Shown here in pieces: positions 1-34,996 of a DNA stretch of 34,996 nt; the stretch's first letter is position 1; the number at the start of each line of letters is the position of its first letter. Source of the DNA: an uncultured Armatimonadota bacterium (GTDB taxonomy: Bacteria > Armatimonadota > Fimbriimonadia > Fimbriimonadales > Fimbriimonadaceae). The notes under the pieces were generated by a model, which was given only the letters and a program-made list of their open reading frames with translations, made no database searches and was not told the DNA's origin. A program made the translations under genes and the position numbers. The stretch lies in NCBI GenBank assembly GCA_937862825.1, contig CALMEF010000033.1:1-34996 (forward strand), given 5' to 3'.

Positions 1-1
1 C

Positions 2-1834
2 GATCCTGAGTTCGGGACTGGTGCGGTCAAGATCACTCCAGCCCATGATCCGAATGACTTTGAAGTCGGAGTGCGGCACAACCTTTCCATGCCAGTCCTC
101 CTGGATGAGAGCGCAAAGATCACTGAGGAAGGTGGCAAGTACGCGGGAATGGATCGATTTGAGGCTCGCAAAGCAGTCGTTGCCGATCTCGAGGAACAGG
201 GTTTCTTGGTTAAGATTGAAGACCACGAAATCCCCTTGCTCGTGAGCGAACGTAGCGGAGAACCGATTGAGCCGCTCCTGTCGGATGAGTGGTTTTGTAA
301 GCAGGGCGAACTCGCCAAGGTGGCGATGGAAGCCTCAAAGTCGGGCCGAGTAAAGTTCGTGCCCGAGCGCTACGCCTCGATCTTCGAGGACTGGCTCGAG
401 AACATACGCGACTGGAACATCAGCCGACGGCTCTGGTGGGGACACCGCATTCCGGTCTACTACACCGAAGACGGCACAGGGTTCGCTGCAATGAGTTGGG
501 ATGATGCCCAGGCAAAGGCTGGCGACGCTAAGATCGTTCGACAGGACGAAGACGTTCTCGACACGTGGTTTTCCTCTGGCCTTTGGCCTTTTGCCACCAT
601 GGGATGGCCGAACACGAGCGAAGACCTAGCCACCTACTACCCGACCAATCTATTGGTTACCGCCAAGGACATCATCTTCCTCTGGGTCGCCCGGATGGTG
701 ATGATGGGAGTGGACTTTATTGGCGATGTCCCCTTCCGAGACGTGTATATCTACGCGACCGTGCTCACGGAAGATGGACGCCGAATGAGCAAGTCACTGG
801 GCACCGGGGTCGATCCGATGACGATCATCGAGACGAAGGGCGCGGACGCACTTCGATACACGTTGCTCAGTCAGACAGGCTACAACCAGGACATTCGGTA
901 CAGCGATCGCCGAACCGACGACGCCCGAAACTTCTGCAACAAGATTTGGAATGCGGTCCGGTTCGTCTTGATGAACGTTGACGAAAGCGCCAGCTTTAGC
1001 CCGCACTTGGAGACCGGACTTCAGGCGGGGCTTGCTGACGTCGACAAATGGCTTCTCTCGCGGCTGTATGCGACTGAGAAGATCGTCAGCGAAGCCTACG
1101 AAACCTACGACTGCCAAAGCGCAGCTCAGGCCCTCTACAAGTTCTTCTGGTCAGAACTTTGCGACTGGTACATCGAAGTTGCGAAGCCTCGTCTCAATGA
1201 CCCCGAGCAGAGACAGGTGCCTCAACAGGTGCTCCTAACCTGTTTTGATGCCTTCGTCAAGATGATGCACCCGATCATGCCGCACATCACGGAGGAGGTG
1301 TACTCACACCTTCCGTTGACTGGAAAGTCACCATTCCTCATGTCTGCATCGTGGCCTGAGTTACCAGCGTGGTACGCAGATTCAGAGGTTGAAGCCAAGG
1401 TCGAGCGGCTGTTCGATGTTGTTCGCGAACTTCGAGCCTTGCGAGCGGCTGTGGATATCGGACCTGGGCAGTCAGTTCCGACGGCTTACTTCGAGGGCGA
1501 CCTTGGAGGCAACGAGGCAATGGTGGCGTCGCAGGGCTGGATTGGATCGTTGCAGCCTGGACGCCCCTCAGGCAAGTCGATTTCGGCAACGCTGCAGGGC
1601 ATCGACCTTCACCTGCCGTTAGACGGACTCGTTGACGAGGCAAAACTCCGCGACAAGATCGACAAGGACCTCGCCAAGACCGCTGACGACCTCGCCAAGC
1701 TCTCTGCGCGTCTGAACAACCCGGACTTTGTATCGAGGGCGAAACCCGAGATTATCGAACGCGATCGCTCCTTGGAGTCGGAACTCAAGGAGAAGTTGGC
1801 CAAGTTGGAAGAGCGGCGCAGTTTATTGACCTAA
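2..1834 (+). CDS. valS: Valine--tRNA ligase, C-terminal part (5' end outside window)
   Basis: Class I aminoacyl-tRNA synthetase that charges tRNA-Val in the cytoplasm. The frame is open from base 2, giving the last 610 residues; the HIGH motif and most of the editing domain lie upstream of the window. Visible signatures are the editing-domain stretch ITPAHDPNDFEVG at the very start, WNISRRLWWGHRIP, DVLDTWFSSGLWPF, and the KMSKS-type loop RMSKSLG at about nt 782-802. An anticodon-binding helical domain follows. The last about 70 residues are rich in Lys, Glu, Asp and Leu and match the C-terminal coiled-coil arm of ValRS that contacts tRNA. A GTG at 71 is internal and not the start. The stop at 1834 lies only 26 bases before the next gene, whose -35 element overlaps the last ValRS codons. 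Confidence 0.97.
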   Translation, partial: DPEFGTGAVKITPAHDPNDFEVGVRHNLSMPVLLDESAKITEEGGKYAGMDRFEARKAVVADLEEQGFLVKIEDHEIPLLVSERSGEPIEPLLSDEWFCKQGELAKVAMEASKSGRVKFVPERYASIFEDWLENIRDWNISRRLWWGHRIPVYYTEDGTGFAAMSWDDAQAKAGDAKIVRQDEDVLDTWFSSGLWPFATMGWPNTSEDLATYYPTNLLVTAKDIIFLWVARMVMMGVDFIGDVPFRDVYIYATVLTEDGRRMSKSLGTGVDPMTIIETKGADALRYTLLSQTGYNQDIRYSDRRTDDARNFCNKIWNAVRFVLMNVDESASFSPHLETGLQAGLADVDKWLLSRLYATEKIVSEAYETYDCQSAAQALYKFFWSELCDWYIEVAKPRLNDPEQRQVPQQVLLTCFDAFVKMMHPIMPHITEEVYSHLPLTGKSPFLMSASWPELPAWYADSEVEAKVERLFDVVRELRALRAAVDIGPGQSVPTAYFEGDLGGNEAMVASQGWIGSLQPGRPSGKSISATLQGIDLHLPLDGLVDEAKLRDKIDKDLAKTADDLAKLSARLNNPDFVSRAKPEIIERDRSLESELKEKLAKLEERRSLLT

Positions 1835-1854
1835 CACCGTGCGCGTGCTAGGAT
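1826..1854 (+). promoter_or_regulatory. Promoter of the 1861 lipoprotein gene, leaderless type
   Basis: TTGACC at 1826-1831 (5 of 6 to the sigma-70 -35 consensus), exactly 17 nt, then TAGGAT at 1849-1854. Transcription would begin about 7 nt after the hexamer, which is the A of the ATG at 1861. The -35 overlaps the last codons and stop of valS. Confidence 0.6.
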
Positions 1855-1860
1855 ATGGCA

Positions 1861-2463
1861 ATGCGTCTCGTCGGCTTGCTTCCACTTGTTCTGCTGTTGC
1901 TGGGTTGTGGCGAGCCTGCTCCAACGCCCGCACCGATTCAGCAGGCAACGATCAACGCCAATCTTAAGAAGCAAATCGATAAGGAGACTCCCGGGCCGGA
2001 ACCCGCCGACGTCGCCTACAAAATTGGCCACACCATCTTGGAGGTCGGTATCGGGAAGATAACGGACAGCGGTGTAACGCGACTCCCACTCTCGAATGGA
2101 AGAAAGGAAGCCGCGAAAACGAGCGACGGGGAAAAGGTTACATCACACTGGATTGAACTGAAGGACTTCCGAATCCGCGTGAACTTCTTTGGGCCCCTCA
2201 GCCGGGGCATTTCGGTCGTCGGAGAAAGTTTGAACCGCGACACTTTCAGTATGGAGTGGTTTGACTGGATTGACGGCAAACTGCGACAGCGGGTTGGAAG
2301 TAGTCAGATCCGTGTTGAGATGAAGGCTGGCAAGCCCTGGCGACTGCACTTTGATGAGGGCTTGGACATTCGAGTCTGTCCGTACACCGGCCGAGATGAT
2401 GTGGGAAACCCGATCTGGCTCTTCAAGATTCACAAGGGTTCGTTCTTCACGATTCCTAACTAG
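1861..2463 (+). CDS. Small predicted lipoprotein of unknown function
   Basis: I do not recognise a family. The 200-residue product starts with a short hydrophobic segment ending in the lipobox LLLLGC (Cys about residue 16), followed by a Pro/Ala/Thr linker, so it is probably acylated and anchored in the envelope. The rest is a soluble, beta-looking domain without repeats or recognisable catalytic motifs. An ATG also exists at 1855. I prefer 1861 because it sits exactly 7 nt after the TAGGAT -10 hexamer and because the signal sequence then begins MRLVG with its charge near the N-terminus. An AGGA at 1850-1853 could alternatively act as a ribosome-binding site. It converges on the NAGPA gene with a 9-base gap. 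Confidence 0.75.
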   Translation: MRLVGLLPLVLLLLGCGEPAPTPAPIQQATINANLKKQIDKETPGPEPADVAYKIGHTILEVGIGKITDSGVTRLPLSNGRKEAAKTSDGEKVTSHWIELKDFRIRVNFFGPLSRGISVVGESLNRDTFSMEWFDWIDGKLRQRVGSSQIRVEMKAGKPWRLHFDEGLDIRVCPYTGRDDVGNPIWLFKIHKGSFFTIPN

Positions 2464-2472
2464 GTCTCGTCT

Positions 2473-3168
2473 CTAGTCACTCCAAACCGCAAGCAAGTTC
2501 GTCAACTTCCGACCCGGCTTCGTAACGGTTTTGCCGTCGAAGTGCATAGCAAGCGACGCACCTGCGTCGAGGTTCATGGCTTCAAAGCAACCCAATTCCC
2601 GCATGATCTTGGCCTCTTCGCTAAACGTCACTGCCTTCCGAATATGAGCGATGATCAAGCGGTTATCCACGGTGTATCCCACCGCCATTCGCTGCGCCGA
2701 ACCTGTCACATGCGGATCGCGAAATCCCTCGCTCGCGAAATCAACGTCCACCTTGCCATCCAAAATCAAGGCAGGACCACAGGCTAGCACGGTCCGAAAC
2801 CCTTCCCATCGCATCGTCTTATGCCGGACCACTCGCTGAATGTCAGGCTTTCCTTCCTCGCCAAACGTGAGTGCCGTACCCATCCGTCCCGAGTGAACGA
2901 GTTGGCCATTGAGGACCAGGTCACCAATGGGAAGGAGCGTCTCCTTGGAGAAGTAGGCTCCATTGACCGCAACCAAGGGCTGGTGTTTGCGGATCATTGA
3001 GGCAAAGTCCTGATCCGTTCCAGGAAACCCGTCGGCCAAGATTAACCCGACTCGTGCCGACTTCAGATTAACCTTGATCGAACTGACTGGAACACCCAAC
3101 ACGGCTCCCTTTTCCAGCGAAACTGGGCTGGGTTCTGGCAGCAATGCCAAGGCAAGGGCGATGACCAT
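2473..3168 (-). CDS. Phosphodiester glycosidase (NAGPA / DUF2233) family protein
   Basis: 231 residues. The family includes N-acetylglucosamine-1-phosphodiester alpha-N-acetylglucosaminidase and bacterial homologues thought to cleave phosphodiester-linked sugars in the envelope. Recognisable elements in order are LVAVNGAYFS (about residues 66-75), a G-x-L-V-x-N-G-Q-L-V segment, QRMAVGYT, and a terminal ELGCFEAMNLDAGASLAMHF block. The latter corresponds to the family's usual NLDGGGS motif but reads NLDAGAS here, so activity may differ. The N-terminus is short and hydrophobic with no positive charge, a weak signal peptide. It is the last gene of the tfoX-like/deacetylase/NAGPA operon, 9 bases after the deacetylase stop. 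A TAACTT hexamer ends 6 nt before the ATG, so a separate leaderless transcript is possible. Confidence 0.82.
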   Translation of the reverse strand: MVIALALALLPEPSPVSLEKGAVLGVPVSSIKVNLKSARVGLILADGFPGTDQDFASMIRKHQPLVAVNGAYFSKETLLPIGDLVLNGQLVHSGRMGTALTFGEEGKPDIQRVVRHKTMRWEGFRTVLACGPALILDGKVDVDFASEGFRDPHVTGSAQRMAVGYTVDNRLIIAHIRKAVTFSEEAKIMRELGCFEAMNLDAGASLAMHFDGKTVTKPGRKLTNLLAVWSD

Positions 3169-3177
3169 TCAGGAAAG

Positions 3178-3870
3178 TTACCTCTTCGAGCGCAACGTGT
3201 TCCGCACCCAGACTTTGTAGATCAGCATGGGGACGGAGTCACTGTACGAGACGACAAATCGCGGAAGAGCGTCAAGAGGATCGGTGTTAGTCGCAAGGCG
3301 CTTTCCCAAGGCCAAACCTACCTGGTGAGAGTCGGCGACGAGATTGCAGGCTGAGGCGTTGTGCAAGCCATAGGGATAGGCAAACGAATTGACTTGCAGG
3401 CCAAGGCTTCGGAGCGCTTTCGCAGCCTGCAAGATCTCTTCGGCTTGATGCAGGGAGTCTAATTGGTTCAGTCGGGGGTGGCTTGCGGTGTGGTTGCCAA
3501 CTTCGAAACCTTGTGATTGTGCCTCAATCAACGAGCCGATATCCGCAAGGGGCTGCGCTATTTCGGCATCCCAGTCAGATGTCTTCCCCAGACGTTCGGA
3601 CACGGCGAAGAATGTAGCGCGTACTCCTGAGGCGAGCATTACCTCCCGGCCATACGTCAACGCGGACTCGTAGGCGTCGTCGAAGGTCAAACAGACCTGT
3701 TTGCCCTGGAAATCACATTTTGGTAGGTCGCGGGACAGAATGAAGTGGAACCCCCGACGTTTAAAGAAGTCGATCTGCTGTTTAAACCGTGCGGGCTCAA
3801 TGTTGAGAAAGCGACCAACTTCTTTGATTGGGCCGACCTTGTGGTAGCAGAGGATTGGTATGCCAGGCAC
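3178..3870 (-). CDS. Polysaccharide deacetylase (NodB homology) family protein
   Basis: 230 residues, carbohydrate esterase family 4. These enzymes remove N-acetyl or O-acetyl groups from peptidoglycan, chitin-like or exopolysaccharide chains using a metal held by Asp-His-His. Motif 1 is TFDDAYE (the second Asp of the TFDD type) and motif 2 is GNHTASH (H-x3-H); a YPYG motif follows. The N-terminal IPILCYHKVG is typical of the family. No clear signal peptide is visible. The start is GTG, whose first G is the last base of the upstream tfoX-like gene's TAG stop (TAGTG), so translation is probably coupled. The neighbouring NAGPA gene suggests a shared role in envelope polysaccharide remodelling (inference). 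Confidence 0.9.
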   Translation of the reverse strand: MPGIPILCYHKVGPIKEVGRFLNIEPARFKQQIDFFKRRGFHFILSRDLPKCDFQGKQVCLTFDDAYESALTYGREVMLASGVRATFFAVSERLGKTSDWDAEIAQPLADIGSLIEAQSQGFEVGNHTASHPRLNQLDSLHQAEEILQAAKALRSLGLQVNSFAYPYGLHNASACNLVADSHQVGLALGKRLATNTDPLDALPRFVVSYSDSVPMLIYKVWVRNTLRSKR

Positions 3871-4205
3871 TAGGCACTGTTGACACGCCGCTGGGCGTTA
3901 GAAATCGCTCGCTCAAGCCAGTGGACAAACTGGACGTAGTCGTCAAGCACGGAACGCGGCATCCGAACGTAATCCTTCATCGGCTCAGCGTCCTCCGAAG
4001 GTCTCAGTGGCTCTGCTCCTGGAAGTTCGAGTGCCTCAATCACGTCTTCAGGCGACAACTTCAGGCCGATATCCTCGCCGATGAGAAAGGCGAACATCCG
4101 CTCGCCGGTATAGACGCCCATTCCCCCAAACATGCGTCTTGCTCGGACGTCGTAACTTTCCGCTGCACGCATAATTTGCTCGTAACGTAGGGGGCGATAA
4201 ATCAT
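3870..4205 (-). CDS. TfoX/Sxy family N-terminal domain protein
   Basis: 111 residues, a stand-alone TfoX N-terminal domain. The block RRMFGGMGVYTGERMFAFL is the family hallmark, followed by GEDIGLKLSPEDV and a C-terminal RMPRSVLDD helix. In gammaproteobacteria full-length TfoX/Sxy switches on competence; single-domain homologues in other phyla are mostly uncharacterised, so competence should not be assumed, although a pilus operon lies about 8 kb away. The ATG is supported by an AGGTGAAGAAAG stretch just upstream. This is the first gene of a leftward three-gene operon, and its leader carries two small hairpins. Confidence 0.85.
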   Translation of the reverse strand: MIYRPLRYEQIMRAAESYDVRARRMFGGMGVYTGERMFAFLIGEDIGLKLSPEDVIEALELPGAEPLRPSEDAEPMKDYVRMPRSVLDDYVQFVHWLERAISNAQRRVNSA

Positions 4206-4221
4206 CTTTCTTCACCTGGCG

Positions 4222-4264
4222 ACCCAAAACTGGGTGAGGAACTGAAAAAAGGCTGCACGGCAGC
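4222..4264 (-). other. Two tandem hairpins in the leader of the tfoX-like operon; the first resembles an attenuator
   Basis: Read on the minus strand, a GCTGC/GCAGC stem (4264-4260 with 4256-4252, 3-nt loop) is followed almost directly by six T (4250-4245), as in a weak intrinsic terminator. A second hairpin, ACCCA/TGGGT (4235-4231 with 4226-4222), lies between it and the Shine-Dalgarno. No gene ends upstream on this strand, so the terminator-like element would act on the operon's own leader. The rest of the 112-base divergent spacer 4206-4317 holds AT-rich sequence and a TACACT hexamer at 4277-4282 on the plus strand. Confidence 0.35.
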
Positions 4265-4317
4265 GTTCTAGTATTTTACACTATTACCGTGCTTTTCGGC
4301 TTAGATTTCTTCCACAA

Positions 4318-4956
4318 TTGACATCCGAAGTGGCCAGCACGATTATTCTTATCGGCGGAATCTCCTGTTCGGGGAAAACAACGCTGGCTCGTCGATTGGC
4401 GACTGAACTTGACGCCCCCTACCTTTCAATCGACGATTATTATCGCCCGTTCGATAACCTGCCTCTCGACGTTCGCAAGCGAGTGGATTTTGACGCTCCC
4501 GATGCGATCGAGCACGAACTGCTTACCGAGCAACTAAGCCAACTCACTCGCGGTGAGACAATTCTGAAACCGGTCTACGATGCCGCGGCTTTCGAACGGC
4601 TCCCAACTCCAGAGCCGATCTATGCGAATCCGTTCGTCGTCGTTGAGGGGCTGTTCGCCCTGCTCTGGCGGGACTTAATCGGTTTAACCAGTCACCGGGT
4701 TTTTGTGGAGACCGACCCTGAAATCTGTCTGGCGCGACGGTTGCAGCGGGACGTTGAAGTCTACGGGCGCTCCATGGAGTTTGCTCTATCACGATATCGA
4801 GAGCAGGTCGAACCAAGCCAATCACGATTCGTATTGCCCACCAAATCTAACGCCACCTTGGTCGTCTCAGGTACGTGTGGCGATCGGGGATTGCGCTCAT
4901 GTTTGGACTGGATTCAAAGTCCAACTGCGCCAGCCGCATCAGCGATGTCGTTATAG
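4318..4956 (+). CDS. Uridine kinase-like P-loop kinase
   Basis: 212 residues. Uridine/cytidine kinase family, phosphorylating a nucleoside with a nucleoside triphosphate in pyrimidine salvage; the exact substrate is not certain. Visible elements are the Walker A motif GGISCSGKTTLA near residues 13-24, the substrate loop SIDDYYRP, VDFDAPDAIEHELL, KPVYDAAAFERL (compare the PVYDF of uridine kinases), VVVEGLFALLW, and an RRLQRDVEVYGR lid-like arginine segment. The longest reading starts at a TTG (4318); a GTG at 4330 is an alternative that keeps all motifs. No Shine-Dalgarno is evident. A ten-codon GTG frame at 4289 ends in TGA overlapping the TTG. The 3' end overlaps the convergent helicase gene by 43 bases. 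Confidence 0.75.
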   Translation: MTSEVASTIILIGGISCSGKTTLARRLATELDAPYLSIDDYYRPFDNLPLDVRKRVDFDAPDAIEHELLTEQLSQLTRGETILKPVYDAAAFERLPTPEPIYANPFVVVEGLFALLWRDLIGLTSHRVFVETDPEICLARRLQRDVEVYGRSMEFALSRYREQVEPSQSRFVLPTKSNATLVVSGTCGDRGLRSCLDWIQSPTAPAASAMSL

Positions 4957-6965
4957 GTTCTCAAGCCTGGCGGCAGATTCGCAATGAAATCTTGGCCATA
5001 GTTCTTCGTGTGGATTCTCGGATCCAGAATGACCATAACCCCGCGATCCTCCGTACTCCGAATTAGCCGGCCCACACCTTGTCGAACCAGCAGTTTAGAC
5101 TGGGGTAAGGAGTGATCAAGGAAGGGATTCCCTCCCTTCGATTGAATCCAGGCATTACGGGCAACCGCTGGAGGGTCAATCGGCACTTCGAAGGGGATTC
5201 GGACGATCACAAGGCACGACAGCGTTTCTCCAGGAGCGTCAAATCCGGTCCAGAATGATCTCAATCCAAAGAGTGAGGTTTGAACCTCAGACTTGAACCG
5301 CTCTCCCGTAGACGCTACTCCACTTTTGCGCTGAAGCAAAATTGGGTAATCCTCCATCGGCTCAATCAGTTCGAACACCGATTCCATCTCGCGGCGACTG
5401 TGAAACAACGCGAGAGTACGACCACCAACCGTTCGAATGATCTCTTGAAGTTCCTTGGCGATGGCCGCGTAATAGGCTGCTTCCTGCCCGGTGGCCCTTG
5501 CTGTGGCGGGGTCGGGAATCCTCCCCATCGGAGGCAGATAGAGCGAGGCTTGGGAAGCAAAGTCGAACGGGCTGGGCAGAACCTCTTCAAATTCTGGGCT
5601 CGCGCCGGTCGTGCGCTTGAAGTAATCGAAGGTCCCTTCCAAGGCCAAGGTTGCTGAAAGGCTTACCGTGGGAACCTTTGTCCACAACATGGACTGCAGC
5701 GGACCATCCAAGCCAACCGTTGCGCGACGAATCAGGGGCAGACTCTCACCGCCCAGGTATGACACCGCAACATCCCCTTCGTGGGACTGCCTTTTGGCAA
5801 GAAACGCGCACTGGTCGGCAAACTCTCGAAGATACATCGAGTAGTTTCGAATCGTGTCTCTTGCTACATCAGCGGTCTCTGCCGAAGTGCCATCCGCGTT
5901 ACGCCAACGAACGAGAGCCTTTTCGGCCAGCGTAACAAACTCGCTACATTCGCCGCCAAGGACCTCCGCGAAACGCTCAATCTCCGCCGGATCGGCAATC
6001 GCATGGCGAGAGACCTCAGGGTGTTTCCAGATAGGCTCTGGAGAGGCCCCAAAGATGCCGGTCCGACCAATCAAGCCTCCCAGGGAGGCCAAATCTCGCC
6101 TGGCCCGAAGGAGTCTCTGTCGAAACGTCTCGACATCGCTGGTCCATTCGTGGGCTTCTCTTGCTTGGGTGGCAATCGGTAGCAACGCCTGGTCCATCCG
6201 GTTTGCCAAGCCGATCATCAGGTTCAATTTGGAGTCGCTGATTTCGTACTCAAGGGCATTGATCGCCGCTTCGGCAAAGTCGTGCGCTTCATCGAGAATC
6301 AACAAGTCCATTTTTCCAAGAATCGACATCTCGTTTCCTGAGGCCTGTCGAAGCAGGGCATCTTGGAGAACCACACTGTGATTCGTAATGACCACGTTTG
6401 CCATTTCGACCTTGCGGCGAGCGCTGTAATAGGTGCAGTCGTTGTACAACGGGCACAGTCGTGCCGGGCACACCGCCGGAACTGAAACTTGGTCCCACAG
6501 GGCATTGAGTTCCCGGGCTCCACGCTTCACCAGATTCCTAAACTCGGTTTCGATTCCAAGAACGGCATCTTGCTTGAACTGCAGATAGGCGCTGGCAGAT
6601 GTCTCAGCCAAAGCAGAAAGGCAGACGTAACGTTGTTTGCCAATCAAGAAGGCCGTGGGACAAGGATCATCAAAGAGACTCAAGGCAAGTGGAAGATCCT
6701 TGCGCCAATACTGCTCTGCCAAAACATTGGTGTAGGTAGAAACGACCGTCCGCTTTCCCGATTCAATCGCGTTGGCGACCGCAGGGATTAGCGCCGCGAG
6801 CGACTTTCCCAACCCGGTTGGGGCCTCATACGCACCAGAACGCCCTCCTTCAATACAATCAGATATGAGCAGGGCAAGTTGCTGCTGATCCCCTCGCTCA
6901 ACAAACCCAGGGATCTGGCTCAATCTTTCGAAGGCATGTTGAATGCGGGATTGCGCCACTGGCAT
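4914..6965 (-). CDS. dinG: DinG/Rad3-type ATP-dependent DNA helicase with iron-sulfur domain
   Basis: 683 residues, superfamily 2 XPD/DinG helicase; members unwind forked DNA and R-loops 5' to 3' in repair. Motifs include Walker A EAPTGLGKS (about residues 47-55), DEAH at 225-228, SLSATLA, and motif VI QGVGRLIRS. Four cysteines at about 115, 166, 171 and 177 fit the family's 4Fe-4S cluster; the 5- and 6-residue spacing of the last three is the DinG pattern. The reading frame extends upstream to 7136, but that would overlap the divergent gene at 7009 and adds non-conserved residues. I therefore start at the ATG at 6965 (MPVAQSRIQ). No Shine-Dalgarno is seen; a CATACT hexamer lies 9 nt before the ATG. 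The gene name is by family, not proven orthology. Confidence 0.9.
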   Translation of the reverse strand: MPVAQSRIQHAFERLSQIPGFVERGDQQQLALLISDCIEGGRSGAYEAPTGLGKSLAALIPAVANAIESGKRTVVSTYTNVLAEQYWRKDLPLALSLFDDPCPTAFLIGKQRYVCLSALAETSASAYLQFKQDAVLGIETEFRNLVKRGARELNALWDQVSVPAVCPARLCPLYNDCTYYSARRKVEMANVVITNHSVVLQDALLRQASGNEMSILGKMDLLILDEAHDFAEAAINALEYEISDSKLNLMIGLANRMDQALLPIATQAREAHEWTSDVETFRQRLLRARRDLASLGGLIGRTGIFGASPEPIWKHPEVSRHAIADPAEIERFAEVLGGECSEFVTLAEKALVRWRNADGTSAETADVARDTIRNYSMYLREFADQCAFLAKRQSHEGDVAVSYLGGESLPLIRRATVGLDGPLQSMLWTKVPTVSLSATLALEGTFDYFKRTTGASPEFEEVLPSPFDFASQASLYLPPMGRIPDPATARATGQEAAYYAAIAKELQEIIRTVGGRTLALFHSRREMESVFELIEPMEDYPILLQRKSGVASTGERFKSEVQTSLFGLRSFWTGFDAPGETLSCLVIVRIPFEVPIDPPAVARNAWIQSKGGNPFLDHSLPQSKLLVRQGVGRLIRSTEDRGVMVILDPRIHTKNYGQDFIANLPPGLRTYNDIADAAGAVGL

Positions 6966-6996
6966 GACGTAAGAAGTATGGTGGATCGAAGTCGCG

Positions 6997-7002
6997 TAGA
7001 AT
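6997..7002 (+). promoter_or_regulatory. -10 hexamer of the 7009 gene (leaderless)
   Basis: TAGAAT followed by exactly 6 nt and the ATG at 7009, so transcription would start on the start codon. No convincing -35. The whole divergent spacer to the helicase start is only 43 bases. Confidence 0.5.
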
Positions 7003-7008
7003 TCAAAG

Positions 7009-7386
7009 ATGATCGAACTTGAGGAGTCACCAGAGCAACGCGATCTCTGGGCGACTCTCTCATTTCGTCGAATGGATCCCCGAGACTGTGCCCACCGAAT
7101 CGTCCGCGTTCTAGTTGACGAGAAGCATGTCGGCACATTGAACTTCGGAGATAGCCTTGAGGTTTCAGTCCCGCCAGGGCTTCACAGCGTGACCGTAGAC
7201 AACACATGGACGAGCAAAACTGAAACGGTGCCGATACACCCTCAGTCAAGAATTCACTTCTCAACTGGCAACACGGCAAGCGGCTGCGCCATGACCCTTC
7301 TCTTCACAATTGGCATCAGTGCACTCGGCGTGTTCTTGGATGTGCTGGAACCGAATGGTTCGAACGAAAACGATTTTCCAGCATAA
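7009..7386 (+). CDS. Small single-pass membrane protein of unknown function
   Basis: 125 residues, not recognised. The first about 90 residues look like a beta-sandwich that presents a short repeat-like V-x-V-D-x-K-x-V-G-T-L pattern and a VPPGLHSVTVDN turn, reminiscent of PEGA-type or carboxypeptidase-regulatory-like small domains (weak resemblance only). A hydrophobic stretch GCAMTLLFTIGISALGVFL at about residues 92-110 is a probable membrane helix near the C-terminus, followed by a polar tail. The soluble domain would be cytoplasmic if tail-anchored; topology is uncertain. The start is supported by TAGAAT ending 6 nt upstream. Confidence 0.65.
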   Translation: MIELEESPEQRDLWATLSFRRMDPRDCAHRIVRVLVDEKHVGTLNFGDSLEVSVPPGLHSVTVDNTWTSKTETVPIHPQSRIHFSTGNTASGCAMTLLFTIGISALGVFLDVLEPNGSNENDFPA

Positions 7387-7428
7387 ATACTAGTAACAAA
7401 CCACACTTTTCGTGATAAGGTAAGGAGG

Positions 7429-7493
7429 CAGACACTGGTAATGTCTGGCGTGCTTACCCATGTGGGTGAGCCCATGGTATGTACTTTCGGAGG
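7429..7493 (+). promoter_or_regulatory. Structured leader with two hairpins and strong SD before the 7500 gene
   Basis: Hairpin 1 is CAGACA/TGTCTG (7429-7434 with 7442-7447, 7-nt loop). Hairpin 2 is GCTTACCC/GGGTGAGC (7452-7459 with 7464-7471, one G-U pair, 4-nt loop). A GGAGG Shine-Dalgarno is at 7489-7493. The rest of the gap 7387-7428 is AT-rich with a possible -10 (GATAAG region) but no clear -35. Confidence 0.5.
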
Positions 7494-7499
7494 ATGAAT

Positions 7500-8714
7500 A
7501 TGTTTACTAAGGGATTTCGAACCCTCTCGTTATTGTCAATGGGTGCTCTTGCTGCCCATTCATTCGCAGGCTACGCAACCGGCTTTGAGGCGGGCGAAGG
7601 CTTCACTGGCTCTTCAGGTGGCACGATCTTGGCGGGCCAGAACTTGTGGTACACGCCAGCAGTCGCAAACTCGGCGGACTTCAACTGCTACACCTATGCT
7701 GGCAACGGGTTAACAATGGCAACCAACGCCGCGGGCGGCAGTCAGTTTGCTGGCTTTGTCGGTCCCGGTACCTTGTTGGGCCGCGCCCAACGCCCCCTCG
7801 CCTTCCTATCCGGAGCCTATGTGTTCGAGTACGACGTTTGCTTCAAGTACAACGGCGCGGCAGGACTCGGTTCAAATAATGCTGGTAGCGTATCAACTCA
7901 GGACAGCGTTACAACCAAGGGATTCATTTCCCTTGCCGTTTGGGATGTTGCGGCAACGCCCACAGGTTGGACCCAACAACTCAATGCCTACGACTCGTTG
8001 GGCTCGCCCATAAACAACTACAACCCATTCCAAGTCCTTTCGCTGGATCGTTGGTATCACGTCGCACTTACAGTTGATTTTGCGACCAACCGAGTCAACG
8101 AGATGAAGGTTTACGATCTCGGCTCCGGGGCAACACAAGGTGATCAAGCAGAGCGCTACCTTCAGGGTGGATCAGCGAGCGCACTACCGCTTCCCACGGA
8201 CTTCCGACTCTTTGTTGGCGGCGCGAACGCAGGTAACGCGGGCGGCTACGACAACGTGGCGATCGGTCAACCCGTAAACGTCGATACGCTTACCGTTCTA
8301 CAGGGTGAGGCGTTTGAAGGAGGCGCAAGTGACCTTGCGCTGAGCGATAATGTCCGATTCTCCATGTTCAACGACGCTACAAACCTTCAGGCCGAAGTGG
8401 AAATGTCGGGAACGACTTCAGTCTCCACTCCTAGCGGTATGCGCTTTGAAGTAGAGGCAAGTGTTGGACGGCCTGGTCTTGCCCAAGAGATCTATGTGTA
8501 CAACTTCACGTCCAATGCCTACCAGTTCATGAGCGGCACCACCGCGTCAAGTACTGACATCTCGGCTGGCCGCCTCTACGTTTCGGGGTCGCAGTTCATC
8601 AACAGCGGCGGACTTTTGAAGTCGAAAGTGCGATGGTCTCCGATCAACGACGAAGATCCCTCTCAAGACGGCTGGCTTCACAGCCTGGACGTCGCTCGCT
8701 GGAACGTCTTCTAA
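7500..8714 (+). CDS. Large secreted protein with LamG-like N-terminus and shared C-terminal domain
   Basis: 404 residues. A signal peptide (MFTKGFRTLSLLSMGALAAHSFA) precedes a YATGFEAGEGF motif that opens a concanavalin/LamG-like beta-sandwich (about residues 30-255). This kind of FE-x-G start is common in exported proteins of PEP-CTERM-bearing bacteria. The last about 145 residues form a separate domain that is also at the end of the protein at 26449-27618; both close with SPINDEDPSQDGWLH and a short hydrophobic tail. No PEP-CTERM, LPXTG or other known sorting tail is present, so the shared domain may itself be the anchor or sorting module (inference). ATG 7500 is chosen because GGAGG (7489-7493) lies 6 nt upstream; ATGs at 7479 and 7494 are badly placed for it. 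Confidence 0.8.
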   Translation: MFTKGFRTLSLLSMGALAAHSFAGYATGFEAGEGFTGSSGGTILAGQNLWYTPAVANSADFNCYTYAGNGLTMATNAAGGSQFAGFVGPGTLLGRAQRPLAFLSGAYVFEYDVCFKYNGAAGLGSNNAGSVSTQDSVTTKGFISLAVWDVAATPTGWTQQLNAYDSLGSPINNYNPFQVLSLDRWYHVALTVDFATNRVNEMKVYDLGSGATQGDQAERYLQGGSASALPLPTDFRLFVGGANAGNAGGYDNVAIGQPVNVDTLTVLQGEAFEGGASDLALSDNVRFSMFNDATNLQAEVEMSGTTSVSTPSGMRFEVEASVGRPGLAQEIYVYNFTSNAYQFMSGTTASSTDISAGRLYVSGSQFINSGGLLKSKVRWSPINDEDPSQDGWLHSLDVARWNVF

Positions 8715-8750
8715 ACCGCAAGCAAGAAAAGCAGCAAGCAAAGGAGGGGG

Positions 8751-8785
8751 ACGGTGTCCGGAGCCATTCGTGGCTCCGGCACCGT
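8751..8785 (+). terminator. Long GC-rich hairpin, probable terminator after the 7500 gene
   Basis: ACGGTG / CACCGT (8751-8756 with 8780-8785) and CCGGAGCC / GGCTCCGG (8758-8765 with 8772-8779) form a stem of 14 pairs with one bulged T and a 6-nt loop. The following T-tract is weak (ACAATTT). The last base of the stem is the first base of the next gene's -10. Confidence 0.6.
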
Positions 8786-8790
8786 ACAAT
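8785..8790 (+). promoter_or_regulatory. -10 hexamer of the zinc ribbon gene (leaderless)
   Basis: TACAAT, exactly 6 nt, then the GTG start at 8797. The -35 region would lie inside the terminator hairpin; none is obvious. Confidence 0.5.
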
Positions 8791-8796
8791 TTAGGG

Positions 8797-9126
8797 GTGC
8801 CGATTTTCGATTTTCTCTGCAAGGAGTGTGGTCATAAGTGCGCCATCATGGTCTGCATGGTCGCAGAAGCGGTCAATGAGACTTGCCCAAACTGCGGATC
8901 AGATCAAACAAGTCGACTCGTAAGCAAGGTCGCTAAATTTCGTCGCGAGGATCAAAGAGTTGATGAAATTGCGGATCGCTTGGAGCACTTCGGCGAACCG
9001 GACACGACCTCCGAAATGAGGAATCTGGTTCGTGAACTGGGCTCAGCGATGGACGAAGATATGGCTGACGAAATGGAAGAGATGTTGGAAACCGATCTTG
9101 AAGGTGGTTTGGATGACGACCTCTAA
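8797..9126 (+). CDS. FmdB-type zinc ribbon protein
   Basis: 109 residues. The N-terminus VPIFDFLCKECGHKC (first residue read as Met) and the later CPNCGSD make the two CxxC knuckles of the FmdB/CxxC_CxxC_SSSS family, which starts MPIYEY-x-C in most bacteria. These small proteins are called putative regulators, but the role is unknown. The C-terminal half (about residues 55-109) is strongly acidic, ending in ETDLEGGLDDDL, and probably helical or disordered. The GTG start is preferred to longer upstream readings because the family begins at this point and the TACAAT hexamer ends 6 nt before it. The stop codon interlocks (CTAA) with that of the convergent transglycosylase gene. Confidence 0.85.
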   Translation: MPIFDFLCKECGHKCAIMVCMVAEAVNETCPNCGSDQTSRLVSKVAKFRREDQRVDEIADRLEHFGEPDTTSEMRNLVRELGSAMDEDMADEMEEMLETDLEGGLDDDL

Positions 9127-10076
9127 CGTCGGCCCCTCAGTTGATCGTAGTAACTGATCACCTTCCGAATGTAGGCTTGGGTTTCTCGGTAAGGGGGAAC
9201 TCCGTTGTGTTTTCGGACTGCGCCAGAACCAGCGTTGTACGCCGCAAGGGCCAGGATGAGCCCGTCAAAGTCGTTCCCCGTCTTCTGCTGGTACTTGTTG
9301 ATATGGCCTCGAATAAGGCGAACGGTGCCGTACAGGTTCTCATGTGCATCGAAGGCGTTACCAACCCCCATTCCTCTCGCCGTGCCCGGCATAAGTTGAC
9401 CCAACCCCATTGCTCCGGCTGAACTGACAGCCGTTGGATTAAAGTTGCTTTCCACGATGAGCATGGCCATGATCAGCCTGGCGTCAACACCGTAACGCAG
9501 ACTAAATCCGATGATGCCCTCAGCGATGTGAGTCGCCATTGCGTCGCTCAATCGCTTGTTGCGCTTCTTGATGAACCCGGCGTAAATCGGAGTTGCCGAA
9601 GACGGTGCCAAATTCCAATCTCGTCCTTTAGGCGGCTTGACCCCGGCACCCGGTTTGGGCTGAGTCTTTGCCATCCTTGCTGCCACCTCGCGGTCGTGCG
9701 CTGCTACCCTTGCCTCAGGGGCGGCCGAATAGAGCTGAGCCTGTATCTCGTCAAGTTCCCCGGAGCGTGTCGCCTTGACGATCAATCGAACAGGCACTTC
9801 ATTGCCCGCGAGCCATTCGGGCACCTTGCTGGCTTGAACGGTCAAGAAGTCCCCATCGGTCTTCTCAAGCAGGAGAAACGAGTGGCTAGTACCACTAGAC
9901 ACACCCTTGACCACCCCCTTAACCTCGATCGTTCGCGTGCCGATCAGGGTTTCCAGAGTTTGGATACCAACAGCCTGTGTGATACCAAACTTCTTTCGCT
10001 GGGCGAGATACTCATCGAACGTTTGCCCCAGGCAGACTGTGGACAAGCAAAGAGGCAACAAGAACAGACACCTCAT
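9123..10076 (-). CDS. Lytic transglycosylase (SLT domain) with signal peptide
   Basis: 317 residues. The enzyme cleaves peptidoglycan glycan strands to 1,6-anhydro-MurNAc ends in the periplasm. After a signal peptide (MRCLFLLPLCLSTVCLG) comes an about 100-residue domain of OB-fold-like beta character (about 45-120), then a Pro/Lys linker and a C-terminal SLT domain. The catalytic Glu is in the IVESNFNP motif, followed by AGAMGLGQLMPGTA and ALAAYNAGSGAVRKHNG, which are diagnostic. It is the last gene of a leftward operon; its ATG overlaps the stop of the NAGPA gene by 4 bases (ATGA). The stop interlocks with that of the convergent zinc ribbon gene. Confidence 0.93.
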   Translation of the reverse strand: MRCLFLLPLCLSTVCLGQTFDEYLAQRKKFGITQAVGIQTLETLIGTRTIEVKGVVKGVSSGTSHSFLLLEKTDGDFLTVQASKVPEWLAGNEVPVRLIVKATRSGELDEIQAQLYSAAPEARVAAHDREVAARMAKTQPKPGAGVKPPKGRDWNLAPSSATPIYAGFIKKRNKRLSDAMATHIAEGIIGFSLRYGVDARLIMAMLIVESNFNPTAVSSAGAMGLGQLMPGTARGMGVGNAFDAHENLYGTVRLIRGHINKYQQKTGNDFDGLILALAAYNAGSGAVRKHNGVPPYRETQAYIRKVISYYDQLRGRR

Positions 10077-11449
10077 CGTTTGGCCACCACCTCAATCTGC
10101 TTTGTCACAACTTGTCCCCTGACAAAGGCCTGTACAACGATCGTGCCCGGATCGCTACTGCGAAGCCTGCCTCCTTGGTCAATCCAGCCTTTGCCCAAAG
10201 CCGCCCAAAGCACTTCACTGTTCTGCAAAACCACGCCATCTGGTCGCCGAACTTCCAGTGTCATCACATCTCCGGACACAACTTGCTCCGGAGCAGCGAT
10301 CACAAACGGCGAGTCCTCAACAGCAGGCAGGGTACTCATGACGACAATCCCGTTGGCAACGGCGCGCTCTGTCTGCTCGGAGGGCCGATTGACCGTTAGC
10401 CCAAGCAAGTTAAGGGTGGTACTTCCTCCCCCATCCAGGTTGATCGCGTCCGTACAACCCAAATTCAGCATGATGGTGGCAAGTTCCCCAAGGGTTGCTC
10501 CGTCGCTCAGCTTTTGACGCCCATCGACCGCAACAAGCCAAATCTCGCCGTTAGGTCCACGGCCAATCGCGGTCCTTGGGTGTCTTCGGTTCGCAAAGGA
10601 ATCACCAAACCCCTGAAAGGACCAATCAGTAACTGGCTTGCCATCCCGGACCAAGGTTGGGCCACCTGCGATAGCATGCTCTACCTTGCCGAGGTCCATT
10701 CCAACACTTCTCGCACGAACTGTCAGACGCTGGCCGGGCCGAAGCGATGCTAGCCAAGGCGTCTTCGTGCCGTTCGCCGCCAGCAAAATGTTCCCCGGCT
10801 GTATAGGCACTGACTCGGTGCCCTCCAGAAGGAAGTCCACAACAGCGTCCAACTGGCCATTCGCTGTAAGCCGCGCGTTCTCCCTAGGCTTGAGCACCGC
10901 ATACAAGCGATTCGGATGCTTGCACATAGCCTGTCCAGAAACCTCGGTGAACAGAGTGATCTCATTGATGCCGCACTCCTGGTTGAGTCCGTTCAGTACC
11001 AACTCGTCGCCGCCCTCGGCGGTGATGGTCGCTTTGGTCTCGACGCTACCAAACGAGATTCCCTGCTTGCCCCAAACCGCGACGCTGCGATTCTTGAACG
11101 GAAGGCTAATGAGTTCGGAGTCGCGAATCATCAGACCAACTGGATCGCCCGAGAAAGGAAAGAAGTCGGCGTTGATCGTAACCACGGCACCCGTCCGCGC
11201 GGCCATTCGGGAAACAGTTTCGCGTCCCTTTGTCGGGTCGGTTGCAAAAACTCTGCCCTGCGCTAACTCGGGCAATGTCGAGACGGGATGCATATCAGGA
11301 AGCACCCGCACCGCGTGAATCATTCTCGGCGCTCCTGAATCGAGTTCCATCCGATAGGTGACCCCGGGAGCAATGAGTTTCTCCCAGGTTTGCCCCGCGG
11401 CGACCGACGCGGCATGCGCAATCAAAAGCAGGGTGATCAGGCGGTTCAT
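10073..11449 (-). CDS. Phosphodiester glycosidase (NAGPA) family protein, exported
   Basis: 458 residues, with a signal peptide of MNRLITLLLIAHAASVAAG type. The central NAGPA domain shows VVTINADFFPF (about residues 90-100), AIAGGPTLVRDG, HPRTAIGRGPNGEIWLVAVDGR and LGCTDAINLDGGGSTTL, the complete catalytic-site signature. A C-terminal about 85-residue domain has bacterial Ig-like character. Known bacterial relatives hydrolyse phosphodiester-linked sugars of wall polymers; the substrate here is unknown. It overlaps both neighbours by ATGA and lies between a DUF1579-like gene and a lytic transglycosylase, pointing to a wall-turnover role (inference). It is a paralogue of the smaller protein at 2473-3168. 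Confidence 0.9.
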   Translation of the reverse strand: MNRLITLLLIAHAASVAAGQTWEKLIAPGVTYRMELDSGAPRMIHAVRVLPDMHPVSTLPELAQGRVFATDPTKGRETVSRMAARTGAVVTINADFFPFSGDPVGLMIRDSELISLPFKNRSVAVWGKQGISFGSVETKATITAEGGDELVLNGLNQECGINEITLFTEVSGQAMCKHPNRLYAVLKPRENARLTANGQLDAVVDFLLEGTESVPIQPGNILLAANGTKTPWLASLRPGQRLTVRARSVGMDLGKVEHAIAGGPTLVRDGKPVTDWSFQGFGDSFANRRHPRTAIGRGPNGEIWLVAVDGRQKLSDGATLGELATIMLNLGCTDAINLDGGGSTTLNLLGLTVNRPSEQTERAVANGIVVMSTLPAVEDSPFVIAAPEQVVSGDVMTLEVRRPDGVVLQNSEVLWAALGKGWIDQGGRLRSSDPGTIVVQAFVRGQVVTKQIEVVAKR

Positions 11450-11904
11450 GTTTGGCGGCGGTATTGTGCGCGTACTGCCCAGGTTTCTTCAACGTTCGGG
11501 CTGATGTTGAACATCTCTAAGTAAAGACTCATCTCAGCGCCATAGAGTTTGATTCTCCACTGCCAATGTCCGTCTTGATCTTTCGCATAAGGAGCCGTAA
11601 CATCGAGGATGTCGTCGTTGCTTCCTGAGAGGGCCAATACTGCCTCCTTTTGGTGCCACGTGTCTGACCAGCCCGCTGTTACGGTTTGCGGAGAGGCCGC
11701 AATAACAATCGCACCCGCTTGAATGTGTCCCTCGTGCTCCCACGTGTAATGCGCGGCGGCGATATCCTCCCTGCCACTTACCCATAGGTTGAGCGTCGAC
11801 GTGGATTCCAGGATCTGCTCTCCTTCAGGCAGCCAAGGAAGGTGCAGGACGCTTTCTCCCGTCCAGTTTCCCGCTAGGCTTCCGAGGGATTTGGGTATCG
11901 CCAT
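11446..11904 (-). CDS. DUF1579-like protein
   Basis: 152 residues from the chosen start. The LGSLAGNWTGES opening, a TWEHEGHIQAG segment and an aligned W-x-D-T-W-H strand resemble the DUF1579 lipocalin-like fold, whose function is unknown. No signal peptide. The frame remains open to a TTG at 11955. I prefer the ATG at 11904 because it begins just before the conserved core and because TACCTT lies 7 nt upstream on the minus strand; neither start has a good Shine-Dalgarno. First gene of the operon with the NAGPA and transglycosylase genes. Confidence 0.65.
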   Translation of the reverse strand: MAIPKSLGSLAGNWTGESVLHLPWLPEGEQILESTSTLNLWVSGREDIAAAHYTWEHEGHIQAGAIVIAASPQTVTAGWSDTWHQKEAVLALSGSNDDILDVTAPYAKDQDGHWQWRIKLYGAEMSLYLEMFNISPNVEETWAVRAQYRRQT

Positions 11905-12011
11905 GAGAAAGAAGGTACCCGCTTGATGGCGCTCGGTTCCAAGTGCCAGTTGCAAGTGACAATCTGAAAACTCCCCCTGAGGTTTTTGCTGCGACTGTCC
12001 GACAAAGTTAC

Positions 12012-12030
12012 TAGGATACGTGTCGAGGTG
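12012..12030 (+). promoter_or_regulatory. Possible promoter and SD of the pilus operon
   Basis: TAGGAT at 12012-12017 could be a -10, placing the mRNA start near 12024, followed by AGGTG at 12026-12030, 10 nt before the ATG at 12041. No good -35 at 17 nt. A five-codon frame ATG 12031 to TGA 12048 overlaps the start and is probably chance. Confidence 0.35.
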
Positions 12031-12040
12031 ATGAATTACG

Positions 12041-12862
12041 ATGCATGAGAACCACTGGGGACTGAACGAGCCGCCGTTCAGCCTAACACCAGATCCGCGG
12101 TTTCTTCATATGAGCCGTCAGCACGAAGATGCGCTGATGATGCTTCATTACGCCATCACACGCAACAAGGGTGCTGCGATGCTTGCCGGAGACATCGGTC
12201 TTGGCAAGACCACGGTCAGCCGCAAGTTGCTTGATTTGCTAGATCCGGTTCGATTCAAGGTTGTGCTGATTGTCAACCCGATTTTGACGCCGGTCCAGAT
12301 TCTTCAAGAGATTCTGGGGCAGTTAGGTGTAGAGACGACAAGTCGAAACCGACAAGTGCTCGTCACCGACCTCCACAAGGCTCTGCTTGCCTACTATGAG
12401 CGTGGATCACAAGTCGTGGTGATGATCGACGAAGCGCACCTGATTCGGTCTGCCACGACACTTGAAGAACTCCGACTGCTATTGAACTGCCAAATGAACG
12501 ACCAGTTCCTGATCAGTCTTGTCCTTCTTGGCCAAGTCGAACTTCGGGCAAAAATCGCCAAAGTTCCTGCGCTTGAGCAGCGATTGGCGATCCGACACAC
12601 GATTCAACCATTGGATGTCACCGAAACCGGTGAACTCATTCTCCACCGACTTCGAGTGGCGGGTTACACGGGCGAAGCCAATATTTTCACTCCGGATGCC
12701 ATTTATGAGATCCACAAGTTCACAAAAGGCTATCCGCGACTCATTTGCCAGGTCGCCGACAATGCGCTCTTGATGGGCATGGTCCACAAGGCCAAGAACA
12801 TTGACGGCTTCCTGATGCACGACATCATCGCCGAATTTACCGGCCAGGGGAAAGCAGCATGA
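12041..12862 (+). CDS. ExeA/GspA-like AAA ATPase of the pilus operon
   Basis: 273 residues. The N-terminus HWGLNEPPFSLTPDPRFL is the ExeA-family hallmark. Walker A is AGDIGLGKTT (about residues 49-58), Walker B is VVVMIDEAH, and the sensor region is PALEQRLAIRH. In Aeromonas type II secretion ExeA works with ExeB at the inner membrane and peptidoglycan to assemble the secretin. This protein contains only the ATPase part: the membrane and peptidoglycan-binding regions of full-length ExeA (about twice as long) are absent. Its place as the first gene before pilM-Q, 4-bp overlapping the next gene, suggests a role in building the PilQ secretin or in pilus function (inference). Tn7 TniB-type ATPases share the fold but the context argues against transposition. 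Confidence 0.88.
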   Translation: MHENHWGLNEPPFSLTPDPRFLHMSRQHEDALMMLHYAITRNKGAAMLAGDIGLGKTTVSRKLLDLLDPVRFKVVLIVNPILTPVQILQEILGQLGVETTSRNRQVLVTDLHKALLAYYERGSQVVVMIDEAHLIRSATTLEELRLLLNCQMNDQFLISLVLLGQVELRAKIAKVPALEQRLAIRHTIQPLDVTETGELILHRLRVAGYTGEANIFTPDAIYEIHKFTKGYPRLICQVADNALLMGMVHKAKNIDGFLMHDIIAEFTGQGKAA

Positions 12863-13326
12863 ACTTCGCAGAAGCCATCCGCCAAGCCTCGACGACGAAA
12901 CATGAGACTCACGCCTCAAAAGACCCTACACCACAGGTGTACCCTCACGTGACTCAACAAGAAGAACCCACTCCCGAGTTGGAAGTCGTCACTTCGAAGG
13001 CAGACGCTGCCGTCGATGCGGTCACGGCTCAACCAGTCTCGATTCCTGAAGCACCCGTTGTTACCACCGGAAGCGTTGTGCGACTGGAGTTGTTCCTCAA
13101 CCCTGAACAGTTGACCAATCTGTTCCGAGCGGTTTCGGCAACCCAGCACAGCATGATGACGCTTCGAGAGGCTGCTTCATACCTCCGCGTCCACGCGACC
13201 GTGCTTGAGCAAATGGCCCAAGACGGCGAGATCCCGGCTTTCAACATCGACGGCCGTTGGCGATTCCCGAAGAGTGGAGTCGACGAATGGCTAACGTTGC
13301 AGGCCTTCCGGAAGGAGAGTGCATAA
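12859..13326 (+). CDS. Protein with C-terminal excisionase/MerR-like helix-turn-helix
   Basis: 155 residues. The first about 70 residues are rich in Thr, Glu, Pro and Val and look disordered. The C-terminal about 55 residues read MTLREAASYLRVHATVLE, then EIPAFNIDGRWRFPKSGVDEWL, a standard HTH_17 (excisionase family) DNA-binding fold. There is no membrane segment. It is embedded in the pilus operon: ATG overlaps the ExeA stop (ATGA) and its TAA directly abuts the pilM ATG. Partner of the ATPase, operon autoregulator, or adaptor without DNA binding are all possible; none is shown by the sequence. The location of a DNA-binding domain inside a pilus assembly operon is unusual. Confidence 0.8.
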   Translation: MNFAEAIRQASTTKHETHASKDPTPQVYPHVTQQEEPTPELEVVTSKADAAVDAVTAQPVSIPEAPVVTTGSVVRLELFLNPEQLTNLFRAVSATQHSMMTLREAASYLRVHATVLEQMAQDGEIPAFNIDGRWRFPKSGVDEWLTLQAFRKESA

Positions 13327-14406
13327 ATGGGATTTTCACCTTTCAAGAAGCGAACATATGTCGGACTTGACCTTGGCCACCATACGCTAAAGGCGGTCCA
13401 ACTCGAGCGCAGTGGCGCGGGTTGGAAGGTGGGAAGGATCGGATGGATCAAGACGCCTCAAGACTGTATCAAGGAGTCGGTCGTTATCGATCCAGAGATG
13501 CTTGGTGCAGCAATCAAAGAACTGCTGCGCAATAGCCACATCACTGCGAACACGGCAAACATTGCTGTCGCCGGTGGATCGGTTGTGGTGCGAAATGTTC
13601 GCATCCCCAAGATGCCCGAGACAACCTTGAGGAAGTCAATTAAATACGAAGCATCTCGCTATGTACCGAGTTCCGTCGAAGAGAGTTATATCGAGTTTGA
13701 GATTCTGCGCGAAGCCGAAGAAAATCAAATGGATGTGCTCATCGTCGCCGCTCCGCGCGAAGTGGTCGAATCCAGAATCAAGGCTTGCGAATATGCGGGC
13801 CTCGCAGTCGAAAACGTCGACGTCGAGACCTTTGCCGCTTACCGCAGCCTCGTAGAGTCGGACACCGCTCACGACTGGACCGGGCGAACAATCGCCCTAA
13901 TTGATGTAGGAGCAGCGTCCGCCAGCCTCAGCGTCGTCCGGGATGGCGAGTTCGTCATCACGAGATCATTGCCCAACGGCGGGCAAGTGCTGACCGAGGC
14001 GCTAAAGAACTACTTCAAACTTGAGGACGACGATGCCGAGACCGGCAAGTCTCAACTCAACGTGATGGAACTCATCGGCGACCAGCCGAAAGAGAATCCT
14101 CCGCTTCGAGTGCTTCAACCTCACGTGGACGATTTCGTTCGCGAGATCCGGCGCTCACTCAACTACTATCAGTCCCAACAGGGCCAAACCGAGAATCCCA
14201 ACGTAGACGCTCTCATCGTGAGCGGAGGCGGCGCAAAGTTGCCTGGCATCACAGAGTACGTCGCGGCGAAACTCGGGCTAGAAGCCTTGTCCAGCGGCAT
14301 CTTTGACAACCCCCGTTTCCACGGTGCGAACGAATCGTTCGGTCGTGGTCTAGAGTTGTCAGTTGCATCGGGACTTGCCATGCGGGCGTTTGGGAGGGCC
14401 GCATAA
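13327..14406 (+). CDS. pilM: Type IV pilus assembly protein PilM
   Basis: 359 residues, actin-like ATPase fold on the cytoplasmic face of the inner membrane, which binds the N-terminus of PilN and links the alignment complex to the motor. Visible are the first phosphate motif VGLDLGHHTLKAVQLE, the ALIDVGAASASLSVV motif, and the adenosine-site VSGGGAKLPGI, at the expected spacing. The length is typical. The start codon immediately follows the preceding TAA, with AAGGAG about 11 nt upstream. First of the conserved pilMNOPQ order. Confidence 0.95.
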   Translation: MGFSPFKKRTYVGLDLGHHTLKAVQLERSGAGWKVGRIGWIKTPQDCIKESVVIDPEMLGAAIKELLRNSHITANTANIAVAGGSVVVRNVRIPKMPETTLRKSIKYEASRYVPSSVEESYIEFEILREAEENQMDVLIVAAPREVVESRIKACEYAGLAVENVDVETFAAYRSLVESDTAHDWTGRTIALIDVGAASASLSVVRDGEFVITRSLPNGGQVLTEALKNYFKLEDDDAETGKSQLNVMELIGDQPKENPPLRVLQPHVDDFVREIRRSLNYYQSQQGQTENPNVDALIVSGGGAKLPGITEYVAAKLGLEALSSGIFDNPRFHGANESFGRGLELSVASGLAMRAFGRAA

Positions 14407-14418
14407 GGAGAATCCGAA

Positions 14419-15015
14419 ATGCCACTCATCAATCTAATCCAAGAACAGAGACTGACTCAAAAGGCAAACGAGCGGAAGGCACGACTCTTTCTGTTCGGGC
14501 TCGCTGGATCATTTGGTCTGTCGCTAACTGGGTTTGGGTTCCTGATGTTCCAAGGCGATCAACTCTCTTCTGAAGAGTCGAGGTTGAAGGCCAAGGCGCA
14601 AAAGGTTGCACCGCTTGTCAACGAGATTGAGACCTTACGCGCTCAAGTTGCTGACATCGGACCGAAACTCACAACGCTTACGACCGCACAAGAAACCACC
14701 GGTAAGTGGACTCGAATTCTCGGGCACCTCACCCAACATACGCCTCCTCAAACGTGGCTAACCGGAATGAGATGCACGGCAACCGATCCCACAAAGCCAA
14801 TCCAATTGGTTTTCTCAGGAATGAGCAGCCGCCAGGAACTGGTGGGCGAGTTCATTCTCAGACTGCAAGGCTGTGAGGACCTTGAGAAAGTCGAACTCAA
14901 GTTCACCCAAGAAAAAGTTGTTTCGAACGCTCGAAACATCGAGTTCGAGTTATCCACGGACATCAAGGGGACGGCCGAAGAGAAGCCGGTGAAAGAAGAG
15001 GAGGAGAAGTCATGA
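14419..15015 (+). CDS. pilN: Type IV pilus assembly protein PilN
   Basis: 198 residues. The N-terminal INLIQEQR is the conserved PilN segment that docks in PilM. One membrane helix follows (about residues 24-44, LFLFGLAGSFGLSLTGFGFL), then a coiled coil and a periplasmic ferredoxin-like domain with the TGMRCTATDP and GMSSRQELVGEFILRLQ stretches. It pairs with PilO in the periplasm. AAGGAG lies 9 nt before the ATG; the stop overlaps the pilO start (ATGA). The C-terminus is very acidic/basic (KEEEEKS). Confidence 0.92.
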   Translation: MPLINLIQEQRLTQKANERKARLFLFGLAGSFGLSLTGFGFLMFQGDQLSSEESRLKAKAQKVAPLVNEIETLRAQVADIGPKLTTLTTAQETTGKWTRILGHLTQHTPPQTWLTGMRCTATDPTKPIQLVFSGMSSRQELVGEFILRLQGCEDLEKVELKFTQEKVVSNARNIEFELSTDIKGTAEEKPVKEEEEKS

Positions 15016-15656
15016 ACAAGTCACCCAATCCCATCATCTTTCTCGCGATGGGCGTGCTGACGGTTTTGCTTGGTGGAGCGGCCTGCTATTGGCAGCTCAA
15101 CAACAACTCCGACACCGCTTCTCGCATCGAGAAACTCAAGAAGGAAGACAAGGACGAGAAGGCTCTGAAGACCGAACTCGCTCAGGCCACTGAAGAGTTT
15201 TCCATCGGTGCCGAGAAACTCGCTCACCTTGAGAAGAGTGTCTCCGAAGCGGCCTACGTCCCAACGCTCCTGAAGGAACTCGAGGCCTTTGGAAAGGCCA
15301 GCGGCATTGCCGTGACCGGCGTCAGACCAGTCGCTCAGCAACAATCCAAGCCAGGCAAGGACAAGGACAAAGACAAAAAGAAGGCCCGAAAGCCGTACGT
15401 TGAACTTGGCATCGAAGTCAAAGGACGCGGAAGTTATCGTTCGGTCATGAACTTTGTCGAGGCCCTACAGTCCTTCCCAAAGATCGTTGCCGCGCGAACA
15501 ATGGCGCTCGTTCCGAAGACTGAACAAAACAACGTGATGTCCGGACTTGAGGTGACGATTGAACTTCGCACCTACGTTTTCACCCCTCCGGTTGACAAGA
15601 AGGAGGGCGACTCCAAGACCGCCATGCGCGATCAGGAGGCAACCCCGAAGGGATAA
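15012..15656 (+). CDS. pilO: Type IV pilus assembly protein PilO
   Basis: 214 residues. Short cytoplasmic tail, one membrane helix (PIIFLAMGVLTVLLGGAACYW), a Lys/Glu-rich coiled coil, and a periplasmic domain with VPTLLKELEAFGKASGIAV and GSYRSVMNFVEALQSFPKIV, which are the PilO signature region. It forms the inner-membrane alignment complex with PilN and PilP. A run of KDKDKDKKK in the middle is a polar loop. ATG overlaps the pilN stop, with AGGAGGAG upstream. The TAA at 15654-15656 is followed by a run of A where an ATGA-type start for the next gene would be expected. Confidence 0.92.
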   Translation: MNKSPNPIIFLAMGVLTVLLGGAACYWQLNNNSDTASRIEKLKKEDKDEKALKTELAQATEEFSIGAEKLAHLEKSVSEAAYVPTLLKELEAFGKASGIAVTGVRPVAQQQSKPGKDKDKDKKKARKPYVELGIEVKGRGSYRSVMNFVEALQSFPKIVAARTMALVPKTEQNNVMSGLEVTIELRTYVFTPPVDKKEGDSKTAMRDQEATPKG

Positions 15657-15681
15657 AAAAAAGAAACTCGCCCTTGGGGGT

Positions 15682-16302
15682 ATGGGCATCGCCCGGTTTG
15701 CGATTGGAGGCTCCCGGTGCGGGGGGGGAGGATCAGAACCGCCAGCGCCCCCGAAGAAGGAGAAGCCAAAGGCAACCGCTCAAACCACAGATCCGAAGGA
15801 ATCTGAGGCGGGAACGGTGGCAAGTGAAGACCCTGGCGTCATCAATGAAGGCGCAATCGTCGCCGCAGCCGCGCTGCCCGCTCGCGATCCTTTTGACGGC
15901 TCCATGTATCAACCAAAGCCACAAGAGATCAAGCCGACTCCGCCCCCAACGACGGCGCCACAGCCTCGCGGACCTCGAGGGTCAATCACGGGTAAGTTGC
16001 CACCTTTCGATCCGGGAATGGGCTCATTGCCAAACCCGACCGGCAACGGCGGAATCACGCTGGAACCTGGCAAACCGATGGTGGACCCGACCGCATTTGG
16101 CTACGGGGTTTCCGGTGTGATCACTGGGGCCCAACCGGCGGCTGTATTCACTGACGCAAATGGTGCGCAGCGCCTCATCAGCGAAGGCGGAGCCATCGAT
16201 GGCGACAGTCGAGTCATTTCGATTTCGCGCGGCAAAGTTGTCGTGCGACACAAGAACAAAACCCTAACACTTACTGTGGGAGGATCAACCAATGAAAAAT
16301 AG
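15682..16302 (+). CDS. pilP: PilP-like protein, N-terminal start uncertain
   Basis: Positional and C-terminal homologue of PilP, the periplasmic link between PilNO and the PilQ secretin. After a hydrophobic, glycine-rich start comes a long Pro/Lys/Thr linker (about residues 20-140). The last about 65 residues, from GYGVSGVITGAQPAAVF, through LISEGGAIDGDSRV, to VVVRHKNKTLTLTVGG, fit the PilP beta-domain. The first in-frame ATG is at 15682 but has no usable Shine-Dalgarno. The open frame continues upstream through LysLysLysLysLeuAlaLeuGlyGly to the pilO stop, where no start codon exists. Restoring a single G between T15654 and A15655 would create an ATGA overlap and the start MKKKKLALGGMG. Eight A (15655-15662) and eight G (15721-15728) flank the region. 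It overlaps pilQ by 11 bases. Confidence 0.7.
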   Translation: MGIARFAIGGSRCGGGGSEPPAPPKKEKPKATAQTTDPKESEAGTVASEDPGVINEGAIVAAAALPARDPFDGSMYQPKPQEIKPTPPPTTAPQPRGPRGSITGKLPPFDPGMGSLPNPTGNGGITLEPGKPMVDPTAFGYGVSGVITGAQPAAVFTDANGAQRLISEGGAIDGDSRVISISRGKVVVRHKNKTLTLTVGGSTNEK

Positions 16303-18892
16303 AACCCGTTACCTGTTAGTAGCATTGGCGGCAATCGCGAGTGCGACGTCCTTGGCCGGATCATCCAAACTGACCGGTTTCAAAGCCGCCGCAAAGGGCT
16401 CAGGCTTCGAGGTTCAGATCCTCGGTGACAACCTGGGCAAGCCTCGCGAAATCCGCACTCAAGGCAATAAGTCGCTCGTTTATGAGTTCGATGCCAACCT
16501 TGTTGGGAAGGCGAAGCGCGAGAAGATCGGCACCAATGGACTGAGTTATGTCCAAAGCACCTGGTTCAAGCCGCGCCCACCCAAGGTCCGCGTTCAACTG
16601 CGCGTGGACCCGAAGGTCAAACCTTCCATCTCCGAGAACGAAGATGGATGGCTGGTCTCGTGGCAGACAACACCTTCACGTGCTTCCGTCGTCCCCGTAG
16701 AGAGCCAGAAGGCCACTGCGGCGAACAATGTGATCATTCGATCCATTGAAAGCAAGCCGTTTCCGAACTCAGTGCCGCCGCTGGAGCCTGCTCCAAACAA
16801 GCCGGTCGCCCGACAGGGCGCTCCGACGTGGGCAACCGTCGCTGAACATCGTGAACGAATGGTCTCGCTGGACTTCGTAAACACCGAAGTCGTCCAGATT
16901 CTTAAGGCGCTTGCTTTACAAGCCGCAGTCAACATTGTCACATCGCCAGATGTCAAAGGAACGTTGACTGTCTCCCTGGAACGGGTAACCGTCAACGAAG
17001 CACTTGACCTGGTCACGACCCTCGCTGGTGTTCGTTATGCAAAGGTTGGCAAAACCTTTGTGGTGACGGCGAGTTCCAAGTTCTCCGATGCCATGCGTCA
17101 AGTTGGCGGTGCCGTCGATGCAGGTCTGGAAACGCGAGTCGTTCCGATCTACTCGGGCGAAGGTAATCAGATTAAATCAGCTATCCTTCGGTCCACCGTA
17201 CTTGACACCACGGAAGGTCGTATTGACCTCGTCCTGCCATCAGAAGAAGTCAAGGTCGAGAAGTCCGAGAACTTGAACCCGACCAACGGGGATGGCAAGC
17301 CCGCCGATCCTTCGACCAAAATGTCGATCGAAACGAAGTCCGCCAAAGAAGCTGGCAAAGACCCTTACGTCGTCGTCATCGGCCCAGCCAACCGACTTCA
17401 AGAGATTGAGCGACAGGTTCAGGCAGTGGACGCACAAATCTGCCGCGCACTCGGGATTGCAGTGCCATCAACCAACTCCATGGTTCGAAAGGTCTACAAC
17501 CCGCGAGGCTCGAAGGCAGTTGACTTGCTCAAGGCAGTCGCAGGTGCCAATCTGGACACCAACAACCCCCATCGAGCACTACTCGGAAACGTCGAACTCG
17601 TTGCCACACCAGTGAATAGCATCAGCGAGCAAGCCATCGTGCTCTACGGTCGCGAGTCTGAAGTTAACAAGTTGAGCGCAGACTTTGCCGCCCTCGACGC
17701 AAACATCGGATCCGATCGTGGCGACTACCTGATCTATGAAGTGAAGTTCCTTGATCCCCGGGCGCTTCGCGAAGAACTTGTGGTTGCCGTGCCAGGCCTG
17801 GTGGTATCGATTCCGCCTGCCTCCGCAGGAAACACGAGAATCTTCAAGCCCAACGCTGCAAAGCAAATGGGTGCAGATCAGTTCGACGAGAACAAGCCAC
17901 AAGTTCCTTCGGGTAACCAAGGAGGCCAAGGTGGCGGCGGTGCAGCAGCTGGTGCCTCCGGCGCGGCCGGAAGCGCAAATCCGAGTGGTCTTTCACAACC
18001 ATTCCAAAACAACGAGCCAGCCGCAGTGCCCATGAAACTCGTCCTCCGAGGAACCAAGGAGCAGATAGACCGTGCGCTCAACTACTTGACCGCAATCGAT
18101 GTCAGTCCGCGACAAGTTGCGATCGAACTCCGCATCATGGACTTAAGCAAGCAAGATGCCGAGAAGGTCGGAATCGACTGGAGCATCGTGACTGGCGGTT
18201 CCGTCAACCTGATCCGAATGGTGACCGGAACGATTAGCCAAAACAATGGCGGACTTGATGTTCAGATCGGCTCAGGTGGACCGAGCGACAGTCGTGTCCT
18301 GGCCACGCTGGACTCAATCATGACCAAGGGCAACTTGATCGCAAGACCAAACATCTTTGCCTTCGATGGACGTGAGTCGGAATTGTTCGTCGGTGACACG
18401 ATTCGATACGTCGAGTCGATTCAGTCGACACAGAACGGCATCAGCGTCACAACTGGCGAGGTATCGATCGGGGTTCGCATGGCTTTGCTCCCACGAGTCT
18501 CGGCCAATGGAACCATCACGATGGATCTTCGACCGCAAGTGAGCACGCTCCGAGGATTCACCCCGATTCCTGGCGGCGGACAACTGCCCCAGACTGGCAA
18601 TCGGGAAGCCCAGATGACCGTCAACATCAAAGACGGTGAGACCATCGCGATTGGCGGCCTGATCAATGACGCCGAGAGCCGAACCGAGACTGGTATCCCG
18701 ATCTTGAAAGATCTGCCAATCATCGGCCGACTCTTCAAGGGGACTGACAAGCAGAAGGTGCGCAGCGAAGTCGTGTTCTTCATCACCGCCAAGGTGATCG
18801 ACGACAAGAACCGTGGCAATGCTGCCGAACCAAAGCGGGATGGTCAAGTCCCACCAGAAAAGGCGAAAGTTAACGACAAGATCGGAAACTGA
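16292..18892 (+). CDS. pilQ: Type IV pilus secretin PilQ
   Basis: 866 residues; forms the outer-membrane pore for the pilus. Signal peptide (MKNRTRYLLVALAAIASATSLAG), an AMIN-like beta region (about 30-125), a secretin/TonB short N-terminal domain starting LDFVNTEVVQILKALALQ (about 190-260), two or more N-domains (about 270-500), then a Gly/Ala-rich linker GGQGGGGAAAGASGAAG (about 546-562). The secretin core is at about 615-840. The core has ARPNIFAFDGRESELFVGD, the VNIKDGETIAIGGL motif and PILKDLPIIGRLFKG, all characteristic. The ATG has GGGAGG 8 nt upstream. Last gene of the operon; a terminator follows. Confidence 0.95.
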   Translation: MKNRTRYLLVALAAIASATSLAGSSKLTGFKAAAKGSGFEVQILGDNLGKPREIRTQGNKSLVYEFDANLVGKAKREKIGTNGLSYVQSTWFKPRPPKVRVQLRVDPKVKPSISENEDGWLVSWQTTPSRASVVPVESQKATAANNVIIRSIESKPFPNSVPPLEPAPNKPVARQGAPTWATVAEHRERMVSLDFVNTEVVQILKALALQAAVNIVTSPDVKGTLTVSLERVTVNEALDLVTTLAGVRYAKVGKTFVVTASSKFSDAMRQVGGAVDAGLETRVVPIYSGEGNQIKSAILRSTVLDTTEGRIDLVLPSEEVKVEKSENLNPTNGDGKPADPSTKMSIETKSAKEAGKDPYVVVIGPANRLQEIERQVQAVDAQICRALGIAVPSTNSMVRKVYNPRGSKAVDLLKAVAGANLDTNNPHRALLGNVELVATPVNSISEQAIVLYGRESEVNKLSADFAALDANIGSDRGDYLIYEVKFLDPRALREELVVAVPGLVVSIPPASAGNTRIFKPNAAKQMGADQFDENKPQVPSGNQGGQGGGGAAAGASGAAGSANPSGLSQPFQNNEPAAVPMKLVLRGTKEQIDRALNYLTAIDVSPRQVAIELRIMDLSKQDAEKVGIDWSIVTGGSVNLIRMVTGTISQNNGGLDVQIGSGGPSDSRVLATLDSIMTKGNLIARPNIFAFDGRESELFVGDTIRYVESIQSTQNGISVTTGEVSIGVRMALLPRVSANGTITMDLRPQVSTLRGFTPIPGGGQLPQTGNREAQMTVNIKDGETIAIGGLINDAESRTETGIPILKDLPIIGRLFKGTDKQKVRSEVVFFITAKVIDDKNRGNAAEPKRDGQVPPEKAKVNDKIGN

Positions 18893-18909
18893 GCTGCCTC
18901 CTGAAGGCG

Positions 18910-18944
18910 AGGTCCCCTCTTGCAAACGCGAGGGGGGACCTTTT
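18910..18944 (+). terminator. Rho-independent terminator of the pilus operon
   Basis: AGGTCCCCTC (18910-18919) pairs with GAGGGGGGACCT (18930-18941, two unpaired G) across a 10-nt loop, followed by TTTTCCATTTTGCTTTT. The gap 18945-19037 to the convergent aldolase is AT-rich. It holds a CGGAG/CTCCG hairpin (19010-19024) followed, on the minus strand, by T7 only after 12 nt, a poor terminator candidate for the aldolase. Confidence 0.75.
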
Positions 18945-19037
18945 CCATTTTGCTTTTCGTGGCAACCATATCTATAACGCCAGCGAAAACAAAAAAAGTC
19001 AACATAGTCCGGAGAGAAACTCCGAAAAAACTTGTCG

Positions 19038-20132
19038 CTAGGCGATGGTTACGCTTTCGTTTAGATAGACGTCCTGGATGGCCTGGAGAATCGCCGCTCC
19101 TTCCTTCATCGGACGCTGAAACGCCTTGCGGCCGCTAATCAAACCAGCACCACCGGCTCGTTTGTTGATGACTGCTGTTCGGACTGCATCCGCCAAGTCA
19201 TTCTCACCTGACGCTCCACCGCTGTTGATGAGCGGCGATCGGCCCATGTAGCAGTTCACCACCTGATATCTGCAGAGATCAATCGGATGGTCGGTTGCCA
19301 GATCCGAGTACATGCGCTTATCCAACTTGCCGTAAGAACTGTCGCCCGAGTTGAGGGCAGTAAAACCACCATTGTTCTCAGGAAGTTTCTGTTTGATGAT
19401 GTCCGCCTCGATGGTCACACCAAGGTGGTTTGCTTGACCAGTAAGGTCCGCAGCGACGTGATAATCAACGCCTCCTGTTTTGAACTTCGGGTTACGCAGA
19501 TAGCACCAGAGAATCGTGGCCAACCCCAGTTCGTGGGCATGGGCAAATGCCTGAGAGACTTCCACGATCTGGCGACCACTTTCGTCACTGCCAAAGTAGA
19601 TCGTTGCACCGATCGCTGCTGCTCCCATGTTCCAGGCCTGCTCAACCTGACCAAACAGAATCTGGTCAAACTTGTTCGGATAAGTCATGAGTTCGTTGTG
19701 GTTGATCTTCACAACGAACGGGATCCGGTGCGCATATTTCCGACTCACGGCTCCAAGCACCCCAAGGGTGGAAGCCACCGCATTGCATCCACCTTCTAAA
19801 GCCAACTCGACAATGTTCGCAGGGTCAAAGTAGATGGGGTTCTTGGCAAATGAGGCCCCTCCTGAGTGCTCTATCCCTTGGTCAACCGGGAGAATGCTCA
19901 TGTAGCCGGTTCCCGTGAGCCGCCCTGTGTTGTAAAGCTGATTAAGACTGCGCAGAGTCTGGCAGTTGCGATCGGAGGAGGAGAACACCCGATCAACGAA
20001 GTCACCGGAGGGCACGTGGATCTGATCCTTGCCCACGATGGCTTTGTGATTGAGAAGCGATTCAGCATCGGCTCCAAGGAGTTCGGCAATCTTGTCGATG
20101 GACAGGCTCATGGCTGCCCTAGATTTTGACAT
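19038..20132 (-). CDS. fbaB: Fructose-bisphosphate aldolase class I (DhnA/FbaB type)
   Basis: 364 residues. Schiff-base aldolase interconverting fructose 1,6-bisphosphate with glyceraldehyde 3-phosphate and dihydroxyacetone phosphate. Family elements are [44 protein letters not shown], and [10 protein letters not shown], where the segment IIKxK carries the Schiff-base lysine in relatives (by family knowledge). The terminal [18 protein letters not shown] and [15 protein letters not shown] hold the phosphate-binding loop. The ATG at 20132 is supported by GGAG 7 nt upstream. The 97-base gap to the transporter operon carries promoters on both strands: TATACT (20157-20162) on the plus strand, TAAAGT with TTGCGG on the minus strand; both are moderate matches. 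Confidence 0.93.
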
Positions 20133-20156
20133 AGTGCGCTCCAGTGCGAAATTCCG

Positions 20157-20220
20157 TATACTTTACAACTCTTAACCTCTCCGCAAGGGATCAAGAGACG
20201 GTGCGGAGCGTTTCAGGAAG
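20157..20220 (+). promoter_or_regulatory. Possible -10 and SD of the amino acid transporter operon
   Basis: TATACT at 20157-20162 (5 of 6 to the -10 consensus). A TTGACA at 20126-20131 is too far (25 nt) to be its -35. AGGAAGG at 20214-20220 is the Shine-Dalgarno for the ATG at 20230. Confidence 0.35.
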
Positions 20221-20229
20221 GTGAAACAA

Positions 20230-21423
20230 ATGAACTTATCAATCAAATGGTTGGCCATCGCAGCCGCCACAGTCGCGATTGCCGGATGCAACGGCGGCTC
20301 GACAGCCTCGTCAACCACCGGTGATACGGGTGGCTCAACTCCCTCTGGCGATACGATCAAGGTTGGCTTGGTCGCAAGCATCAACGGGGCCCTAAAGCCC
20401 TGGGGCGTGGATAGTCAAAGCGGCGCTCAACTCGCTGCTGACGAAATCAACGCCGCTGGCGGAGTTAACGGCAAGAAAATCGAACTTATCGTCGAAGATT
20501 CAAACTCGACTCCCGAACAGGGTAAGACAGCGGCTGAACGGCTCATCGCAAAGGGATGTGTCGCGGTTGTCGGCGAAGTGGCCAGCGGAATCACCGCCCA
20601 AATCGCCAATGCTGCTGCTGAGAAGAAAATCCCGGTTGTGGCCGTCGGCGCCACCAAGACCGATCTTCCAGGAATCGGCGATTACGTCTTTCGAGTTTGC
20701 TACACGGACGACCTTCAAGGCCCGGTTATGGCAACGTTCGCCTATGAAGCACTCGGACTCAGAAAGGTCGCGTTGGTTACCGATAACAAGCAACCTTACT
20801 CCACTTACCTCAGCAAGACTTTCCGAGATTCCTTCGTGAAGCAAGGCGGTCAGATTATTGACGAGCAGTTTTATGAGTCTGGCAACACGCAGTTCAGTGG
20901 CCTGCTCACGAACCTGAAGGCGAAGAATCCCGATGGCCTCTTCCTCAGCGGCTACTTCACCGAAGTTGGTCCGCTGGTCCGACAAGCCAAGGAAGCCGGT
21001 TTGAACGCCAAGTACCTTGGCGGCGACGGCTGGGACAGCGCGGAAATTCTGACGAGTGGCGGCGATGCCATTCTGGGCTCCTACTTCTGCAACCACTACA
21101 ACAACCAAGAAGACCGACCCGAAGTCAAGGGATTCTTGGACAAGTGGAAGGCCAAATACGGCGGTGTTCCGGGTACGACAATGGGTGCGCTGGGCTACGA
21201 TGCGATCGCGCTCGTCGGCGATGCTCTCAAGCGTGCCAAGTCGCCAACTTCAGCGGATGTTTTGACCGCAATCTCCGAAACCGAGAACTTCGCTGGAGTT
21301 TCTGGGTCCATCACGCTGAAAGGCATGGGCGGTAACCCTCCCAAGCGGGCACTTGTCGTTGAACTTCAGAAGGGCGGCCAGATATTCGCCAAAGCCTACG
21401 AAGTTACGGACGTCAAGAAGTAA
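20230..21423 (+). CDS. livJ: Branched-chain amino acid ABC transporter substrate-binding lipoprotein
   Basis: 397 residues. Type I periplasmic binding protein (LivJ/LivK, Peripla_BP_6). The N-terminus MNLSIKWLAIAAATVAIAGC ends with a lipobox Cys, so the protein is membrane-anchored. Family stretches are IKVGLVASINGALKPWG, AAQLAADEINAAGGVNGKKIELIVED, TPEQGKTAAERLI and the ligand-site VAVVGEVASGITAQIA. The C-terminus has the LGYDAIALVGDAL helix. ATG 20230 is preferred over the GTG at 20221 because AGGAAGG lies at the right spacing for 20230. Substrates in the family range from Leu/Ile/Val to other amino acids or amides, so the ligand is not proven. It opens a four-gene operon with the two permeases and one ATPase. 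Confidence 0.93.
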   Translation: MNLSIKWLAIAAATVAIAGCNGGSTASSTTGDTGGSTPSGDTIKVGLVASINGALKPWGVDSQSGAQLAADEINAAGGVNGKKIELIVEDSNSTPEQGKTAAERLIAKGCVAVVGEVASGITAQIANAAAEKKIPVVAVGATKTDLPGIGDYVFRVCYTDDLQGPVMATFAYEALGLRKVALVTDNKQPYSTYLSKTFRDSFVKQGGQIIDEQFYESGNTQFSGLLTNLKAKNPDGLFLSGYFTEVGPLVRQAKEAGLNAKYLGGDGWDSAEILTSGGDAILGSYFCNHYNNQEDRPEVKGFLDKWKAKYGGVPGTTMGALGYDAIALVGDALKRAKSPTSADVLTAISETENFAGVSGSITLKGMGGNPPKRALVVELQKGGQIFAKAYEVTDVKK

Positions 21424-21426
21424 AGC

Positions 21427-22662
21427 ATGTCAGCGAGTAACGCCAAGGATGGCCAAGGGCGAAACCCTGCAGGCAGGGCAGTCCTTGGCGTTCTCGTAGT
21501 CCTGCTCCTCGCATTTCTGATTGGCGTCTTCCTTTTCAAGGCAGACGCCAAATCTTTCCCCCAACAGTTGGTCGGTGGAATACTCCTGGGTTCAATTTAT
21601 GCCCTGATCGCCCTCGGATACACCATGGTGTATGGTGTGCTCCGGCTGATCAACTTCGCCCATGGCGAAGTGTTCATGTTGGGTGCCTACACCTCCCTGC
21701 TTACCTCTTGGGTTTTGGGATTCGGCCAAGGTTCTCAGAAAGAAGCCACCTCACCCATCACACTAGCCATCATGCTTCTGGTCAGCATGGCGGTCTGCGG
21801 AATCGTAGGCGTACTCATTGAACGATTCGCCTACCGACCCATGCGGAACCAACCCCGAATCGCCTCGTTGATCACCGCGATCGGCGTCTCGTTGCTCCTG
21901 CAGTACGGTGGTGCACTGGTGCTACCAGTTTCACCTCCGCCTAGCGTCAACGAGAAGGTTAATCCCTATCGCGAGGTCCTCAAGATTCCAGTCGTCCCAC
22001 AAGACAAAGCACTTCTTGAGCAGTTCAACTCTGCAGAACAAGAAGTGAAACGTATTCAGACCGAGATGCGGGAGGCTCAAGACCGAAAGGACCCAAGCGC
22101 TGACGGCTTCATTCGACTGAAAAGCGAAGCGGAAACCAAGTTGAGAGACGTTCAGGGCAAACTGGACCAAACGGGTCTAGTCCTCCGAATCCCCGTGGGC
22201 CAGTTGATCATGTTTGGCACGACAATCGTGCTCATGCTACTCCTCCGCCACTTGGTGCTGTTCACAAAAACGGGCCGGGCGATGCGCGCGGTCTCACACG
22301 ATTTTGATTCCGCAGGGTTAATGGGCATCAACGTTGGGCAGATTGTCACGCTGACGTTTTTGGTCGGTTCGGCCCTGGCAGGTGCAGGTGCCATGATGAA
22401 CGCGACGTTTATTGGTACGGCCCTAACCACTCAATTTGGCGTACTGCCTGGCGTGAAGGCCTTTGTGGCTGCCGTTCTTGGTGGGATTGGCAACATCCCT
22501 GGGGCAGTGCTCGGAGGACTCTTGATGGGTGTTGCCGAAAACGTGGTTACCTGGTACGGCAAGGGGCAATACCGCGACGCTATCGCCTTCGTCATTCTCA
22601 TCGTTGTGTTGCTATTCAAACCCGGTGGGCTACTCGGTTCAGCCAAGGTGGAGAAAGTCTGA
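21427..22662 (+). CDS. livH: LivH-type permease with a coiled-coil insertion
   Basis: 411 residues, well above the about 290-310 usual for LivH. The typical segments are all present: LVGGILLGSIYALIALGYTMVYG, RLINFAHGEVFMLGAY, IERFAYRPMRNQPRIASLITAIG, RAMRAVSHDFDSAGLMGINV, and PGVKAFVAAVLGGIGNIPGA. An extra stretch at about residues 187-248 (EQFNSAEQEVKRIQTEMREA onwards) is highly charged and predicted helical, inserted where LivH normally has a short loop between the two halves. The N-terminus also has an extra about 15 polar residues and a first membrane helix. Only 3 bases separate it from the binding protein stop, and its stop overlaps the next ATG by one base. Confidence 0.92.
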   Translation: MSASNAKDGQGRNPAGRAVLGVLVVLLLAFLIGVFLFKADAKSFPQQLVGGILLGSIYALIALGYTMVYGVLRLINFAHGEVFMLGAYTSLLTSWVLGFGQGSQKEATSPITLAIMLLVSMAVCGIVGVLIERFAYRPMRNQPRIASLITAIGVSLLLQYGGALVLPVSPPPSVNEKVNPYREVLKIPVVPQDKALLEQFNSAEQEVKRIQTEMREAQDRKDPSADGFIRLKSEAETKLRDVQGKLDQTGLVLRIPVGQLIMFGTTIVLMLLLRHLVLFTKTGRAMRAVSHDFDSAGLMGINVGQIVTLTFLVGSALAGAGAMMNATFIGTALTTQFGVLPGVKAFVAAVLGGIGNIPGAVLGGLLMGVAENVVTWYGKGQYRDAIAFVILIVVLLFKPGGLLGSAKVEKV

Positions 22663-23882
22663 TGGTTTGGTTGATTCGATTGGCATCGATTGCGGCGGCG
22701 CTTGGGTTCTGCTTCGGCGTGGACATGTTGGCGCGAAGTGGCGATGCGCTGGTCATCCGCTTGGTGACCCTTGCTGGTCTTTACGTCACCCTATCTGTAA
22801 GTTTGAACCTGATTAACGGCATTACAGGTCAGTTCTCAATCGGTCATGCCGCTTTCTATCAAGTGGGCGCGTACACCGGCGGGTACATCTCAGCAACCTA
22901 TGCAAAGGGCCTCGTCCCGGACAAGGATCCAGTGATGGCAGCGGTCTACCTTATCGGATTCATGATCGTGGGGGCCTTGGCAGCTGGCTTAGCCGGATTC
23001 ATTGTGGGCTTGCCCTCGTTGCGCCTCAAGGGCGACTACCTGGCCATCGTCACGCTCGGGTTCGGCGAAATCATCAGAATCGTCGTCCAGAACACTCAAC
23101 AACTCGGCGGTTCATACGGATTGAATGTCACGCCAAAGATTCAGATGATTTGGCTGGTCTGGTTGCTCGCCATCATCTGCATTGCGGTCTGTCGAAACCT
23201 GCTCAAGTCCGCTCATGGACTCCCCTTCCTTGCGGTTCGCGAAGATGAAATCGCGGCAAGCGCAATGGGTGTAAATCTCACCAAGGTCAAAGTTACCGCG
23301 TTCGTGATCGGTTCAGCCTTTGCGGGCGCGGCAGGTGCCCTCCTGGCCAACTTTGAGGTCTTTATCACCCCGCAGACCTTCAATATGGATGTGTCGTTCA
23401 TCATACTGACGATGGTTGTGCTCGGCGGTACAGGTTCAATCACCGGTTCGGCAATCGCTGGAGCAACTCTCTATTATTTGCCGGAAAAACTTCGAGATAT
23501 GGATCCAATCAAGGGCTCCGCTCTGGTGGCCGCAATCGTTGCCGCTATTGCCACTGTGGCTACACTCAAGTGGTTGGTAGATCACTTCCATGGCACCAAA
23601 CTGAAGAAAGCCGGGGGGATTGTTGGGACCGTCATAGGGGGAATCATCATCCAAATGATCCTCTCCAAACTGCTTGGAGGAGTTAAAGTTCTGCACGACG
23701 CATCGTTCGAAGCCTCCAAGTTACGCATGGTCATTTTCGCAGGCACCCTCATCGTGCTCATGCTCCTCCGACCACAAGGGCTGTTTGCGCATCATGAGTT
23801 CAGTTGGGAGTGGCTCATCAAGACGCTAAAAGGAATTGGAGCATTTGTCTCAGGTCGCAAGAAGCAGGAGGCAGCAAGTTGA
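22662..23882 (+). CDS. livM: LivM-type permease with extra C-terminal membrane segments
   Basis: 406 residues. Hallmarks are YVTLSVSLNLINGITGQFSI, GHAAFYQVGAYTGGY, LPSLRLKGDYLAIVTLGFGEI, FLAVREDEIAASAMGVNL and MVVLGGTGSITGSAIAGA. Usual LivM proteins end about 40 residues after the last of these with an RPQGL motif. Here about 70 extra residues (about 285-355), with two additional hydrophobic helices around LKKAGG, lie between the LivM core and the terminal LLRPQGLFAHHEF. The extra part is unmatched in my memory of the family. Start ATG overlaps the livH stop; the stop overlaps the next gene's TTG start (TTGA). Confidence 0.92.
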   Translation: MVWLIRLASIAAALGFCFGVDMLARSGDALVIRLVTLAGLYVTLSVSLNLINGITGQFSIGHAAFYQVGAYTGGYISATYAKGLVPDKDPVMAAVYLIGFMIVGALAAGLAGFIVGLPSLRLKGDYLAIVTLGFGEIIRIVVQNTQQLGGSYGLNVTPKIQMIWLVWLLAIICIAVCRNLLKSAHGLPFLAVREDEIAASAMGVNLTKVKVTAFVIGSAFAGAAGALLANFEVFITPQTFNMDVSFIILTMVVLGGTGSITGSAIAGATLYYLPEKLRDMDPIKGSALVAAIVAAIATVATLKWLVDHFHGTKLKKAGGIVGTVIGGIIIQMILSKLLGGVKVLHDASFEASKLRMVIFAGTLIVLMLLRPQGLFAHHEFSWEWLIKTLKGIGAFVSGRKKQEAAS

Positions 23883-24646
23883 GTGCGGTCCTTGAGATGA
23901 AGGCGGCGACCATCCGTTTTGGCGGACTGGTTGCGGTGAACTCAGTGAGTTTCACGCTTGAAAAGGGCGCATTGTTTGGTCTTATCGGCCCCAACGGTGC
24001 GGGAAAGACAACGTGCTTCAACATGATCACCGGCGTCTACAAACCGACGTCCGGTGACGTGCTGTTTAAGGGACGTTCCATTGCCGGATACCCTGCGAAT
24101 CGTATTGCCCAATTGGGCATCGCAAGAACGTTCCAGAACATTCGCCTTTTCAGCGCACTTTCCGCGTTGGAAAATGTCGTGGTCGGAGGGTTTCTTAGAC
24201 ACCGTACCAATTTGGCCAGCGCACTAACTTACCTCCCCAACGCTATCGCAGAGACGAAGCATCTGCGCGAGGAGGCGATGCATTTCCTGGAGATCCTCGA
24301 TTTGGCCGACGAAGCGCATATGCGATCGGCCGACATGCCCTATGGTAAGCAGCGCCGACTTGAGATTGCTCGTGCAATGGCAACGAAGCCTGACTTGCTG
24401 CTTCTCGACGAACCTGCTGCCGGAATGAACCCTTTCGAGAAGATCGACTTAATGAATACGGTCCGCCGTCTCCGAGACAACTACGATAAAACCGTGCTCC
24501 TTATCGAACACGATATGAAGTTCGTGATGAACCTGTGTGAGCAAATCGTGGTCTTGGACCACGGCGAGGAGATCGCCCGAGGCGTTCCTGCCGAGATACG
24601 CTCAAATCCAAAGGTAATCGAAGCCTATCTCGGCGAGGCAGTCTAG
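23879..24646 (+). CDS. livG: LivG-type ABC transporter ATPase
   Basis: 255 residues. Walker [11 protein letters not shown]-loop region, signature [14 protein letters not shown] (the LivG form of LSGGQ), Walker [14 protein letters not shown], and H-loop VLLIEHDM, which identify the LivG ATPase of branched-chain transporters. The start is TTG at 23879: AGGAGG lies about 8 nt upstream, and TTG overlaps the livM stop (TTGA). Longer readings begin inside livM. No second ATPase (LivF) follows; the next gene is the convergent urocanase, whose stop codon interlocks with this one at CTAG. A LivF must come from another locus, or this ATPase may work as a homodimer. Confidence 0.93.
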
Positions 24647-26274
24647 CGCGGGACCTTCACTCCGTTTGCTTCGGCGAATCGCTTTGCTTCGTCATAGCCC
24701 GCATCGACGTGGCGAATGACTCCCATCCCCGGATCAGAAGTCAGCACTCGCGCAAGGCGATCATCCATCATTGGCGTTCCGTCGGCAACGACGACCATCC
24801 CCGCATGCTGGGAGTAGCCGATTCCCACGCCGCCTCCGTTGTGCAGGCTCACCCAAGAGGCACCCGCAGCCGTATTGACCATCGCATTGAGAAGCGCCCA
24901 GTCGGCTACAGCATCGCTTCCGTCAAGCATCGCCTCCGTTTCGCGGTTGGGCGAGGCAACTGAACCACAATCCAAGTGGTCCCGACCAATCACGATCGGG
25001 GCTGAAACCGCTCCCGTACGCACCAACTCATTGAACTTCAGCCCAGCCTTTGCGCGCTCCCCATATCCGAGCCAACAGATTCGCGCTGGTAATCCTTGGA
25101 ACTTGATTTTCTCTTGTGCGTGCGCCATCCACCGGTGAAGTGTCTTGTTTTCTGGGAACAGGTCAAGCACAGCGCGATCCGTGGTTTCAATGTCCTTGGG
25201 ATCTCCGGATAGGGCTGCCCAACGGAATGGTCCCTTGCCTTCGCAGAATAGGGGCCGGATGTATTCGGGCACAAATCCCTTGATTTCAAACGCGTCCGTA
25301 ACCCCAGCCTCCACCGCATAGGCTCGAATGTTGTTTCCATAGTCGAATGCAATCGCGCCCTTGTCCTGCATGTCCCGCATAGCCCGAACATGCACTCCCA
25401 TACTGTCGACTGATCTTCTCAGATACTCGCCTGGATCAGCCTCGCGAAGCCTTCTTGCCTCCCCCAGCGAAAGCCCTGCTGGAACATAGCCGTTAAGTGG
25501 ATCGTGTGCTGAGGTCTGGTCAGTAACGACGTCAGGGATGATCCCACGACGCACCATTTCCGGCAGGACCTCTGCGCAGTTCCCCACGAGGCCGACGGAG
25601 ACAGGTCCCTTCGCAAGTTCCAAGGCCTCATCCAGCGAAGTCGCGATATGGTCACAGTATCGCGTTTCAAGACGCTTCTTGATGCGATCAGGGTCAACAT
25701 CAATCCCAATGAACGAAGCGCCAGCCATGGTTGCGGCCAAAGGCTGGGCACCACCCATACCTCCCATGCCGCCAGTGACAACCAGACGACCGTCAAAAGA
25801 ACCGCCAAAGTGCTTGTCGGCACAGGCCATGAACGTCTCGTAAGTCCCTTGGACAATGCCCTGTGATCCAATGTAGATCCACGAACCTGCGGTCATTTGA
25901 CCATACATCATCAAGCCCTTCTTCTCAAGTTCTCCGAAGTGCTCCCAGTTGGACCACTTTCCAACAAGGTTGGAGTTGGCGATGAGGACTCGTGGGGCGA
26001 AATCATGCGTTCGAAAAATGCCCACGGGCTTTCCCGACTGAACCAGCAACGTTTCGTCGTTCTCCAGTCCCTGAAGCGCACGAACAATGGCGTGAAACGC
26101 TTCCCAATTTCGTGCCGCCTTACCTGTTCCCCCATAGACGATGAGGTCATCAGGGCGCTCAGCAACCTCGGGGTCCAAGTTGTTCATCAGCATTCGAAGA
26201 GCGGCCTCTTGTTGCCAGCCTTTGCAACTCAAATCGGAGCCCCTTGGCGACCGCACGACAGTAGGAGTGTTCAC
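24643..26274 (-). CDS. hutU: Urocanate hydratase (urocanase)
   Basis: 543 residues, NAD-dependent enzyme converting urocanate to imidazolone propionate in histidine degradation. Visible elements are [12 protein letters not shown] near the N-terminus, [35 protein letters not shown], the Rossmann glycine motif [13 protein letters not shown], and [17 protein letters not shown], which contains the catalytic cysteine. [18 protein letters not shown] and [20 protein letters not shown] complete the signature. The frame is open to 26361 but starts there carry non-conserved residues. The GTG at 26274 is preferred because TACAAT ends exactly 6 nt upstream on this strand. It stands alone, without other hut genes, next to an amino acid transporter. 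The stop interlocks with livG. Confidence 0.93.
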
Positions 26275-26280
26275 CTTTTT

Positions 26281-26286
26281 ATTGTA
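26281..26286 (-). promoter_or_regulatory. -10 hexamer of urocanase (leaderless)
   Basis: TACAAT on the minus strand, followed by AAAAAG and the GTG start at 26274, the same arrangement as the hexamer at 8785. No strong -35; TTACCT lies 18 nt upstream. Confidence 0.5.
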
Positions 26287-26345
26287 TCGCGCTGAAAGTG
26301 AACTAGGTAATTCCGCCAGCAACCGAAGAAAACCCAGTGATTTGC

Positions 26346-26374
26346 TTGATTTTCCGCACAACTTGAGTTATAGT
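26346..26374 (+). promoter_or_regulatory. Sigma-70-type promoter of the 26449 secreted-protein gene
   Basis: TTGATT at 26346-26351, a 17-nt spacer and TATAGT at 26369-26374 (5 of 6). The mRNA start would lie near 26381, giving a leader of about 68 nt that contains two hairpins and a strong Shine-Dalgarno. Confidence 0.65.
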
Positions 26375-26383
26375 TAGGGTACT

Positions 26384-26439
26384 GGCTCGAATTGGGAGAG
26401 CCTGTCTTTTGGAGTGAACCTCACTCCGAACGAAGGAGG
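26384..26439 (+). promoter_or_regulatory. Structured leader with two hairpins and SD before the 26449 gene
   Basis: Hairpin 1 is GGCTC/GAGCC (26384-26388 with 26398-26402). Hairpin 2 is GGAGTGA/TCACTCC (26411-26417 with 26421-26427, 3-nt loop), extended by two further pairs. GGAGG at 26435-26439 is the Shine-Dalgarno. No U-tract follows, so this is not a terminator. The arrangement repeats that of the paralogue at 7500. Confidence 0.5.
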
Positions 26440-26448
26440 ACATAACGT

Positions 26449-27618
26449 ATGAAAAAAACACTTTTGCTCGCCGCTCTCGGAGCACTGTCGGTGAGCGCAA
26501 ACGCTCAATTCACAGATGGTTTTGAATCTTATGCAGACGGTCCGTTGCTCAGCGGCGGCTGGCTTGCGTGGGGCAACTCTAACAGCGAGGCTGGAACGGT
26601 CGTTTCAAACATGGCACGAACGGGTTCCAAGTCCGTAAAGATTGACACTAACGGTGACGCTGGATTCTCCGATTACACTGACGCTGTACACCCTTGGACC
26701 GGCTTCAGCACCGGCAAGTACGTTGTCCGTTCATGGATGTACCTGCCGACAGGCGGGGCAACCGGAAGCACTCCGTACTACATCTTGATGAACCTCTACA
26801 ACGGCACTGGCGGGGAATGGTCAGTCCAAATGAAGTTCTCTGGCGCAACGGGCAAGGTCACTTCCGACATGCTCGCGCTCACCGATCAAGTGCAACCGGA
26901 CATTGCTTACGATCAGTGGGTGCCGATTCACCACTACGTTGATCTTGACCTTGTGGCTGGTGGCAACGAGCGCGGTGAAGTTCGCGAGTTTTACAACTGG
27001 ACTCGCCTCGAAACTGCAGCATTTCAGGCTGGTTTCATCCACACCTGGAAGGCAGTTAACGCCAACCCAACGGAAATTCAGAACATTGACTTGTTCATCA
27101 ACCCAGAGGGCGGTTCGGCCGTTGAGCACTTCTACGATGATGTGCAGATTCTTCCCAACACCCACACGGTCAGCGCTTCTGCAGTGACCACCACGGAAGG
27201 CGAAGAGTTTGGCGGAGATTTGGGTTCGCTGGCTTCAAGCGATGACAACTCATATTGCGCGTTCAATGACGCCGTGTCGTTGGCATCAAAGGTCTTGGTC
27301 ACGACCAACACCGATCTTCCCTCGATCACTGCGTTCACGTTCAACTTTGAACTTCGCGTTGAGCGACCGGGCGTTCAGTATGCCGTGTACTTCAAGAACT
27401 ACACGACGAACACCATGCAGTTCCAAGCCGGTGCAACCGCACCGACGGCGGACGTTAGCGGATCGGTCACCGTCTCGACGGATGCCATGCGCTATATGAG
27501 CGGAATGGGTGAAATGCAGGCTGAGTTCCGATTCTCGCCAATCAACGACGAAGATCCCAGCCAAGACGGTTGGCTCCACTGCATTGACGTGGCCAACTAC
27601 TCCGTAACCGCGTTCTAA
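26449..27618 (+). CDS. Secreted protein, paralogue of the 7500 protein (shared C-terminal domain)
   Basis: 389 residues. Signal peptide MKKTLLLAALGALSVSANA, then FTDGFESYADGPLLSGGWLAW, the start of a LamG/concanavalin-like beta-sandwich (about residues 20-240) seen in many exported proteins. The C-terminal about 145 residues match those of the protein at 7500-8714: an acidic GEEFGGDLGSLASSDD opening, FNFELRVERPGVQYAVYFKN, and the identical block SPINDEDPSQDGWLH close to the end, with a final short aromatic tail. The N-terminal parts are only distantly alike, so the end domain is the common module. No PEP-CTERM motif. ATG at 26449 with GGAGG 9 nt upstream. Substrate or partner unknown. Confidence 0.82.
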   Translation: MKKTLLLAALGALSVSANAQFTDGFESYADGPLLSGGWLAWGNSNSEAGTVVSNMARTGSKSVKIDTNGDAGFSDYTDAVHPWTGFSTGKYVVRSWMYLPTGGATGSTPYYILMNLYNGTGGEWSVQMKFSGATGKVTSDMLALTDQVQPDIAYDQWVPIHHYVDLDLVAGGNERGEVREFYNWTRLETAAFQAGFIHTWKAVNANPTEIQNIDLFINPEGGSAVEHFYDDVQILPNTHTVSASAVTTTEGEEFGGDLGSLASSDDNSYCAFNDAVSLASKVLVTTNTDLPSITAFTFNFELRVERPGVQYAVYFKNYTTNTMQFQAGATAPTADVSGSVTVSTDAMRYMSGMGEMQAEFRFSPINDEDPSQDGWLHCIDVANYSVTAF

Positions 27619-27643
27619 GACGCACCGTTACCGGAAAAAACTC

Positions 27644-27681
27644 AATCGGGTTGCCGAAATCTCGGCAACCCGATTTATAAT
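27644..27681 (+). terminator. Perfect 14-bp hairpin terminator after the 26449 gene
   Basis: AATCGGGTTGCCGA (27644-27657) pairs perfectly with TCGGCAACCCGATT (27662-27675) across a 4-nt loop, then TTTATAAT. A run of A upstream (27635-27640) makes it potentially bidirectional. The T-tract doubles as the -10 of the amylase gene. Confidence 0.85.
27676..27681 (+). promoter_or_regulatory. Consensus -10 of the amylase gene, nearly leaderless
   Basis: TATAAT (6 of 6), embedded in the terminator tail, ends 10 nt before the ATG at 27692. The mRNA would begin near 27688, leaving about 4 nt of leader and no room for a Shine-Dalgarno. TTGCCG at 27651-27656 (spacer 19) is the only -35-like element and lies in the hairpin. 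Confidence 0.5.
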
Positions 27682-27691
27682 GTAACTTGCA

Positions 27692-30600
27692 ATGATGCGT
27701 GTGCCCCTTGCCCTAATCGGGTTGCTCCTTACCTATGCTGCTGCCTTGGCACAGCCCGTTCAATGGGTCGGCAACACAAAACTCTTCAACAACGGCCTTG
27801 GACAACTCCCAACAAAGGGTGCCTATGTGGAGAAATGGCACACGATCACGGTCACCACGCAAACCTACCCAATCACCACTGGTCAAACGGTCACCGCAAT
27901 CGTGTCGACCGATAATTGGTTGACGAGCCAAGAATACGTATTCACGTTTGACTTCAACGTTGGAAACAACTCACAATGGTATCGAGTGCTGGGGCCGTAT
28001 CCCCCTGGGTCTGACGTTCAGTTGTACATTCGCGCAAACGGCCAGGCAAACTCGGTCGTTTACGATAACAACTCATGGCAGAATTTTGGGTTCTATTCCC
28101 GCTATTCGCCACCATTTCGTCGTGGTGCGATCCTGCAGTGGTTTGAAACCGATTATGTGACGATGCTGAAGCGCCTCCCTGAGGTAGTTGAGGCAGGTTA
28201 CACCGCCATCTATCTTCCACCACCGACTAAGTCTGGAGGAGGAGGATTTAGCGTCGGCTACAATCCCTTTGATCGTTTTGACCTCGGCGACCGACTAAGC
28301 CTCGGTACGGTGCGAACCAAGTACGGAACTGCGCAAGAACTCCAGGAACTCATATCCGTAGCAAAACGGTTTGGCCTCGAAGTCTATTGCGACGCTGTAT
28401 ACAACCACAACGACAACCGAGCCAGCACAGCAATTAATCGATACCCGGACATGATTCCGGAAGATTTTCACATTAGATCGTCAGCCGACACGGGCAACTC
28501 TGAAATCAACTTTAACACCGAGGGACCCTTCACTTTCGGAATGCTCAATCACGATCTCGTTGGTCTCGCCGACATTGCCCACGAGGACCACAACAACACC
28601 CGGACGGGCGCCTTCTCCTTGCCAAGTTACGCGTCCTTCAATAGCAGCGGCAAGCCCTCGTTCGTGAGACAACCACGAAATCCACACTACTACCCGACCG
28701 GGGTTCCTGTTGCCGAGGATGTTCGAGAGTTGCTTGACCGCTGGGGTTGGTTCATGACTCAAGTCGTTGGGTTCGATGGCTTTCGCCTTGATGCCGTTAA
28801 ACACGTTCCTCCATCGTTTTTTGCTACGGCCCTTGGTCAGCCCGGATCAACTTCAACGAACGGATCCATCCTGCCATCGCTGTTCAACGTTAGCCCTGAA
28901 ACCACGATTTTCGCAGAGAACTTTACGTCAAACGCGTATGAGTTGAGAGAGTTTGCCAAGACAGGCATGAACCTGCTCGACTTTCCGTTGAAGTTCGCAC
29001 TTGATGAGTTGTTCAACTCAAGCGGATTTGGGAATCTCGGATCAACGTTGTCAAATTCGTTCGGCCTCGACCCCGCGACAGGAATGCCATACGAGCGAGG
29101 AGGCTTGGGACGGGACATCTCCGTACCCTTCGTACAGAGTCACGATCAAGGACCGCCTTGGTCGAACAACATTGCTCACGCATTTGTCCTCACTAGAGTT
29201 GGTCGCCCAAAGATCTACTTTGACGGGAATAACATTTTGCCGGGGAACTGGTCAAACTTCCCCAAACCAGGACGCGGCGATGCACTGGGATCATTTGGCG
29301 ACACCGTCATCCGCCTCGTTGACGCGAACCTCCGCTTTGGTCGAGGAGACATGGTTAATCGCCACGTCGCGGACCGCCTATATATCTATGAACGTCAAGT
29401 TAGCGGCATGGGCGTCCTTTTGGTAGGGCTCAACAACCGAGGGGATCAGACCGAGTTGAGTACAACCGTTCAAACCGCGTTCGCTGCCGGAACTGTCCTG
29501 AAAGACCTAACGGGACAAAAGCCAAATCTAACTGTCGGATCAACTGGCACCGTAACGGTTGTGGTTCCCGCGAATACGGACTCGAACAGCACGAACAACG
29601 CAAGAGGATATGTCGTTTACGCTCCGCTCACGCCGATTGCAACTGACTCAGTTGATCCGCTGAAGATTATTGATGTTGCGTCAAGCCAACCGTTCACGTT
29701 CAGTTCGGTGTCAAATCCTTCTGGAACTCATGCGACGAGTCGCTCCTACCGTTCCGCACTTGTCAACCGTAACCACGTCAAACTCCAACTCAGTACAGAT
29801 GGTCTGGGGCACTCGGCATGGATAAAGTTGGACGATGGCTTGGGGATCGCCGGGCTAACACCGGCTAGCAACACGTCGGAAGGCCTACTTGATGGTTATG
29901 TTCCCATGACCAAGATCGCGGATGGTCAGTTTGTCTTGGATGGAGTTGATCTAACAAATCTCAAAGAGGGACAGCATTTGATTCGGACGAGGGTTTTCAC
30001 AAACCATGGAACTCGCCCGCCAGTTTTTACAGAGTTTCGTACCTTCTTTGTCCATCAGAAGCCATCTGAGATCAGCGTCGATGGCGACTTGAGCGACCTG
30101 GGCAACCCGATTGCAACTCAGGTGCGAACTCCGTCGTCACAGGGCAACCGATTGGATGCGCTTTTGGTCACCAATGACGATCGTTTTCTCTATTTCGGCC
30201 TGTCCGGCACGGTCGATACGAATGAAGGTCTTACCAACGGGTTAGCCATGTTCCTGGATACCGATCCGGGAAGCGCAACCGGTCTTAGAAACTTTGGAAA
30301 CCTGGATGACGATTCTGGCCCGGCCGCGCGATTACTCTCCAATGCGCTCGTCAATGCGCCAAGCGGGTTCGGCGCCGAGTATGGCGTTGCTGCTTTACGC
30401 AGATCATGGCATGGAACTTATGCCTCGGGATCATTCGCAGGCGACGCAGTTGACCCGTTCACGGTTGGCGGGTTTGCTGGCCTGTTTGAAGTTGATGGTG
30501 TTCCCAGCGGTCGCTTGGAAGGACGCCCATCCAGGATTGCCTGGCAACCCCGACCGACGGCTTCCGGCCCTTACAAAGGCATGGAGGTGGCCATTCCCAT

Positions 30601-31174
30601 AGAACAGTTCTACTCGCCAGCGTCATTAAACGGATCGACTTCGATTGGCATCGTTTCGTATCTGCTCACAACGGGAGAAAAAAACCAGACGTTGCTCTCG
30701 TCGGATGTGGCTCGCGGCACTCTTGGGGGTTACGGTCAACCCCTTTCTTACCTGACCAATCAATTCCTTCCCGTTCAAACGTTCACGAGCGACCCGGGCT
30801 TCTCATCAGTGAACTTGGGTTCGTCAACAAGGTACTTCCTCAAGTTTGCGACACCTCAACCGCTGGTTCGCATCATGCATCAATCCTTCCAACAACTGCC
30901 CTCAGGCGTATGGCGTGAGAACGTTTTGGTCATGAATCGAAGTGGCCAGACCGTAAGCGGCCCCATTACCCTGCGGCTGACTCTCGACCCTTCGATCAAG
31001 GTTCTCAACCCCTCCAGGTTTAGCCTTAGACAGCCAACCAGGCCAACGATCACTTTTGGCGGTCTGACGCTCCCTCCGGGAGCGTCCAAGGTGCTCACTC
31101 TAGAGTTCTTGATTCCCCAAGGCAAGCCGCTCGTCCCAAGTTTCGAGGTTTTCTCCGGGCGCGGAATTCTATGA
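27692..31174 (+). CDS. Large secreted alpha-amylase (GH13) with CBM-like and C-terminal Ig-like domains
   Basis: 1160 residues, starch/glycogen-degrading glycoside hydrolase family 13, exported (MRVPLALIGLLLTYAAALA). After an about 130-residue N-terminal beta domain comes the catalytic barrel. Region I is DAVYNH, region II is GFDGFRLDAVKH with the nucleophile near Asp367, region III is IFAEN with the acid/base near Glu409, and region IV is SHDQGP with His484/Asp485. The middle (about 615-805) is a beta-rich linker part. From about 795 DGDLSDLGNPIATQ to about 975 is a DOMON/CBM9-like module. The last about 85 residues are a beta-sandwich starting WRENVLVMNRSGQTVSGPI; there is no PEP-CTERM. Exact cleavage specificity cannot be read from the sequence. 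ATG at 27692; a second ATG at 27695 is equally possible. Confidence 0.92.
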   Translation: MMRVPLALIGLLLTYAAALAQPVQWVGNTKLFNNGLGQLPTKGAYVEKWHTITVTTQTYPITTGQTVTAIVSTDNWLTSQEYVFTFDFNVGNNSQWYRVLGPYPPGSDVQLYIRANGQANSVVYDNNSWQNFGFYSRYSPPFRRGAILQWFETDYVTMLKRLPEVVEAGYTAIYLPPPTKSGGGGFSVGYNPFDRFDLGDRLSLGTVRTKYGTAQELQELISVAKRFGLEVYCDAVYNHNDNRASTAINRYPDMIPEDFHIRSSADTGNSEINFNTEGPFTFGMLNHDLVGLADIAHEDHNNTRTGAFSLPSYASFNSSGKPSFVRQPRNPHYYPTGVPVAEDVRELLDRWGWFMTQVVGFDGFRLDAVKHVPPSFFATALGQPGSTSTNGSILPSLFNVSPETTIFAENFTSNAYELREFAKTGMNLLDFPLKFALDELFNSSGFGNLGSTLSNSFGLDPATGMPYERGGLGRDISVPFVQSHDQGPPWSNNIAHAFVLTRVGRPKIYFDGNNILPGNWSNFPKPGRGDALGSFGDTVIRLVDANLRFGRGDMVNRHVADRLYIYERQVSGMGVLLVGLNNRGDQTELSTTVQTAFAAGTVLKDLTGQKPNLTVGSTGTVTVVVPANTDSNSTNNARGYVVYAPLTPIATDSVDPLKIIDVASSQPFTFSSVSNPSGTHATSRSYRSALVNRNHVKLQLSTDGLGHSAWIKLDDGLGIAGLTPASNTSEGLLDGYVPMTKIADGQFVLDGVDLTNLKEGQHLIRTRVFTNHGTRPPVFTEFRTFFVHQKPSEISVDGDLSDLGNPIATQVRTPSSQGNRLDALLVTNDDRFLYFGLSGTVDTNEGLTNGLAMFLDTDPGSATGLRNFGNLDDDSGPAARLLSNALVNAPSGFGAEYGVAALRRSWHGTYASGSFAGDAVDPFTVGGFAGLFEVDGVPSGRLEGRPSRIAWQPRPTASGPYKGMEVAIPIEQFYSPASLNGSTSIGIVSYLLTTGEKNQTLLSSDVARGTLGGYGQPLSYLTNQFLPVQTFTSDPGFSSVNLGSSTRYFLKFATPQPLVRIMHQSFQQLPSGVWRENVLVMNRSGQTVSGPITLRLTLDPSIKVLNPSRFSLRQPTRPTITFGGLTLPPGASKVLTLEFLIPQGKPLVPSFEVFSGRGIL

Positions 31175-31185
31175 CCTGCTAGGTC
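31173..31185 (+). other. Small hairpin after the amylase stop
   Basis: GACCT/AGGTC (31173-31177 with 31181-31185, 3-nt loop), followed by TACCATGTTTT. It could be a weak terminator, but the stem is short and the T-run is 6 nt away. The remaining gap to 31243 is AT-rich, with TTGATT at 31212-31217 and TAAACT at 31242-31247 not at promoter spacing. Confidence 0.2.
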
Positions 31186-31243
31186 TACCATGTTTTAGAT
31201 TGGAATGAACGTTGATTAGCGTTTTGTTTACTCAATGGGATTA

Positions 31244-31279
31244 AACTCAAATGAGTTGGCAATGCCAATTGAAATGGAG
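31244..31279 (+). promoter_or_regulatory. Overlapping hairpins and SD before the PEP-CTERM gene
   Basis: AACTC/GAGTT (31244-31248 with 31253-31257) and TTGGC/GCCAA (31256-31260 with 31264-31268) share two bases and so partly exclude each other. GGAG at 31276-31279 is the Shine-Dalgarno. Confidence 0.35.
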
Positions 31280-31286
31280 ATTTGAA

Positions 31287-31955
31287 ATGAAGAAATTTGC
31301 ACTCTTGGCGGGAGTCGTGGCTTTCGCCGGTAACGCTTTCGGCGTTGACTACTTCCAGGATTTTGAAGGGTCCATCGGCGCAGAATGGTCGACCTCAAGC
31401 ACAGGGTCGTTCAATGGAACTACCCACCTGGGGCGATTCGATAATGCGAGCGCCACGTTGACCGTAAGTGGCCTGACCGTTGGCGAGTTGGTGACTTTGA
31501 CCTTCGACTTCTATGCCTTCGACTCTTGGGATGGCAACGCTGGCGGCGTCGGCCCTGACCGATTCAGAGTCTCGATGAATGGAGCAGACGTTCTTGACAG
31601 CACGTTCAGCAATGTGTCTGGCAACAACCAGAGTTACCCAGATCCCTACCTCGGTGGCAACCACGCTGCACAAACTGGTGCAACGGATGTTGACCAATCC
31701 CATGGCGGAACCTTGCCAAATGGATACTACGGCAACTCGTTGTATTCCTTTGGGGTTGGTAGCAACCCATCGTTTAGCGTATCTGCCACGAGCAGCACCA
31801 TGGCCATTTCTTTCACAGGTTCAAACCTGCAGGGTATTGGAGACGAATCTTGGGGCATTGACAATGTCCACGTTACGAGCGTCCCTGAGCCGGGAACATT
31901 TGCTGCGATCGGCCTTGGCTTGGCGGCAATCGCACTGCGACGCAAGAAGGCTTAG
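31287..31955 (+). CDS. PEP-CTERM protein
   Basis: 222 residues. Signal peptide MKKFALLAGVVAFAGNAFG, a DYFQDFEGSIGAEWS opening typical of LamG-like domains, a Gly/Ser/Asn-rich beta body with long polar loops, then SVPEPGTFAAIGLGLAAIALRRKKA: the PEP motif, a membrane helix and an arginine/lysine cluster. This is the exosortase/PEP-CTERM sorting tail, so the protein is exported, its tail cut, and it probably joins an extracellular or surface matrix. No exosortase gene is in this window. Start ATG 31287 has GGAG 7 nt upstream; longer frames to 31251 add an unlikely prefix. The stop interlocks (TTAG) with that of the convergent riboflavin synthase gene. Confidence 0.9.
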   Translation: MKKFALLAGVVAFAGNAFGVDYFQDFEGSIGAEWSTSSTGSFNGTTHLGRFDNASATLTVSGLTVGELVTLTFDFYAFDSWDGNAGGVGPDRFRVSMNGADVLDSTFSNVSGNNQSYPDPYLGGNHAAQTGATDVDQSHGGTLPNGYYGNSLYSFGVGSNPSFSVSATSSTMAISFTGSNLQGIGDESWGIDNVHVTSVPEPGTFAAIGLGLAAIALRRKKA

Positions 31956-32536
31956 CGAAACGACAGAAGTCGTTCGACGTGTTTCGCCAGCACATCGAAC
32001 TCAACGTTAACGCGATCACCGACCTCTCGTTCTTGGAGGTTGGTGTTCGCCAATGTATGAGGAATGATCCAGCACGCAAATGTGTTGAGAGCCGGTTGGA
32101 CAACAGTCAGCGAGACCCCGTCGAGTGTTACGGAGCCCTTGTCAATCAAATAACGCCCGCCAGTGGGCTCGTTCAGTTCGACTTGCAGTACCACACTGCC
32201 GTCAACCCCATGTTCTTTTGACCGAATGAACCCAGTCGAATCCACGTGGCCTTGCACAAGGTGACCGCCGAGGCGGTCGCTTAGCCTCATTGCGCGTTCC
32301 AAGTTAACGGCACTTCCGGGTTGTAAGAAACCAAGATTCGTACGCCTAATGGTCTCTTCGCTGAGATCGAAGTCTATAGAATCTCCGCTGTTCAGTGCCG
32401 TCAGGCAACACCCATTGACCGCGATGCTTTCCCCAACTTGGATGGGATCGGATATATCGAAACCGTGAGAAACGCTGAGTCGACCCGCCTCAAATTGAAC
32501 AACTTGCCCCACCCTCTGGACCAGGCCCGTAAACAC
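31952..32536 (-). CDS. ribE: Riboflavin synthase, alpha chain
   Basis: 194 residues, trimeric enzyme that dismutates 6,7-dimethyl-8-ribityllumazine to riboflavin. Two tandem lumazine-binding barrels are visible: the first starts with FTGLVQRVG and contains GESIAVNGCCLTA; the second contains GGHLVQGHVDSTG and GSVTLDGVSLTV. The C-terminal helix is short. Longer frames up to 32644 add a non-family prefix, so I start at the GTG at 32536, which gives the conserved first residues (Met)-FTGLVQ. CACAAT lies exactly 6 nt before this GTG on the minus strand, a weaker version of the leaderless hexamer. Only 40 bases separate it from the divergent TPR-like gene. Other riboflavin genes are not present. 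Confidence 0.92.
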   Translation of the reverse strand: MFTGLVQRVGQVVQFEAGRLSVSHGFDISDPIQVGESIAVNGCCLTALNSGDSIDFDLSEETIRRTNLGFLQPGSAVNLERAMRLSDRLGGHLVQGHVDSTGFIRSKEHGVDGSVVLQVELNEPTGGRYLIDKGSVTLDGVSLTVVQPALNTFACWIIPHTLANTNLQEREVGDRVNVEFDVLAKHVERLLSFR

Positions 32537-32576
32537 ACCTTCATTGTGAACCAATCTGGGCGGTATTCTCGAACTT

Positions 32577-33041
32577 GTGGAAGTAGACAAGGCAACACAT
32601 CGAAGGCTCGCTGTCGATCTGTTCAACTCGTGTTGGACGATCATGGGTCAGGAGTCCCGGAGCAAAGTAGACAATGATCTCCTCGAAAGGTCAGCAATGG
32701 CCTCGCTCTACCATTGGAGCGTAGTAGGCGACGCTACCAACCTATCCATTGGCGAGTGGATGGCGTCAAGAGTGCATGTCGTATTGGGTAACAAGGAGGA
32801 AGCCCTGCGCCATGCGGAGCGGTGTCTGGAGATAACTCAAAACGCAGGGTTAGAGGACTTTTACCTTGCGTTCGCCTATGAGGCCAGAGCGCGAGCACAT
32901 GCTCAACTTGGAAACGTAGAGGATTGTCGCTCGGATCAGGAGCGTGCGACCGCTGTCGCGATTGATGAGGCCGAAGACAAGGAGATTTTCGAAAAAGACT
33001 TCTTCGGGAACGACTGGTTTGGCCTGACACCAGCCCGTTAA
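32577..33041 (+). CDS. TPR-like protein of unknown function
   Basis: 154 residues, all-alpha. A conserved-looking N-terminal part reads DLFNSCWTIMGQESRSKVDND, and the middle has YHWSVVGDATNLSIGEWMASRVHVVLGN, with two helix pairs spaced like tetratricopeptide repeats (GNKEEALRHAERCLEITQNAG and EARARAHAQLGNVEDCRSDQE). No membrane segment or signal peptide. I believe this matches a family of small hypothetical proteins, function unknown. The GTG at 32577 is the first possible start after the divergent gene; TATTCT lies 7 nt upstream. It probably ends before a nested hairpin at 33047. Confidence 0.7.
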   Translation: MEVDKATHRRLAVDLFNSCWTIMGQESRSKVDNDLLERSAMASLYHWSVVGDATNLSIGEWMASRVHVVLGNKEEALRHAERCLEITQNAGLEDFYLAFAYEARARAHAQLGNVEDCRSDQERATAVAIDEAEDKEIFEKDFFGNDWFGLTPAR

Positions 33042-33046
33042 AGTAC

Positions 33047-33104
33047 AAAGAAGGCCTCAGAGAGTTGCTAAGGGGAGAGCAAATGCAACCTCGAGACCTT
33101 CTTT
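33047..33104 (+). other. Nested stem-loop in the gap before metH
   Basis: Outer stem AAAGAAGG/CCTTCTTT (33047-33054 with 33097-33104), CTC/GAG (33056-33058 with 33093-33095) and inner stem GTTGC/GCAAC (33064-33068 with 33085-33089) fold one on another. The loop exposes AAGGGGAGAG, a strong Shine-Dalgarno for the ATG at 33083, which itself lies in the 3' part of the inner stem. The tail (TTTCTGCTTACTG) is only weakly T-rich, so a terminator for the upstream gene is possible but not convincing. Confidence 0.4.
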
Positions 33105-33223
33105 CTGCTTACTGTTATACGCCAATTTGTTTTACCAGAGGATCATTTGGTTGCGAGTTTGGACGCAATTCCCAGTTTCAGGTTCAAATGAGTTCAAAAA
33201 GGTATTCTGTTGAACCTGAATGA
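33083..33223 (+). CDS. Possible small ORF (46 residues) coupled to metH
   Basis: ATG with GGGGAG 5 nt upstream, 46 codons, ending in a TGA that overlaps the metH ATG (ATGA), the junction style used within operons in this window. The sequence (MQPRDLLSAYCYTPICF...) has three Cys, no signal peptide and no family I know. It could be a leader peptide or small protein; chance is also possible because the region is a structured leader. Confidence 0.3.
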   Translation: MQPRDLLSAYCYTPICFTRGSFGCEFGRNSQFQVQMSSKRYSVEPE

Positions 33224-33228
33224 ACTCA
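33177..33228 (+). promoter_or_regulatory. Two interleaved perfect inverted repeats around the metH start codon
   Basis: TTCAGGTTCAA (33177-33187) pairs with TTGAACCTGAA (33210-33220), 11 bp; TGAGTTCA (33189-33196) pairs with TGAACTCA (33221-33228), 8 bp. The 3' arms adjoin each other and together cover the ATG at 33220-33222. As RNA, the two stems compete. As DNA, they flank a TATTCT hexamer (33203-33208). Either would control metH expression. Confidence 0.5.
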
Positions 33229-34866
33229 GACAAGACCTGCACTTACGATCCGCTTCACGCCTTGATGGCGCGATTCGAGAACGTTAAGATTACGGACGCT
33301 TCAGTTGATCCGTTTCAAGGTCTATCGATTGAAGATGCGCTCAAGAAGCACATCATTGATGGAATCAAGAAGAACCTTGAGTCCCATCTTCAGGAAGCAC
33401 TAAAGAAGTACCAGCCACTCGAGATCATCAACGAAGTCCTGCTTGACGGCATGAAAACGGTTGGGGAGTTGTTCGGCGCTGGCAAAATGCAACTGCCCTT
33501 CGTGTTACAAAGTGCGGAGGTCATGAAGGCTGCAGTAAAGATTCTTGAGCCGCTAATGGAAAAGGTCGAAGGCTCTGAAAAGGGCTCGATTCTTCTTGCC
33601 ACTGTGGCAGGAGATGTCCACGACATCGGGAAAAACCTGGTGGACATCATCCTGAGTAACAACGGATATCGGGTGGTCAATATTGGGATTAAGCAGCCCA
33701 TTAACGCCATCCTTGACGCTGCCTTGGAACAAAAGTGCGATGCGATTGGAATGAGCGGACTGTTGGTTAAGAGCACCGTAATCATGAAGGAAAATCTGCT
33801 GGAGATGAATGATCGTGGACTCCACTCCTTTCCAGTGATTCTTGGAGGGGCGGCATTAACCCGAGCCTATGTCGAGCAGGACCTCCGCTCGCTCTATCAT
33901 GGTCAAGTCTTCTATGCCCAAGATGCCTTTGAGGGTCTGCGGCTCATGGGAGAGCTTGGGGAGAGAGACGCCAAGCCCGAAGAACGCACGAGAGTGTCCT
34001 CCCATCGCCTTCCGGGCGGTGATCCAAGTCTTTACGTCTTTGATGGCGTCAGATCGGAAATCACTCCAGCAGAACCGCCGAAGTTGCCGTTTTATGGTGC
34101 CAGGCGTCGCGACCGGTTTGACATTCACGAGATTTACAAGTACATCAACCCGATCGCTTTGTTCCGGGGTCAGTGGCAGTTCAAGCGAGCCGAGGGCATG
34201 TCGAATCCAGAGTTCGACCAATGGCTTATAGAAAACGTTACGCCGGTTTTCGAGCGTCTCCAACGTGAACTAGCTGGAGTCATGAAGCCAAAGGTCAAAT
34301 GGGGTTACTTCCCGTGCCGATCTGACGGGAATGACTTGATCATCTACCACGAAGACCAGACAACCGAGCGCCTTCGGTTCACGTTCCCAAGGCAGCGAGA
34401 TCAGCGACGCCTCTGTTTGGCTGACTTCTTTGCCAACCTGGACTCACCGCAGCCCGATGTCGTTGGTTTCCACGTCGTCACTGTTGGTAGCGAGGTCTCG
34501 GAACTTGAGCGAAGGGCATTTGCTGATGGCAACTATCGTGACTATCTCTATATCCATGGGATGGGCGTTGAGACTGCGGAGGCCCTCGCCGAATACTGGC
34601 ACCAGCAAATCCGGCGAGAGATGGGCATAGACGACCAAGAACCGAGCGACTTGAAACTCCTATTCAGCGCGAAGTACCACGGCGCTCGCTACTCGTTTGG
34701 CTACCCCGCATGTCCAAACCTTGACGACCAAGCCAAATTATTCGAACTCCTCCAACCTGAAGACATCGGTTTGGAACTCAGTGAGGAGTGCATGTTAATC
34801 CCCGAGCAGTCAACGAGTGCGATCATCGTTCACCATCCCGAAGCGAAATACTTCAACGTCCGCTAA
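33220..34866 (+). CDS. metH: Cobalamin-dependent methionine synthase, B12-binding and activation half (split MetH)
   Basis: 548 residues, equal to the C-terminal half of full-length MetH (E. coli 1227). Order: a short lead-in (DPLHALMARFE), the four-helix cap domain (about 36-118), the Rossmann B12-binding domain with GDVHDIGKNLV (Asp132, His134, Gly137 in the DxHxxG motif that ligates cobalt), and the SAM-binding reactivation domain (about 285-548). The last has VTVGSEVSELERRAFADGN, YHGARYSFGYPACPN and HHPEAKYF. The homocysteine and methyltetrahydrofolate domains are missing, and nothing resembling them precedes it in the window; they must be encoded elsewhere. Start ATG at 33220 has no Shine-Dalgarno at normal spacing (GAACCTGA); it lies in the inverted repeats described above. 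No frameshift is visible. Confidence 0.92.
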   Translation: MNSDKTCTYDPLHALMARFENVKITDASVDPFQGLSIEDALKKHIIDGIKKNLESHLQEALKKYQPLEIINEVLLDGMKTVGELFGAGKMQLPFVLQSAEVMKAAVKILEPLMEKVEGSEKGSILLATVAGDVHDIGKNLVDIILSNNGYRVVNIGIKQPINAILDAALEQKCDAIGMSGLLVKSTVIMKENLLEMNDRGLHSFPVILGGAALTRAYVEQDLRSLYHGQVFYAQDAFEGLRLMGELGERDAKPEERTRVSSHRLPGGDPSLYVFDGVRSEITPAEPPKLPFYGARRRDRFDIHEIYKYINPIALFRGQWQFKRAEGMSNPEFDQWLIENVTPVFERLQRELAGVMKPKVKWGYFPCRSDGNDLIIYHEDQTTERLRFTFPRQRDQRRLCLADFFANLDSPQPDVVGFHVVTVGSEVSELERRAFADGNYRDYLYIHGMGVETAEALAEYWHQQIRREMGIDDQEPSDLKLLFSAKYHGARYSFGYPACPNLDDQAKLFELLQPEDIGLELSEECMLIPEQSTSAIIVHHPEAKYFNVR

Positions 34867-34869
34867 ACT
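34864..34869 (+). promoter_or_regulatory. -10 hexamer of the 34876 gene (leaderless)
   Basis: TAAACT, containing the metH stop codon, exactly 6 nt before the ATG at 34876. GGGGA is also present but too close to the ATG to be a normal SD. Confidence 0.35.
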
Positions 34870-34875
34870 GGGGAC

Positions 34876-34996
34876 ATGCTTCAACTATTGATGGCAGGCG
34901 CGATGACCTCCAGAATTGCAGCAAATGCTGCATCAGACTCAAGAGCGGTCGATTTTGCGGCAGAACGTGCCGTCATGCCTGTCGAGGCTCGAGTTG
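34876..34996 (+). CDS. Partial gene of unknown function (3' end outside window)
   Basis: An open frame of 40 codons from the ATG at 34876 runs off the window. The start reads MLQLLMAGAMTSRIAANAAS, Ala-rich with charged residues later (SRAVDFAAERAVMPVEARV). No family recognised. Starts 9 bases after the metH stop. Confidence 0.5.
   Translation, partial: MLQLLMAGAMTSRIAANAASDSRAVDFAAERAVMPVEARV

Follow-up and report, generated by a model that had tools for sequence, protein, structure and literature searches.

A C-terminal jelly-roll domain with a near-invariant acidic loop as a candidate surface tag of exported proteins in an Armatimonadota bacterium

Two carrier proteins and their shared end

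Two exported-looking proteins of an uncultured Armatimonadota bacterium end alike, which raises the question of what a common protein end, placed at the extreme C-terminus, might do. Both are encoded in the stretch of DNA analyzed here (34,996 nucleotides, the window), and a first-pass annotation had proposed that their ends form a module for sorting, anchoring or partner binding. The genome from which the window comes (G000; 3.40 Mb in 336 contigs, 94% complete) was searched for further copies, and the proteins in front of the domain are called passengers below.

Both open reading frames exist and their ends match as claimed. Carrier 1 (7500..8714, + strand, 404 aa; its open frame also permits a start at 7479) and carrier 2 (26449..27618, + strand, 389 aa) each have a GGAGG-type ribosome site upstream of the start, as read in the sequence, and a signal-peptide-like beginning according to a hydrophobicity heuristic, which places the probable signal peptides at 7500..7568 and 26449..26505 (+ strand, ends approximate). 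Neither protein belongs to a Pfam or NCBIfam family, and the LamG-like N-terminal parts previously suggested for them find no support in Pfam, where neither carrier matches a LamG family; elsewhere in the genome, Laminin_G_3 was matched by two of 55 passengers. The last ~140 residues of the two carriers are 39% identical (E 5e−29), both contain the GExF...GG segment and the RPG-x5-Y-[VF]-x-N strand, and both carry the identical 15-residue block SPINDEDPSQDGWLH (8637..8681 and 27535..27579, + strand). The shared domain, called the tag for short, is real and slightly wider than first described, as its aligned extent begins at 8262 and not at 8280 in carrier 1 (8262..8711, + strand, a row of alignment A1); in carrier 2 it covers 27157..27615 (+ strand). 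Within the window, the tag profile HMM matches the domain of carrier 1 at E 3e−57, the profile itself including the row of carrier 1. As previously noted, the ends of both carriers are without a PEP-CTERM tail (no PF07589 or TIGR02595 match).

A terminator-like hairpin of 14 pairs lies 3' of carrier 2 (27644..27675, scored on the − strand and assigned to neither), and is weak, since one was seen against a mean of 2.4 in shuffled sequences. It is followed by an alpha-amylase-like protein of 1160 aa (27692-31174), which gave no match to the tag profile, as had been stated, and which stands between carrier 2 and a PEP-CTERM protein (31251..31955, + strand, tail 31878-31946) that belongs to the second system of C-terminal tails in this genome. 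The window also contains a type IV pilus-like cluster (12041-18892) with an AAA ATPase, PilM and an 866-aa PilQ-like secretin, branched-chain amino acid type transporter genes (20221-23882; a periplasmic binding protein and two permeases), and the C-terminal half of a methionine synthase (33220-34866, 548 aa, B12-binding and activation domains), which suggests a split MetH.

The domain of carrier 2 was modeled with AlphaFold2 as a beta-jelly-roll of ~150 residues with ten strands and two short helices (mean pLDDT 95.4). The NDEDPSQDGW block forms the loop between the last two strands and is the softest part of the model (pLDDT ~70). Among solved structures, chain 9eui_D of the phage phi812 baseplate fits the model best (Z 14.9, rmsd 2.3 over 141 aligned residues), while CBM29, CBM4, CBM16, CBM22 and the CBM chain of a mannanase (1wky) scored well below it (Z ~10-11.6), as did MAM domains (Z ~10-11). 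As the jelly-roll fold is common, the fold itself shows no function. Sequence comparisons placed the domain in no known Pfam, NCBIfam or PDB sequence family, matches of the G000 copies being either absent or below the cut-off: no CBM family appeared among the Pfam matches of the 61 aligned domains, solved PDB structures gave no sequence match, and no characterized enzyme domain was matched in Pfam, NCBIfam or by PDB sequence. The nearest candidate was PF14741 (GH114_assoc), matched by two of these 61 domains at E 0.01 or worse, below the Pfam cut-off, and in its middle strands by three of 18 domains from related genomes, one of them above the cut-off (23.7 vs. 22 bits). A distant link of the broader family to PF14741 is thus possible, although the latter is by its name an N-terminal domain and the present one is C-terminal. 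We found no description of the domain in the literature, and conclude that it belongs to no described family.

Copy number, placement and exchange with PEP-CTERM tails

The idea of two paralogues falls short in scale. With the 139-residue end of carrier 2 as query, 63 copies were found in G000 at E ≤ 3e−8, none with an internal stop; every one of the 63 matches runs to within 0-10 residues of where its open frame closes. Each of these 63 carriers, and likewise each open reading frame in a set of 90, has a single domain, with no internal and no tandem copy; both outcomes named beforehand as speaking against a sorting role, i.e., internal copies and a match to a characterized enzyme domain, were looked for and not encountered. 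Alignment A1 and its profile comprise 61 of the 63 copies, as one was cut by a contig end (C247:17420) and another loses its frame inside the block (C206:6096-6464, L068, ending ...SPINDEDPSRGRPSLLDS), the latter being either a decaying copy or an assembly error. The A1 profile finds 73 places in G000, the extra ten being weaker and without the block; in nine of these a stop follows 3-41 residues past the match, while the tenth runs off its contig.

The passengers are diverse. The 61 passenger parts long enough for the comparison fell into 45 homology clusters by BLAST, the largest with seven members, and a Pfam scan of 55 of the 60 listed passenger parts found 22 families, none in more than two proteins. 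Among them were Laminin_G_3, Big_9, cadherin-like, Sortilin-Vps10, SBBP propeller and beta helix families, so that Pfam assigns the passengers it recognizes mostly to propellers, LamG, cadherin-like or repeat domains and not to glycoside hydrolases. Judged by the hydrophobicity heuristic, 50 of the 56 carriers whose 5' end is complete begin with a signal-peptide-like segment (seven carriers cut at this end were omitted), compared to 124 of 290 other long open reading frames taken from the same DNA, a control set that probably includes many non-genes.

The genome has 61 PEP-CTERM tails, a number about equal to that of the loop-bearing tags, and an exosortase is encoded at C42:15475-16425; two C-terminal tail systems coexist. 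Of 68 PEP-CTERM-tailed open reading frames (a set obtained with our own profile, in which five low-scoring members may be false), eight share a homologous passenger with a tag carrier (E ≤ 1e−5). Six of the eight pairs are 65, 69, 57, 54, 45, and 38% identical over 140-274 residues, which is most of the shorter passenger, and their homology ends 0-3 residues from both tails. Three junctions were inspected, one of them reading YYDNLSFAAV-PEPSTV... in the PEP-CTERM protein and YYDNLSFAEV-QQTGPSSYSIIQGEEF... in the tag carrier. Some swap pairs are adjacent on one strand (contigs C190, C287, and C43) and others lie on separate contigs (C106 with C244, C52 with C84). The exchange was also visible in tag-centered stretches gathered before the PEP-CTERM search, where four of seven non-carrier homologues of passengers have PEP-CTERM tails. 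A passage of PMC3237569 describes an interchange of GlyGly-CTERM with LPXTG and PEP-CTERM tails between homologues. The PEP-CTERM paralogues might go elsewhere, so the exchange does not prove a same destination.

The loop and the spread of the domain among relatives

Within the 61 aligned copies, the loop PINDEDPxQDGW (12 columns) has a mean pairwise identity of 0.885, against 0.309 for the body of the domain and 0.486 for the best other 12-column window. Four of its positions are acidic in all 61 copies, its N, G, and W are invariant, and an acidic residue closes the 12-residue spacing in every loop. The corresponding DNA pattern was matched 61 times in G000 and not once in 290 other genomes of the phylum (a reversed control gave no match). 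All 61 loop DNA sequences are distinct, and codon pairs for the same residue are synonymous variants in 53% of cases (64% in the body); since the codons are diverse and the residues constant, selection holds the block at the protein level, and a recent DNA-level homogenization of the loop can be dismissed. Two known loop types were considered and rejected. FrpC-type modules self-cleave at an Asp-Pro bond, and this pair is missing in seven of the 61 loops. Calcium loops of the EF-hand or dockerin type have ligand-competent residues at positions 1, 3, 5, and 12; here, positions 1, 5, and 12 are acidic in 61/61, but position 3 is D, N, S or T in just 27/61 and Ala in 33/61.

A broader form of the domain, for which the same strand order was predicted (pLDDT 95.3), was found in 82 of the 291 phylum genomes searched, most of them in the family of the window's genome (f1) and in another family of the same order (f35); one or two copies turn up sporadically elsewhere. 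Complete searches of seven tag-rich genomes gave 35, 36, 33, 60, 40, 19, and 19 copies. Strict C-terminal placement extends to these relatives: in four of them (G163, G186, G168, and G161, with 36, 40, 60, and 35 copies) the stop lies 0-10 residues beyond the match in all 81 complete copies studied, figures that cover part of the copies, since stretches were selected around 78 of the 171, mostly the best-scoring ones; in other genomes, 18 of 18 complete copies are C-terminal, a nineteenth, open-ended one being left out. The relatives end in GPxxxxxWxAxIDxVxW in place of the NDEDP block and thus have the same predicted fold without the acidic loop. Their last 30 columns are hardly more conserved than the rest (0.64/0.64, 0.34/0.33, 0.32/0.28, and 0.26/0.25 in the four genomes), and the contrast between loop and body seen in G000 is absent from all four. 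The tag ends of G163 (L139-L158) are alike (KEAGIVLxFPWLISFDQTVW), yet its whole domain is equally alike (0.64 throughout), a pattern as after recent duplication.

A homologue 72% identical to a domain from G163, a member of the window's own family, is encoded in JADFGT010000002.1 (an Armatimonadetes MAG). It is the sole named homologue found, and it agrees with placing the organism in the Armatimonadota. A search of a genome contig collection with the A1 profile returned 16 pattern matches and no relatives, and the domain was not found in plasmid and viral contig collections. Similar ends may occur in other phyla. Genomes such as G196, G173, and G201 live with no detectable tag, which makes it dispensable.

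The tag appears to follow the genome and not the passenger. When the loop columns were omitted from the tree, a weakly supported branch (SH-aLRT 65) separated the 61 loop-bearing copies from the rest. Eight G000 passengers have a relative of at least 35% identity over 150 residues; in none of these cases did the relative's domain rank first within its genome, and between 33 and 60 of the remaining 60 G000 copies were nearer than it. Among the four relatives, 11 of 18 passenger pairs carry each other's closest domain, although the G000 pairs are one-way best matches, the control pairs are reciprocal and the relative sets are partial. As the domain of the relative was never the closest (0/8), the tags of G000 appear to have been renewed together, independent of their passengers.

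No partner emerged from the search for co-occurrence with one transporter or protease that had been put forward as support for sorting, since exosortase and secretins are present both in genomes that carry the domain and in genomes that do not. Exosortase is present in 73 of 81 genomes of the family regardless of tag number (e.g., in the tag-free G196 and G173), and was rejected. Secretins were found in 16 of 16 genomes with or without many tags; a class of ~800 residues, judged by length and score only, is missing in the tag-rich G186, G142, and G187 and present in the tag-free G196, G202, and G162, and was rejected too. SprA (PF14349) had no match in ten genomes, and the control genomes gave none either.

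Candidate functions and likeness to known systems

The proposal of a C-terminal sorting, anchoring or binding module is thus well supported by strict placement, 45 clusters of exported passengers and exchange with PEP-CTERM tails, whereas sorting and glycan binding are not separable on these grounds. We lean, with some reserve, towards reading the domain as a folded C-terminal tag by which Sec-exported proteins are sent to the cell surface or kept there, replacing a PEP-CTERM tail. This function, which we infer, is suggested by the constancy of the loop and by the PEP-CTERM exchange. Passengers would cross the inner membrane by means of their heuristically predicted N-terminal signal peptides, and the end of ~150 residues would fold as the beta-jelly-roll predicted with high confidence. 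The PINDEDPxQDGW loop may then be the surface that one shared partner recognizes, be it an envelope transporter, an anchoring protein or a surface glycan; if 63 copies meet this same partner, the loop would stay constant while the rest drifts. A change of partner in the ancestor of the genus could have changed the tags together, which would account for the observed pattern of a tag that follows its genome, and the module would finally route its passenger to the surface or keep it there.

The main rival, which we consider unlikely, is that the domain acts as a carbohydrate-binding module for one constant extracellular ligand (a substrate or matrix glycan), with no role in sorting or self-anchoring. 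Such modules need no sorting machine, the predicted fold resembles CBM29, CBM4, CBM16, CBM22, and 1wky, a conserved Trp and an acidic loop would suit a sugar or calcium, and the link to GH114_assoc (three of 18 relatives' domains, one above the cut-off) points in the same direction; a glycan-binding role fits poorly with a domain that is never internal and never tandem, with Pfam-matched passengers that are mostly not glycoside hydrolases next to an amylase without the tag, and with an exchange against a sorting tail at a residue boundary. Less probable still is that the loop is kept for a structural calcium needed in folding outside the cell and not for a partner, with the domain as a stabilizing cap. 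The four fully acidic positions, the invariant N, G, and W and the acidic residue closing the 12-residue spacing would agree with this, as would the low confidence of the modeled loop (~70), which a metal loop modeled without its metal might show. However, the third position of an EF-hand-type loop fits in just 27 of 61 copies, relatives of the same predicted fold do without the acidic loop, and a need for folding leaves both the C-terminal placement and the tail exchange unexplained.

Neutral spread, in which the end domain is copied by recombination and homogenized by gene conversion with no shared partner, is largely refuted and seems very improbable: the bodies are ~31% identical against 88% for the loop, whose codons are nearly as diverged as elsewhere and whose DNA is distinct in every copy. 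The three side-by-side swap pairs on one strand (C190, C287, and C43) do indicate that local duplication moves tails, and the position of the loop-bearing copies on one side of a tree branch would also be in line with such a spread.

The surface-tag reading can be carried one step further, as a tentative suggestion that we hold with less confidence: a family of Armatimonadota may have an undescribed addressing system, in which the jelly-roll is the address and a lineage-specific loop the key for one envelope machine or receptor, swappable with PEP-CTERM and re-keyed genus-wide in over 60 proteins that are mostly unrelated. The C-terminal tail of an exported protein reveals the surface pathway to which it belongs, and the present one marks ~63 proteins in G000 and 19-60 per genome among seven relatives; the surface of this phylum has received little study. 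If it is a true tag, a single loop would offer a testable lock-and-key and the domain would name a large set of co-localized surface proteins, besides giving a rare case of a whole address code re-keyed within one bacterial family.

Among known systems, carbohydrate-binding modules and MAM-type jelly-rolls share the (predicted) fold of the tag, which differs from them in being without a sequence match, in being always C-terminal and single, and in having a loop unique to G000 within the phylum sample. The type IX secretion system (T9SS) is described as a system of Bacteroidota. Its C-terminal domain (CTD) is comparable, as it too is folded and sits on many exported proteins exclusively at their end, although the tag's fold is a predicted one, and it sets a precedent for a folded domain in such a role; passages of PMC4804311 and PMC11285876 present this CTD as a folded beta-sandwich that acts as the outer-membrane export signal, the latter giving it as a compact immunoglobulin-like 3+4 sandwich (beta1-beta7), whereas the tag has ten strands and jelly-roll relatives. 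For MYXO-CTERM, a passage of PMC11980579 describes dozens of proteins per genome sorted by one enzyme; GlyGly-CTERM, MYXO-CTERM, and LPXTG are all motif-helix-basic tails read by a protease or transpeptidase, parts that the tag does without. PEP-CTERM is likewise a ~24-residue motif with a membrane helix and a basic end, in contrast to a folded domain of ~150 residues without membrane helix or basic tail, and its exosortase does not track the distribution of the tag. Nevertheless, PEP-CTERM resembles the tag in that dozens of unrelated Sec-exported proteins of one genome end in it, and in G000 it occupies the same slot on paralogous passengers.
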